The translations under genes and the position numbers were made by a program. From contig NZ_SPMY01000027.1 of the NCBI RefSeq assembly GCF_012939955.1, forward strand, positions 1-54,353: 54,353 nt of DNA. Reading direction: 5' to 3'. Positions 1-54,353 of this stretch are shown piece by piece. The DNA comes from Candidatus Accumulibacter phosphatis. Lineage in GTDB: Bacteria; Pseudomonadota; Gammaproteobacteria; Burkholderiales; Rhodocyclaceae. The first letter of the stretch is position 1, and the number at the start of each line of letters is the position of its first letter. The notes under the pieces were generated by a model. It worked only from the letters and a program-made list of their open reading frames with translations. It searched no databases and had not been told where the DNA came from.

Positions 1-420
1 GTCAAACAAACCGAGACCATGCACTGGTTGCAGCGCTCGAACCTCAAGACCGCACGGGCCTGGCGGATCAAGCAGGCGCTGCGCTCCATCTACGCCACCG
101 CCACGACACCTGACGAGGCCACGCCCCTGCTCAAGCGCTGGCTCAGCTGGGCCAGCCGCTGCCGACTCGAACCATTCAAGCGCCTCGGCAGGACGATCAG
201 CAAGCATCTTCCTGGCGTACTCAACGGTTTTAACGCCGGCAAACACAACGGCCGCGTCGAAGCGATGAATCGATCGCTCCAGGAGGCGCGCGCACGGGCG
301 CGCGGCTATCGCCGCGTCGAAAACTTCATCGCCATGGCCTACCTTATCGCTGGGAAGCTCACTCATTTGCCCGCCTCGCCCTTCGCCCCGTTCTTGCCCG
401 TTCCACAGGAAACGACCTAA
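1..420 (+). CDS. ISL3-family transposase, C-terminal part (partial at window start)
   Basis: The reading frame is open from the first base, so the gene begins upstream and only about 139 C-terminal residues are visible. The stretch HNGRVEAMNRSLQEARARARGYRRVENF matches in style the C-terminal end of ISL3-type DDE transposases, where a conserved region of the type GxxEGxNxxIKxxKRxxxGYRxxxNF carries the last catalytic acidic residue; here the acidic residue is the Glu of GRVEAMN. The protein would cut and join the ends of its own insertion sequence. I could not identify the terminal inverted repeat in the bases downstream of the stop. It borders a lower-GC stretch of polysaccharide genes, so it may have taken part in their acquisition (inference). 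Family call fairly sure; intactness unknown. Confidence 0.75.
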   Translation, partial: VKQTETMHWLQRSNLKTARAWRIKQALRSIYATATTPDEATPLLKRWLSWASRCRLEPFKRLGRTISKHLPGVLNGFNAGKHNGRVEAMNRSLQEARARARGYRRVENFIAMAYLIAGKLTHLPASPFAPFLPVPQETT

Positions 421-693
421 ACCCGTGAGAAGTCATTCTTGCCCTTGATAGCCAGCTTAAAAACAATGCGCCTTCAGTGGAGTGGTGCTCAATAGAAAGC
501 GTTGGCTGGAGTGTCGTCGCAGCGAGAGAATGCGCGTCACCGTAGGTAGGCTTTAGTCCAGAACTACGCTTGCCTTTGGCAGGGACTTGCATTTTGCGGG
601 CTTGCCGCGTTGGCATTCATGCGACTGACAAGTGCACGAAGCGTGCGTGCACTTTCCTGAGGTCCATGCGTCAGGCCCTGCGCGGGGGGGCGC
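421..693. other. Intergenic stretch between IS fragment and polysaccharide genes
   Basis: Short open frames here on both strands have no recognisable protein character. The right end of the ISL3-type element should lie here, but I see no clear inverted repeat. No RNA gene or promoter was recognised. Confidence 0.5.
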
Positions 694-2853
694 TCAGCGG
701 GCGGGCGGACGGCGCTGGTCGGTTATCGAGCGTCCACCGCGCAATTTTCTGGCAAGCGACTTGGCCAGCCGTCCCAGCGCTTCCTTGATCAGCAAAGCCA
801 ATCCGACCATGGTCGCCGGGTTGTACGCCACAATTCCCCAGCGCTCCCGGCGGTCGCTCATCCAGGCGCCCTTGTAAGCGTCGTCGCCGATCAGGAAGTC
901 GACCTCATTAACACGATCATGCTCAATGACGTGCCGCATCAGGTGTGCTGTAAGCACGGTTCCCGGCGCGTACGAGGCGGAATCCTCCCGGTATGCCACT
1001 TTGTAGATGCTGGCCTTGTGCTGATCGACGATCCAGAGTTGTGTCGCGATGGTGCGCCCATTGATCCTGGCAAAACCGAGACGGAGCATGCCCATGGATG
1101 CGAGTTGGCGGATCAGAGCGGGCATGAAGTCGCCATGAGGTTCTGGTTTCTTCCAACTTGCCGAATAGACGTCGTTGTAGTCAGCGATGCACTGTTCAGT
1201 CTCATCAAGCGTTGTTACGATTTCCAGTGTTCCCCCTTCAGCCGCAAAGCGTTTGCTTCTTCGCCTGATTGTACTGCGGTGGTTGGCGCTACGCTTATTT
1301 AGATAGTCCTCCCACGACCCGTTAACCCTGAGGTACCAGTTGCCAAAGTAGAACAGGCGAAACGGGATCCAATCATTCGCCTTTAGGGCATTGAGAAGCG
1401 CCTTGTATGCCGTTGATTCTGGATCCATGGGGGCGAAATCCATCACATGGGCGTTTGCGTGGTCGTGCACTGCCGCGGCGAGCAGTTTCTGTAGATCAAG
1501 CAGGTCGCCCTCAGGGCTCACGAGCGGGGCGTATAGCGAGCTGTAGTAGTTGCTCAGCGAGTGGATGGTCTTGACTGGCCCCTTGCTTGTCAAGCGCAGA
1601 GGCAGGATCACCTGAGGGGCCTTCTTCTCGCTCGTAAAGTAGTAACGCACTCCCGGATCGGTCGCGTACACGTGCTTTTCGAGCAGTTCGAACCAGGCAA
1701 GAGAGACTTCAAGATGATTCTCGGGCGAGAAGTCACGCAAGTCGTACTGTTCTTCCTTGAAGGCCTCGATGCTGCTGTAGCTCTTGACGCTGTCGCTCAG
1801 CGAGTCGTTGTTTTCTGCGCCATGGCGGAGGCTGCGAAGATTCTGCCGAAATGCCCTCAGGACGGAAAATGCGGTAGCGGTCAGTGGGTTTCTGAATATC
1901 TGGATGTTCTGAATAGTGCAGGCGAACGTGGCCCAATCTTTCTGATCGCTTGTCGCGTTGGTGTAGAACTCGATCGTTCGTTTGGCGGGGAGCTCGAGCT
2001 GTTGCTCGATGAGGCGATAGAGCAGTAGGCGGCCCGGGGCGAATCGCGCCAGGGATTCGTTGTAGGCCGTCTTAAGGATAATCGTCATATGTTGATTGTT
2101 AATTACAAGGCGAGACGAAGCCAGGCTATTGCCAATATGCAGCTCGAAGACTGCTGCTTGGCCCGTCGTTGCGAAGCGACGTAGGACTTGGCGATAGAAG
2201 GCGCCTTGCTCGTTGTCGTACGAAACGGCTGTCCCCGCCTTTCCCTTCCAACCATCGGTCTCCAGTGCGCCAAAGCGTTCCAAAGCGAGGTCCATATCTG
2301 CCACGTTGACAAGCTTCGAGAGTCGAGGGAGGCCAAACTCGGTTTCCGCTCGCCGCCAATAGCGGCGAATATTCTTCGCAAGATTTTTAGAGCGTCCTTC
2401 CCAGTAATTGCTGAACGCAATGCCTTGCCCAACCCCTATGGTGCGCGCGTGCGAGTAAAAAATCTGTGGCAATGCCAGCTGCGAGAAGTCTGGAGCGTAG
2501 CGCGGATCAACGGCGTGTAGTTCTATCGTCCACGCCCTCCCAGGTAGTGCGTCCAACAGCGTTTCCAGTAGGCGAGAGTCTTCTAACAAGACGATCGTTG
2601 CCTGCCTCTGGGATGGGCGAAAAGTTGACCATCGGCCAACGGCATTCGGACAAAGGAGCAGTGCTGCGGAAATGCCATCAATCGTCCGGTGAATGCATAG
2701 ACGTACGCTACCGTCGCCGAAATGATCTACGAGAGGCCCTATAAAGCGGCTGTCGGCAAAGGGGTGGCCGTCGTACAGCCTCGTATTCAGTCCATCCCAT
2801 TCGTCGGCAAATTGCGCGAAAGCCGTTTTGGCGACGTGAACTTCCCATCCCAT
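694..2853 (-). CDS. Tandem GNAT (FemAB/BioF2-like) acyltransferase, polysaccharide cluster
   Basis: A protein of about 719 residues made of two similar halves. Each half has an N-terminal variable region followed by an acetyltransferase GNAT_6-type core. The signature region near residue 300 contains FYTNATSDQKDWATF, and that near residue 660 contains VNEVDFLIGDDAYKGAW. Both resemble the D/E-x-Y/F-G-x-x-x-Y/D-K segment typical of this fold in polysaccharide and exosortase loci. The N-terminal half has lost the full motif (TSDQKDW in place of GDDAYKGAW) and may be non-catalytic. The likely role is N- or O-acylation of a surface polysaccharide or its precursor in the cytoplasm; the substrate is unknown. 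The ATG start overlaps the stop of the aminotransferase gene by one base; a GTG one codon upstream gives a four-base overlap. Either fits translational coupling. GC is near 52 percent in sampled lines, lower than the neighbours. Confidence 0.7.
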   Translation of the reverse strand: MGWEVHVAKTAFAQFADEWDGLNTRLYDGHPFADSRFIGPLVDHFGDGSVRLCIHRTIDGISAALLLCPNAVGRWSTFRPSQRQATIVLLEDSRLLETLLDALPGRAWTIELHAVDPRYAPDFSQLALPQIFYSHARTIGVGQGIAFSNYWEGRSKNLAKNIRRYWRRAETEFGLPRLSKLVNVADMDLALERFGALETDGWKGKAGTAVSYDNEQGAFYRQVLRRFATTGQAAVFELHIGNSLASSRLVINNQHMTIILKTAYNESLARFAPGRLLLYRLIEQQLELPAKRTIEFYTNATSDQKDWATFACTIQNIQIFRNPLTATAFSVLRAFRQNLRSLRHGAENNDSLSDSVKSYSSIEAFKEEQYDLRDFSPENHLEVSLAWFELLEKHVYATDPGVRYYFTSEKKAPQVILPLRLTSKGPVKTIHSLSNYYSSLYAPLVSPEGDLLDLQKLLAAAVHDHANAHVMDFAPMDPESTAYKALLNALKANDWIPFRLFYFGNWYLRVNGSWEDYLNKRSANHRSTIRRRSKRFAAEGGTLEIVTTLDETEQCIADYNDVYSASWKKPEPHGDFMPALIRQLASMGMLRLGFARINGRTIATQLWIVDQHKASIYKVAYREDSASYAPGTVLTAHLMRHVIEHDRVNEVDFLIGDDAYKGAWMSDRRERWGIVAYNPATMVGLALLIKEALGRLAKSLARKLRGGRSITDQRRPPAR

Positions 2854-4056
2854 CACTGAACTCCCTTGCTAGTGTGGCGCAGGGTCTTGTCGAGGGCAGT
2901 AGTCATCCAGTCCATCTGATCGTCGGTGAGCGCCTGATGGCACGGCAAATGAAGCAGGTGCAGGCGATAGTCCCGAGCGATTCCGCAACTGGAGTCGGCC
3001 ATCTCGTCCCAGCGCCAGACCGGCACCCCAAGCTGCTTCAGCCAATGGAAATGGGTCGCTGGACGCTCGATGTGCAGCGGGAACATGTAGGGCACACAGT
3101 CTGCTGGCCGCACCGCGAATAGTGCATGGCAGTTTGGGAGGTTAGCTGTGCTCTGTACCCAGCGATCGTAATTCTCGCGTCGGCGCCGGATGTTTTCGTC
3201 GACAACTGAATGGTCAATGACAAAGCGCGAGCTGCGCAGGGAGCCCTTGGCGACTGAATCGTCTGAAAAAAAAGGCAGACGGAGCCGAGCGTTCGACCAT
3301 TTCGTCATTGCCCGCGGCTGCGTGCTTGGCACTAATCAAGGCGAGTTGCGAGTCGATCGCCGCGCTATCGCTGGCCGAAAGTTGCTTGCATTGGCGTCTT
3401 TCGATAATACGCTTAATGCCCCGCAGCTCTTCGCTGAGGCTCGCCGAGTTGGTCGCCACCTTGTCGAGAAGCTGCGCGTCAGCAGCGTAGAGCAATCCGC
3501 CATCGGCACAAGGGAAGAACTTGTACGGACTGGATACCACGAAATGGCCATCGATGCCGCTGCCAGCCGCGCGGAAGCGCTCGGTGAACAGGACGTGCGA
3601 ACAGTCTTCGATCAGGGCGATCTCGCGCTCGACGCACCACTCCCGCAAACCTGAAAAGTTCTGTGTGATGCCGAAGTAGTGGGTTGCCAAAAGCGCTTTG
3701 ACGGGCTTCCGGATGCGGGTAAAAAGCCTGTCCAGGGCGACCAGGTCAGGGGAAAGGTCTGCATGGAGAGGGTACAGATGAATTTCCGCACCCAGAGCCA
3801 AGGCCGGGTCGAGCATCGTCACACAATGATAAGAGGGTGCGAGAAGGGCTCCCAGGCGATCCAGAGAGGCGAGTCTGTACGCTTCGCCAAGGGCATATCG
3901 GCCGCGCATGAAATGCCTGAAATGGTTGAGTCTCCCGGGCTCGCTCGGTACAGGGCGCCGCAACGCCAGCGATGGAAGAACGGGGTTATTGGGTAGCAGA
4001 GGTATGCGTGGCCTGGGGTAAGCACAGGGCACTGGATCAAAGTGGAAGAACTTCAA
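2853..4056 (-). CDS. DegT/DnrJ/EryC1-type aminotransferase, frame broken at an A8 tract
   Basis: A PLP-dependent aminotransferase of the family that makes amino-sugars for surface polysaccharides. The N-terminal part holds the PLP-pocket segment IEDCSHV and the Schiff-base lysine in SSPYKFFPCADGG. After SAPSAFF the frame is lost at the run of eight A (plus strand) at 3266-3273; the other frame continues with SDDSVAKGSLRSSRF to the end. Removing one base restores a single protein of about 400 residues, a normal family length. The extra base is probably a sequencing or assembly error, because the same kind of one-base excess recurs in housekeeping genes of this window. The start appears to be TTG (4056) with no strong ribosome-binding site, so the N-terminus is uncertain. 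It sits between the PLP decarboxylase and the acyltransferase in one minus-strand operon. Confidence 0.65.
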
Positions 4057-4129
4057 GGCTGGCCGTTCTGCAGGCAGGAGACGCAGCGAAGAACTCGTGA
4101 CGCGAGCCGTTGGCTGGGCAGCACTGCGC

Positions 4130-5335
4130 TCATACCATCACCTCGACGCAGGCCGGATGTCCGAGAAAAGCCTGCGGGCTGGCGGTAAAGCCATACGCGC
4201 CCGATTGAAAGACGACCACCAGATCGCCTGGTTCAGCCGTGGCAAGTTCCATTCGGTCGGCCAGCAGATCGAGCGGCGTGCACAGCGGGCCGACGACCGA
4301 TACCGTTTCTCGTTCGCTCGATGCCATGCGGTTGCCGATGGCGACCGGGTAATTCTTGCGGATCACCTGGCCGAAGTTACCCGAGGCGGACAGGTGGTGG
4401 TGCAGGCCACCGTCGGCGACCAGGTAGCAATGCCCGCGTGAGATCTTGCGGTCGACGATGCGGGTGACGTAGATGCCTGCTTCACCCACCAGGTAGCGGC
4501 CCAGTTCGAGCACCAGCTCGGCTTCCGGGAGCTCGTGTGACGCGCGATCGACGATGGTCGCCAGAGCGGCGCCAATCGGCGCCAGATCCAGCGGCTGCTC
4601 GCCGGGGAAATAGGGGATGCCAAAGCCGCCGCCGAGGTTAAGGAAACGGACCGGCGAGGGCGCTGCCGCCGCCAGTCGAAAGGCAAGTTCGAAACTCTTG
4701 CCCTGCGCCTCGACAATCGCCTCGGGTTTCAGGTTCTGCGATCCGGCAAACAGGTGGAAGCCCTCAAAGTTCAGTCCCGAACGGCCGATTTCGGCCAGCA
4801 GTTCGGGGACCTGCTCGGCGTCGACACCGAATTGCTTGGCGCCGCCGCCCATTTTCATTCCCGAACTCTTCAGCTCGAAATCAGGGTTCACGCGCACCGC
4901 GACGCGTGCCCGGTCGCCTGTTTGGTCGCTGATCGCGGCGAGTTCCCGCACTTCGCGAAACGATTCGATATTGATGAGGATGCCAGCGGCGACTGCCTGC
5001 TGCATCTCGGTGCGCTGTTTTCCAGGGCCTGCGAAGCTCGTTTCATGCGGATTTGCACCCGCGTCGAGGGCTACCTTGAGTTCGCCGCCCGACGCGACGT
5101 CGATGCCGTCGACCAGTCCCGCCATGTGGCAGACCAGCGCTGGCATCGGGTTGGCTTTCATCGCGTAGTGCAGTTTCAAGGCCGGCGGGAGCACGGCCCG
5201 CAGTTCGGCGACGCGCCGGGTCAGCGAGCCGCGGTCGTAGGCATAGAAAGGCGTCTGTCCGACACGGGCCGCCAGTCGAGTCAGCGGCATTCCGCCGACG
5301 ACGAGTTCGCCGTCCCTGATCGGGAACTGTCGCAT
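4130..5335 (-). CDS. PLP-dependent decarboxylase, exosortase A system-associated
   Basis: A 401-residue fold-type III PLP enzyme related to diaminopimelate and ornithine decarboxylases. Visible features are the PLP lysine in YAMKANP (about residue 59), HLFAGSQNL, the glycine loop GGGFGIPYFPGE, ELGRYLVGEAG, and C-terminal CTPLDLLADR and SGAYGFTASPQAFLGH. The ELGRYLVGEAG wording and the neighbouring AMP-ligase match the decarboxylase subgroup of PEP-CTERM/exosortase A polysaccharide loci rather than LysA. The natural substrate of that subgroup is not established. The likely role is to make an amine that is loaded by the adjacent ligase onto a carrier protein (inference). A run of ten G at 5349-5358 lies just upstream of the ATG in the leader. 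Confidence 0.85.
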   Translation of the reverse strand: MRQFPIRDGELVVGGMPLTRLAARVGQTPFYAYDRGSLTRRVAELRAVLPPALKLHYAMKANPMPALVCHMAGLVDGIDVASGGELKVALDAGANPHETSFAGPGKQRTEMQQAVAAGILINIESFREVRELAAISDQTGDRARVAVRVNPDFELKSSGMKMGGGAKQFGVDAEQVPELLAEIGRSGLNFEGFHLFAGSQNLKPEAIVEAQGKSFELAFRLAAAAPSPVRFLNLGGGFGIPYFPGEQPLDLAPIGAALATIVDRASHELPEAELVLELGRYLVGEAGIYVTRIVDRKISRGHCYLVADGGLHHHLSASGNFGQVIRKNYPVAIGNRMASSERETVSVVGPLCTPLDLLADRMELATAEPGDLVVVFQSGAYGFTASPQAFLGHPACVEVMV

Positions 5336-5348
5336 CGGCGCGTGGCTT

Positions 5349-5358
5349 GGGGGGGGGG
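5349..5358. repeat. Homopolymer G10 in the leader of the PLP decarboxylase gene
   Basis: Ten consecutive G on the plus strand, read as C10 in the decarboxylase messenger, 14 bases before its ATG. It replaces any recognisable ribosome-binding site at normal spacing. Tracts of this kind can change length by slippage, but the window also shows systematic homopolymer over-calling, so the true length is uncertain. Confidence 0.6.
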
Positions 5359-5371
5359 CGCTGGAGTTGAG

Positions 5372-7021
5372 TCACTTGCGGCTTCCTTCGATGCAGGTGT
5401 CGAGTTTGCCGGCGTCTGCTGTCAGCGCTGCGTTCGCAAGAAACTCGCCGGCCAGCATTTTGCGGTCGATTTTTCCGTTCGGGTTGCGTGGCAGGGGTCC
5501 GGCTCGAACCGTGACGCCGGCCGGCACCATGTAGGCGGGCATCCTGCGGCGGCATTCGGTAAGCAGCGCTGCGGTATCCAGCGTGCCGCCAGTGCCAGGG
5601 GTGGCGATCACCTGAATGGCGTGCCCGAGCGTCGGGTGGTCGACACCGAAAGCGACGCATTCCCCGACCAGCCTGGTCGCGTAGAGGACTTCCTCGACTT
5701 CGGTCGGACTCACCCGGTAGCCGGATGTTTTCATCATTTCGTCGCGACGACCGATGAAGTAGAGGAATCCCTCTTCATCGCTGCGCACCGTGTCGCCGGA
5801 GAACACCGCAATCTCCGGGAGCACCAGACCCGCATCACGCCCCGGCGTGTTGGCCGGCAGCGGTTTGTAGCGTTCGGCCGTTTTTTTCGTGGTCGTTCCA
5901 GTAGCCCATGCCGACCAGTGCGCCACGATGGACAAGTTCGCCGGGTTCGTGCGCTGCACAGGCCGAGCCGTCTTCGCGCAAGACCAGAATTTCGGCGTTG
6001 GGGATGGCTTTGCCGATCGAATCGGGGCGCCGGTCAACTTCTTCCGGCGGCAAGTAGGTTGAGCGGAAGGCTTCGGTCAGGCCGTACATCAGAAAAGGCT
6101 TACTCTTCGGCAGGTGGGCGCGCAACTTGGCCAGCGTCTCGCGCGGCATGCGTCCGCCGGTATTGGCGAAGTAGCGCAGATGCTCACTTATCTCGGCTGG
6201 CCAGTCGAGTTCCGAGAGCTGGATGTAGAGCGGTGGTACCGCCGTCAGCCCGGTGACTTTTTTCGTGTGCCAGCGTCTTGAGTACGTCGCGTGGCAAAAG
6301 GTAGTTGAGCAAAAACGACGCGCGCGCCAGTGTGGAAGGCGGTCGTCAACTGGCTGAAGCCGGCATCGAAAGACAAGGGCAGGGCGGCCAACAGCGTATC
6401 GTCGGCATTGTTGTCAAGATAGCTGGCGACGCTTTTTGCGCCGGCGACCATGTTGCGGTGCGACAGGACGACGCCTTTCGGCTTGCCGGTGCTGCCCGAG
6501 GTGTAAAGGATGGCCGCCATGTCGGTGTCAATCACCCGGTGACCGCTGCGGCCGCCGGCGAGCAGCAGCTCGTCCCAGCGCAGGTAGGCCAGCGGAGCGT
6601 CCGTGGCTGGCAGGGGGCCGCTGCCGGTCACGATGACGTGCCGTAGATCGTGGCACGAAGCAACTGTTGGGGCGAGCAAGGACAGTCGTTCGCTGGAGGT
6701 GACCAGTGCCCGTACCTTGCAATCGCGCATGATGTAGGCGACCTGATCGGCCTTGAGCAGCGGATTGAGTGGCACGAAGACGCAGCCGGCGGCCGTTGCC
6801 CCGAAGCTGGCGATGACTGTCTCGAAGCGTTTTTCCAGGTAGATCGCGATGCGCTCGCCGCGCTGTAGTCCGAGACCGACGAGGCCACCGACAAGACCTT
6901 CGATAGATTCCTGCAGCACGCCGTAAGGCATTGATTGTTTGCCGTAGCTGAGTGCGATGGCTGCAGGATTGCGCGCCGCGGCGTGCTCTATCAGCTCGGC
7001 AAGCAGGTTGGCATCGGTCAT
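5372..7021 (-). CDS. AMP-forming acyl-CoA ligase, exosortase A system-associated; frame broken at three homopolymers
   Basis: An adenylate-forming ligase of about 548 residues once three one-base excesses are removed: in A5 6311-6315, T6 6258-6263 and T7 5881-5887 (plus strand). Restored reading gives NYLLPRDVLKTLAHEK, then VTGLTAVPPLYIQL, then GYWNDHEKTAERYKP, all smooth for the family. Motifs present are the P-loop ILYTSGSTGKPKGVVLSH, MYGLTEAF, GELVHRG, YFIGRRDEMMKTSGYRVSPTEVE and the C-terminal lysine in NPNGKIDRKML. It activates a carboxylic acid as an acyl adenylate and transfers it to CoA or a carrier protein. It is the usual partner of the PLP decarboxylase downstream in exosortase A loci. 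The breaks are most likely sequence errors, since the protein is otherwise intact, but real inactivation is not excluded. Confidence 0.8.
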
Positions 7022-7124
7022 GTTTTTGGGGTGGTGGTGATCATGTAGGAGGCACCGATTCTAGCGACCAGCGCCGTATCGACTGTGAAATTGTTCGCGC
7101 AGGCGTGAAAACTGGCGATCAGCG

Positions 7125-8906
7125 CTATTCGGTAGCTCGCCTCGTTTCCTGGCCACGCAACCACTGTTCGAGCACCATCAAGATCCATACCATCTCCCCG
7201 TAATATCCAGGGTGCTCGGAAAGATGCTCTTTGATCAGCCGCTGAACGAAGTCCGGTCGTACGATGCCGCGCGTGGCGAGACTGTGCAGCGAATCTTCGG
7301 CGAGTTTCCGCAGCGCGGGATCGCGCGTCGCCCATACGCCGAAAGGCAGTCCGAAGCCTTTCTTCGACTTGGTGATGATCTTGTCGGGCAGGTAGCCGCG
7401 TAGTGCTTCCTTGAAGAACCAGCGCAGCTTGAAGCGGCGCAGTTTCCAGTTGCTGGGCAGGGCCATCGAGAAATCGGTCAGGCGGTCCGCTAGCAAGGGG
7501 TAGCCGACGGCCAGTCCAGCCATCTCGGTTGCGCCGCGGACTTTCGGAAGATCGCTGTCGGCCAGCGTGTAGCGCCAGTCGTAGGCCAGCATGCGATTGA
7601 TCAGACTCGGCGCCCGGCACTCGCTCCAGGTTGCCTGCATATGCTTCGACGGTTCGCCGAGATCGACCTGGGCGAGAAAGTCGGCAGTCAGCACCTTCGC
7701 CGGGTCGAGCTGCATGATGAGGTTGAAACTCTGCAGGCGATCGGGCATGGGTATGCGCGAATGCCGGACATAGCCGGTTGCCTGCTTGAGGCCCGGGATG
7801 CGCCGCAGCACGCTGTCGTCCGAGCAGAGCGGCTCGATGCGCTGCCGCAGGGCTTCCGGCACCGACTGGTAGAACTCGAACAGGCGCTGCGTGGCGTAGC
7901 GCGAATTGCCGCCGAAAAGCTCGTCGCCACCGTCGCCGGCAAGCATTTTGCTGCAGCCGTCTGCGGCGGCCATTTTGGCGCAGTAGTAGGCGGGCAGGGC
8001 CGAGGAGTTGCCGAACGGTTGATCGTGATGCTGGGCGACGGCCGGGATGCTGGCCAGCAGGTCGGCCGGGGTCACGTAGTACTCGTGGTGCTGGCATCCG
8101 AAATGCTTTGCCGCCAGGCGGGCATACTCCATTTCGTCATAGCCGTCGGCAGCGAAGCCGATCGAGTAGGCGGGTGCCGCCTGGCCGGTGACCTCGCAGA
8201 GCATGCCGGCGATCGTCGAGCTATCGGTGCCACCCGAGAGGAAGGCACCGACGCGTTGGTGGCCGACAATCTCGTCGCTGACGCCCTCTCGGATCAGCTT
8301 GCGGAAAGCGTCGCGCGACGCCGCGAAGGGTTGCCGGTGGTGCTCGTCGAAGCGCAGCGGCCAGTGGCGAATTTCGTGCACACCTTGGCGGTCGACGAGC
8401 AGCGCGTTAGCCGCTGGCAGCCGGCGTACGCCCTTGAAGATCGTGCGTGGTGCCGGGATCATGTGGAAGTACAGGTAGTCGAAAATCGCCTGCGGGTCGA
8501 GCTCGTCGCTACCGCCCGGGACGCAGTCGGCACGGTCGGAGAAAGCCAGCGTACGCTCATCGACGCGATAGCAGAGCGTGTGGACCGCGAAGCGGTCGAC
8601 GGCCAGGAAGACGCATTCGCGTTTCGCATCGACGATGGCAAAGGCGTAGCTGCCGCCGATGCGGGCACACAATTCGCTGCCGCTTTCCTGCCAGGCTTTG
8701 AGCAGGCCGGCGGCCCGGCCGGCCTGGCGCGCGACGCTGGCGTCGTCCTCGTTCAGGAAACGCGGCGATCCGGTCATCGCACAGGTGGCAGTGGCATCAC
8801 GCGCAGTCAGAGCGCCGCACAGGTCGAGAGAGGCGATCAGATCGGCCGCCGACGCCGGGTCCAGCAAGCGGGTCAGATCGATCTGGCCGGAAAGCATGTC
8901 TTTCAT
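7125..8906 (-). CDS. Asparagine synthase-like amidotransferase lacking the glutaminase cysteine
   Basis: About 593 residues from the chosen ATG (MKDMLSGQID). The C-terminal two thirds is an asparagine-synthetase ATP-pyrophosphatase domain, with the PP-loop FLSGGTDSSTIAGML, the QPFGNSSALPAYY region and LAGDGGDELFGG. The N-terminal part resembles the class II glutaminase fold (GGSYAFAIVDAKRECVFLAVDRF) but lacks the Met-Cys start whose cysteine hydrolyses glutamine. Glutaminase activity is therefore unlikely, and ammonia or an amine may be the nucleophile. In exosortase A clusters such proteins are thought to modify the polysaccharide. An upstream in-frame start at 9041 would add 45 residues of no recognisable fold and was not chosen. 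It lies between the ligase gene and the VanZ/ligase-like gene in the same direction. Confidence 0.75.
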   Translation of the reverse strand: MKDMLSGQIDLTRLLDPASAADLIASLDLCGALTARDATATCAMTGSPRFLNEDDASVARQAGRAAGLLKAWQESGSELCARIGGSYAFAIVDAKRECVFLAVDRFAVHTLCYRVDERTLAFSDRADCVPGGSDELDPQAIFDYLYFHMIPAPRTIFKGVRRLPAANALLVDRQGVHEIRHWPLRFDEHHRQPFAASRDAFRKLIREGVSDEIVGHQRVGAFLSGGTDSSTIAGMLCEVTGQAAPAYSIGFAADGYDEMEYARLAAKHFGCQHHEYYVTPADLLASIPAVAQHHDQPFGNSSALPAYYCAKMAAADGCSKMLAGDGGDELFGGNSRYATQRLFEFYQSVPEALRQRIEPLCSDDSVLRRIPGLKQATGYVRHSRIPMPDRLQSFNLIMQLDPAKVLTADFLAQVDLGEPSKHMQATWSECRAPSLINRMLAYDWRYTLADSDLPKVRGATEMAGLAVGYPLLADRLTDFSMALPSNWKLRRFKLRWFFKEALRGYLPDKIITKSKKGFGLPFGVWATRDPALRKLAEDSLHSLATRGIVRPDFVQRLIKEHLSEHPGYYGEMVWILMVLEQWLRGQETRRATE

Positions 8907-9250
8907 CGCTGATTCCGAGTTTGTGGTCTTGCCGCCATGAAGCGGGTCCGGATCTCCGCCGGCCGGAGCCAACGGAGCCAGCGGTCTTGTTGGTAGTGCT
9001 TCGCAGCCGAGAAGCGTGGCGCTCGTCGCTAGCGCATCCACCGGCGAGGGCCGTATGTTCTCATAGAGTCGGCGGTCTTGGTAAGCCCATCAAAGTGCCA
9101 CCGCGCATCGCTTGTCTTGCGCAATGTGAGGGGAACCGCCTGGGCGGCCGGCCCAACGGGGCTTTTTCATACGGTGTGAGGTCAGGGCTGATCGGCCGTG
9201 GCGAGTAGTGTTACCGCGGGCAAGCACTCGAAATGACCGTTGCAGGTTCA

Positions 9251-12200
9251 TCAGTCGCTGTCTTGGCGGTCACGGTAAGCTGCCGTGCGTGCGCCCTTGG
9301 CGATGCCGGCCAACTGCTTTAACTCGGGCACGGGCTTTAGCAGCACGCCGTTGCGGCGCGGAGACCTCTCGCCACCCCATTCCAGCCAGGTCAGCAGCAG
9401 GAAGAGCAGCAGGAAGCGTGGCGTGTCGATGACGGCGCCCAGAGTCCCGATGATAAGCACTCCCGCCAGCGCCGCCAGGGTGGCTGCGGCCAGCAGGTCT
9501 CCCCGCCAGGCGCGGCTGCCTGTCCGCTTGATCGCCAGTGCCAGCAGCACGGCGAAGGCGAGCAGGCCGAGCCAGCCCAGGTCGAACAGGATGCCCACCG
9601 GCATGCTCGCGATATCCCAGGGCCAATGCACGTCGACGGCGAAGAACCACAGATCCAGGCCCTGTTCGAAGTCGCCGTTGGCGATCAGTGATTCCCCGTC
9701 GGGCTGCAGCAGGCGAACGTTGTCGACATCGACGCGAATCCCCGCGGCGTTGTGGAGCGAGAGTTTCACCGGCGACATCGCCATCCAGGCGTTGCCGCCG
9801 ACCTCGCCGCTGTTCAAGCGCAGTTCGTGCTGCTGCCAGTTTCCTCCCTGCGCGGGGGTGGTGACGCTCACACAGCGTCTCGAGGTCAGCAGCAGTTTCT
9901 CGCACAGGGAAACCGAGAGTTGACCGCCCGCCTGCGCGCTGCGCGTGTCCAGGCGCAGCAGGTACTCCTGGCCGGGCTCGATGCGGACGAACTGCTCCAT
10001 GTACAGCGGCTGACCGGTGCCGAGGCGCAGGAAGCGGTTGTCGCCCTCGCTCTCCAGGCGGTAGCTGGTCGCCTTGTCCTCGCTGCTGCGCCAGTAGTGG
10101 GTTTCCGGGTAGCGGCCGATCCCTACGCCGAATAGCGCGGTCAGGAGCCCTGGGTCGCGCATGGCCAGGGCATCGGCCCAGTGAGCCTGGCGAACGGCCA
10201 GGTCGGAGCCGCTGCTCGCCAGGCGTTCCCTGGCGAAGGAGCCGCTGTAGATCGGTGCGGCGACCGCGGCAAGCACGGCGATGAGGAGCAGCGGCGCCGC
10301 CCAGCGATAGATTCTCGGGCTGCCCAGGCGCAGGTCGCTGGCGGGCTGGAGTTGCGCCGCTGGTGCCGAGGAATCGCTTGCCGCGGTGCGGGAAGTCCTT
10401 GGCCGCCGTGGCAGGAAGGCAGCCAGGCAGATGATGATCAGCGCCACCGAGAAGCCGGCATAGCCCGCGCGCGCGAAAGTCACGGCCAGCGCGTAGCCGC
10501 TCGCCAGAAGCAGCAGGCCGCCGCCTAGACGGGCGGCGAGCGCGCGCGACTGCACGGTGAGCAACACGGCGAAAGGCAGCGCCGCGGTCAGGTAGGTCTC
10601 GATGGCGGCACCACCGGTGTGCATCAGGGAAAACGGCCCGGTCACCCGGTAGTGGTCGGTGAAGTTGAAGAGCCCCGGAAAGAGCAGGCGTTCCCAGATC
10701 ACCACGGCAACCGTTCCGGCAAGGCCCAGCACCATGCCGCGCGCAAAGGGCATGCGGATGTCGACGCCCCCGGCGGCAAAGCGTGGCATCAGTGCCCAGA
10801 GCAGCAGCGCCCAGAAGGCACCTTTGGCGACACGCAGTGCGTTGTAGGGGCTGTGGTAGTTGCTGAAACTGTTGGCATCGGGCAGCGTCAGAGGCAGCAT
10901 GCCGCGCAGCGTGCCGATGGCGAATACGCCCGCGATCAGGCACGCCACCGCAAACCCCACCACGTCACGGTATTGGTTTCGCGGCGCTGGCGGAACGCGG
11001 GCATAGGCAACGACCAGGCTGACGATGATCAGAAAATCGAATTCGTCCAGGTAGAAACGCCCGCTCCACGGCGCCAGATCGAGCAGCGGAATGGCCGCGG
11101 GAACTGCGGCCCAGAGCAGGCGCGGGTTGCGCCAGAGCGCTGCAGCGTAGGCGAGAAGCGCCAAAGCAAGAAGCAGCGGGTGGTACGGGAAGTCGATGAC
11201 GATCCAGGCCGCCAGCAGCACGGTAACGGTCAGGGCAAACCAGGCGCGTGCGGGCGGGCGGCCGTCGTTGGCTACCGTGGCAGGCGCGGTCGGCGGGGCT
11301 TCGGGCTGCGCCGTGGACGCAGAGGCCCGCGCATCGCCGGGGAAGTCGGTGGCCGCATTCCGCGTCGGAGCCGCTTGCAGGCGCCGGAGCAGCCAGCTTG
11401 CCGACCAGGTGGCGACCGCGGCGATCAGGATGTTGGTCGGGTCAGGGTGAAGGCCGGTGAGAAAAAGCTTGCTTGTTTCGATGCCGCTTGCCACCACGGC
11501 TGCGCACCAGAGAGCGGCCGCCGGCGACCAGCGGCGTAGCCAGGCGAGGACCCCGATGGGGGCGTACATCAGCGCCACCGACGCCAAGCTGAGCAGGGCA
11601 GCCTGCTCGGTAGTGTAGTAGTGGTAGTAGAAGGGCAGCCAGTGCGTCTCGGTGAGCACACTGCTGGCGCGGTCGAGGCCGTGCCATGGACGATCAAACC
11701 AACTGTTTACTGCAACCAGAGCAAGTAGATAGAGTGCAGCGAGTGGCAGCGTCAGCCGTGTTTTTGCCGCTTGGCGTTGCAGTTCGAGGCAACGCCCCTG
11801 GTCACGCCAGAGGCGCGCGCCGCCATACATCCCGACGGCACGGGTGAGTAGTGAGGCGCCCTGGCTGACGCCTGAGAAAATCAGGAATTGCGCGACTTCA
11901 ATTAGGAGACCGAGGAGTGTCCCGTAGAGCAGCGCATGACGGGTCGCCGGTTGTTGCCTGGCCGCATTGAAGTTGCCCAACATTAATCCGAGGGGTATCA
12001 CCGCCAGCACTTCGGCCAGCAGCTTGGCCGTGAAAATGATCGCCCCCCGGTCCATGGTTTGCTGGGAAAGAAACCAACCCCAGCTACTAGAATCGATTTT
12101 TGCGGCTAGTTCTGTCGTCGACAGCAGAAAGTCGAAGGGGAACAGACTGAACGCAAAGTAGCCGATGGCATAGAACTGCAACACTCGGGTGCTCAGTTGG

Positions 12201-12694
12201 CCTAGCTTCCCGGCCAGGGCGCTGAGCATGTTGAGGAACCCGGCGGACCAGTAGCACGCGGCCATGATTCCCAGCGCGCTGCCGATGCACTCCGCGATCA
12301 CGTCGTTGCGTGACACCGTGCGTGCTGGAAAAAACAACTGGGTAAACTCCACAGCCAGGGCCAGTGCAGCGCAGAAAAGCGCCGCGCCGACCAGCAAGGG
12401 CAGCTGCGCCAGTCGCGTTCTGCCGCGCGGAAACAAGGCGACGGTCAAGAAACCCACCGGTATGTATAGCACCCCGTTGGACACCCAGTCGGCCCGTCCC
12501 TGCGCGCCGATTTTCAACATCGGTAGCTGCTGGAAAGCTGCCCAGGCCTGATCGAGAGGGAGCGGGTGGAAATTCATTGGTACCAAGCTGCCGTAGACGA
12601 CCAGGCCGATATAGCCAAGCCAAGCGAGGACGAGGCGGCCTGAGCGGTCGTCAGGGCTGCCTGCGGGACGAGTTGGGGATGCAAGGTGCGACAT
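9251..12694 (-). CDS. Giant membrane protein: two VanZ-like regions fused to an O-antigen ligase/polymerase-like domain
   Basis: About 1147 residues from MSHLASPTRP. The order is as follows. A first VanZ-like region (about 20-170) has GYIGLVVYGSLVPMNF and a conserved EFTQLFFPARTVSRNDVIAE. A second related region (about 190-450) has EVAQFLIFSGVSQGASLLTR and ETSKLFLTGLHPDPTNILIA. A linker rich in Ala/Pro follows, then a polytopic O-antigen ligase/Wzy-like part (about 490-1120) with many hydrophobic segments. Within its last third lies a soluble beta-rich insertion of about 150 residues (LRLGTGQPLYMEQFVRIEPG to VDVDNVRLLQPDGESL) that looks like a carbohydrate-binding jelly roll facing the periplasm. 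It probably polymerises or ligates the polysaccharide made by the downstream genes. The reading frame extends upstream to 12976, but that part lacks protein character, so the ATG at 12694 was chosen. Confidence 0.75.
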   Translation of the reverse strand: MSHLASPTRPAGSPDDRSGRLVLAWLGYIGLVVYGSLVPMNFHPLPLDQAWAAFQQLPMLKIGAQGRADWVSNGVLYIPVGFLTVALFPRGRTRLAQLPLLVGAALFCAALALAVEFTQLFFPARTVSRNDVIAECIGSALGIMAACYWSAGFLNMLSALAGKLGQLSTRVLQFYAIGYFAFSLFPFDFLLSTTELAAKIDSSSWGWFLSQQTMDRGAIIFTAKLLAEVLAVIPLGLMLGNFNAARQQPATRHALLYGTLLGLLIEVAQFLIFSGVSQGASLLTRAVGMYGGARLWRDQGRCLELQRQAAKTRLTLPLAALYLLALVAVNSWFDRPWHGLDRASSVLTETHWLPFYYHYYTTEQAALLSLASVALMYAPIGVLAWLRRWSPAAALWCAAVVASGIETSKLFLTGLHPDPTNILIAAVATWSASWLLRRLQAAPTRNAATDFPGDARASASTAQPEAPPTAPATVANDGRPPARAWFALTVTVLLAAWIVIDFPYHPLLLALALLAYAAALWRNPRLLWAAVPAAIPLLDLAPWSGRFYLDEFDFLIIVSLVVAYARVPPAPRNQYRDVVGFAVACLIAGVFAIGTLRGMLPLTLPDANSFSNYHSPYNALRVAKGAFWALLLWALMPRFAAGGVDIRMPFARGMVLGLAGTVAVVIWERLLFPGLFNFTDHYRVTGPFSLMHTGGAAIETYLTAALPFAVLLTVQSRALAARLGGGLLLLASGYALAVTFARAGYAGFSVALIIICLAAFLPRRPRTSRTAASDSSAPAAQLQPASDLRLGSPRIYRWAAPLLLIAVLAAVAAPIYSGSFARERLASSGSDLAVRQAHWADALAMRDPGLLTALFGVGIGRYPETHYWRSSEDKATSYRLESEGDNRFLRLGTGQPLYMEQFVRIEPGQEYLLRLDTRSAQAGGQLSVSLCEKLLLTSRRCVSVTTPAQGGNWQQHELRLNSGEVGGNAWMAMSPVKLSLHNAAGIRVDVDNVRLLQPDGESLIANGDFEQGLDLWFFAVDVHWPWDIASMPVGILFDLGWLGLLAFAVLLALAIKRTGSRAWRGDLLAAATLAALAGVLIIGTLGAVIDTPRFLLLFLLLTWLEWGGERSPRRNGVLLKPVPELKQLAGIAKGARTAAYRDRQDSD

Positions 12695-13082
12695 GGCAAG
12701 CGTATTGTAGAACCGTAACCCGGCGATGGGATTTTTTCCGGCCTGTTGACCGCGTCCGGATAGCGTACGCTGCAGCGTCCGCGGCGCGATACTGTGGCTA
12801 GGCGAGGCCCAGCGACGGGTGTGCTGACTTTGTGACGCTGCCAGTCGGTGCCCGGGGCTGAATGCTTGAAGAGGACGAACAGCTTGTCGGCGATGACGCT
12901 GCTGCGGAAGAATGTGGTGTTGGCGGCTAACTGCCGGTGGGGCAGATGTGCCATGGCTTGCTTCCCATCCCGGCAAGCATTCACAGAGTCTATTGGACTG
13001 CAGCCGAGGTCGTTTGCTAGGTTGACACCTCGATCTTGAGCGATTCGGCGCCTACGCAGGCGCCCCGATGGGGAGACGGACG
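12695..13082. other. Divergent intergenic region between polysaccharide operon and regulator gene
   Basis: About 390 bases separate the minus-strand polysaccharide genes from the plus-strand AAA+ regulator gene and should hold promoters for both. A perfect stem-loop GGCGCCTacgcAGGCGCC lies at 13047-13064, directly before the GGGGAG ribosome-binding site of the regulator. I see no clear -35/-10 pair or sigma-54 element here, and no gene. Confidence 0.45.
13047..13064 (+). promoter_or_regulatory. Perfect leader hairpin before the AAA+ regulator gene
   Basis: A seven-base-pair perfect stem with a four-base loop ends six bases before the GGGGAG ribosome-binding site of the regulator gene at 13083. 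Its position could modulate translation or mRNA stability; an operator palindrome is the other possibility. The function is inference only. Confidence 0.35.
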
Positions 13083-14078
13083 ATGAGCAAGTTGCCTGAA
13101 GACCGTGGTTTCATTGGCGAATCGATAGCCTTCCGGGAGATGCTGGCGATTCTCACCAGGGTCGCAGACTACGACACCACCGTCCTGATCAGCGGCGAAA
13201 CCGGCAGTGGCAAGGAAATGGCTGCGCGTGCCATTCACTATCAGGGCAGACGTCGGGACCGACCGTTCATTCCGGTCAATTGCGGCGCACTGCCCGATCA
13301 CTTGGTCGAAAACGAGCTTTTCGGGCACGCCAGAGGTGCCTACACCGATGCGCGCGAGAGCCAGATCGGCCTGATTGCGCAGGCGCAGGGGGGCACCCTG
13401 TTCCTTGACGAAGTGGATGCACTGACCGCCAAGGCGCAGGTCAGCCTGTTGCGATTTCTGCAGGACGGTCAGTACCGTCGCCTGGGTGGCAGCCTGGTCG
13501 AAAACGCCGACGTGCGCGTTGTCGCGGCGTGTAACTGCGATCTCCCGCAAGCGATTGAACGGGGCGCGTTTCGTGCCGACCTCTACTACCGCCTCACGGC
13601 CATGGAGCTACATGTGCCGCCGCTGCGCGCACGCGGCCAGGACGCCCTGCTGCTGGCGCGCTACGTCATTGCCGAAGCCGCCAGTCAATACCACCTGGCG
13701 ATCAAGGCACTGCACCCCGATACCGTCCAGTGGTTGCTTGCCTACACCTGGCCCGGCAACGTCCGCGAGCTGCAGAATCGTATCCAGCGCGAGTTTCTGT
13801 TGTGTGACGAGCCGGAGATCCGGATCGGTGAAACCGCGCCTGACAACGATCGCCGACAGCAAGCCGATCGTCGCCTGGCGAGTCCGACGACCCTCAATTT
13901 CAACGCTGCCAAGCAGCAGGCGCTGCAGGCTTTCGAGCGCGGCCAGCTGTTGCGCCTGATGTCGGAAAGCGCCGGCAACGTTTCCAGCGCCGCCCGTCTG
14001 GCCGGCAAAGAGCGGCGCGCGCTCGGCAAGCTGCTCAAGAAGCACGGCATCGCGCCCGATGATTTTCGGCACGCCTGA
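13083..14078 (+). CDS. AAA+ enhancer-binding-type regulator without receiver domain, GAYTDA loop
   Basis: 331 residues. The AAA+ core starts almost at once: Walker A GETGSGKE (38-45), ELFGHARGAYTDA (78-90), Walker B GGTLFLDE, sensor region FRADLYYRL, and WPGNVREL near residue 225. The C-terminus carries a Fis-type helix-turn-helix (SAGNVSSAARLAGKERRALGKLL). It has the plan of a PspF-like sigma-54 activator, with no N-terminal sensor or receiver domain. The loop that contacts sigma-54 is normally GAFTGA; here it is GAYTDA, with the second Gly replaced by Asp. It may have altered or no sigma-54 activation, or be an activator of a special promoter class. The neighbouring eCIS genes have a consensus sigma-54 promoter, so it is the obvious candidate regulator. 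The start at 13083 was chosen for GGGGAG at eight bases; an ATG at 13068 adds five residues. Confidence 0.85.
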   Translation: MSKLPEDRGFIGESIAFREMLAILTRVADYDTTVLISGETGSGKEMAARAIHYQGRRRDRPFIPVNCGALPDHLVENELFGHARGAYTDARESQIGLIAQAQGGTLFLDEVDALTAKAQVSLLRFLQDGQYRRLGGSLVENADVRVVAACNCDLPQAIERGAFRADLYYRLTAMELHVPPLRARGQDALLLARYVIAEAASQYHLAIKALHPDTVQWLLAYTWPGNVRELQNRIQREFLLCDEPEIRIGETAPDNDRRQQADRRLASPTTLNFNAAKQQALQAFERGQLLRLMSESAGNVSSAARLAGKERRALGKLLKKHGIAPDDFRHA

Positions 14079-14260
14079 ACTGTCTTTGACTTCCACGCGC
14101 AGCACGCTTGCGTCGGCTGCGCTGCGGCAGACGCCTTCCTGCGCCTGAGCCGCCAAGGCGGTTTTCGCGACGTGTGCAGGCGACGCTGATCCACTTTTAT
14201 TGCCACCTTTCCACTTTCCCTTTCGCTGAGCGCCATCGCTTGCCGCGAGCGTCTTGCCCA

Positions 14261-14276
14261 TAGCACGAACATTGCT
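14261..14276 (+). promoter_or_regulatory. Possible sigma-54 promoter before the small winged-helix gene
   Basis: TAGCACGAACATTGCT matches the sigma-54 consensus TGGCACG-N4-TTGCW at every fixed position except the first G of the -24 GG pair. It lies about 34 bases before the ATG at 14310, a suitable distance. The -24 GG is normally strongly conserved, so activity is uncertain, but the same type of element, fully consensus, precedes the eCIS operon. Confidence 0.4.
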
Positions 14277-14309
14277 TTCAGATGAATGTCGTCTCAGGGA
14301 AGGGAGTCC

Positions 14310-14567
14310 ATGCGGCCGCAGCCACGCACCAGCGAAGTGGTAGACGCCATCCTGCGTTACCTGCATAGCCATCCGGATGCGGCTGACACCGTTGATGGTA
14401 TCTGCGAATGGTGGCTGCCCAGGCATTGGCGGGTCGATGCTCAGTGCGTCGAAGCGGCTCTCCTGCGCATGCAAGCGCAAGGTCTCGTGCGCCGCCGCGA
14501 GAACGCCGATCACCATGTCGTCTATCTGCGCGCCAAGATGCCTTCGGTAAGCGTTAGCGGCAAATAA
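14310..14567 (+). CDS. Small winged-helix-like hypothetical protein beside eCIS genes
   Basis: 85 residues from an ATG with a good AGGGAG ribosome-binding site; an in-frame upstream start at 14286 adds eight residues and lacks one. The pattern of helices and the final beta-like pair (AALLRMQAQGLVRRRENADHHVVYLRA) resemble a winged helix-turn-helix, with VEAALLRMQAQGLV as recognition helix region and HHVVYLRA as wing. It may be a DNA-binding regulator or a domain-swapped adaptor for the eCIS operon that begins 415 bases downstream. I do not recognise a named family. It lies between the AAA+ regulator and the eCIS genes on the same strand, so the three units may form one functional locus (inference). 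Confidence 0.6.
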   Translation: MRPQPRTSEVVDAILRYLHSHPDAADTVDGICEWWLPRHWRVDAQCVEAALLRMQAQGLVRRRENADHHVVYLRAKMPSVSVSGK

Positions 14568-14623
14568 GTCATTGATTTTAATTAGCCGCGTGTCCACTGG
14601 CGGCGTAGTGACTCGTGGCCGGT

Positions 14624-14660
14624 GGGGCAAAGCTGACCCACCCGGGGCAAATTCTACCCA
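14624..14660. repeat. Two 17-bp direct repeats with 20-bp period
   Basis: GGGGCAAAGCTGACCCA (14624-14640) and GGGGCAAATTCTACCCA (14644-14660) repeat at an interval of exactly 20 bases, close to two helical turns. The first is an imperfect palindrome of the form GGGNCA-N4-TGNCCC. They could be binding sites for the nearby enhancer-binding-type regulator, or a remnant of an IS21-like end, which often carries such GGG-CA-N-TG-CCC units. Confidence 0.5.
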
Positions 14661-14859
14661 TTGCCCTTGCAGTCATCGCTCCGGTCGCTGGCGAACGGTA
14701 TTGACGGCATTGGGGCGGCGAGCCGAGTACCTGGCGGCGAGTAGGGTGTTCCCGGAACTGCTGACGCAGCGGGTCGTTTCAGACCCACTTTGCTCGCTTC
14801 GTCGCCAAGCCCTCCCAGAAACAGCTGTCGATACATGCAGTTAATTTGCCGTCTGTAAC

Positions 14860-14875
14860 TGGCACGAGGCTTGCT
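14860..14875 (+). promoter_or_regulatory. Consensus sigma-54 promoter of the eCIS operon
   Basis: TGGCACGAGGCTTGCT matches the sigma-54 -24/-12 consensus TGGCACG-N4-TTGCW without a mismatch, with GG at 14861-14862 and GC at 14873-14874. Transcription would begin near 14886, about 97 bases before the first eCIS ATG. Such promoters need an AAA+ activator, and one is encoded 0.8 kb upstream. Confidence 0.75.
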
Positions 14876-14982
14876 TCTGAGCACTGGCAGGACGTTTGTG
14901 AAAAATTGGGCGGAGCACTGCCCGGTGTGCAGGCTGGCGGAGAGCGTAGCAAGCGAAGCAGGCAACTTCCAATGGGAGGACG

Positions 14983-15570
14983 ATGGCCAACGTATTCGGG
15001 GTGCACTCGGTGGGGAGTTCGATTGCGACTTTCCTGCGCAATACCTATCCAGCGGAGATCGGTGGTCGTGCTTTGCCGGCCTGCGATTTCGAACTGGTGA
15101 GCGCCGGACAATTGGCCAGCGACAGCGAAGAGCGCAATCGCATCACGCTGTTTCTCTATCGCCTCGCGGTGAATGAGCACTCCCGGCAAAGCGCGCACCT
15201 GCGCGCTTCCGACAGCCGCCTCGCACCCCTCGGGCTGGATCTGCACTATCTCATGAGCAGCTGGGGCATGACGCCACAGGATGAGCAGGTAGCACTCACC
15301 TGGGCGCTGCGGCAACTGCATGAATTCCCGGTGCTCGATGCCTCGTCGCTGACTCCCGATGCCGGGTGGGCGGGCGACGAGGTGATCCAGATCGTGCCCT
15401 CGGAGTTGGCCACCGAGGACTTGATGCGCATCTGGGATGCCGTCACGCCGTCCTATCGACTGTCGGTGTCCTACGTGGCGAGACTGGTACGCATCGACCC
15501 GGACAGCGACGACGCGCAGTTCCGTCCGGTGGTTAGCGGGCGTTTTGCCTTCGGCGAGGAGGTGTCGTGA
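14983..15570 (+). CDS. eCIS tail terminator/cap protein, Pvc16 (DUF4255) family
   Basis: 195 residues. The N-terminal segment (SVGSSIATFLRN), followed by NRITLFLYRLAVNEHSR, LGLDLHYLMSSW, DEQVALTWALRQLHE and the final SYRLSVSYVARLVRID, matches the Pvc16/Afp16 N-terminal family of phage-tail-like protein translocation structures. In that family the protein caps the finished tube and sheath and connects them, as gp3/gp15-type tail terminators do in phages. It is the first gene after the consensus sigma-54 promoter. A GGGAGGA ribosome-binding site lies very close to the ATG. The stop overlaps the GTG start of the next gene by four bases, which indicates coupling. Confidence 0.8.
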   Translation: MANVFGVHSVGSSIATFLRNTYPAEIGGRALPACDFELVSAGQLASDSEERNRITLFLYRLAVNEHSRQSAHLRASDSRLAPLGLDLHYLMSSWGMTPQDEQVALTWALRQLHEFPVLDASSLTPDAGWAGDEVIQIVPSELATEDLMRIWDAVTPSYRLSVSYVARLVRIDPDSDDAQFRPVVSGRFAFGEEVS

Positions 15571-16373
15571 GCGTCGTTCGTCAATTTCACGAACTCGAAC
15601 GCCTTGAGTGGCGGGTGCTCGGTGCGCTGCGGCCGGTCGATGGAACGACCGGTATCGCCTTGCGCGGCCGGCTCGAAGCGTCTGCCGTGGGCGCGCGCAT
15701 TGCGCGCAATCGCAGCGGCCTCTACGTGATCCACGAATGGTCACGCCTGCCTACGCACGCAGCGGCCTTTGACGGGCCACCGGCCCTACCTGCGCCGGGC
15801 AGCGAGCAGTTGGCAATCACGCTACGTGATCCCGGTGGGCACTATCTGCCGCGACTGGCCAGCATCGCGCTGCCGCGCGATCCGCAGGCGGTGGGTGGCA
15901 ATTCGCTTTTCGTGGCCGTGGACATCCCGCTTTACCCGAGTGCTGCGGCCGGGCTGGGCACCAACTGGACGGCCGTGCGCGCCAGCATCACGGACAACGC
16001 CGACGGCGCAGCCCTGGGCGGTGCGCTGCTGCGCGTACTGGCCGGGGCCACGGTGCTCGCGCGCGGCATGAGCGACTGGCGAGGCGAGGCGCTGGTGCCG
16101 GTGGTCGGCGTGCCGGTGACCACCTGGTCGGAGGACGAGGACGCGGTGGTGGTGACCACTATCGCGGCCACTGTTGAAGTCTATTTCGACCCGGCGCTGG
16201 GCACGCGTACGCCCATCGCCGATGTCCGTGCCGGTCGCCCGCCGACAGCGACGCCGCTGGTGGACCCGGCTGATCTCGAAAGCCGTCGCGAAGCCCTGGC
16301 GACGACGCAGCAGAACATCAGCCTCGCCGCGCGGGGCGCCCTGAATCTCAACCTGGGCCTTGATCTGCCCTAA
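15567..16373 (+). CDS. eCIS-associated protein of unknown function
   Basis: 268 residues, GTG start overlapping the Pvc16-like stop. I do not recognise a named family. The first 100 residues contain RVLGALRPVDGTTGIALRGR and GLYVIHEWSRL, followed by alternating short hydrophobic strands (LAITLRDPGGHYLPRLASIAL, SLFVAVDIPLYPS) that suggest beta-sandwich or carboxypeptidase-regulatory-like domains. The middle (WTAVRASITDNADGAALGGALLRVLAGATVLARGMSDWRGEALVPVVGV) looks like a second Ig-like or transthyretin-like domain with a bulk of Gly/Ala. The C-terminus is a short helical tail. The position between terminator and sheath suggests a structural accessory of the injection particle, for example a collar or fibre-attachment component (inference). 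The 125-bp repeat begins at its stop codon. Confidence 0.6.
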   Translation: MSVVRQFHELERLEWRVLGALRPVDGTTGIALRGRLEASAVGARIARNRSGLYVIHEWSRLPTHAAAFDGPPALPAPGSEQLAITLRDPGGHYLPRLASIALPRDPQAVGGNSLFVAVDIPLYPSAAAGLGTNWTAVRASITDNADGAALGGALLRVLAGATVLARGMSDWRGEALVPVVGVPVTTWSEDEDAVVVTTIAATVEVYFDPALGTRTPIADVRAGRPPTATPLVDPADLESRREALATTQQNISLAARGALNLNLGLDLP

Positions 16374-16494
16374 CGGTCATGACAGTGGAGACAAACCAGA
16401 TCATGAGCGCCATGACCGACCCCCTCTTCCCCTGACCCTTCTCCCGCAAGGGAGAAGGGAGGTTCGTGAGTCGCGTGCGCGACTTTCACATTAA
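16372..16494 (+). repeat. Dispersed multi-hairpin repeat, copy 1
   Basis: About 123 bases starting inside the TAA stop of the preceding gene. It consists of an inverted pair CGGTCATGAC / GCCATGACCG, a C-rich stretch, a perfect stem CCTTCTCCC-gcaa-GGGAGAAGG, and a third hairpin around GAGTCGC / GCGAC ending in TTTCACATTAA. Copies in the same orientation lie at 22038-22162 and 42118-42242, and a partial inverted copy lies at 27426-27457. Together with copy 2 it brackets the sheath-to-Pvc7 block. It probably belongs to a REP or MITE-like family of this genome. Confidence 0.85.
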
Positions 16495-16554
16495 GCAGCG
16501 AGTCCGAAATCCGGGCATTCATGGCCCGGCACGCTCGATCGAAGGAGACCTGCC

Positions 16555-18312
16555 ATGCCCGAGTACCTAGCTCCCGGCGTCTATGTCGAGGAAACCAGCT
16601 TCCGCGCCAAGTCAATCGAGGGCGTCGGCACCAGTACCACCGCGTTCGCTGGGCCTACCCGCAAAGGGCCATTCCGTGCCAGCACTGATGCCCAGGAAGT
16701 ACCCGAACTGCTGACCAGCTTCGGCGACTTCGAGCGCATCTACGGAGGTATCTCGGATCTGGCGCTCACTGGCGCCTCGCCCGACACCAACTACCTCGCT
16801 CACGCCGTGCGCGCCTTCTACAACGAGGGCGGTTCGCGACTCTATGTCTCGCGCGCAGTCGGCGCCGGGGCGACGACCGCCAGCGGTCAGGTGACCCCGG
16901 ATGGCAACACCGCCGACGAGGCGGTGCACTTCGTTTCGCGTTTCCCCGGCAGTCTCGGCAACGGCCAGGTGGTGGTGCGTGAGCAACGCGCGCCGGTGGC
17001 CGCGACGGCGATGAGCAACGCGCCGGCCGGCACTTTGCTGGTCACTGGTGCTGGCGGCGGCACCGCCTTCCACCTCAAGGTTGGCAACAACTGGCATCCG
17101 GCCACCGACCCCAGCGCTGCCGCTGAAGTGGCGGCCACGCTGGCAGCCGACACGCCGCGCATCGTCAGCCTGCTGGTGGTGGCCATCGACGATGACAACG
17201 AGGACCTCAGCTTCGAGGGGCTTGGCTTCGATCGCAGCCATCCGACCTGGGTCGGGCACGTGATGTCGGCCACCCCGGCACGCCGCGCCGATCATCTGCA
17301 GAACATGTTCGCGATCACCATTGGCGCCAACGTCAGCGCGCTGGAGTTGCGCAACGCCCTGTTTACAGGTGCCGTCACCAATGCCGCCGGCGAACTCGAG
17401 CGGGTGATTGCGCTGATCGGCGGGGGCGACGGCGCTGCGCCGGTCGCTGCCAACTACGCACTCGCCCTGGGTGAGTTGTCCGGCCTCGAAGACATCTCGA
17501 TTGTCGCTGCGCCCGGTTCCTCGGCCTACGCCGAGGCACAGGCGATCAATAACCTGTTGATCTCGCACGCCGAATCGCGCCGCGCCTACCGCATCGCAGT
17601 GCTCGACCTGCCGCGCGACCAGACACCCGGCCAGGCCCGTAGCCTGCGTGGCCTCATCGATTCGCGCTACGCGGCGGTGTATTACCCCTGGGTCGTGGTG
17701 CCCAATCCGCTGGCCCGGCCAGGCCGCGAGGACATCCCGCGCGAACTGGCGCTGCCGCCTTCGGGCTTCGTCAGCGGCATCTACGCGCGCAACGATGTCG
17801 AGCGCGGGGTCTGGAAAGCGCCGGCCAACGAAGTGGTACGCGGCGCGCTGCGCTTCGAACTGGACATCAACTTTGCCCAGCAGGAAATGCTCAATCCGAT
17901 CGGCGTGAATTGCCTGCGCTATCTCTCGGGTCGCGGCTTCCGCGTCTGGGGCGCGCGCCTGGCTTCGTCCGATCCCGAGTGGAAGTACGTGAATGTGCGG
18001 CGCTACTTCAACTACCTCGAGTCGTCGATCGACCGCGGTAGCCAGTGGGCGGTATTCGAGCCCAACGGCGAGCGGCTGTGGGCCAACATTCGACAGACGA
18101 TTTCCGACTTTCTCTACAACGAGTGGCGCAATGGTGCGCTGCTTGGCAGCAAGACCGAGGAAGCCTATTTCGTGCGCTGCGACCGCAGCACCATGACCCA
18201 GAACGACCTCGACAACGGTCGCCTGGTTTGCCTGATCGGCGTGGCGGTGATCAAGCCGGCCGAATTCGTGATCTTCCGCATCGGCCAGAAAACCGCCGAT
18301 GCCCGTGCCTGA
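16555..18312 (+). CDS. eCIS contractile sheath protein 1
   Basis: 585 residues, preceded by a strong GAAGGAGA ribosome-binding site. The N-terminal arm (YLAPGVYVEETSFRAKSIEGV, then STTAFAGPTRKGPF) is the hallmark of phage-tail and eCIS sheath proteins. The middle (about 100-330) is the variable outer part. The C-terminal domain has FELDINFAQQEMLNPIGVNCLR, GFRVWGARLASSDPEWKYVNVRR, FVRCDRSTMTQNDLDNGRL and GVAVIKPAEFVIFRI, which forms the inner sheath domain that meshes with neighbours during contraction. It corresponds to Pvc2/Afp2-type main sheath. It is followed 17 bases later by a tube gene, and the pair is paralogous to the pair 18850-20888. Confidence 0.93.
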   Translation: MPEYLAPGVYVEETSFRAKSIEGVGTSTTAFAGPTRKGPFRASTDAQEVPELLTSFGDFERIYGGISDLALTGASPDTNYLAHAVRAFYNEGGSRLYVSRAVGAGATTASGQVTPDGNTADEAVHFVSRFPGSLGNGQVVVREQRAPVAATAMSNAPAGTLLVTGAGGGTAFHLKVGNNWHPATDPSAAAEVAATLAADTPRIVSLLVVAIDDDNEDLSFEGLGFDRSHPTWVGHVMSATPARRADHLQNMFAITIGANVSALELRNALFTGAVTNAAGELERVIALIGGGDGAAPVAANYALALGELSGLEDISIVAAPGSSAYAEAQAINNLLISHAESRRAYRIAVLDLPRDQTPGQARSLRGLIDSRYAAVYYPWVVVPNPLARPGREDIPRELALPPSGFVSGIYARNDVERGVWKAPANEVVRGALRFELDINFAQQEMLNPIGVNCLRYLSGRGFRVWGARLASSDPEWKYVNVRRYFNYLESSIDRGSQWAVFEPNGERLWANIRQTISDFLYNEWRNGALLGSKTEEAYFVRCDRSTMTQNDLDNGRLVCLIGVAVIKPAEFVIFRIGQKTADARA

Positions 18313-18329
18313 GCGAGGGGGACTAAACC

Positions 18330-18773
18330 ATGGCTGAGCGAATCACACCCTATGGCGCTTTCAATTTCGTCGTCAATTTTGACGGCAGCGACGACTTTGG
18401 CGGTTTTTCCGACGTTTCCGGCATTGGTACCGAGGTCACCGTCGCTGAATATCGCGCCGGCAGCGACAAGGAAAACCATGTGCGCAAGGTGGCTGGCGTG
18501 CACAAGGTCAGTGACGTCACTTTCAAGCGTGGCATCGTCAATTTCGACAGCCTGTGGGCGTGGATCGAGGAAACGCGTACCGCCGGCCCGGCGGCGCAGC
18601 GGACGGTCGCCGTAACGCTGCTCGACGAAGCCCACAACCCGGTGCGTACCTGGCTGCTGCGCGGCTGCATCCCGATGAAGTACACCGGCCCGACGCTGGC
18701 TGGCAAGGGCGGTGGCGACGTGGCGATGGAAGAGATCGTCCTCGCCGCTGAAGGCTTCGAGATCCAGGCCTAG
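18330..18773 (+). CDS. eCIS inner tube protein 1 (gp19/Hcp-like)
   Basis: 147 residues, the normal size of phage T4 gp19-family tail-tube proteins. Recognisable parts are PYGAFNFVVNFDG at the N-terminus, GGFSDVSGIGTEVTVAEYRAG, VSDVTFKRGIVNFDSLWAWIEE, and the C-terminal MEEIVLAAEGFEI. The fold is a beta barrel that assembles into hexameric rings and forms the rigid tube driven into the target when the sheath contracts. It corresponds to the Pvc1/Afp1 or Afp5 type. It lies directly after sheath 1 with a short gap and a GAGGGGG ribosome-binding site. Confidence 0.92.
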   Translation: MAERITPYGAFNFVVNFDGSDDFGGFSDVSGIGTEVTVAEYRAGSDKENHVRKVAGVHKVSDVTFKRGIVNFDSLWAWIEETRTAGPAAQRTVAVTLLDEAHNPVRTWLLRGCIPMKYTGPTLAGKGGGDVAMEEIVLAAEGFEIQA

Positions 18774-18849
18774 GCGAGACTGCGGCGATGAAGCGCACAC
18801 GCCTCCTGGCGGTATCGCATGAACCCGGCTTCTTCGCGGCGGAGCGGGC

Positions 18850-20424
18850 ATGAACGGTCTGTCCTTCGAACTGGCGCCGCCGGCCGTCGCGCCGGACCCG
18901 AACCGGGTCGATGTCGCCTGTTTCGTGGGCTACGTCGGACGACGGGCGACCGCCCTGCCAGCCAGCGTGCATGCGGCACTTGTCGAGGCGCGCTGGATCG
19001 ACGGGCCTTGGGCGCGCCCGGCGGTGGAGGTCGAGGCCCTGCTGCAGCTGCCGGTGGTGGTCGAAAGCTGGAACGCCTTCGACGCCTTGTTTGCCTGGGA
19101 TAGGCGGCCTGTCATGCAGCCGGTCGGCAGCGAGCAGCGGCTCTGCGCCAGCTATCTTGGCGCCGCGGTGCGCAGCTTCTTTGCCAATGGCGGGCGACGC
19201 GCCCTGATCGTGCGCTGCGGCGATCCCTGGCCCTACCTCGAGGCCGCCGGAAATCGCGCGGCGCAGCGGTCGACGCGGTTGGCGGCGCTTCTGGCCAATG
19301 CTTCGGATCCGATGGACCCGGCCAGCTGGATCGGCATTGGTCATCTCTCCGGCCTGCCCGAGGTGACGCTGCTGTGCCTGCCGGATTTGGCCGATATCTG
19401 CGCGACCGAACCGGCGATGGTCGACGTGGCGGTCGAGCCGCCCAACTCGCCCGAGGTCTTCGTCGAGTGTTCGAGCAACACCGTAGCAGCGGTTGAGCAG
19501 GAAGTCGGACTGCGCGACCTGGCGCCGCCGCGCGCCAATGACGAAGGCTTCCTTGCCTGGCGCAATGCCCTTGGCACTGCCCGTGAGCGCCTTGCCCGGC
19601 TGCACCGCGAGATGCTTCTCGTCGCCGCGCTGCCGCTGCCGATGCAGAACGCGCGCAATGCCGAGGCCTGGGCGCAGGCCGATTTCCACGCCTACCTGGA
19701 AAACGCCGGCGTGCTCGTGGAACCCGACAGCAGCAATGGCGGCCGTGCCGCGGCCAGCGCTTTCGTACAACTGGCCTGGCCGTGGCTCAGAACCAGCCAC
19801 AGCGCCGACCTGCCAGGCGCGCTCGAGGCACCCGAGGGGCTGCTCGCCGGCCTGCTGGCGATCAACGCGCTGGCGCGCGGCACGTTTCGTTCGGTCGCTG
19901 GCACGCCGCTGGCTGCGGTTTCCGGCAGCGAACCGGTTCTCGCATGGAGCGGCATCGCCGCGACGCCGTCCGACCGCCTTGCGCGCCGCGTGTGCGTGAT
20001 TGCTCCGTCGCCCGTGGGCTGGGTGCTGCACTCGGACGTTACTGCCAGCGCTGACGAAGCCTGGCGGGCCGGTGGTGTCAGCCGGCTAATGGGCGCGTTG
20101 TTGCGAGCTGTCCGGCGCACCGGCGAAGCGGCACTTTTCGAGGCCAGCGGAGCGGCTCTCTGGCAGCGCATCGAGCGCACACTCGGGCACTTGCTGACCG
20201 CCTTCTGGCGAGAGGGCGCGCTCGGTGGCGCTTCGCCGGAGGAGGCCTTCAGCGTGCGTTGCGATCGCAGCACGATGAGCCAGAACGATCTCGACAATGG
20301 CCGCCTGCGCGCCGAAGTCAGCATCCTGCCGGTGGCGGCGGTCGAGCGCATCAGCGTGGTACTCGACCTCACCGGTGGCGGCGCCGCACCAGCGCTGGCA
20401 GAAGCGCTGCGCGAGGTGGCCTGA
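18850..20424 (+). CDS. eCIS sheath protein 2, divergent
   Basis: 524 residues, ATG preceded by GGCGGAGCGGG. The C-terminal region has LGHLLTAFWREGALGGASPEEAFSV followed by VRCDRSTMSQNDLDNGRL, almost identical to the same segment of sheath 1, so it is clearly a sheath paralogue. The N-terminal arm motif APGVYVEE of sheath 1 is absent; the protein begins with ELAPPAVAPDPNRVDVACFVGYVGRR. It has an insertion-rich middle. In eCIS such second or third sheath proteins (Pvc3/Pvc4 type) are minor components, thought to form the ring next to the baseplate or the ends. The stop overlaps the ATG of tube 2 (ATGA), so the pair is translationally coupled. Confidence 0.85.
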   Translation: MNGLSFELAPPAVAPDPNRVDVACFVGYVGRRATALPASVHAALVEARWIDGPWARPAVEVEALLQLPVVVESWNAFDALFAWDRRPVMQPVGSEQRLCASYLGAAVRSFFANGGRRALIVRCGDPWPYLEAAGNRAAQRSTRLAALLANASDPMDPASWIGIGHLSGLPEVTLLCLPDLADICATEPAMVDVAVEPPNSPEVFVECSSNTVAAVEQEVGLRDLAPPRANDEGFLAWRNALGTARERLARLHREMLLVAALPLPMQNARNAEAWAQADFHAYLENAGVLVEPDSSNGGRAAASAFVQLAWPWLRTSHSADLPGALEAPEGLLAGLLAINALARGTFRSVAGTPLAAVSGSEPVLAWSGIAATPSDRLARRVCVIAPSPVGWVLHSDVTASADEAWRAGGVSRLMGALLRAVRRTGEAALFEASGAALWQRIERTLGHLLTAFWREGALGGASPEEAFSVRCDRSTMSQNDLDNGRLRAEVSILPVAAVERISVVLDLTGGGAAPALAEALREVA

Positions 20425-20888
20425 TGAATGACATCCCCTTGCACGTCTTTCGCTTCCACGTCAACTTCAGCCAGCAATCGCTGGCCAATCCGAGTGGCGA
20501 CGACTTGGCCCTGTGCCAGGGCGCTTTCTCCGAGTGCACCGGGCTCGAAGCGACCATGGAACCCAAGGTGATCAAGGTCGGCGGCAGCAACTACGGCGCG
20601 GTGCAACGTGCCGGCCAGGTGAGCTTCGCCACGGTGGTGCTCAAGCGCGGCATGACCGACACCCGCGACCTGTGGAACTGGTTCGCCAGAGTGGGTGCCG
20701 GCGCCTATGCCTACCGCCTGCAGGTCGAGATCGAGATGCGCAACAGCGCCGATCAGCCGGTGGTGCGCTGGGCGCTGCGCCGGGCGCTGCCGGTCAAGTT
20801 CAAGGCAGCCGACCTCAACGCCAAGGGCAGCGAGATCGGCATCGAGGAACTGCATCTGGCCCACGAGGGCCTGGTGCTCGTCAGCTGA
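20424..20888 (+). CDS. eCIS inner tube protein 2 (gp19-like, Pvc5 type)
   Basis: 154 residues, coupled by ATGA overlap to sheath 2. FRFHVNFSQQ at the N-terminus, QGAFSECTGLEATMEPKVIKVGG, AGQVSFATVVLKRGMTDTRDLWNWF and the C-terminal GIEELHLAHEGL correspond position by position to tube 1, but the sequences have diverged. Second tube proteins in eCIS (Pvc5/Afp5) form the initiating ring above the baseplate hub. Coupling to sheath 2 fits joint use of both minor components near the baseplate (inference). Confidence 0.9.
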   Translation: MNDIPLHVFRFHVNFSQQSLANPSGDDLALCQGAFSECTGLEATMEPKVIKVGGSNYGAVQRAGQVSFATVVLKRGMTDTRDLWNWFARVGAGAYAYRLQVEIEMRNSADQPVVRWALRRALPVKFKAADLNAKGSEIGIEELHLAHEGLVLVS

Positions 20889-20896
20889 GGCCGGCC

Positions 20897-22039
20897 ATGC
20901 CCGAATTTCCCGACGACCTGGTCGATACCCCCGCCACCTTCGAGACCATGACTGGTCCCAAAGTGACTGTGCCGGTGCATTTCAATCCGGCCAGCCTGCA
21001 GCACACGGTCTCCAACACCCTCAAGGAAGAGGGCCAGGGCGCCAAGAAGAAGCAGTACGTCAGTCAGACGACGGCCAAGCTGACCATGGACGTGGTTTTC
21101 GACAGCACCGACACCGGCGAGGACGTGCGCATCACCACCAACAAGATGGCGCAGCTCCTGCAGCCCGTACCCGAGGGCCAGAGCAAGAAAGTGCCGCCGG
21201 TGGTGAAGTTCAGCTGGGGCGCCTATGCCTTCACCGGCATGGTCGAGCAGTACAAGGAGACGATCGATTTCTTCGCCGCTGGCGGCCTGCCGCTGCGCTC
21301 GTCGATCAACCTCACGCTGTCGAGTCAGGACGTCACGTTCGAGGGCGGCACCAGCAGCGACCGTGCTTCGGTTGATGGCGAGCTGAGTCCCGAACCGGTG
21401 GTCGTTCCTGACGACGAGGGACCGCTCGGTGGTGCCCAGGGCGCGGCCAACAAGGCCGGCGACCCGCGTGCCGCGCGCGGCATTGCAGCGGCCAACGGCG
21501 CGGCGAGCCTGCGCTTTGGCGCCGGCGGCGGACTCGCGGTAGGGGCTTCGGCAAGTGTCGGTTTCTCGGCGGGTGCCTCGGTCGGCGCCGGCTTCTCGGC
21601 TGGCGTCGGAGCGTCGGCGGGTGGTGGTTTTTCAGCGTCTGCGTCGGCGGCGGGCTCGGCCGGGGGCAGCGCGAACCTGCTGCCCGCGGCAGCCTTCGCC
21701 GCGGGCGGCGGCGCCGGGCTGAGCGTCGGTGGTGGCGCGGGTTTGGGTGTCAGCGCCGGTGGAGGAGTCGGTGCAGGAGCCGGTTTGAGCCTTGGTGGCG
21801 GCGCATCGGCGTCCCTGTCGCTTGGCGCCGGAGCTTCGGCCAGTGCCGGTTTCTCGGGGCTGCGGGTAGAGAGCAAGCTGAGTTCACGGCCGCTCTCTAC
21901 GGGCAATCTGCTACAGAGTTCGGCGAGCATTTCCAGCACCGGCAAGGTGGCCGTCGGCGGGCGCCTGATTGACGGCGGCGGCAGCGGTTTGAAGGCCGAT
22001 GTCAGCGGTGACGCCGAGTTCGTCATCGGCTCACGCTAA
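20897..22039 (+). CDS. eCIS tube-adaptor (Pvc7-like) protein with Gly/Ala/Ser-rich tail
   Basis: 380 residues. Residues 1 to about 160 (TVPVHFNPASLQHTVSNTLKEE, KLTMDVVFDSTDTGEDVR, VPPVVKFSWGAYAFTGMVEQYKE, GLPLRSSINLTLSSQDVTFE) match the N-terminal domain of CIS tube-adaptor proteins of the Pvc7/Afp7 type, which connect tube and spike. In the family this domain is commonly followed by a LysM domain. Here residues 165-350 are instead low-complexity Gly/Ala/Ser/Val with short repeats such as GAGFSAGVGASAGGG and LSVGGGAGLGVSAGGG, and no LysM is seen. The last 50 residues regain more normal composition (KLSSRPLSTGNLLQSSASIS). The tail may be a flexible linker or a beta-stack. The repeat copy 2 starts at its stop codon, and the eCIS genes end here. 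Confidence 0.8.
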   Translation: MPEFPDDLVDTPATFETMTGPKVTVPVHFNPASLQHTVSNTLKEEGQGAKKKQYVSQTTAKLTMDVVFDSTDTGEDVRITTNKMAQLLQPVPEGQSKKVPPVVKFSWGAYAFTGMVEQYKETIDFFAAGGLPLRSSINLTLSSQDVTFEGGTSSDRASVDGELSPEPVVVPDDEGPLGGAQGAANKAGDPRAARGIAAANGAASLRFGAGGGLAVGASASVGFSAGASVGAGFSAGVGASAGGGFSASASAAGSAGGSANLLPAAAFAAGGGAGLSVGGGAGLGVSAGGGVGAGAGLSLGGGASASLSLGAGASASAGFSGLRVESKLSSRPLSTGNLLQSSASISSTGKVAVGGRLIDGGGSGLKADVSGDAEFVIGSR

Positions 22040-22162
22040 CGGTCATGACACGTGGAGACACCCCAAATCATGAAAGTCATGACCGTTTCCCTCTTCCCCC
22101 TGCCCCTTCTCCCGCAAGGGAGAAGGGAGTTTCGTGAGTCGCTGGCGCGACTTTCACATTAA
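22038..22162 (+). repeat. Dispersed multi-hairpin repeat, copy 2
   Basis: About 125 bases, same orientation and same parts as copy 1 at 16372: CGGTCATGAC with GTCATGACCG, the stem CCTTCTCCCgcaaGGGAGAAGG, and the third hairpin around GAGTCGC / GCGAC ending TTTCACATTAA. As in copy 1 it begins within the CTAA at the stop codon of the upstream gene. It marks the end of the eCIS genes; the next gene is on the other strand. Confidence 0.85.
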
Positions 22163-22200
22163 CAGGGAATAGTCAGCTCTCCGCTCTCGAGCTTGAGCAG

Positions 22201-22890
22201 TCAAGCTTTCACACCCGCACCCACAATCACCAGATGCACCCGATACGGACCATGCGCGCCGAGGACGATGGTCTGCTCGATGTCGCCGGTTCGCGAAGGG
22301 CCGGAAACGAAGTTCACGGCGCGCGGCAGTTCACCGCACTCACCACGTTCACCACTCTCGTGGCGGAGCAGCGCGAAGCCTTCCTCCATGCCGGCGACGA
22401 TACGTGCCGCGTCCACGATGGCGATGTGCGTTTCGGGCAGCAGGCTGGTCGTCGCAGCAGTGCGTGACCCGGAGAGCAGCATCAACGTGCCGGTCTCGGC
22501 GAGGGCGCAGAAGGTGCCGGTGATGCCGACCAGATCGTCGTCGCGCGCGGCGCGGGCTTCGACACTAAGGCCGGCGCCGGCCCAGTCGAGGTCGGCGTAC
22601 TCCTGCCAACAGACGGCAGCGGTCGGCAAGCCGCCGGCCGCCAGGTAGCGGGCGATCGCTGCCGGCGCTGCAGCTAGGCTGGCGACCTGCTCGATGCTTG
22701 ACGACATCGCCAGCGAGCGCTTGCAGAAGCGGTCGACCAGGTCACCCGTCAGCTGCGGACGAGGGCCTGCGGGCGGCGCGGCGATCTCCGCGATGACGCT
22801 CGCCCGGCGTTCCTCGGCGGACGCCGGATGGTGCTGTAGCGCGGCGCGAACGCGCGCCAGGATGTCGGCTCGCGATGAGTGCTGGTTCAT
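22201..22890 (-). CDS. lutC: Lactate utilisation protein LutC (LUD domain)
   Basis: 229 residues with the LUD/YkgG fold: ADILARVRAALQ at the N-terminus, VGITGTFCALAETGTLMLLSG in the middle, ETHIAIVDAARIVAGMEEGF, and the C-terminal NFVSGPSRTGDIEQTIVLGAHGPYRVHLVIV. LutC forms, with LutA and LutB, the iron-sulfur L-lactate oxidising complex at the cytoplasmic membrane. Its start overlaps the modC stop by four bases, which puts it at the end of the mod operon; lutA and lutB lie 4.6 kb upstream on the same strand. The arrangement suggests that a mod unit was inserted into a lut operon. Confidence 0.88.
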   Translation of the reverse strand: MNQHSSRADILARVRAALQHHPASAEERRASVIAEIAAPPAGPRPQLTGDLVDRFCKRSLAMSSSIEQVASLAAAPAAIARYLAAGGLPTAAVCWQEYADLDWAGAGLSVEARAARDDDLVGITGTFCALAETGTLMLLSGSRTAATTSLLPETHIAIVDAARIVAGMEEGFALLRHESGERGECGELPRAVNFVSGPSRTGDIEQTIVLGAHGPYRVHLVIVGAGVKA

Positions 22891-24032
22891 TTGCGGAGCT
22901 CTCCGGTGGGGTCGGCATTGATACCGCCGTGGGTGCCGATCGCCGCATCGGCGGGAGTCAGACAGATGGCGGCCTTCTGCAACTGCAGCGCGATACGAGC
23001 GCCGGGAACGATACCGCGCCGCTGTGCGACCGCGGAGCCAATGGCGAAGGACAGCGCCGCGTCGCGGCGGTCGGCGATGTGCGCGGTCACCGTCGCATGT
23101 CCGCGCCAGGCGAGTCGCTCGCTGACGGTCGCGGCGAAGGTGTTCTCGCGACCGGCCTGGTGGTCGCGTACGAGAATCACACCGGCTTCGGGAAGCACCC
23201 AGCAGACGCGGTCGCCGACGGCGAAGCCGGCGTGATGGCTGGCTTGCAGCGGTTGCCCCAGCCAGTCGATCTGCGTCGTATCGGTGGCCGCCGACTGCGC
23301 GCTCACCGTAGCGCCGAAGAGGTTCGGCTGATCGGTCAGGCGCGCGACCAACGCACTCCCTGGTCGTGCCAGCAGTTCGTCTGGGGCGGCGGTCTGCAGC
23401 GTGTGGCCGTGATGCAGGACGGTCATGCTGTCGGCGAGCAGTGCTGCTTCCTCGAGATCGTGAGTAACCAGAATGATCGGGATGGCCAGCGAGCGCCGCA
23501 ATTCGATCAGCTGCCGCAGCAGTTTGCGGCGCGTCACTTGATCAAGGGCCGAGAAGGGTTCGTCGAGCAGCAGCACCTGCGGTTCGCGCGCCAGCGCGCG
23601 GGCGATCGCCACGCGTTGTTGCTGACCGCCGGAGAGCTCGGCGGGGCGGCGCGCTTCCAGCCCTTCGAGCTTGCTGCGCGCCAGCCAGTGGCGCGCTTGC
23701 GCGGCGCGCTCGCGCGTCGGCAGGTGCTGCAGTGCGACCATCACGTTGGCCAGCGCGCTGAGGTGCGGAAACAGCGCGTAATGCTGGAAAACGAAGCCGA
23801 CACGCCGCTGCTGCGGCGAGACATCGACGCCGCGGCTGGCGTCGAACCAGGTTTCGTCGCCGCAGCGCACGCTGCCGCCTGACGGCCGGTGCAGGCCGGC
23901 GAGGCAGCGCAGAATGGTCGATTTGCCGCTGCCCGAAGGGCCAACCAGCGCCAGCAACTCGCCACTGTCGCAGGCGATGTCGGCGGCCAGCGGTATCGGC
24001 GCACTCTGTTCGAGGCGCGCGACGAGCTTCAC
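22887..24032 (-). CDS. modC: Molybdate ABC transporter ATP-binding protein ModC
   Basis: 381 residues, GTG start overlapping the modB stop (GTGA). It has Walker A GPSGSGKST, Q-loop FVFQHYALFPHLSALAN, signature LSGGQQQRVAIARALA, Walker B VLLLDEPFSALD and switch His in THDLEEA. The C-terminal 120 residues carry a TOBE/MOP-type regulatory domain (FAATVSERLAWRGHATVTAHIADRRDAALSFAI), as in ModC. It powers molybdate import together with ModB and the periplasmic ModA. Related sulfate (CysA) and tungstate ATPases are similar, but the neighbouring modA and modB support ModC. Confidence 0.9.
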   Translation of the reverse strand: MKLVARLEQSAPIPLAADIACDSGELLALVGPSGSGKSTILRCLAGLHRPSGGSVRCGDETWFDASRGVDVSPQQRRVGFVFQHYALFPHLSALANVMVALQHLPTRERAAQARHWLARSKLEGLEARRPAELSGGQQQRVAIARALAREPQVLLLDEPFSALDQVTRRKLLRQLIELRRSLAIPIILVTHDLEEAALLADSMTVLHHGHTLQTAAPDELLARPGSALVARLTDQPNLFGATVSAQSAATDTTQIDWLGQPLQASHHAGFAVGDRVCWVLPEAGVILVRDHQAGRENTFAATVSERLAWRGHATVTAHIADRRDAALSFAIGSAVAQRRGIVPGARIALQLQKAAICLTPADAAIGTHGGINADPTGELRK

Positions 24033-24730
24033 CGGCGCAGCACCGAACGACCGAGGCGACTGACCAGCAGCACGGCAACGAAGGACAAGGCCAACAACAG
24101 CGCCGACATGCCGGCCGCCGCCGAATCGTTGAACGCCTGCGCCTGATCGTAGATGGCGATGGCGATGGTCTTGGTCTCGCCAGGCAGGCTGCCGCCGACC
24201 ATCAGCACGACGCCGAACTCACCGAGTGTGTGCGCGAAAGTCAGCGCCAGCGCGGCGGCGATTCCCGGCCAGGCCAACGGCACTTCGATGCGCAGAAAGG
24301 TCTGCCAGCGCGACAGCCCGGAGACCCACGCGGCTTCGCGCACTTCGCGCGGGATGGCGGCGAAGGAACGCTGCATCGGCTGTACGGCAAAGGGCAGGTT
24401 GAAGATCAGCGAAGCGGCAAGCAGTCCGTCGAAACTGAACACCAGCGCCCGCCCGGTGAGCGCGTGGTAGGCCTGGCCAAGAGGCGAAGCGCCGCCGAAA
24501 CCGAGCAGCAGGTAGTAGCCGAGCACCGTCGGTGGCAACACCAGCGGCAACAGGATCGCCGCTTCGAGCGCCGCCTGGTGGCGAAACTGCGACCAGGCCA
24601 GCAGGCGCGCCAGCCAGATCGCCAAGGGCAGCAGCAAGATTGCCGTAGCAGTCGCCAGTTGCAGGGACAGCGAGAGCGCTTGCCAATCAATCACGGCGAA
24701 CGCCGCGGTCACGGTGCTCACCGCGCTCAC
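24029..24730 (-). CDS. modB: Molybdate ABC transporter permease ModB
   Basis: 233 residues with about five or six hydrophobic segments. The EAA loop (REVREAAWVSGLSRWQTFLRIEVPLAWPGI) that docks on the ATPase is clear, and LVLPPTVLGYYLLLGFG is the usual ModB wording. It forms the inner-membrane channel for molybdate. GTG start overlapping the modA stop; GTGA overlap with modC. Confidence 0.92.
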   Translation of the reverse strand: MSAVSTVTAAFAVIDWQALSLSLQLATATAILLLPLAIWLARLLAWSQFRHQAALEAAILLPLVLPPTVLGYYLLLGFGGASPLGQAYHALTGRALVFSFDGLLAASLIFNLPFAVQPMQRSFAAIPREVREAAWVSGLSRWQTFLRIEVPLAWPGIAAALALTFAHTLGEFGVVLMVGGSLPGETKTIAIAIYDQAQAFNDSAAAGMSALLLALSFVAVLLVSRLGRSVLRR

Positions 24731-25503
24731 CGCTCCCTGCTTGCCGGCAGCGAAAATCCGTTGCGTTCGAAGATGGCGCGCGCCGTCGGTTTTTGCAGAT
24801 AGTCGTAGAAACGGCTGGCGTCTTCGCCGGCGTGACGGGTCAGCGCCATACGCTGACGCAAGGGCGGGTGCCAGTTCTCGGGAATCAGCGCCGCGACGCC
24901 GTGCCGGGCGAGCTCGGGCGCCTTGACCAGCGACCAGGCAACGATGCCGCCCTGCGCCGAACCGCTGAGTGCAAACTGCGCCGCCTGCGCGACGTTCTCG
25001 CCGAGCACCAGCTTCCCTTGCAGCACTGCCCAGAGGCCGGCGCGTTCGAGGACGGCACGCGCGGCACGCCCGTACGGCGCGTGCTGCGGGTTGGCGATCG
25101 CCAGATGCTGTAGGCGACCATCGCTGATCGCCGCCGCCAGATCGCGCAATTCGCTGTCGACCTTCAGCGACGAGCCATGCGGCGCCAGCAGTGCGAGACG
25201 GCCAATTGCGTAGAGCTGGCCCTGGTCGCGCAACAGACCCTGCTCGGCGAGGCGGATGATGTACTCCTCGTCAGCCGAGAGGAAGAGTTCGAAAGGTGCT
25301 CCCTGCGGGATTTGGCGGGCGAAGTTACCCGAGGAACCAAAGGAGAGGGCCACCTTGTTGCCCGTTTCTTGCTCGTAACGGGCCGCGATCTGGCCGAGCG
25401 CGAACTGCAGATCGGAGGCGGCAGCGACTTTGGTCGGCTGGGCGTTGGCAACATGGGCAACGCTGGCGACGAGGCTCAGCAGGAGGAAAAGCAGGAAGCG
25501 CAT
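24727..25503 (-). CDS. modA: Periplasmic molybdate-binding protein ModA
   Basis: 258 residues from the ATG at MRFLLFLLLS, which opens a typical signal peptide (FLLLSLVASVAHVANAQ). The mature part has TKVAAASDLQFALGQIAARYEQ, KVALSFGSSGNFARQI, APFELFLSADEEYIIRLAEQG, AIANPQHAPYGRAARAVLERAG and GIVAWSL, the standard ModA ligand-site blocks. It binds molybdate or tungstate and hands it to ModB. An in-frame extension up to 25647 is less likely because the signal peptide begins at 25503. Upstream lies a 205-base gap with a large GC hairpin. Confidence 0.9.
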   Translation of the reverse strand: MRFLLFLLLSLVASVAHVANAQPTKVAAASDLQFALGQIAARYEQETGNKVALSFGSSGNFARQIPQGAPFELFLSADEEYIIRLAEQGLLRDQGQLYAIGRLALLAPHGSSLKVDSELRDLAAAISDGRLQHLAIANPQHAPYGRAARAVLERAGLWAVLQGKLVLGENVAQAAQFALSGSAQGGIVAWSLVKAPELARHGVAALIPENWHPPLRQRMALTRHAGEDASRFYDYLQKPTARAIFERNGFSLPASRER

Positions 25504-25622
25504 GTTGTTGTGATTGGTGGGGGAAGGCGTGCCTGCCGCTGACGAACGTGGCAAATAGCAGCGACTGCGCACGCGTATGACGGTCGTCGAACAGCGAGGG
25601 TCGCGAGCCGCAGCCCGCGGCT

Positions 25623-25667
25623 CCCCTCTCCCCAAGCCCTCCCCCACGAGGGGGGAGGGGCGAGGGG
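25623..25667 (-). repeat. Large GC-rich imperfect hairpin upstream of modA
   Basis: An inner stem CCCTCCCCC-acga-GGGGGGAGGG is nested in an outer stem CCCCTCTCCCC / GGGGCGAGGGG with one mismatch. It lies between the D-2-hydroxyacid dehydrogenase stop and the modA start and could end or attenuate transcription, or be a REP-like unit. Its C-rich block plus stem resembles the central part of the 125-bp repeats. Confidence 0.5.
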
Positions 25668-25708
25668 TGGCGCTGGCAATGGAAGCGCCGGCAGTTGTGT
25701 GGCGCTGT

Positions 25709-26665
25709 TCATGTCAACACGTGTTGTGGCTCGCCGCGAGCGAAGGCTTCGAGGTTGCTGATCAACTGCTCGGCGAGGGCCTGCATCGCTGGCTGGCTGG
25801 CCCAGGCGATGTGCGGGGTGAGCATGAAGTTGGGCAGCGCCAGCAGCTCGGGAGCGAGCAGGGGGTTGCCGTTGCGCGGTGGCTCGACGCTGAGGACGTC
25901 GAAACCGGCGCCGGCGATCCAGCCTTCCTGCAGCGCCCGGGCCAGGGCGCTTTCGTCGACCAGGCCACCGCGCGCGGTATTGATCAGCAGGGCGGAAGGC
26001 TTCATCGAACGTAGTTCGCTTTCGCCGATCAGCTTGCTCGTTTCGGCGCTCAGCGGGCAGTGCAGTGAAACCGCATCGGCTTGGCGCAGCGCTTCGGCGA
26101 ACAAGGTATAGCCCGGACGAACGCTGAGCGCATCCTTGCGTTCGCTGCGCAGCACGCGCATGCCGAAGGCGGCGGCCAGGCGGGCGACGCCGCTGCCGAG
26201 GTTGCCGCTGCCGATCAGCGCCAGCGTCGCGCCATGCAGATCGCGGATCGGGTAATCGAAAAAGCAGAACTGCTCGGCACGCTGCCAGCTTCCGTCGGCA
26301 ACCGCCTGCCGATAGGCGAAGATGTTGCGCGACAGCGCCAGCAGCATCGCCAGCACGTGCTCGGGAACGGTATGCGCAGCGTAGCCACGGATGTTCGAGA
26401 CGACGATGCCGCGCACGCGGCAGGCCTCGAGGTCGATGTTGTTGGCGCCGGTCGCGGCGACCGCGACCATCTGCAAGGCGGGCAGCGCGGCGATCAGTTC
26501 GGCGTCGATCCGCAGTTTGTTGACGATGGCTATCGTCGCTCCGGCGAGCCGCTCCTTGACCTCGCCCTGCAGGGTTTTCGCATGTTCGGCCCAATGGTGC
26601 GGAAAATCCGGCCGGCGGACTTCGGCGATGATCGAGTCGCGCTCGAGATAGACGATTCGGTGCAT
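25709..26665 (-). CDS. D-2-hydroxyacid dehydrogenase (NAD-dependent)
   Basis: 318 residues from MHRIVYLERDS. It has the substrate-binding part with VAVAATGANNID, the Rossmann dinucleotide loop LALIGSGNLGSGVARLAAAFGMRV, and the catalytic residues in NTARGGLVDE (Arg), GAGFDVLSVEPP (Glu) and LTPHIAWAS (His). It reduces or oxidises 2-hydroxy acids such as glycerate, glyoxylate/glycolate or lactate. Exact substrate cannot be told from sequence; the wording is like glycerate dehydrogenases (HprA type). Location among lactate-utilisation genes suggests a role in 2-hydroxyacid metabolism. A longer upstream frame to 26779 overlaps the aldehyde-dehydrogenase end and was not chosen. Confidence 0.85.
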   Translation of the reverse strand: MHRIVYLERDSIIAEVRRPDFPHHWAEHAKTLQGEVKERLAGATIAIVNKLRIDAELIAALPALQMVAVAATGANNIDLEACRVRGIVVSNIRGYAAHTVPEHVLAMLLALSRNIFAYRQAVADGSWQRAEQFCFFDYPIRDLHGATLALIGSGNLGSGVARLAAAFGMRVLRSERKDALSVRPGYTLFAEALRQADAVSLHCPLSAETSKLIGESELRSMKPSALLINTARGGLVDESALARALQEGWIAGAGFDVLSVEPPRNGNPLLAPELLALPNFMLTPHIAWASQPAMQALAEQLISNLEAFARGEPQHVLT

Positions 26666-26673
26666 GGCTCCGC

Positions 26674-27401
26674 TCAATCCACGCAAGGCTTGTCGTAGCG
26701 GAAGGCAATTTCGGCAACCTTGGCGCCCAGCGCCGGATCGCCGGCAAAGCACAGCCGGCTGACCTCGCTGAGCCCACAAAGCCCTTCGATAGCCGCCAGG
26801 TCGCCGTGCAGAACGTTGAAAACACCGCCAGGGAAAGCGCTGCGAGCGCTCAGTTCGGCCAGTGCGAAAGCGGCTGATGGCGCTTTCGGGCTCGGCTTGA
26901 CGACGACCGTCGCACCGGCCAGCAGTGCCGGAACGGCATGCCGCAACGGGCCGAGGAGTGGCGCACTGTCGTCGCTGACGATGGCCACGACAGCATTGGC
27001 CGCCGTGCCGGTGCTTCCTGTGTCGCTTGCGGCGGCGGGGGCGACGGCCGCGCAGCAGGCTCAGCGCGTCGCCGACTTCGGCTGCCGCGAGCGCAGCGTC
27101 CTTGCCGCTTTCCTCGCTGATCAGCGCCGCAAAATGCTCGCCGTACCCAGCCAGTGCATCGGCCAGCGCCAGCAGCAGCGCGGCACGCTCGGCGACGCTT
27201 CGGGCGGCCCAATCAGGCAGCGCCGCCTGCGCCGACGTGGCGGCAGCAAGCGCTTCGGACGCGCCACACAGGGGTGTGCGCCGCTTGATCTCGCCGCTGG
27301 CCGCGTCGCGGACATCGAAAAAAAGCCGGCGCCATGGTCAGATAGGCGCGCCCATTGATCCACAGCGGTATGGCCAGGACCTGATCGATTTCGGACATCA
27401 T
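26674..27401 (-). pseudogene. Aldehyde dehydrogenase N-terminal remnant, two frame breaks
   Basis: After removing one base each in A7 27318-27324 and G5 27037-27041 a protein of about 241 residues results. Parts are LAIPLWINGRAYLTM, then EIKRRTPLCGASEAL, DWAARSVAERAALLLALADAL, HFAALISEESGKDAALAAAEVG and the cofactor region LLGPLRHAVPALLAGATVVVKPSPKAP, PGGVFNVLHG. This is the NAD-binding half of an aldehyde dehydrogenase. It stops after RYDKPCVD, just before the usual LELGGK and catalytic Cys segments, so no active enzyme can result even with the frame repaired. The frame breaks are probably sequence errors; the missing catalytic half is not. Either a decayed gene or a repurposed NAD-binding protein. 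Confidence 0.65.
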
Positions 27402-27425
27402 TCGGAAATTTTGCTCCTTGCTTGC

Positions 27426-27457
27426 TTAATGTAAGAGTCGCGCAAGCGACTCACGAA
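27426..27457 (-). repeat. Partial copy of the dispersed repeat (inverted)
   Basis: TTAATGTAAGAGTCGCGCAA and the following CGACTCACGAA are the reverse complement of the third-hairpin end (TTCGTGAGTCGC to CACATTAA) of the 125-bp repeats at 16372, 22038 and 42118. Only the last 32 bases of the unit are present, between lutB and the aldehyde dehydrogenase remnant. Confidence 0.75.
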
Positions 27458-27507
27458 TTGAGGAAATGCTCGCCAGCGGACCAAAGAGGACAAAGCGCCG
27501 GCATGCT

Positions 27508-28974
27508 TCACTTGCCGCGCCGCTGCTGGCGATACAAGTCGTGAAACGTCCTGCCCTGCGGTGCCGGCAGGTCGCGAGCAGCGCTCCAGCTCGGCGCGAT
27601 AGGCAGCACTTCGATGTGCTCGCGGCCAGCGGCGAGCCAGTTCAGATAGCGGACGGCGATGCGGGCGCTCAGCGCATAAAGCGCCGGGCGCGCCGCCAGC
27701 CAGGCCCAAAGTCGCAGGCCGAGGCGTTCGCTGCGCGGGCGCAGGCCGGCGCGCGTCTGCCGCTGGCGCAGCTGGCGCAACAGTCCCGGCAGAGGAATCC
27801 GGACAGGGCAGACGACGCTGCACTGCTGGCAAAGTGTCGAGGCCTGCGGCAGGTCGAGCGCTTTGTCAATGCCGCCGAAAAGCGGCGTCAGGACCGAACC
27901 CATCGGCCCCGGGTAGACCCAGCCGTAGGCGTGCCCGCCAACCGTCTGATAGACCGGGCAATGATTCAGGCAGGCGCCGCAACGAATGCAACTCAGCATC
28001 GACTGGAACTCGGTGCCGAGCAGGCCGACGCGACCGTTGTCGACCAGGATGAAGACCATCGTCTCGGGACCATCGCCATCATTGGCATCCTCACCGGCAG
28101 GACTGCTGCGCTTGTTACCGGTGAGCAGCGAGACGTAGTTGGAGATCACCTGGCCGGTGGCCGAGCGCGGCAAGAGGCGCATCAGGGTCGCGAAATCGTC
28201 CAGTGTCGGGACGATTTTTTCGATACCGGTGATCACCACATGCACTTTTGGCAGCGTCGTCACCATCCGCCCGTTGCCTTCGTTGGTCACCAGCGCGGCA
28301 CTGCCGGTCTCGGCGATCAGGAAGTTGGCGCCGGAAATGCCCATCTCGGCGCTGACGAAATGCTCACGCAGCACTTCGCGCGCTTCCCGGGTCAGTGCCG
28401 GAATGTCGGTCTTGCGCGGCGTGCCGTGCGTCCTGGCAAAGAGGTCGGCGACTTGGTCCACGTTCTTGTGCATCACCGGCGCGATGATGTGCGACGGCGG
28501 TTCGTTGCCGGCAATCTGCAGGATGTATTCGCCGAGGTCGGTTTCGACCGGCTGGATACCGGCAGCTTCGAGTGCCTGGTTGAGGTCAGCCTCTTCGGAA
28601 AGCATCGACTTCGACTTGATCACCTTGCGCACGCCGTGCTGCCGCGCGATGTCGAGCACCAAATCACAGATTTCCTTGCCGTCGCGCGCCCAGAGAACGG
28701 TCGCGCCGCGTGCCGTGGCCTTCTCTTCAAAGACTTCGAGCCAGGCGTCAAGCTTGCCGACGACGCGTTGGCGGATCGCTTCGCCAGCGTCGCGCAAGGC
28801 TTCGAAAGCCGCGTCGCCCTGACCTTCGCTGGCCCGCTCCTGGTCATAATCGCGCACCGCTAGCGCACGCGTGTCGACGAATTTGCCTTTGGCCTTGCGC
28901 AGATTGGCCTGCAGGCGAACGTCGGCGAGCATCGTGCCGACGCGCGCCTTGAAGAACATTGACTGTTGCCGCAT
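27508..28974 (-). CDS. lutB: Lactate utilisation iron-sulfur protein LutB
   Basis: 488 residues. The N-terminal LUD-like domain (VLWARDGKEICDLVLDIARQHG, KSKSMLSEEADLNQALEAAGI, AETGSAALVTNEGNGRMV) is followed by a double 4Fe-4S ferredoxin module with CIRCGACLNHCPVY and CQQCSVVCPVRIPLPGLL. LutB is the electron-transfer core of the LutABC L-lactate oxidising complex. It begins one base before the lutA stop ends, so lutA and lutB are coupled. The C-terminal 100 residues after the second cluster look like the usual DUF3390 extension. Confidence 0.93.
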   Translation of the reverse strand: MRQQSMFFKARVGTMLADVRLQANLRKAKGKFVDTRALAVRDYDQERASEGQGDAAFEALRDAGEAIRQRVVGKLDAWLEVFEEKATARGATVLWARDGKEICDLVLDIARQHGVRKVIKSKSMLSEEADLNQALEAAGIQPVETDLGEYILQIAGNEPPSHIIAPVMHKNVDQVADLFARTHGTPRKTDIPALTREAREVLREHFVSAEMGISGANFLIAETGSAALVTNEGNGRMVTTLPKVHVVITGIEKIVPTLDDFATLMRLLPRSATGQVISNYVSLLTGNKRSSPAGEDANDGDGPETMVFILVDNGRVGLLGTEFQSMLSCIRCGACLNHCPVYQTVGGHAYGWVYPGPMGSVLTPLFGGIDKALDLPQASTLCQQCSVVCPVRIPLPGLLRQLRQRQTRAGLRPRSERLGLRLWAWLAARPALYALSARIAVRYLNWLAAGREHIEVLPIAPSWSAARDLPAPQGRTFHDLYRQQRRGK

Positions 28975-29768
28975 CAGCCAGGGTCTCTGTCGGCGTTGTC
29001 GGCGCTGTCGGCGCTATTTGCGACAGGGCCGGCGACGGCGGACTCGTAGACTCCGGCGAGCACCTCGGCGATGTGCAGCACGCGCGTGCGCCGGTCACCC
29101 ATGCGCCGCAGCTTGCCTTCTATATTGAGCAGGCAGCCGAGGTCGCCGCCAACAACGGCGTCGGCGTCCGCCAGGCGCAGGTTCACGCACTTCTTCTCGG
29201 CGATGGCCGCCGAAATATCGCCAAACTTGAGCGAGAAAGCACCGCCAAAGCCACAACACTCCTCGGCAGCCGGCATTTCCTTGAGCGTCAGGCCGGGCAC
29301 GCGCGCCAGCAGCGCGCGTGCTTGCGCGCGGATGCCGAGGCCACGCAGAGCGCTGCATGAATCATGGTAAGTGACGCTGCCGGCAAACTCGCCGGGCACG
29401 GCATCGACGTTCAGGACGCTGACCAGAAAATCGCTGAGTTCGTAGCAGCGTCCGGCCAGGCGTTCGGCGCGGCTGCGCCAGGGCGGGTCGTCGGCAAACA
29501 GCATCGGGTAAGCATTCCGGATCTGGTCGGCACAAGAACCGCTGGGAACGACCAGGTAGGCAAAGGCTTCGAACTCGGCAATCGTCTTCCTGGCCAGCGC
29601 GACCGCCGCCAGCTGGTCGCCGCTGCTGTACGCGGGCTGGCCGCAGCAGGTCTGGCTGGCCGGAACTTCGACCTCACAGCCGGCGGCCTCGAGCAGCCGG
29701 ATGGTCGCGAAGCCGACGCTCGGGCGCATCAGATCGACCAAACAGCTTACGAACAGGGCAACGCGCAT
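28974..29768 (-). CDS. lutA: Lactate utilisation protein LutA (CCG domain pair)
   Basis: 264 residues from MRVALFVSCLVDLMRPSVG. Two cysteine-rich CCG-type domains are visible: PASQTCCGQPAYSSGD near residue 42, and the second ending in PAAEECCGFGGAFSLKFGDIS near residue 180, with YHDSCSALRGLG between. Such domains bind an iron-sulfur/heterodisulfide-type cofactor and transfer electrons in LutA, GlcF and HdrB. Glycolate oxidase GlcF is the alternative, but the LutB and LutC neighbours decide for LutA. The upstream 139 bases are shared with the divergent IclR regulator gene. Confidence 0.9.
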   Translation of the reverse strand: MRVALFVSCLVDLMRPSVGFATIRLLEAAGCEVEVPASQTCCGQPAYSSGDQLAAVALARKTIAEFEAFAYLVVPSGSCADQIRNAYPMLFADDPPWRSRAERLAGRCYELSDFLVSVLNVDAVPGEFAGSVTYHDSCSALRGLGIRAQARALLARVPGLTLKEMPAAEECCGFGGAFSLKFGDISAAIAEKKCVNLRLADADAVVGGDLGCLLNIEGKLRRMGDRRTRVLHIAEVLAGVYESAVAGPVANSADSADNADRDPG

Positions 29769-29907
29769 GATGGTAAGATATTGCGCCGCACAAGGTAGGG
29801 TGGGCGAGTGGCAGAACGAGCAATAGTAGTCTCCCGCAGGCGAAAACAAAAGCTTGCAGAAACTTGCGACGCTTGCGGACGCTGCCGAAAGGATCGACAG
29901 GAAGGAA

Positions 29908-30690
29908 ATGGCGGAACAGCAGGCAGAAAAGACTTCGATTCAGGTCATCGAGCGCATGATGTCGCTGCTCGATGTGCTGGCCGATCTCCCCGACCCGGTG
30001 AGTCTCAAGGTGCTGGCGAAGAACAGCGGCCTGCACCCGTCAACGACGCACCGGATTCTGGCGGCGATGACCAGCGCCGCGGTCGTCGAGCGCCACGAAA
30101 ACGGCAGCTACACGCTCGGCATCCGGCTGCTCGAACTCGGCAACCTGGTCAAGTCGCGGATCAACATCCGCCAGGTCGCCCTGCCATACATGCAGCAACT
30201 GCATGAGAGCATTGGCGAAGCCGTCAATCTCGGCATTCGCCACGACGACGAGATCATCTACGTCGAACGGACTTCGAGCGGCCGCTCGCTGGTGCGTGTC
30301 GTCTATCTGGTGGGTGGTCGGGCACCCTTGCACCTGACTTCGGTGGGCAAGCTGTTTCTCGCTGCCGACAGCACCGCGGCTGTGCGCGCCTATGCCCGTC
30401 GTACCGGTCTGCCGGGCAAGACGCCACATTCGCTGACGCGCCTCGACGCGCTCGAAAAAGAACTCGACAAAATTCGCCGCCATGAAGTGGCTTTTGACAA
30501 TGAAGAGGCGGAGATCGGCCTGCGCTGTATCGCCGCACCGATCCGCGACGACGAAGATCAGCTGGTCGCCGGCCTTTCCGTTTCGGCGCCCAGCGATCGG
30601 CACAACCCCGACTGGGCGAAGCCGATCAAGGCCATCGCCGAGGACATCGCGCGCGCCCTGGGCCATCAACAAACAGTGCGGCGCAGCTAA
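29908..30690 (+). CDS. IclR-family transcriptional regulator
   Basis: 260 residues from the ATG with a GAAGGA ribosome-binding site; a TTG start at 29854 would add 18 residues. The N-terminal winged helix (IQVIERMMSLLDVLADLP, LKVLAKNSGLHPSTTHRILAAM) and the C-terminal effector domain (RVVYLVGGRAPLHLTSVGKLFLA, LRCIAAPIRDDEDQLVAGLSVS) are standard for IclR. It binds small-molecule effectors in the cytoplasm. It is divergent from lutA with a 139-base shared intergenic region and is the likely repressor of the lut genes, with lactate or a 2-hydroxy acid as likely effector (inference). Confidence 0.9.
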   Translation: MAEQQAEKTSIQVIERMMSLLDVLADLPDPVSLKVLAKNSGLHPSTTHRILAAMTSAAVVERHENGSYTLGIRLLELGNLVKSRINIRQVALPYMQQLHESIGEAVNLGIRHDDEIIYVERTSSGRSLVRVVYLVGGRAPLHLTSVGKLFLAADSTAAVRAYARRTGLPGKTPHSLTRLDALEKELDKIRRHEVAFDNEEAEIGLRCIAAPIRDDEDQLVAGLSVSAPSDRHNPDWAKPIKAIAEDIARALGHQQTVRRS

Positions 30691-30779
30691 GACGCGCGCT
30701 GGCGATGATTGCGCCGCGTGCCGCCGCCGCTCAGACGCGACGCTTGCTAGACTCTTGCCCCTGTCACGGAGCCCATTGA

Positions 30780-31643
30780 ATGTCCCTTCCGCCGTCGCTG
30801 CTGCCTTTTCTTTTCGTATTTCTGTGGAGCACAGGCTTCATTGGCGCCAAGTTCGGCCTGCCCTACGCCGAGCCCTTGACCTTCCTGCTCACTCGTTACC
30901 TGCTGGTGCTGACGCTGATGCTTCCCTTTGTGCTGCTGACGCGCGCGCCGTGGCCCGCCAATCCGCGTCAGTTTTTCCATATCGCCGTTTCCGGCGTGCT
31001 GGTGCACTGCGTCTATCTGGGCGGCGTGTTCATGGCCATCAAGCACGGTTTGCCGGCGGGGGTAACTGCACTGGTGGTCGGCATGCAGCCGCTGCTGACC
31101 GCCTGCGGAGCCGGCTTCCTGCTCGGCGAACGCGTCTCGCCGCGGCAATGGCTGGGCCTGGCACTGGGCTTCGCCGGGGTGAGCCTGGTCGTCGCCAACA
31201 AGCTTGGCGACGTAGCGTTGGCAGCAATGCTCGTTCCGGCCATTGCCGCGCTGCTCGGCATTACTCTCGGCACCCTGTATCAGAAGCGCTTCTGCCCGAG
31301 ATTTGATCTGCGTACCGGATCGGTGATCCAGTTCCTGCCGACGGCGATCATCACCGCGCTGGTCGCCTCGGCGACCGAGAGCATGGCCATCGAGTGGACG
31401 CCGCAGTTTGTCTTCGCCCTCCTGTGGCTGGTTCTGGTGCTCTCGGTCGGGGCGATCAGCCTGCTCAATGTGCTGATCCGCAGCGGCAGCGCGGTCAATG
31501 TCGCCACTCTGTTCTACCTGACGCCGCCAAGCACGGCGCTCATCGCCTGGCTGCTCTTCGACGAAACGCTGAGCGGCCTGGCGGTCGCCGGCATGGTGCT
31601 GGCGGTCAGCGGCGTTTATCTGGCCCGCGCCACACCGCGATGA
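30780..31643 (+). CDS. EamA/DMT-family transporter
   Basis: 287 residues with ten hydrophobic segments in two repeats of five, as in the drug/metabolite transporter family. Visible features are the opening LPFLFVFLWSTGFIGAKFGLPYAEPLTF, VTALVVGMQPLLTACGAGFLLGERVSPRQWLGLALGFAGV, and the second-repeat SGSAVNVATLFYLTPPSTALIAWLLFDETLSGLAVAGM. It sits in the inner membrane and likely exports a metabolite or amino acid; the substrate is unknown. The stop overlaps the ruvC ATG by four bases (ATGA). Confidence 0.9.
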   Translation: MSLPPSLLPFLFVFLWSTGFIGAKFGLPYAEPLTFLLTRYLLVLTLMLPFVLLTRAPWPANPRQFFHIAVSGVLVHCVYLGGVFMAIKHGLPAGVTALVVGMQPLLTACGAGFLLGERVSPRQWLGLALGFAGVSLVVANKLGDVALAAMLVPAIAALLGITLGTLYQKRFCPRFDLRTGSVIQFLPTAIITALVASATESMAIEWTPQFVFALLWLVLVLSVGAISLLNVLIRSGSAVNVATLFYLTPPSTALIAWLLFDETLSGLAVAGMVLAVSGVYLARATPR

Positions 31644-32219
31644 GGGACTGCGCTCAGGATGGCAGAGCACGCCCATTGCGCATTCTCGGAATCGACCCGG
31701 GCTTGCGCATCACCGGTTTCGGGCTGATCGAAAAAAAACGGCAACCGGCTGGCCTATCTGGCCAGCGGCTGCATCAAGACCGATGCCAGCACCCCTCTGC
31801 CCAGCCGCCTGGGGACGATACACGCCGAACTGCTGACGCTGGTCGCCCGCCACCAACCCGACCAGGCAGCCGTCGAAATTGTCTTCGTCAATATCAATCC
31901 ACAATCGACGCTGCGCCTCGGCCAGGCGCGTGGCGCGGCGATCACCGCGCTGGTCGTCAGTGGCCTCGAAGTCGCCGAGTACACCGCCCTGCAGGTTAAA
32001 CAGGCAGTGGTCGGCAACGGTCACGCCGACAAGGTGCAGGTGCAACACATGGTGCAGCGCCTGTTGTCCCTGTCGGCCGAACCGAGCCCGGATGCCGCCG
32101 ATGCCCTGGCCTGCGCGATTGCGCATGCGCACGGTGGCCAGGGCATCGGGCAATTAGGCAGCCGCGGCCTGCACGTTCGCAATGGCCGCTGGCTGGTCGC
32201 CAAGGAGAGCAAACGATGA
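31640..32219 (+). CDS. ruvC: Holliday junction endonuclease RuvC, frame broken at an A8 tract
   Basis: The start [32 protein letters not shown] is followed by a run of eight A at 31731-31738. With seven A the protein reads on as [19 protein letters not shown] to the end at 192 residues, a normal RuvC length. Catalytic acidic residues are visible in [36 protein letters not shown] and [14 protein letters not shown]. RuvC resolves Holliday junctions with RuvAB. A broken ruvC is unlikely in an otherwise intact ruvCAB block, so the extra A is probably a sequence error. The stop overlaps the ruvA start by four bases. Confidence 0.9.
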
Positions 32220-32791
32220 TCAGCCGTATTAGTGGCATCCTGCTGGAAAAAAATCCGCCGCAGGTGGTGGTCGATGTGCATGGCGTCGGCTATGAACTCG
32301 ATGTCCCGATGAGCACTTTCTACAACCTGCCCGACAACGGCGAGAAGCTCAGCCTGCTGACCCATTTCGTGGTCCGCGAGGATGGGCATTTTCTCTACGG
32401 CTTCGCCAGCGAAGGCGAGCGCTTCGCATTTCGTCAGCTGCTCAAGATCACCGGCGTCGGCGCACGCATGGCGCTGTCGGTGCTGTCAGGCCTGTCGGTC
32501 GGCGACCTGGCGCAGGTCGTTGCCCGTCAGGAAGTCGGCAGACTGACCAAGGTGCCGGGAATCGGCACCAAGACTGCCGAACGCCTGTTGCTCGAACTCA
32601 AGGGCAAGCTCGCCGAGGCGCTACCGACAAGCACCGTGGCCGTCGCCGACAGCCGCAGTGACATTCTCAATGCGCTGTTGGCGCTGGGTTACAATGAGCG
32701 CGAAGGAGGCGCCGCAATGAGGCAGTTGCCAGCCGAAATCACGACTTCCGACGGCATTCGGCAGGCGCTCAAGTTGCTGTCAAAAGTCTGA
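32216..32791 (+). CDS. ruvA: Holliday junction DNA helicase subunit RuvA
   Basis: 191 residues. Domain I has [35 protein letters not shown], domain II has two helix-hairpin-helix units ([18 protein letters not shown] and [20 protein letters not shown]), and domain III (residues 140-191) is the RuvB contact. RuvA binds the junction and loads RuvB. Starts inside the ruvC stop. Confidence 0.96.
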
Positions 32792-32806
32792 ACCGCGCGT
32801 GAATCC

Positions 32807-32920
32807 ATGAACCCTGGCCACCAGCAACTGATCCAGATCGCCGCTGTTGCGCTGCTGCTGATGCACGCTGGTCCTCGGTCGACTGCCGAGCTGGCGGTCG
32901 AAGCCGGGAAGCAGCCATGA
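32807..32920 (+). CDS. Possible 37-residue ORF coupled to ruvB
   Basis: A short frame, [20 protein letters not shown] and so on to EAGKQP, lies in the gap between ruvA and ruvB, and its TGA overlaps the ruvB ATG as ATGA. The overlap and a hydrophobic stretch IAAVALLLM look like a real coupled leader or small membrane peptide. There is no strong ribosome-binding site, and no family is recognised. It may equally be a chance frame. Confidence 0.3.
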
Positions 32921-33981
32921 TCGAAAGCGACGATATCGGCACCGTGCCGATCGAACGGCTGATTTCGGGCGAGTCGAAATCGACGCAGGAAGAAGCCATT
33001 GAGCGCGCGCTGCGGCCGCGACGGCTGGCCGATTACGTCGGTCAGGCAAAGATTCGCGAGCAACTGGCAATCTTCATCGAGGCCGCCAAACGACGCCGCG
33101 ACACGCTCGACCATGTTCTCCTCTTCGGCCCGCCGGGGCTGGGGAAAACGACACTGGCGCACATCATCGCGGCCGAGATGGGCGTCAACCTGCGCTCGAC
33201 TTCGGGACCGGTACTCGAAAGGGCCGGCGATCTGGCGGCGATCCTGACCAATCTCGATGCCCACGACGTGCTGTTTATCGATGAGATCCATCGCCTGTCA
33301 CCGGTCGTCGAAGAGATCCTCTATCCGGCACTGGAAGACTTCCAGATCGACATCATGATCGGCGAGGGTCCGGCAGCGCGCTCGGTCAAACTTGATCTGC
33401 CGCCGTTCACGCTGGTTGGCGCGACCACCCGCGCCGGTATGCTCACCAACCCGCTGCGCGACCGCTTCGGTATCGTCTCCAGGCTCGAGTTCTACACCCC
33501 CGAGGAGCTGACACAGATCGTCACCCGCTCGTCGCAGTTGCTCAAGGTGCCAACCGATGGCGGCGGCGCGCTGGAGATCGCACGCCGTTCGCGTGGCACG
33601 CCGCGGGTTGCCAACCGGCTGCTGCGACGGGTGCGCGACTTCGCCGAAGTCAAGGCCTCCGGCCGGATCACCAGCGAGGTCGCCGACGCGGCGCTGCTGA
33701 TGCTCGACGTCGACCACGGCGGCCTCGACGTCATGGACCGCAAGCTTTTGTCAGCGATAATCGACAAGTTCGGCGGCGGCCCGGTCGGTGTCGACAACCT
33801 CGCTGCGGCCATTGGCGAGGCACGCGACACCATCGAGGATGTCCTCGAACCCTACCTGATTCAACAAGGCTTCCTGCAGCGCACGCCGCGCGGTCGCGTG
33901 GCGACGGCGGCCGTTTACCGGCACCTGGGCCTGGAAAACCTGCTCGGCGAGGCGCAGGTCGAGCTCTGGCGAAACACCTGA
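32917..33981 (+). CDS. ruvB: Holliday junction DNA helicase motor RuvB
   Basis: 354 residues. AAA+ ATPase with Walker [17 protein letters not shown] (about residue 68), Walker [14 protein letters not shown], sensor 1 [12 protein letters not shown], arginine finger region PLRDRFGI and the C-terminal winged helix ([21 protein letters not shown] type; here [18 protein letters not shown]). It drives branch migration with RuvA. The N-terminal extension of about 25 residues before [11 protein letters not shown] is usual in betaproteobacteria. Confidence 0.97.
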
Positions 33982-34056
33982 ACGGCGAGCGCACAGGCGC
34001 GGTCACAAAAGCTTACTTTCTACACGAAGAAAGCTGCATTAGAATCTGATCCTACG

Positions 34057-34500
34057 ATGAAATCTCCACTCAAGCTCAGCACTTTTTCGATTCCCGTTCG
34101 GATCTATTACGAAGACACCGACGCTGGCGGGGTCGTCTATTACGCCAACTATCTCAAGTTCCTCGAACGCTGCCGTAGCGAATGGCTGCGCGCAATCGGC
34201 CATCAGCAGGCCGAGCTGCTGCATGACCCGGGAATTGCCTTCGTCGTACGCAGTGTCCAGGTCGACTTTCTGAAGCCGGCACGCCTGGACGATCAGCTGC
34301 GGGTCGATCTCGAAGTCGAGAAAATCAGCCGCGCGCAGATCTTCTTTCGCCAGACCATCCGGCGCGCCGACGAGAGCCTGGCAGGCGGCTCGGGTGAACT
34401 GCTCAGCGCGACCGTGCACCTCGTTTGTGTAACCGCGGCACAGATGAAGCCAACTTCGATTCCCGCATTTCTGCGGTCCCAACTGGAAGCACTGCAATGA
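34057..34500 (+). CDS. ybgC: Tol-Pal-associated acyl-CoA thioesterase YbgC
   Basis: 147 residues, hot-dog fold. YYEDTDAGGVVYYANYLKFLER holds the catalytic Asp of 4-hydroxybenzoyl-CoA-thioesterase-like enzymes. FVVRSVQVDFLKPARLDDQLRV and IFFRQTIRRADESLAGG complete the fold. It hydrolyses short or long acyl-CoA or acyl-ACP and is nearly always the first gene of the tol-pal operon. Its stop overlaps the tolQ ATG by four bases. Confidence 0.93.
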   Translation: MKSPLKLSTFSIPVRIYYEDTDAGGVVYYANYLKFLERCRSEWLRAIGHQQAELLHDPGIAFVVRSVQVDFLKPARLDDQLRVDLEVEKISRAQIFFRQTIRRADESLAGGSGELLSATVHLVCVTAAQMKPTSIPAFLRSQLEALQ

Positions 34501-35174
34501 ACGTCTCGCAAGACCTCTCGATCCTGCACTTGATCCTCAACGCCAGCGCCGTCGTGCAGGCGGTCATGCTGTTGCTGGCCGGTGTTTCGTTCATGTCCTG
34601 GTACTACATTTTCCGCAAGTGGTTCACGGTTAGAGCGGCACGATCGCAAAGCGAGCAGTTCGAGCGCGACTTCTGGAGCGGCGGCGATCTCAACAGCCTT
34701 TACCAGAGCGCCATCAACGACCGCCACAGCACCGGCAGCATGGAACGTATCTTCGAAGCCGGATTTCGCGAGTTCACCAAACTGCGCAGCCAGAAACACC
34801 TCGACGCCAAGGATGTCATCGACGGCTCGCGCCGTGCCATGCGCGCCACCTATCAGCGCGAGATGGACAGCATCGACTCGCATCTTGCCTTTCTCGCTTC
34901 GGTCGGCTCGGTGAGTCCCTACGTCGGCCTGTTCGGAACCGTCTGGGGAATCATGCATTCCTTCCGCGGCCTCGCCAACGTCGGCCAGGCGACGCTCTCG
35001 GCGGTTGCCCCGGGGATTGCCGAAGCGCTGGTGGCAACGGCCATCGGCCTCTTCGCGGCGATTCCGGCAGTGGTCGCCTACAACCGCTTCGCGCACGAGA
35101 TCGACCGCCTGTCGTCGCGCTTCGAGTCGTTCATGGAGGAGTTCTCGAACATTCTGCAGCGGCAAGTGAGGTAA
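34497..35174 (+). CDS. tolQ: Tol-Pal system proton channel subunit TolQ
   Basis: 225 residues, three membrane helices. The first ([25 protein letters not shown]) is followed by a large cytoplasmic loop, then [26 protein letters not shown] and [34 protein letters not shown], the family signature. With TolR it uses the proton motive force to energise TolA at the division septum. ATGA overlap with ybgC. Confidence 0.96.
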
Positions 35175-35178
35175 AACC

Positions 35179-35583
<405 letters not shown>

Positions 35584-35593
35584 GTTCGGGCCA

Positions 35594-36664
35594 GTGAACT
35601 CTGTCGACCTGCAAACGCCCCCGCTCGCCGCCGAACCGGCCAAATGGCCCTCGCTGGCGCTGGCTGCGCTCGTCCATTTGCTGCTCATCGGCGCCTTGTT
35701 CTTCGGCGTGCAATGGAAGAGCAAAGCCCCGAAGTCGGTCGAAGTCGAGGTCTGGCGCAGCGCGCCAGCGCCAGCTCAGCCGATCAAGGCCGCAGCAGCA
35801 CCTGAAGCCAAAGCGGAGCCAAAGCCCGAGGTAAAGCCGACACCACTACCGCCTGCAAAGCCGAAACCGGCGCCGGAACCGAAGCCCGAGCCCAAGCCTG
35901 AACCGAAGCCCGAGCCCAAGCCGGCACCGAAGCCGGCACCGAAGCCAGAACCGAAGCCAGAGCCGAAGCCAGAGCCGAAGCCAGAGCCGAAGCCAGAGCC
36001 CAAGCTCAAGCCGGACATTGCGCTGAAAGACGAGAAGAAACCCAAGGAAGCGCCCAGAAAGGAAGAAGTCAAGGAGCCGCCGAAGAAAGAAGTGCCGAAG
36101 CCAAAGGAAGCGCCGAAGAAGGAAGAGCCGAAAGCGAAAGAAACAGCGAAGAAGGAAGAACCCAGGCCCAAGGAAACGCCCAAGAAGGAAGAGCCCAAGC
36201 CACAAGCGGAGCGCCGCCCAAGTTTTGAAGACGAGCTGGCACGCGAGAAAGTGCAGATAGAAAAGCAGAAAGCAGCGCAGGAAGCGAAGCAGAAGGCGGC
36301 CGAGAAAGCCGCTCAGGACCAGCGCGCCCGCGCCGACGCCCTGGATCGTCAGCGCAAGCAGTTACAAGCCGAGGAGGCAGCACGCGGCTTGGCCGAGTAC
36401 ATGGACAAGGTACGTGGCAAGATTCGCGGCAACATCGCACTACCGCCAGGCATCCAGGGAAATCCCGAAGCGGTGTTCGAGGTCACCCAACTGCCAAGCG
36501 GCGACATTCTCGACGTCAAGATCCGCCGCTCTAGCGGCAATGCGGCCCTCGACGCCGCCGTCGAGCGCGCGATCCGTAGATCGTCACCCTTGCCAAAGCC
36601 ACCTAACCCGGAGCTTTTCGATCGCGAAATAAAGATCCCCTATCGTCCACGCGACGACAGCTAG
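35594..36664 (+). CDS. tolA: Tol-Pal system protein TolA with long PEPKPEPK linker
   Basis: 356 residues, GTG start. A single N-terminal membrane helix ([19 protein letters not shown]) is followed by an extended periplasmic arm: first a Pro/Glu/Lys region with many PKPEPKPE units (about 75-140), then a charged alpha-helical region ([20 protein letters not shown]), and a C-terminal TonB/TolA-like domain ([55 protein letters not shown]). It bridges the periplasm from TolQR to Pal and TolB. The repeats are encoded by near-identical 6-base units and may vary in length. Confidence 0.93.
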
Positions 36665-36811
36665 CGACCGCCATCGGTCTCGCCGCAAAGGTCTCCGGGT
36701 GGTCGCTCAATGGCGCTGCCGAAACCGATAGCTGGCGGCTGTTCCCGCCACCTGGCAAGCGACACTCGACGCCATAATTTTTTGTTACAAATACCAGGAA
36801 TGCAAAGGCGA

Positions 36812-36817
36812 TATAAT
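36812..36817 (+). promoter_or_regulatory. Possible -10 element before tolB
   Basis: A perfect TATAAT hexamer lies 25 bases before the tolB ATG in the 178-base gap after tolA. The matching -35 at normal spacing (around 36789) is poor, so promoter activity is only suggested. A separate tolB-pal promoter is known from other proteobacteria. Confidence 0.3.
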
Positions 36818-36842
36818 CGCGCATTCTGTATTGGATCATGCC

Positions 36843-38135
36843 ATGTCAAGAATACTCTGCCAACTCCGTCGTATCGGCCTGCTTGCCATCTGTGCGCTTG
36901 CTCTGCTGCAGGCTTCGGCACATGCCCAATTGACCATCGAGATTACTGGCGCTGGCGCCAACCGCATTCCCGTGGCCATCGCGGAATTTGGCGGTGATCC
37001 GGCCGCTTCCCGGATTCTGACTTCGGTCATCCGTGGCGACCTGGAACGTAGCGGCCTGTTCAAGATGATCGACACCAGCGGCGAGGCTATCACGGAGACC
37101 ACCCCGCCAAATTTCGCGGACTGGAAAAGTCGGGGTGCCGACGCGCTCGCCGCCGGCAGCATCGGCTTGAGTCCTGATGGGCGCCAGGAAGCACGCTTCC
37201 GGCTTTACGACGTCAGCCGGGAGACAGTCCTCGGCGGATCTGCTTTCGTGACCTCAAAAGCGATGCTGCGCGCTGCCGGACACCGCATCGCAGACGTGAT
37301 CTACGAAAAGCTGACCGGCGAACCGGGCGTTTTCTCGACGCGAATTGCCTATGTGGTCCGGGTCAATGCCACGCGCTACGAGTTGCACATTGCCGACGCT
37401 GACGGACAAAACTCGCAAGTGGCGCTGATCTCGAAAGAACCGATTATTTCGCCCTCCTGGTCGCCGGATGGCGACCGCCTGGCTTACGTCTCCTTCGAAA
37501 ACAAGAAACCGGTGGTGTATGCTCACTCGCTGGCTTCCGGCAAGCGCGTCGTGGTGGCCAATTTCAAGGGCTCGAACTCGGCGCCGGCATGGTCGCCAGA
37601 CGGCCGCCGTGTAGCCGTGGTGCTCAGCAAGGAAGGTGGTTCGCAGATCTTTCTCGTCAATGCCGACGGCACCGGTGCACAACGCCTGACGAGTAGCAGC
37701 GCAATCAATACCGAACCCTACTTTTCCCCGGATGGACAATTCGTCTATTTCACCTCCGACCGTGGCGGCAGCCCTCAGATCTACCGGGTCGGGATCGGCG
37801 GTGGCGACGTGGAGAGGGTAAGCTTCGAAGGTAGTTACAATGTCAGCCCTCGCCTTTCGCCAGATGGCAAGTCGATGGCCTTCATCAGCCGGCGTGATGG
37901 AGGCTTTCGTTTGAGCGTGATGGACCTGGCAAGCAGGCAGGTGCAGGTTCTGACCGACTCATACAAAGATGAATCACCGACTTTTGCGCCGAACGGCCGG
38001 ATGATTCTGATTGCCACCGAGTCTGGTGGTCGTGGAGTGCTGTCTGCAGTATCTACCGATGGCCGCATCAAACAGCGTCTCTCCATTTCGGCGGGCGATG
38101 TTCGTGAGCCGGCCTGGGGTCCATTCAACAAGTAA
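36843..38135 (+). CDS. tolB: Tol-Pal system beta-propeller protein TolB
   Basis: 430 residues. A signal peptide ([17 protein letters not shown]) is followed by the N-terminal domain and a six-bladed propeller with repeated blades of the form [65 protein letters not shown]. It sits in the periplasm and binds Pal and TolA. The chosen ATG gives a signal peptide of normal length; a TTG four codons upstream is also in frame. Confidence 0.96.
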
Positions 38136-38175
38136 TTTGCCGCTTTAATTGCCATTTTGTGCAGGAGATAGATTC

Positions 38176-38701
38176 ATGAAACAACTCGTCATCCCGGCTG
38201 CTATAGCGCTTCTGCTGGCGGCCTGCAGCTCGACACCCGACGCCGACAAAGCCGGCGGCGGTGCGCCAGTTGAGTCGCGCGGACCGGGAGTGGCCACCGT
38301 CACCACAGGCGGTGTCGACAGCCAGCGCTTGCCCCCCCGAGCTCACCGACCCAAACAATATTCTTTCCAAGCGCAGCGTCTATTTCGATTACGACAACTT
38401 CGAAGTGAAAGCTGAATACCGGGATCTGGTCGCTTCGCACGCCAAGTTCCTCACCCAGAACCGGCAGTTCAGGATGCTCATCCAGGGCAACACCGACCAG
38501 CGCGGCAGCCGCGAATACAACCTGGCGCTCGGTCAGAAGCGCGCTGACGCGGTGAAGAGAATGCTGGCCTTGCTCGGCGCTCAGGAAGAGCAGCTCGAGG
38601 CGGTTAGCCTGGGCGAGGAGAAGCCAAAAAATGAAGGCCAGAACGATGCCGCTTGGGCGCAGAACCGCCGTGCCGACATGCTCTATAACGGTGAGTTCTA
38701 G
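38176..38701 (+). CDS. pal: Peptidoglycan-associated lipoprotein Pal, frame broken at a C7 tract
   Basis: The start MKQLVIPAAIALLLAACSS carries a lipobox (LAAC) for acylation and outer-membrane anchoring. At C7 38332-38338 the frame shifts; with six C the protein reads GVDSQRLPPELTDPNNIL and on into SVYFDYDNFEVKAEYRDLV and RMLIQGNTDQRGSREYNLALGQKRA, the OmpA-like peptidoglycan-binding domain, ending at 174 residues. Pal tethers the outer membrane to peptidoglycan. It is important for envelope stability, so the extra C is probably a sequence error, like the one in ruvC. Confidence 0.92.
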
Positions 38702-38702
38702 G

Positions 38703-39515
38703 ATGCCGGGACCCTGCAGCGGTCGCTTGCCGACCAGAACACGCGTCATTTCGATCGCCCTGTTGCTCGCCGCCCTCGGCGCGCAACAGGCGCACGCCGG
38801 TCTCTTTGACGACGATGAGGCGAGGCGCCAGGTCAGCGATCTGCAGCTCAAGTCGAACGAGCGCCTGGACACGGTTGCCAAAGGTCAAATGGAGCTGGCC
38901 AATCAAATTCAGGAGCTGCGCGACGAAAACGCCCGCCTGCGCGGCCAGGTCGAGACGCTCAACTACGAGCTCGATGCGGCCACGAAGCGGCAAAAAGACT
39001 TCTACATCGACCTCGACACTCGCCTGCGCAAACTCGAGACACCTTCGGCGTCAGCAGCGTCGGCGACTGCGGCCGGCGCGACCGTCAAACCGGCAGACGA
39101 CAGCAATCCGGCAAGCGAAGCTCCTCGGAAATCCGCCAGCGACCCGGCCACCGAAACGCGCGAGTACGAGGCAGCGCTGAATCTGTTTCGCGCGAACAAG
39201 CTCAAAGAGGCGGCGGCGGCCTTCGAAACGTTCGCCAGGACGCATCCGGACAGCACGCTGACCCCGAACGCTTACTACTGGCTCGGCAACGCCCATTACG
39301 CCATGCGTGATTGCCGTCGGGCGCTCGAAGCACAGCGCCTCGTCGGCAGCAAATGGCCGGCGCACGCCAAGGCCCCCGATGCACTGCTCAACGTCGCCAC
39401 CTGCCAGCAGGAGCTCGGCGACAGCAAGAGTGCCAAGAATACCCTGGACGCGCTGCTGGCCAAGTATCCGGACAGCTCGGCGGCGAAAGCCGCCAGGCAA
39501 CGCCTGAAAAAATAG
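38703..39515 (+). CDS. cpoB: Cell division coordinator CpoB (YbgF)
   Basis: 270 residues. A signal peptide (SIALLLAALGAQQAHA) is followed by a coiled coil (about 45-110: LKSNERLDTVAKGQMELANQIQELRDENARLRG), then a disordered Ala/Ser-rich linker and C-terminal TPR repeats (YEAALNLFRANKLKEAAAAFE, TPNAYYWLGNAHYA, ALLNVATCQQELGDSKSAKNTLDALL). It coordinates peptidoglycan synthesis and Tol energy during division. It follows pal with one base between. Confidence 0.93.
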   Translation: MPGPCSGRLPTRTRVISIALLLAALGAQQAHAGLFDDDEARRQVSDLQLKSNERLDTVAKGQMELANQIQELRDENARLRGQVETLNYELDAATKRQKDFYIDLDTRLRKLETPSASAASATAAGATVKPADDSNPASEAPRKSASDPATETREYEAALNLFRANKLKEAAAAFETFARTHPDSTLTPNAYYWLGNAHYAMRDCRRALEAQRLVGSKWPAHAKAPDALLNVATCQQELGDSKSAKNTLDALLAKYPDSSAAKAARQRLKK

Positions 39516-39519
39516 GCGC

Positions 39520-40185
39520 TTGGCCGCCACGCGCAAAGTGCTGACGCTCAAGATCAGCGAGATTTTCCTGTCCCTGCAGGGTGAAAGTTCGCGGGTTGGC
39601 TTGCCGACGGTCTTTGTCCGCCTGACCGGCTGCCCCCTGCGTTGTGTGTGGTGCGACACGGCCTACGCCTTTGCCGGCGGTCAGACGATGTCGCTGCCCG
39701 AGATTCTCGCCGCAGTCACCGTCGTCGCTCGCGACGTCGGCCGGGTCTGCGTGACCGGCGGCGAACCGCTCGCCCAGCCGGCTTGCTTGCCACTGCTCAG
39801 CGCTCTCTGTGACGCCGGCCACGCCGTTTCTCTGGAAACCTCGGGCGCCCTCGATATTGGCCAGGTCGACGCGCGCGTGGCACGCGTCGTCGACATCAAA
39901 GCCCCCGGCTCCGGCGAGAGCGATCGGAATCGTTGGCAGAACCTGGCCCTGCTGACCGCCAACGACGAGCTCAAATTCGTCCTCAAAGACCGCTCCGACT
40001 ACGAATGGGCACGTCAAATGATCGAGGAACGGCAGCTTGCAGCCCTCTGTCCGCTGCTTTTTTCACCGGTGGACAACGAGTTGCCAGCGGCAACGCTGGC
40101 CGACTGGTTGGTCGCCGACCGCCTGCCAGTGCGCTTCCAGTTGCAGCTGCACAAGATTCTTTGGGGTAAGCTGCGAGGCAAGTAA
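39520..40185 (+). CDS. queE: 7-carboxy-7-deazaguanine synthase QueE
   Basis: 221 residues. Radical SAM enzyme of queuosine synthesis: LKISEIFLSLQGESSRVGLPTVFVRLTGC, then the cluster cysteines in CPLRCVWCDT (CxxxCxxC), VCVTGGEPLAQ, and SLETSGALDI. It converts 6-carboxytetrahydropterin to CDG, used by QueC. The start at TTG (39520) is preferred by frame, but a GTG at 39538 is possible. It follows cpoB by four bases; queC lies 2.7 kb further downstream. Confidence 0.92.
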   Translation: MAATRKVLTLKISEIFLSLQGESSRVGLPTVFVRLTGCPLRCVWCDTAYAFAGGQTMSLPEILAAVTVVARDVGRVCVTGGEPLAQPACLPLLSALCDAGHAVSLETSGALDIGQVDARVARVVDIKAPGSGESDRNRWQNLALLTANDELKFVLKDRSDYEWARQMIEERQLAALCPLLFSPVDNELPAATLADWLVADRLPVRFQLQLHKILWGKLRGK

Positions 40186-40205
40186 ACCCTTGCGAAAGAG
40201 CAGCC

Positions 40206-40583
40206 ATGACCGAGCAACGGCGTCACTATGCGCGCATTGCCTTCGCTTCACCGGCCCAGTTACTGCTTCCTGAGCAGCGCTCCGAAGTCTTACTCTTGGT
40301 CCTCGACCTTTCCCTGCGCGGTGCACTGGTCCAACTGCCACAGCTGCCCGCGCACGCCGAGCTTGGGCCCGGAGTAGCCGCCGAACTCCGCATCACCCTC
40401 GACGACGGCGGCACGCAAATTTGCATGCAGACCACCGTCGTGCACCGCAAAGGCCACCGGATAGGGCTCGCCTGCCAGGGCATCGATGTCGATAGCGTCA
40501 CCCACCTGCGGCGTCTGGTCGAACTGAACGCCGGCGACCCCAAGCTACTGGAGCGCGAGCTTTCGGCACTTCTCGCCACGTAG
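40206..40583 (+). CDS. PilZ-domain c-di-GMP-binding protein
   Basis: 125 residues, a stand-alone PilZ domain. The c-di-GMP-binding arginines are in QRRHYAR (RxxxR type) at the N-terminus and the second motif DLSLRGALVQLP (D/N-x-S-x-x-G) about 30 residues later. The final helix KLLERELSALLA is typical. It would change conformation on binding cyclic di-GMP and act on pili, motility or polysaccharide synthesis; the target is unknown. Confidence 0.88.
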   Translation: MTEQRRHYARIAFASPAQLLLPEQRSEVLLLVLDLSLRGALVQLPQLPAHAELGPGVAAELRITLDDGGTQICMQTTVVHRKGHRIGLACQGIDVDSVTHLRRLVELNAGDPKLLERELSALLAT

Positions 40584-40638
40584 TCGGCACCACCAGACGA
40601 GCGCTTGAGCGACCATTCAAAAACAGGGAGAAGAAACC

Positions 40639-42024
40639 ATGTCGGAGAAAAAGGTGAACACACACAGTTGGCGCGGCTTCCCGGCCACTGCCGGGCTGTG
40701 CGCTTGGGCGTTTTCCCTTTCACTAAGCGCAGCACCGGCGCTGGAAGAAGTGGCTGCCGGCGTCAAGCTCGATCCGGCGCAGATTTCCGTGTCCGGGATT
40801 TCCTCGGGCGGCTACATGGCGCACCAGTTCCACCTGGCGCACTCGCAGCACATCATGGGTGCCGGCATCGTCGCTGGCGGACCCTACTACTGCGCTCGTG
40901 GCAACATTGTCGACGCGCTCACGCGTTGCAGTCGGTTCGCGACGCTCGAATGCCTGGCCTCCAAACTGGACCCCAAACTGTGCGGCCAGACCGACCTGGC
41001 GCCAAAAAACAGAAGTGAGATCGAACGCGCGGCAGCTGCGTCTTTCGCCGAGGCGCGCAAGCAGGAGAACGCCGGCAAGATCAGTGCGCTCGCCAACCTG
41101 CGCGACGACAAGATCTATCTGTTCAGCGGCAGCTACGACGAGATCGTCCCGAACGAGGTGATGGCCACTGTTTTCCGCTTCTATGCCGATCCCGACAAGG
41201 GCGGCGTGCGGCAAGGCAACATCGACTTCAGCAGCACTTTCCCGGCTCGCCACACGATGGTCCGCGACAGCTTTGGCAAGCCCGCCGGCAGCGTAGTTGG
41301 CGACTGTGCCCTGCCGCCGGCGCCACCTCCTGCGGCGGAGCGCAACGCCTACATCGACGACTGCCAGGCGGTGGCCAAGCAGCACCTGGAAAAAAACCAC
41401 TGCACTTGTCCGGACGCCCCCGCGGCCGGCGAGGAAGCCACTGCAGCGTGTCCGCCGCCCGACAAACTTGCGGTCTGCAAGGATCTGCAAGACGTCGATC
41501 TCGCCGGTGCCATTCTCGAACGCATCTACGGCGCGCAGGCGCTGAGCAAGGGACGTATGCAGGTGCAGGAGAGCGAGCTGCGCGCCTTCGACCAACGCAA
41601 GGTTTTCGGCAAGTTTTCGAACATTCCGTATACCGCGCTGCAGAATGCCTCGATGGCCAGAGAAGGCTATGTATTCATTCCCGAGGCCTGCAAAGATGGT
41701 CGCCAGTGCAAGCTGCACATTGCCTTCCACGGCTGCAAGCAAGGGGGTACAAGCGACTATCGGCCTGGCCATACGGGCAACCTGTTCGCCAAGTACGCCG
41801 GCTACAACGAATGGGCCAAAGCCAACGACATGCTTGTTCTCTATCCGCAGATTCAGGCGCGCAGCCTGGGCCCGGTCAATCCGCGCGGCTGCTGGGACTG
41901 GTGGGGGCAGAATTACACTCACGCCGGCTACCACACCCGGGATGGCAAACAGATCAAGGCCGTCGCGCAGATGATCAACAGTCTTGTCGGTGGGCAGCCC
42001 TTACTGGAAGTGCCGCCGGAGTGA
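40639..42024 (+). CDS. Secreted PHB depolymerase-like esterase
   Basis: 461 residues, ATG preceded by CAGGGAGAAG. A signal peptide (TAGLCAWAFSLSLSAAPA) suggests export. The catalytic serine is in the lipase box GISSGGYM near residue 54, and the late HIAFHGCKQGG and RGCWDWWGQ segments match the extracellular PHB depolymerase catalytic-domain family. It contains a Cys-rich insertion (CTCPDAPAAGEEATAACPP) in the middle. Probable role: hydrolysis of PHB or related polyesters outside the cytoplasm; a general esterase is possible. A phasin gene follows. Confidence 0.8.
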   Translation: MSEKKVNTHSWRGFPATAGLCAWAFSLSLSAAPALEEVAAGVKLDPAQISVSGISSGGYMAHQFHLAHSQHIMGAGIVAGGPYYCARGNIVDALTRCSRFATLECLASKLDPKLCGQTDLAPKNRSEIERAAAASFAEARKQENAGKISALANLRDDKIYLFSGSYDEIVPNEVMATVFRFYADPDKGGVRQGNIDFSSTFPARHTMVRDSFGKPAGSVVGDCALPPAPPPAAERNAYIDDCQAVAKQHLEKNHCTCPDAPAAGEEATAACPPPDKLAVCKDLQDVDLAGAILERIYGAQALSKGRMQVQESELRAFDQRKVFGKFSNIPYTALQNASMAREGYVFIPEACKDGRQCKLHIAFHGCKQGGTSDYRPGHTGNLFAKYAGYNEWAKANDMLVLYPQIQARSLGPVNPRGCWDWWGQNYTHAGYHTRDGKQIKAVAQMINSLVGGQPLLEVPPE

Positions 42025-42117
42025 AACGATGCGCTGCAGCGGGCGCCGCCAGAAAACAAAAGCCGTGCGGCTAGGCGCAGAATGAATCACGGCTACTCAC
42101 AGGTAGAGGTAGTGGCT

Positions 42118-42242
42118 AACGATCATGTCAGTCGAGATACCCCGAATGATGAAAGTCATGCCCGTGCCCCCTCTTCCCCCGGCCCTTCTCCCGCAGGTGG
42201 AGAAGGGAGGTTCGTGAGTCGCATTCGCGACTTTCACATTAA
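42118..42242 (+). repeat. Dispersed multi-hairpin repeat, copy 3
   Basis: Same unit as at 16372 and 22038: it begins CTAACGATCATG, has the pair around GATCATG / GTCATGCCCG (less perfect), the stem CCCTTCTCCC / GGAGAAGGG, and the third hairpin GAGTCGCATTCGCGAC ending TTTCACATTAA. It lies between the depolymerase gene and the phasin gene and ends 27 bases before the phasin ATG, so it is part of the phasin leader. Confidence 0.8.
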
Positions 42243-42268
42243 TCGCAGATCGAGCGGAGGACAGAAAC

Positions 42269-42754
42269 ATGGCAGACCTTTCTCAACAACTCAGCGACTG
42301 GAGCAAGGCAGTCGCCAGCATGGACGTGACCAAGAGCAGCGAACAATTGCTCAATATCATGGCCGGCCTGAAAGTGCCCGGCGTCAACATGGACGCCCTG
42401 GTAGCCAGCCAGCGCGACAACCTGGAAGCGCTCAACGCCGCCAATCAAGTCGCGCTGGAAGGCATGAAAGCGGTCGGCGCGTGGCAGGCAAAGCTGCTGC
42501 AGGAGACGATGCTCGAGTTGAGCGACGCGATCGGCAAACTCTCGCGGTCCGGCTCGCCGCAACAGCTGGTCGCCACCGAGAGCGAACTGGCGAATAAGGC
42601 ATTCGCGACCGCAGTCAGGCAAATGCAGGAGCTCACACAAATCGTTGTTCAGGCCAATCAGCAGGCGAGTGCTGCGATTGCCAAACGCATTCCGGAAAGC
42701 CTCGGTGAAATCAAGGATGTGTTTAAACTGCCCGAAGGGCCAGCGAAATTGTGA
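42269..42754 (+). CDS. Phasin family protein (PHA granule-associated)
   Basis: 161 residues, a strong GGAGGA ribosome-binding site. Nearly all helical and amphipathic: LSDWSKAVASMDVTKSSEQLLNIM, LVASQRDNLEALNAANQVALEGMKAVGAWQAKLLQETM and VVQANQQASAAIAKRIPESLGEIKDVF. This is the PhaP-type phasin family that coats polyhydroxyalkanoate granules in the cytoplasm. It follows a PHB depolymerase gene and one repeat copy, fitting PHA storage. Confidence 0.92.
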   Translation: MADLSQQLSDWSKAVASMDVTKSSEQLLNIMAGLKVPGVNMDALVASQRDNLEALNAANQVALEGMKAVGAWQAKLLQETMLELSDAIGKLSRSGSPQQLVATESELANKAFATAVRQMQELTQIVVQANQQASAAIAKRIPESLGEIKDVFKLPEGPAKL

Positions 42755-42883
42755 TCGTGAGCAGCACCGCGAGCCCTTCGCCAAGCAAAGCGATGCATTG
42801 CGAACTTCACCCTCCCCATGTTTCGCGCTGCCACGCGCGAAAGACACACCATCCACGCCGGAAAGCGGTATATTTTCGCCCCC

Positions 42884-43582
42884 ATGCATACGCCACCTGA
42901 CTCAAACGGCCAGCGTGCCGTCGTTCTTCTCTCCGGCGGGCTCGATTCGGCAACGACCTTGGCCATCGCCCGGGCTGCCGGTTTCGAATGCCACTGCCTG
43001 TCGGTCGACTACGGCCAGCGTCATCGTGCCGAACTGCACGCGGCGGCAGCAGTTGCGGCGGCACTCGGGGCCGCCGAACACCGCGTCGTCAGCCTGTCTC
43101 TGGATATCTTCGGCGGCTCGGCGCTGACCGACATGGCGATCGACATCCCGGTCGACGGCGTTCAGCCGGGGATACCGGTGACCTACGTCCCGGCGCGCAA
43201 CACCATCATGCTCTCGCTGGCGCTGGCCTGGGCCGAGGTGCTCGAGAGCTCCGACATTTTCGTCGGCGTCAATGCCGTCGATTACTCGGGCTATCCTGAT
43301 TGCCGCCCGGAATACATCGCAGCTTTCGAGAGCATGGCCCGGCTGGCAACCAAGGCTGCCGTCGAAGGCACTGGGCTGCACCTGCACGCGCCGCTGATCA
43401 ACCTCGGCAAGGCGCAGATCATCCAGCTCGGCGCCGAACTCGGCGTCGACTACGCGCTCACCGTTTCCTGCTACCAGGCGGATTCGGCAGGTCGCGCCTG
43501 CGCGATCTGCGATTCGTGTCGGCTGCGGCAAGCCGGTTTTGCCGCCGCCGCGGTGCCTGATCCGACGCGCTACGCCGCCTGA
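42884..43582 (+). CDS. queC: 7-cyano-7-deazaguanine synthase QueC
   Basis: 232 residues from the ATG at [10 protein letters not shown]. It has the PP-loop [60 protein letters not shown], and the zinc cysteines of [21 protein letters not shown]. It makes preQ0 from CDG in queuosine synthesis, downstream of QueE. Frame extends upstream to 42818 without support for an earlier start. Confidence 0.95.
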
Positions 43583-43600
43583 TCGCTGCCCACCAGGGAA

Positions 43601-43617
43601 GCCGGACAGGCTCCGGC
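43601..43617. terminator. Short hairpin between convergent queC and CNNM genes
   Basis: GCCGGAcaggcTCCGGC forms a six-base-pair stem in the 44-base gap between two converging genes. No T-run follows on the plus strand; it could be a weak bidirectional terminator. Confidence 0.35.
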
Positions 43618-43626
43618 CAACAACCC

Positions 43627-44922
43627 TTATTCGACGGGAATCGTGCGTGCAATCAACACCTTGTCGACTCGATTGTGATCCATGTCGACGACCTCGAAGC
43701 GCAGCTCGGCGAACTCGAAATGCTCGGCGGCCTCGGGAATGTGACCGAGGACGTACATGATGAAACCGCCGAGCGTGTGGAAGGCGTTCTCTTCCTCCCC
43801 CGGCAGTTCGCTGGCGATGTCGAGCACGCCGCGCAGTCGCTCGAGGGTGACAAGCCCGTCGACCAGCCACGAGCCGTCTTCGCGCACGACGATATCCTGC
43901 TCCTCGGGAGAGTCCAGGGCCGGCAGGTCGCCGACAATGGATGTCAGCACGTCGGTAAGAGTCACCAGACCCTGCAGTTCGCCGTATTCGTCGACCATCA
44001 GCGCGCACTGCTGCCGTGCCCGACGGAAGGTTTCCAGCAACTGCGTCGTGTTCACGCTCGCCGGCACGTACAGTGGCGGCCGAATGATGTCCTCGATGGC
44101 CAGTGGCGCACCGGAGAGCGCGCCTTTCAGCAAATCGCTGGTGCGCAGGACGCCGACGAGGTTATCGAGGCCGTCGCGACAGACAAGCACGCGTTTGAAG
44201 GGGCTGGCGGCGAGGCGGTCGCGGATTTCCACTTCGCCATCGTTCAGATCAATCAGATAGAGATCTTTGCGGTGGGTCATGATCTCGCCGACGCGCTGCT
44301 GGTCGAGGCGCAGGACATTGGCAACAATCTCCTGTTCGCTGGCGTGGAAGACGCCCGCCCGGGCACCCTGACCCATCAGGATCTTGATTTCATCGTCGCT
44401 GACCGAAGAGTCCAGCGACTGGCGCGCACCGAGCAGGCGCAAGAGCAGACTGGACGACGACGAAAGCAGCCACACCAGCGGGCGAGCCAACAGCGAAAGC
44501 AGATTCATCGGCGGCGCGATCAGTGACGCGATGCGCTCCGGCGCGAGCAGACCAAGACGCTTGGGGACCAGTTCGCCGACGACGACCGCAAAGTAGGTTA
44601 CGCCGCAGACGACCAGCGTCAGCGAGATGGGCCGGGCGTAAGGCGCCAGCGACGGGATCGTCGTCAGCCAGTCGCCGAGCGGCGCCGCCAGGGTCGCATC
44701 GCCGATAGCGCCGCTGAGGATGCCGACCGTGGTAATGCCGACCTGAACGGTCGACAGAAAGATCGACGGCTCATGATTCAGCGCCAGTGCCGAGCGAGCG
44801 CCAGGCTGGCCGTCATCGGCGAGCTTTTGCAAGCGTGACTGACGTGAAGACACGACGGCAATTTCCGACATCGCCAGAATACCGTTGAGCAGAATCAGAA
44901 AGAAGAGTAGTGCGATATCCAT
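43627..44922 (-). CDS. CNNM/CorC (HlyC-like) membrane protein with CBS pair
   Basis: 431 residues from MDIALLFFLILLNG. The N-terminal CNNM domain has about four membrane segments (LLFFLILLNGILAMSEIAVVSSRQ, VGITTVGILSGAIGDATL, YFAVVVGELVPKRLGLLAPERIA, LLSLLARPLVWLL). A CBS-domain pair follows (VGEIMTHRKDLYLIDLND, FKRVLVCRDGLDNLVGVLRTSDLL, ALMVDEYGELQGLVTLTDVL), and the C-terminal CorC_HlyC domain ends the protein. The family is linked with magnesium or cobalt ion export and is sometimes misnamed haemolysin. A start at 44976 with GAGGG upstream would add 18 residues. Confidence 0.9.
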   Translation of the reverse strand: MDIALLFFLILLNGILAMSEIAVVSSRQSRLQKLADDGQPGARSALALNHEPSIFLSTVQVGITTVGILSGAIGDATLAAPLGDWLTTIPSLAPYARPISLTLVVCGVTYFAVVVGELVPKRLGLLAPERIASLIAPPMNLLSLLARPLVWLLSSSSSLLLRLLGARQSLDSSVSDDEIKILMGQGARAGVFHASEQEIVANVLRLDQQRVGEIMTHRKDLYLIDLNDGEVEIRDRLAASPFKRVLVCRDGLDNLVGVLRTSDLLKGALSGAPLAIEDIIRPPLYVPASVNTTQLLETFRRARQQCALMVDEYGELQGLVTLTDVLTSIVGDLPALDSPEEQDIVVREDGSWLVDGLVTLERLRGVLDIASELPGEEENAFHTLGGFIMYVLGHIPEAAEHFEFAELRFEVVDMDHNRVDKVLIARTIPVE

Positions 44923-45517
44923 TGATGTAGGCAGTAGAGCTTGGCAGTCGCTCTGGTTAACGGGAGTTGTCGGCATTATATCGACCCTCGAGCTTGTTGA
45001 ACGCTGCTGAGGAGCGCCTGCAGCACCGCGGCGCCTCATGCTGCACCGCCGCAAAATCCGCACCCCGTTGTTTTTTTGCAACACTTTCGCACAGGGCCAG
45101 ACGGCCAGAATCAATACCGCAATCGTCGCCCAGAGACAGCGGCGAATCGCCCTAGGTGCAAGGCTTTCGGGATAGCAGAGTTGGTCTTTCCGGGTGGCCG
45201 GCCCACTGCCTGTTGGCTGGCGGCCGGCGGCACTTGCCGCAGAGGCTCGGGCGCGGCGGCTTGACCACAGCCCCGAAACTCAATAGAGTCCGCCTCGAGT
45301 TGATTCGAAGCAGGCAAGTTACAGCCCACGGCTGTGACGTCACAGGGCACTTTCAGCGGCCCAGCCTGCTTTCCGCCCCTTTGCTGCAGCGCACCACCCT
45401 GCAGCGAGACCCGGCCTCAGGGTACCTGTTTCCCCCAAGTTCGAGGCTTTGCACCCATCTTTAGTTGTCACCGTCGGGTAGTAGTACTGGCGCGACGACT
45501 ACAGTGAAGGAGAGAGC
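44923..45517. other. Long intergenic region without recognised gene
   Basis: About 595 bases between the CNNM gene (minus) and the lytic transglycosylase gene (plus). Small frames on both strands lack protein character. It should hold divergent promoters, but no convincing -35/-10 pair or known RNA was seen. A TTTTTTT run at 45068 follows CCCCG and might end an unseen short transcript. Confidence 0.4.
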
Positions 45518-46267
45518 ATGTCCGCCACTATTTCGCTCAAGAGCAAAAGGCCGCGTCGTAGCGACGCCACCTTGAGTTTCATTCAACACGGCCTGATCAT
45601 CGTTGGTCTGATGCTGGCCCTGGGTAGCTTCAAAGCAGCTTTCGGCAGCAGCACCGGCAGCGATAATTTTCCTGCAGCGGTCCTTGAACCATCCTTGATG
45701 GCCCAGGAAGAGGCATCGCTTGTCGCCGCAGCAGAGGCATCAGCCGTCGTTGCAGCCGCTCCACCGCCAGAGTTGCAGGCGACAGCCGTCGAACCCGCTC
45801 CCGAAGAGCTGCGGCCGTCGCTGAAGCACGCCCTCGACTATGTTTCGCGCCGCTACCGTGTGGCCCCCGAGGCGCTGGTGCCGATCTTCGAGACCGCGCA
45901 AAGTATCGGCCGCGAGGTCCGCCTCGATCCGCTGCTTATCATCGCCATTATCGGTATCGAATCGCGCTTCAACCCCTTCGCCGAAAGCGCGGTTGGTGCC
46001 CAGGGCCTGATGCAGGTAATGCCTCAATTCCACAAGGACAAGCTGCCGGACGACGCGGGCGAGGAACCCTTCCTGGACCCGGTCACCAACATCCAGGTCG
46101 GCGTCCATGTCCTGGACGAGGCGATCCGCTGGCGTGGCAGCCTGACTGGCGGCCTGCAGCACTATGGTGGCGCACCGACGGACCCGGCAACCGGCTACGC
46201 AAAGAAAGTCTTTGCCGAAAAGAAGCGTCTCGAAAAAGCCGTGCGCACGGGCAGCTCGCAGGCCTGA
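45518..46267 (+). CDS. Membrane-anchored lytic transglycosylase
   Basis: 249 residues, preceded by GAAGGAGAG. An N-terminal membrane anchor or uncleaved signal (HGLIIVGLMLALGSFKAAFG) is followed by an Ala/Pro-rich linker and the SLT domain: IIGIESRFNPFAESAVGAQGLMQVMP with the catalytic Glu in ES, and GGLQHYGGAPTDPATGYAKKVF. It cleaves peptidoglycan glycan strands in the periplasm. Confidence 0.88.
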   Translation: MSATISLKSKRPRRSDATLSFIQHGLIIVGLMLALGSFKAAFGSSTGSDNFPAAVLEPSLMAQEEASLVAAAEASAVVAAAPPPELQATAVEPAPEELRPSLKHALDYVSRRYRVAPEALVPIFETAQSIGREVRLDPLLIIAIIGIESRFNPFAESAVGAQGLMQVMPQFHKDKLPDDAGEEPFLDPVTNIQVGVHVLDEAIRWRGSLTGGLQHYGGAPTDPATGYAKKVFAEKKRLEKAVRTGSSQA

Positions 46268-46282
46268 GTCGGTTCTTGGCGA

Positions 46283-46300
46283 GGCCTCGCTCACGAGGCC
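46283..46300. terminator. Short hairpin between convergent transglycosylase and plsB genes
   Basis: GGCCTCgctcacGAGGCC, a perfect six-base-pair stem, spans the end of plsB and the gap after the transglycosylase gene. Weak candidate terminator. Confidence 0.35.
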
Positions 46301-48789
46301 ACTGAGAGAGACTCGGCACCAGCTTCGGTAACGCCGGCGCCCGCCATGCGCCGGATCGTCTGGCTGGCCTCGGCCGAGAGCAGCAACTCGGCATCGGCCA
46401 GCGGCGTCATCAGACGGTGGTCAAAGTGCATGAAGCCACCCTCGTCCTCGCAGAGGAACTCGGCTTCGATCAACGCGGCGATGAATGCCGAGAAGCTGAC
46501 CTTTTCCGCGAACTCTGGCGAATTGACCACGTAAAGCAGCGTTAGCCGCTGCCCCAGGCGATGGCAGCTCTCCTCCAGCGCCTGGCGCGTCAGCCGACCA
46601 CTGCCCTGCTGCTCGAGCAAGGCCAGCGTCAGGAAATGCCGTTCCAGCATCGGCCGGATGCTTTCGCCGAGCAGGTGCAGTTCGGCAAATTCCTGACTGA
46701 TGGGCTCCGGCGCCGCCAGGCTGCCCGATACTTCGCTGCGCAGCAGAAGACCGCGACCAATCAACACCCGTATCACGGCCTCGCTGGCCGCCGGCAATTC
46801 GGCGGGCGACCAGCGCAGGAAAAGCTCAGCGCGAAGCAGGGCGTAAATGCCACTCACCGCCTGTGCCACGCGCGCACCGTCGAGACGGCGGTTGTGGCTC
46901 AGCAGGCAGGCGATCACCGCCGGCAGAGCGAACAGATGCAGGACGTTGTTACGAAAGTAGGCAAGCAATGGCGCCTGCTTGTCAGACACCCGAATCAGAT
47001 CTCCGAGGGGATCGGCAAAACGTTCGACGACCGCCAGTCGCTCGGCGTAGGCCACCACCTCGTTGGCGTCGAGCTTGCAGGCGATGCTGGTCGGGGCATA
47101 GCTGGCTTCGCTGAACAAAGCCTGGTAATGCGCGATCATCCGCTGCAGGGCCAGTTCATCGGCGCTGCGCCTGGGCGTCGCCAAGAGCGTCAGGGCGATC
47201 AAATTCACTGGATTGAGCACTGCCGCCGCGTTGATGCGCCTGGCAAGTTCGGCGGCCGCGTGGCGGCTGGCCGCGCGCGACCATGGCGAAGGGCAGTCGC
47301 CAGCCTGGTCGCGCCAGCCGGCGTGCTGCGCGTCGAGAAAGTTGGCCAGGGCCAGCGGTTCGCCCAGGCTGACATGGACCTTGCCAAATTCCCGCTTGAT
47401 GGTGCGCATGCTTTTCAGAAGGCCCCATAGCGATTCACGCTGCTTGGCTTTGCCAGCCAGTTCACGAACATAGCTGTGCCCTTCGAGCAGTTTTTCGTAG
47501 CCGACATACACCGGCACGAAGAGCAGCGGCCGGCTGTGCTCACGAATGAAACTATGCACGCTCATGCCGAGAATGCCTGCCTTGGGCATCAACATCCGTC
47601 CACTCCGACTCCGCCCACCCTCGATGAAGTATTCCAGCGGGAAGCCACGGGCAAGCATCAGGTGCAGGTACTCATCGAACACAGCCGCATACAGTGGCTC
47701 ACCCTTGAAACTACGGCGCAGGAAGAAGGCACCGCAGCGGCGCAGCAGGGAACCGACGATCGGCAGATTGAGGTTGGCACCAGCAGCGATATGCGGCGGC
47801 GTCAGGCCGTTGCGGCGGATCAGGTAGGACAGCAGCAGGTAGTCGATATGGCTGCGGTGACAGGGAACGTAGATGATTTCCTGCCCTGGTGCGATGCGCG
47901 TCAGGGCAGCGAAATTATGCGTCTCGATGCCGTCGTAGAGCCGCTTCCACAACCAGCTCAGAAACAGCTCGAGGGCCCGAATAGCGCCGTGCGAGTAGTC
48001 GGAGGCAATCTCGCGAGCGAAGCTGGCGGCACGCGCTCTCGCTTCCTCCGGCGAGAGCGCGTGCGTTGCGGCTTCGCGGGTGATCGCCGCACGCACGCGC
48101 TCGCCAGCGAGCACGGCATCCACCTGCGTGTTGCGATGCGACAGATCGGGTCCGATGGCCATCTCGCGCTGACGACGAAAATGGACACGCAAGACCCGTG
48201 ACAGCTTGCGTCGCGCCTGCTCCTCATCGAGCCCGCCTTGCACCAGATCGCGCAGCGAGATCGGCGGGTTGTAGCGCACCAGAACCTGGCGACCGTGCAG
48301 CACGATTGCCAGCAGCTGTCGCCACGCGCCTGGCGGGCGCCAGGTCTCGGAGAAAAGAGCCTTGATGATCGAGTCCTGCTTGCCGGGAGAGCGCCCCCAG
48401 AGGATGACCACCGGCAGTAACTGCACGTCGAACTGCGGGTCGGCGATTGTCGTGCCTATCAAATTGGCGAGGAGCGCCGAGTGCCGGGGCGCGTCGCGCT
48501 CGCTGACGGCAAGACGGCGGTCACGATTGAGGAAAAAGAATGAGCGCGGCTGCCGCTGTCCGCCGCTGTCGAGCGACGCCTCGGCGCGTGGCAAGCCAGC
48601 GCGCCGAGACTCTTCGAAGAGCACCAGCAGGTTCGAAAAGTGGCGGTCCTGCAGGACGTAGCAGACCGGCTTCATCGGATCGAGCGGCAATTCCTGCATC
48701 TTCGCCGGGAAAACCGAGGTTCGTACCCAGAGATACAGCAGCCGGCGTGCCAGGCGGAGAAACCAGTCGGCGAGCTTGACCGCCTTCAT
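46291..48789 (-). CDS. plsB: Glycerol-3-phosphate 1-O-acyltransferase PlsB
   Basis: About 832 residues, the long PlsB form. The acyltransferase motifs are CHRSHIDYLLLSYLIRR (HX4D), GAFFLRRSFKGEPLYAAVFDEY, the FIEGGRSRSGRMLMPKAGIL motif and LLFVPVYVGYEKLLEG. It makes lysophosphatidic acid at the inner membrane, the first step of phospholipid synthesis. Start at ATG; a GTG one codon upstream is also possible. Confidence 0.96.
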   Translation of the reverse strand: MKAVKLADWFLRLARRLLYLWVRTSVFPAKMQELPLDPMKPVCYVLQDRHFSNLLVLFEESRRAGLPRAEASLDSGGQRQPRSFFFLNRDRRLAVSERDAPRHSALLANLIGTTIADPQFDVQLLPVVILWGRSPGKQDSIIKALFSETWRPPGAWRQLLAIVLHGRQVLVRYNPPISLRDLVQGGLDEEQARRKLSRVLRVHFRRQREMAIGPDLSHRNTQVDAVLAGERVRAAITREAATHALSPEEARARAASFAREIASDYSHGAIRALELFLSWLWKRLYDGIETHNFAALTRIAPGQEIIYVPCHRSHIDYLLLSYLIRRNGLTPPHIAAGANLNLPIVGSLLRRCGAFFLRRSFKGEPLYAAVFDEYLHLMLARGFPLEYFIEGGRSRSGRMLMPKAGILGMSVHSFIREHSRPLLFVPVYVGYEKLLEGHSYVRELAGKAKQRESLWGLLKSMRTIKREFGKVHVSLGEPLALANFLDAQHAGWRDQAGDCPSPWSRAASRHAAAELARRINAAAVLNPVNLIALTLLATPRRSADELALQRMIAHYQALFSEASYAPTSIACKLDANEVVAYAERLAVVERFADPLGDLIRVSDKQAPLLAYFRNNVLHLFALPAVIACLLSHNRRLDGARVAQAVSGIYALLRAELFLRWSPAELPAASEAVIRVLIGRGLLLRSEVSGSLAAPEPISQEFAELHLLGESIRPMLERHFLTLALLEQQGSGRLTRQALEESCHRLGQRLTLLYVVNSPEFAEKVSFSAFIAALIEAEFLCEDEGGFMHFDHRLMTPLADAELLLSAEASQTIRRMAGAGVTEAGAESLSVAS

Positions 48790-48826
48790 CACGACGGCCT
48801 GGCTCCTCCTCGCTCGTCGCCGACCA

Positions 48827-50875
48827 CTACTCCTCGTCGTCCACCTTGTGCTGCGCGACGAGTTCCTGCTGCGTGGCCGGCGGCACCTGCGCGTAATGCG
48901 AGAAGCTGATGCTGTACGAGCCTTGCCCGGCAGTCAGCGATTTCAGGCGCGACTGGTAAGCGTCCAGTTCGGCCAGCGGCACCTGCCCGGTGATGGCCAT
49001 CACTCCCGGCCCACGCGGCTGCGTGCCGGTGAGGTGGCCGCGCTTGCTGGAAAGGTCGCCGGTGAGATCGCCGGTCATCGCCTCAGGTGCGAGAATTTCA
49101 ATCTCGACCACCGGCTCGAGAACGATCGGCTTGGCGGCGCGAATCGCTTCGATCGTTGCTTTGCGACCGGCGGTCTGGAATGCGATGTCCTTGCCGTCGA
49201 CCGGGTGCGACTTGCCGTCATGGACGGTGACCCGCAGGTCCTGCACCTCGAAACCGGCGACGACGCCGTCGGCCAGTGCCTGGCGGACGCCTTTCTCGAC
49301 CGAAGCCATGAAGACACCCGGAATGACACCCCCCTTGACGACATCGACAAACTCGAAACCTGCGCCGCGCTCGAGGGGTTCGACGCGCAGCGCCACTTCG
49401 CCAAACTGACCGGCACCGCCACTCTGCTTCTTGTGCCGGCAGTGCCCTTCGGCGGCAGCGGTAATCGCTTCACGATAGGCGATCCGCGGCGGTGCGGTGT
49501 CGAGGTCCAGTTTGTACTGCTGCGCCAGCCGCGTCAGCTTGGCGCGCAAGTGCATTTCGCCGATGCCGCGAATCACCGTTTCGTTGGTCGTCGCCTGGCG
49601 TTCGATCTTGAAGCAGGGGTCTTCGATCTCGAGCTTGCGCAGGATCTCGAACAGGCGCTGCTCGTCGGCCTTGCGTACGGCGGTCACCGCCAGGCCCTGC
49701 ATCGGCTGCGGGAACTCGAGCGGTTTGAGGTGGATATGGTCTTCGTCATGCGAATCATGCAGTACGCAGTCGAACTCGATTTCATCGACCTTGGCCACTA
49801 CGCCGAGATCGCCAGGCAGCAGTGATTCGGCTTCGAGGTACTCCTTGCCCTGCAGGCGATAGATGTGTCCGACCTTGAACGGACGCTTGCCATCGCCGAC
49901 AAAGAGCTGCGAATCCTTGCGAATGGTGCCCTGATGAACACGGAAAACGCCGACTTTGCCAATGAAAGGGTCGCTGACGATCTTGAAGACATGCGCCAGA
50001 ACGTGCTTTTCCGGGTCCGGTTCGGCCTGGAAAGCTTCCGTCGGCCCGCCCAGCTCGCCGCGATAGAACGGTGGCGGATTGCCCTCGGCCGGACTGGGTG
50101 CCAGTTGCGCCAGAGCGTCGAGCAGCTGCGGGATGCCGGCGCCAGTTTTAGCCGAAACAAAGAGAATCGGAACCAGGTGGCCCGAACGCAGCGCTTTCTC
50201 GAAAGGCAGGTGCAATTCGTCGGGGCTCGGATCGATGCCTTCGTCCAGATAGCGGGCGAGCAGGTCCTCGTCTTCCTCAACGATTTGATCGATCAAGGCG
50301 CGATGCGCTGCAGCCACCGATTCGAAATCGCTCTCGCCGCTATCGTGGCCGAGCAATTCGACGACTTCTGCGCCCTGTTTGACCGGAAGGTCGAGCAACA
50401 TGCACTCACGCCCGAAGCGCTCGCGAATCTCGCCAAGCAGCGCCGGCAGGTCGACATTGTCGGCGTCGATCTTGTTGATGACGATCATCCGGCAGACGCC
50501 ACGAGCGGCTGCCAACTGCATCATCTTTTCAGTCGATAGCTCGATACCGTTTTGCGCATTGATCACCACCAACGCCGTGTCGACGGCGGCCAGGGCGCTG
50601 ATCGCCTGCCCGGCAAAGTCCGGGAAGCCTGGCGTATCGATCAGATGCACATACACGTCCCGCCACGAAAAACCCGCCAGCGCCGCATTCAGCGAGTGGC
50701 CGAATTCCTTTTCCTGGGGGTCAAAATCACAAACGGTGTTGCCTTTCTCGACGCTGCCGCGGCTGCTGATCGCGCCAGCGGCAGCGAGCAGGCTTTCGGC
50801 TAACGTCGTCTTGCCGGCAGCGCCGTGGCCGACAAGAGCGACAGCACGCAGCATACTGGTGGTGGTTTGGCCCAT
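48827..50875 (-). CDS. Elongation factor G-like translational GTPase
   Basis: 682 residues with all EF-G domains: G domain with GHGAAGKTTLAESLL, switch-region SSRGSVEKGNTVCDFDPQEKEFGHS, G3 DTPGFPDFAGQ, G4 INKIDADNVDL; then domain II (DPFIGKVGVFRVHQGTIRK), domain III/IV (KKQSGGAGQFGEVALRVEPL, GGVIPGVFMASVEKGVRQAL) and V. The P-loop reads GHGAAGKT rather than the GHVDAGKT of canonical EF-G, and the domain IV tip has KGGVIPGVFMASVEKG, matching the EF-G-like paralogue group (FusA2-type). A role in ribosome function is likely; a special one, such as under stress, is possible. Gene is separated from maeB by a divergent 325-base gap. Confidence 0.9.
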   Translation of the reverse strand: MGQTTTSMLRAVALVGHGAAGKTTLAESLLAAAGAISSRGSVEKGNTVCDFDPQEKEFGHSLNAALAGFSWRDVYVHLIDTPGFPDFAGQAISALAAVDTALVVINAQNGIELSTEKMMQLAAARGVCRMIVINKIDADNVDLPALLGEIRERFGRECMLLDLPVKQGAEVVELLGHDSGESDFESVAAAHRALIDQIVEEDEDLLARYLDEGIDPSPDELHLPFEKALRSGHLVPILFVSAKTGAGIPQLLDALAQLAPSPAEGNPPPFYRGELGGPTEAFQAEPDPEKHVLAHVFKIVSDPFIGKVGVFRVHQGTIRKDSQLFVGDGKRPFKVGHIYRLQGKEYLEAESLLPGDLGVVAKVDEIEFDCVLHDSHDEDHIHLKPLEFPQPMQGLAVTAVRKADEQRLFEILRKLEIEDPCFKIERQATTNETVIRGIGEMHLRAKLTRLAQQYKLDLDTAPPRIAYREAITAAAEGHCRHKKQSGGAGQFGEVALRVEPLERGAGFEFVDVVKGGVIPGVFMASVEKGVRQALADGVVAGFEVQDLRVTVHDGKSHPVDGKDIAFQTAGRKATIEAIRAAKPIVLEPVVEIEILAPEAMTGDLTGDLSSKRGHLTGTQPRGPGVMAITGQVPLAELDAYQSRLKSLTAGQGSYSISFSHYAQVPPATQQELVAQHKVDDEE

Positions 50876-51200
50876 TGATCATCTCCCATTCAAGTCGAAC
50901 GCACGCCGCAGCTCCCCATCTAGCCACATGGCATGTCAGGCCGCACGTGCTGATATCATTTTACCCCCGCTGCGAGCCTAACGCGTGCTGCTTGCGGCCA
51001 GCTTCGGGAATGCCGTCGACAAATTGCCGTGCGCGCTCCCGCCGTCGCCAACTCGTCCTCTGCCCGGCGATCAGCTGCTGGCAGGCGGCGGCCCGAACAA
51101 CTCGAACATAAGCGGAGGCAAAGCGTCCTTTTTGTGTAAACCGCGTCAGTCGGCTAAAGTGACGCGCTTCGTTTTTATGAACACCGCGTCAGGAGAAAAA
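50876..51200. other. Divergent intergenic region, EF-G-like gene and maeB
   Basis: 325 bases between divergent genes, with no recognisable gene. A possible promoter for maeB lies at 51133-51161. An in-frame extension of maeB reaches 50985 but lacks protein character. Confidence 0.45.
51133..51161 (+). promoter_or_regulatory. Possible sigma-70 promoter of maeB
   Basis: TTGTGT (51133-51138) and TAAAGT (51156-51161) are spaced by 17 bases, followed 39 bases later by the maeB ATG, which has an AGGAG ribosome-binding site at 51191-51195. Hexamers are only partial matches. Confidence 0.35.
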
Positions 51201-53489
51201 ATGGAAAATGATCTGCGCCAGGCCGACCTTCGCGAGGCCGCTCTCGAATATCACCGCGAGCCGACACCGGGAAAGATAGCTGTTCAGCCGACCAAAGGAC
51301 TTAACAACCAGCTCGACCTGGCACTCGCCTATTCTCCTGGCGTCGCCTTCGCCTGCCAGGCCATCGTCGATGAACCCGGCTCGGCCAGCCTGTACACCTC
51401 GCGCGCCAACCTCGTCGGAGTGATCACCAACGGTACGGCCGTGCTTGGCCTGGGCAATATCGGCCCGCTGGCGGCGAAGCCGGTGATGGAAGGCAAGGGC
51501 TGCCTGTTCAAGAAATTCGCCGGCATCGATGTCTTCGACATCGAATTGGCGGAAAGAGATCCCGACAAGCTGATCGACATGATCGCCGCGATGGAGCCAA
51601 CCCTGGGCGGCATCAACCTGGAGGATATCAAAGCCCCGGAGTGCTTCTATATCGAGGCCAAGCTCAAGGAGCGCATGTCGATCCCGGTCTTTCACGACGA
51701 CCAGCATGGCACGGCGATCATTTCGTCGGCCGCGATCCTCAACGCGCTCAAGGTGACCGGCAAGAAAATCGCCGAAGTGACGGTCGTTTGCTCCGGAGCA
51801 GGGGCGGCGGCAATTTCCTGCCTCAACCTGTGGTGCGATCTTGGCGTGCGTCGCGAGAACATTCTCGTCTGTGATTCGAAAGGCGTGATCTACGCCGGCC
51901 GCGACGCCAACATGGAGCCCACCAAGGCGCGTTATGCGCGTGACACCAACTGCCGCACTCTCGGCGAAGCGCTTGCCGGGGCCGACGTTTTCCTCGGACT
52001 CTCGGCAGCGGGCATTCTCGAAGCCGAGATGCTCACCAACATGGCCAAGGATCCGATTGTCTTCGCGCTCGCCAATCCGACCCCGGAAATCATGCCCGAA
52101 CTGGCGCGGAAAGTGCGCCCGGACGTGCTCATCGCCACCGGCCGCTCGGACTATGCGAACCAGGTCAACAACGTCCTCTGTTTTCCCTTCATTTTCCGTG
52201 GTGCGCTCGACGTCGGCGCAACGGGTATCAACGAGCAGATGAAGATGGCCTGCGTCAAAGCCCTGGCAGCGATGGCGCAGGAAGAGGTGAGCGACGAAGT
52301 GGCCATGGCCTACCCTGGCCAGGAGTTGGCTTTTGGCCGCGACTATCTGATCCCCAAGCCGTTCGATCCGCGTTTGATTACCATCATCGCCCCGGCGGTT
52401 GCCCAGGCGGCGATGAATTCGGGAGTGGCCACCCGACCGATCGCCGACATGGAGGCTTACCGCGAGAAGCTGCGTGAGTTCGTCTATCAAAGTGGTGTCG
52501 GCATGCGCGCGGTGTTCTCGGCCGCCAAGCGCAGCAGCGAAACGCGCATCGTCTATTGCGATGGCGAAGACGAACGCATGCTGCGCGCGGCCCAGACGAT
52601 CATCAATGAAGGGCTGACGCGCCCGATCCTGATTGGTCGCCCGGAAGTCATCGCGGCGCGCTTGAAGCGGCTCTCCTCGAAGTTGCGCCCGGGCACCGAT
52701 TTCGACGTCGTCGACCCGGCCAGCGACGAGCGCTACAAGGAGTGCTGGACCGCCTACCATCAGTTGCGCAAGCGTTACGGGGTGACCATCGATATCGCCA
52801 AGACGCGCTTGCGTACCAACAACACCATCATCGGCGCCATGCTGGTCAGCCTCGGCTATGCCGACGGCCTGATCTGCGGTCTCTCCGGCCGCTTCGCACA
52901 CCACCTGCGGCAGATCGACGAGATCATCGGCAAGGAGCCCGGGTGCAACACCATGGCGGCAATGACCCATGTCCTGCTGCCTGGCCGCGCGCTCTTCCTC
53001 TGCGATACGCACGTCAACGAGGATCCCGACGCCGAGCAACTGGCCGAGATCACTTTGCTGGCGGCCGAAGCGGTTCGTCGCTTCGCGATCCGGCCGAAGG
53101 TGGCCATGCTCTCGCACTCGAACTTCGGCTCGTCACCCACCGCGGGTGCCCGCAAAGTCGCCAGGGCGGTGGAAATCGTCCGCGCCAAGGCGCCGGATCT
53201 GGAGATTGACGGCGAGATGCACGGCGAAAGCGCCCTCTCACAGAGCATCCGCGAACGCTCGGACCCGCAGTCGCCACTGAGCGGCGAGGCGAATCTGCTG
53301 GTGATGCCCAACCTCGATGCGGCCAACATTTCCTACAACCTGCTCAAGATGACGGGTGGCGACGGAATGTCGGTCGGCCCGATCCTGCTCGGCGCGGCGC
53401 GCCCGGTGCATGTACTGGCAGCGACGTCGACGGTTCGTCGAGTGGTGGACATGAGCGCCCTGATCGTCGTCGAGGCAGCAAGCGAGTAA
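51201..53489 (+). CDS. maeB: NADP-dependent malic enzyme MaeB (malic enzyme/PTA fusion)
   Basis: 762 residues. Malic-enzyme half (1-430): [95 protein letters not shown]. The C-terminal half (about 440-762) is a phosphotransacetylase-like regulatory domain: [95 protein letters not shown]. It decarboxylates malate to pyruvate with NADPH formation, probably regulated by acetyl-CoA on the PTA domain. The ATG at 51201 has AGGAG at the right spacing. Confidence 0.97.
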
Positions 53490-53505
53490 GCGTCGCAGTT
53501 CATCC

Positions 53506-53531
53506 GGCGACGGCAATTGCCAACCGTCGCC
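53506..53531 (+). terminator. Hairpin after maeB
   Basis: GGCGACGG-N10-CCGTCGCC, an eight-base-pair perfect stem 16 bases after the maeB stop. It lacks a following T run, so it may end transcription only partly. Confidence 0.4.
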
Positions 53532-53771
53532 CATTGAACGCTTGAATAGATGATTGATTGAATCATTGAATGCGCCGAATGGGCGCGCTCCAGCGCGTTC
53601 CGCGCAGTCGCTGCAGCGACACGCTCCGCGAGCGGCCCTGGGGCCGGAATGCTCGCCGAAAAGGAGCTCCTTTACAAACACGCCGAGTCAATGCATGATC
53701 GGGAAGGCTAATAACTCGGCATAGCCGGGACCTGATGGTTCAAAACGCATTACAAGGTCCTATCGCGAACA

Positions 53772-53966
53772 ATGGCAGCCAATCCGCAAAACTCCCCGCT
53801 CAGCGGCCTCGCCCGGGCGCTGGTACAAGCTGGTCGGCTCACGGAAGCCGAGGCCGAGTCCTTGCTCGCACATTCGGCTGCCAGCCGCACCTCGCTGATC
53901 GAACAGATAGTCAACGCCAACAAGGCGACCTTCCTAGCCTGGATGTTGCATAAAGAGGGCGAGTAA
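53772..53966 (+). pseudogene. pilB: pilB N-terminal fragment, interrupted by an insertion sequence
   Basis: The first 54 residues, MAANPQNSPLSGLARALVQA and on through GRLTEAEAESLLAHSAASRTSLIEQIVNANKATF, match the N-terminal domain of type IV pilus assembly ATPase PilB of betaproteobacteria. At about 53933 the sequence changes into CCTAGCCTGGATGTTGCATA, which I take as the terminal inverted repeat of an IS1380-type element, and the frame ends as LAWMLHKEGE. The remainder of pilB must lie beyond the element, outside the window. If the strain is clonal, the pilus motor of type IV pili would be lost. The call rests on a short fragment. Confidence 0.6.
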
Positions 53967-54353
53967 GCACGTAAACATTTGATACAATTGGAGTTCTATA
54001 GAAACCAGTTCGTAAAAAATGCCTACCACTACTCGCCCAGCCTTGGATTTTACCCCGGAACAACTCCACCTCCCGCCCGCTGCGGGCTTCACGGTTCGCG
54101 CCGATTTCAGCGCCGGTGAGGTGTCCTCGGACCTGGGCGCCTTGGTGCTGAGCGCCGTCGATCGTCGCATCGGCCTGATCGATCGCCTGACCGGGGCGAT
54201 TGCCGATTCCCGCGATCCTCGTTACATCACCCACCCGCTGCGCGATTTGCTGACGCAGCGCGTCTTTCAGATTGCCTGCGGCTATGAGGACGGCAACGAC
54301 GCCAACGCCCTGCGTCATGACCCGCTGTTCAAGCTGGCAGCCGGGCGGGCAGC
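53933..54353 (+). mobile_element. IS1380-type insertion sequence, left end (runs off the window)
   Basis: The left boundary is inferred from the point where the pilB frame stops matching and a sequence beginning CCTAGCCTGGATGTTGCATA starts. The transposase gene follows within 90 bases. The right end and any target-site duplication lie outside the window, so the boundary cannot be proven here. Confidence 0.6.
54019..54353 (+). CDS. IS1380-family transposase, N-terminal part (partial at window end)
   Basis: The frame starts at an ATG and stays open to the last base, so at least 111 residues are encoded. VRADFSAGEVSSDLGALVLSAVDRR, GLIDRLTGAIADSRDPRYITHPLRDLLTQRVFQIACGYEDGNDANALRHDPLFKLAAGR is highly characteristic of DDE transposases of the IS1380 family (DDE_Tnp_1 group). 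The catalytic residues are downstream, outside the window. Confidence 0.92.
   Translation, partial: MPTTTRPALDFTPEQLHLPPAAGFTVRADFSAGEVSSDLGALVLSAVDRRIGLIDRLTGAIADSRDPRYITHPLRDLLTQRVFQIACGYEDGNDANALRHDPLFKLAAGRA

Follow-up and report, generated by a model that had tools for sequence, protein, structure and literature searches.

A predicted sigma-54 promoter and putative enhancer module before an eCIS operon of Candidatus Accumulibacter phosphatis

Beyond a few models, little is known of when bacteria produce eCIS particles. What, then, could switch on the eCIS operon of Candidatus Accumulibacter phosphatis? A first-pass annotation of the window (the whole stretch of DNA analysed here, the 54,353 nucleotides of contig NZ_SPMY01000027.1) placed a consensus sigma-54 promoter before this operon, an arrangement that would tie particle production to an activator-dependent switch. 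We compared the site and its surroundings with related loci to see how far that reading holds and which other elements accompany the site.

The promoter before the operon

The part of the eCIS operon present on this contig spans 14983–22039 on the forward strand, as judged by Pfam and by reading of open reading frames (ORFs). It begins with Pvc16_N (14983–15570) and continues with a 268-amino-acid ORF (15567–16373), a sheath gene (16555–18312), a tube gene (18330–18773), a second sheath-like gene (18850–20424) just below the Pfam cut-off (26.4 versus 26.9 bits), a further tube-like ORF in another frame (approximately 20430–20885), and a gene for a CIS_tube-like protein that ends at 22039; Pvc16_N, the first sheath gene, and the tube gene were identified by Pfam. 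The remaining eCIS genes, including the baseplate, are found on contig C60 and are contiguous in Candidatus Accumulibacter meliphilus, the nearest named locus, whose Pvc16 is 98% identical. With the baseplate counted from that other contig, Pvc16, sheath, tube, and baseplate genes occur together, the combination by which an eCIS is recognized.

The first-pass annotation had described a mismatch-free sigma-54 consensus about 110 bases before the first eCIS gene, and both points were borne out. In a consensus scan, TGGCACGAGGCTTGCT (14860–14875, forward strand; here P2) matches TGGCACGN4TTGCW with 0 mismatches, contains the TGG-N9-TGC core with a GG-to-GC separation of 10 bp, and ends 107 bp before the start of Pvc16_N at 14983; a transcript from P2 is predicted to begin at approximately 14886. 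No other perfect match occurs in the window; at no more than 1 mismatch there are four matches, against an expectation of 0.81 from shuffled sequence, and 3 of 100 shuffles reach 4. Neither a sigma-70-like promoter nor a terminator was found in 14060–15000. The genome encodes RpoN (a 479-amino-acid ORF; PF04552, 5.4e-66).

The Pvc16-based scan of genome contigs used for comparison yielded 63 loci, with 141 stretches matching a pattern. Conservation of the −24/−12 elements in genomes sharing the locus had been set beforehand as a test, and the sigma-54 site is perfect in all six Accumulibacter loci that have retained the AAA+ gene (L036–L041). The N4 spacer varies among them (TGGT, CGGT, AGCC, AGCC, GCGT, and GGGT; AGGC in the window), as does the distance from site to gene (107, 108, 109, 261, 157, and 339 bp; 107 bp in the window). 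Alignment of the seven intergenic sequences shows conservation of the −24/−12 bases, of GATACATG, and of two palindromic GGG...CCC blocks; the core is conserved beyond its surroundings in all seven while the spacer is free, as in a sigma-54 promoter. These comparisons strongly support a function of P2 as a sigma-54 promoter transcribing the eCIS operon. Five further Accumulibacter loci (L043–L046 and L057, the last with only 1.1 kb of upstream sequence) lack the site, the AAA+ gene, the winged-helix (wHTH) gene, and the palindromes alike, so control by a P2-type site does not extend to the whole genus.

The neighboring regulatory elements

The AAA+ regulator noted upstream in the first-pass annotation proved to be a sigma-54 activator by Pfam (PF00158, 7.3e-62); its gene (13068–14078, forward strand; 336 amino acids) is not immediately upstream, however, as it ends approximately 780 bp before the site with a small winged-helix gene between. 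The protein carries a Walker A motif (GETGSGKE), the motif GGTLFLDE, and the sigma-54 contact loop GAYTDA, a variant of GAFTGA, so that PF00158, Walker A and B, and a GAFTGA-type loop, the features that define a bEBP, are all present, the loop in variant form. The GAYTDA loop in place of GAFTGA counts against the activator reading. One study counts GAYTDA and GAFTDA among the loop variants believed to remain active (PMC4641369), but another reports that RpoN was not recovered with a GAFTDA protein (PMC10714721). At the C-terminus, the helix-turn-helix (HTH) region conserves GNVS-AA-LAGKERR, as judged by eye; HTH_8 scores above the Pfam cut-off in the relatives L066 and L096, not in the protein of the window. 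A sensor domain is absent, and almost nothing lies N-terminal to the AAA+ domain. The N-terminal region is longer in several relatives (120–150 amino acids in other genera), and in the four such regions tested no Pfam family scored above cut-off.

Between the wHTH gene and P2 are two candidate enhancer palindromes. The proximal one, CGGGTCGTTTCAGACCCA (14770–14787; center approximately −107), has a perfect core; the distal one, TGGGGCAAAGCTGACCCA (14623–14640; center approximately −254), matches in 11 of 12 arm bases and is conserved. A weaker third palindrome, GGGGCAAATTCTACCC (14644–14659), has 2 mismatches in 10. The GGGTC-N6-GACCC core ends exactly 73 bp before P2 in all seven sequences (window and L036–L041), being perfect in six and carrying 1 mismatch in L038; in the same seven, a further copy (0–2 mismatches) ends 218–232 bp before the site. 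Closer to the promoter, the conserved element GATACATGCAGTTAA (14830–14844, forward strand) occupies a position that in several other loci carries an IHF-like site; GATACATG, 30 bp before the site, is invariant in the seven Accumulibacter sequences, and the IHF consensus is not matched there at 1 mismatch or fewer. Across 26 loci, an IHF-like site (at most 1 mismatch) lies 8–40 bp before the sigma-54 site in seven, compared with 1.0% in shuffles, and a palindrome ends 60–95 bp before it in 20, compared with 0.46% in shuffles, the palindrome motif itself having been derived from seven of those 26 loci.

Within its own genome the palindrome occurs at seven places at 1 mismatch or fewer, two of them at this locus. 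None of the remaining five has, within 600 bp, a GG/GC-containing site with fewer than 2 mismatches, and hence no other regulon member was found. A strict palindrome-plus-site pattern is specific but insensitive: of 369 class genomes it recovered two, this one and that of L147, in each case at a wHTH locus, gave no match when reversed, and failed to recover the remaining 11 wHTH genomes. A looser pattern recovered two of 399 order genomes, this one and L156; the L156 match falls inside a 1009-residue open frame and is taken for chance.

The small wHTH gene (14310–14567, forward strand) encodes 85 amino acids from the ATG at 14310 and belongs, by family alignment, to what we call the 'HPxAADSxEGIxxWWL' family. 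Its match to MarR_2 (2.2e-4) is below the Pfam cut-off, and the family profile matches winged-helix chains of the PDB only weakly (best 7e-5). The ATG at 14310 is a more likely start than position 14286, since the family aligns from the former and a transcript from the upstream site P1 would begin at approximately 14287. P1 (TAGCACGAACATTGCT; 14261–14276, forward strand) is a near-consensus sigma-54 site with 1 mismatch, an A at −25. In contrast to the free spacer of P2, the P1 stretch TAGCACGAWCATTGCTT is invariant in the seven sequences save one spacer base, and it contains an AGCA/TGCT inverted repeat; for these two reasons P1 may be an operator, although a weak promoter or a relic would also fit. 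As the main promoter P1 was rejected, given the A at −25 and the lack of any palindrome of at least 10/12 between the AAA+ gene and P1. The arrangement in Thauera, Cognatazoarcus, and more distant loci places the wHTH gene between the sigma-54 site and Pvc16 (the site mostly approximately 300–430 bp before Pvc16), where it is thus the first gene behind the promoter; in Accumulibacter the perfect P2 lies 3′ of the wHTH gene, with the near-site P1 kept 5′ of it.

Distribution across two sets of loci

Counts were made on the 61 Pvc16 loci with at least 500 bp of upstream DNA (L054 and L091, with short upstream DNA, were left out), scoring a site at no more than 2 mismatches with G at −24 and GC at −12, and a palindrome core at no more than 1 mismatch. 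The site is present at 22 of 25 wHTH-positive loci (exceptions L063, L066, and L096) and at none of 36 wHTH-negative loci; it occurs on the other strand of the same stretches in 0 of 61 and in 3.3% of random 600-bp windows. Similarly, the palindrome core is found at 20 of 25 wHTH-positive loci (missing from L065, L066, L082, L096, and L097), at 0 of 36 wHTH-negative loci, and in 2.9% of random windows. Fisher's test across the 61 loci gives P = 1e-13, a value that overstates independence because the loci are related; by single-linkage clustering of Pvc16, wHTH-positive loci fall into 11 of 26 clusters at 80% identity and five of 10 at 60%. The module is absent from 36 of the 61 loci. Three loci outside all counts (L005, L010, and L019) have the wHTH gene and sites with 1, 2, and 2 mismatches, and no palindrome at 1 mismatch or fewer. 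Every locus was identified through either Pvc16 or the wHTH protein, so that systems with neither are not represented.

At two loci with no wHTH match in 1.5 kb, L012 and L003, a 1-mismatch site precedes Pvc16 by 83 and 34 bp, respectively; eCIS control by sigma-54 may also exist outside the wHTH module. A second Pvc16-like gene (31% identity) occurs in the genome of the window on contig C65 (L027, L113), with Baseplate_J matches nearby; the best sigma-54 site upstream of it has 3 mismatches.

Using the AAA+ protein of the window as query (E ≤ 1e-70), we searched for activators encoded in trans in 11 wHTH-positive genomes without an activator in the fetched stretch and in seven wHTH-negative genomes. 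A relative with 47–51% identity is present in 10 of the 11 (exception, the genome of L050), and in one of the seven (that of L057), where the GKERR motif is absent from the HTH of the protein. Among the 29 activator sequences compared for motifs (L135 was left out), a changed HTH (L065, L066, L138, and L139) coincides, in this small sample, with loci that have no GGGTC palindrome; L065 instead has a palindrome with 12-bp arms and GGGGC in place of GGGTC. The activators of L082 and L146 (...CKERR and ...NKERR), in the same small sample, also depart from the exact GKERR letters.

A second set of loci was obtained with the wHTH alignment alone as query against 369 class genomes, which gave 12 matches besides the genome of the window. 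L137 is probably the genome of L066, as the two share site and activator identity, leaving 11 of the 12 as new. All 12 have a sigma-54-like site with at most 3 mismatches 52–117 bp before the wHTH match, and 11 have one with at most 2; the corresponding frequencies are 4.0% and 1.3% in 130-bp control windows taken from these loci, and the other strand gives 0 of 12. An activator relative lies within the 1.5-kb flank at seven of the 12 loci, two being cut by the end of the stretch. Behind the wHTH gene is Pvc16 in L137, L138, L139, and L145 (by BLAST) and in L140 and L148 (by Pfam), and in L142 (1769–3226) a fused VipA-VipB gene, a type VI secretion system (T6SS) sheath by Pfam, directly follows a wHTH gene that has a sigma-54-like site. 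The corresponding genes of L141, L143, and L144 are read as putative sheath genes from the YPGVYIEEVPSG motif only, those of L141 and L144 having nothing above the Pfam cut-off. L146 has a PEP-CTERM protein, just above cut-off, and the gene in L147 is not clearly assignable.

A phylum search with the wHTH protein (398 genomes) added four matches besides the genome of the window, L150–L153. The first repeats L148. L151 (2–1384) holds a second fused VipA-VipB gene directly behind a wHTH gene, with a 2-mismatch site and two perfect palindrome cores. L152 matches the wHTH protein at 2e-16 and has no site; L153 is a weak match, also with no site, and looks like a GntR/FadR-type protein. In L138–L148 together with L151, a palindrome lies 52–67 bp before the site at seven of 12 loci with at most 1 mismatch and at nine of 12 with at most 2, being missing from L138, L139, and L142.

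Control of the operon and relation to known systems

Considered together, the findings on the promoter, which we read with high confidence, and on the wider module, which we read with moderate confidence, are comparative throughout and suggest a mechanism that we regard as quite probable. RNA polymerase carrying RpoN would be held at the −24/−12 elements of P2 in a closed, silent state, and the AAA+ protein would bind the GGGTC-N6-GACCC palindromes upstream. A bend in the DNA at the conserved element just upstream of −24, made by IHF or an equivalent, would bring the activator to the polymerase, and ATP hydrolysis by the activator would then open P2. A closed complex at −24/−12, paired enhancers, a bending site, and a dedicated ATPase are the textbook components of such a promoter. 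The bending protein is a guess, as Accumulibacter has GATACATG but no good IHF match. With no sensor domain, the output of the activator would have to depend on its amount or on a partner, and the wHTH protein is the best candidate for such a partner or for a feedback regulator. We read the palindromes, activator, and wHTH gene as an enhancer module dedicated to driving contractile injection systems, and lean slightly toward the broader view that one bEBP lineage, paired GGGTC-N6-GACCC enhancers, and a wHTH partner form a portable unit placed before eCIS and T6SS operons across Pseudomonadota. The promoter proposed in the first-pass annotation is supported; the palindromes, the IHF-like element, the winged-helix gene, and the extension beyond the genus formed no part of it.

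Other readings of the same data are less probable. P2 could be a chance match without promoter function: approximately one perfect match is expected by base composition in a genome of 5.04 Mb, and of the five perfect matches other than P2 in its 149 contigs (six in all, against none for the pattern read backwards) two look intragenic. The other three precede what we take to be a flagellar-rod-like gene, a putative secreted protein, and a nitrate-reductase-like protein, all unannotated ORFs. Chance is contradicted by the conservation of P2 with free spacer and distance and by the co-occurrence counts in both locus sets, and is extremely unlikely. Alternatively, P2 could depend on sigma-54 and be driven by another activator, NtrC- or PrsR-like, with the neighboring AAA+ gene incidental, as nine Thauera-like loci that keep the site and have no AAA+ gene inside the fetched stretch might suggest. 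Eight of these nine genomes nonetheless encode the activator family elsewhere, two of them on the same contig downstream of Pvc16 (by approximately 44 kb in L042 and 36 kb in L055); moreover, the palindrome travels with the module, and the match between changed HTHs and loci without it, in the small sample available, points the same way. Control by another activator is distinctly unlikely.

It is also conceivable, if unlikely, that the wHTH protein is the real on/off regulator, for example as a repressor of P1 and P2, and that sigma-54 is only basal machinery. The wHTH gene is the most faithful companion of the site among the 61 loci, and P1, just before it, is conserved including its spacer, as an operator would be. 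Sigma-54 promoters require an activator, however, and in the alignments made, no operator common to wHTH-positive loci came to light besides the palindromes.

Activators of the PspF type consist of an AAA+ domain and an HTH without a sensor domain and are controlled by a partner. The AAA+ protein of the window has the same layout, which is why a partner protein is expected to control it; its score against the PspF model is 235 bits, below the cut-off of 443.55, and no NCBIfam model reached cut-off among the matches listed (25 of 30). Control of the T6SS by RpoN with VasH or Sfa2 is established, and for Sfa2 a putative IHF site is described between the sites of activator and promoter (PMC10482370; PMC8855297). 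The locus resembles those systems, by description rather than by sequence identity, in that a sigma-54 promoter and a dedicated bEBP encoded in the cluster would drive a contractile injection machine; it differs in its machine, an eCIS, in an activator that lacks any sensor domain, GAF or other, and in the wHTH gene and GGGTC-N6-GACCC palindromes that accompany it.

Among eCIS, the regulators named in accessible text are of GerE/LuxR type, BTAD, and RfaH (PMC8213781), and a putative, bldA-dependent regulator gene in Streptomyces coelicolor (PMC10020575). As here, a regulator gene adjoins the eCIS operon; unlike here, the accessible portions of these two papers name no sigma-54 or enhancer-binding protein. 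The first-pass annotation had doubted that sigma-54 control of an eCIS is commonly described, and we found no report of it in the literature searched, which included few subscription papers, nor in the available text of PMC8213781, PMC10482370, PMC11150451, PMC4641369, PMC10714721, PMC8855297, PMC10599522, and PMC10020575. Since such control is known for the T6SS and was found reported for no eCIS, a sigma-54 eCIS switch would be a variation on a known theme. If true, it would link eCIS regulation to T6SS regulation, with different injection machines obeying the same switch. An identifiable activator would also offer a direct handle, usable in cultivable hosts such as Thauera: removing or supplying one protein should silence or activate the operon. 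Further systems of this kind could be sought with the wHTH gene and palindromes together as a simple genomic marker.

The window also carries a repeat of approximately 130 bp at 22031–22162, with copies at 16370–16504 and 42115–42242 and a good predicted RNA fold (z −5.6, −2.6, and −2.4). The eCIS match to the relative stops at 22162, and the end of contig C60 carries the same repeat; the junction of the eCIS with the modABC-like genes that follow reflects either misassembly or a genuine rearrangement at this repeat. On the reverse strand at 697–12976 are acetyltransferase, decarboxylase, AMP-binding, asparagine-synthase-like, and VanZ-domain genes, a set of the kind known from exosortase/PEP-CTERM polysaccharide clusters.
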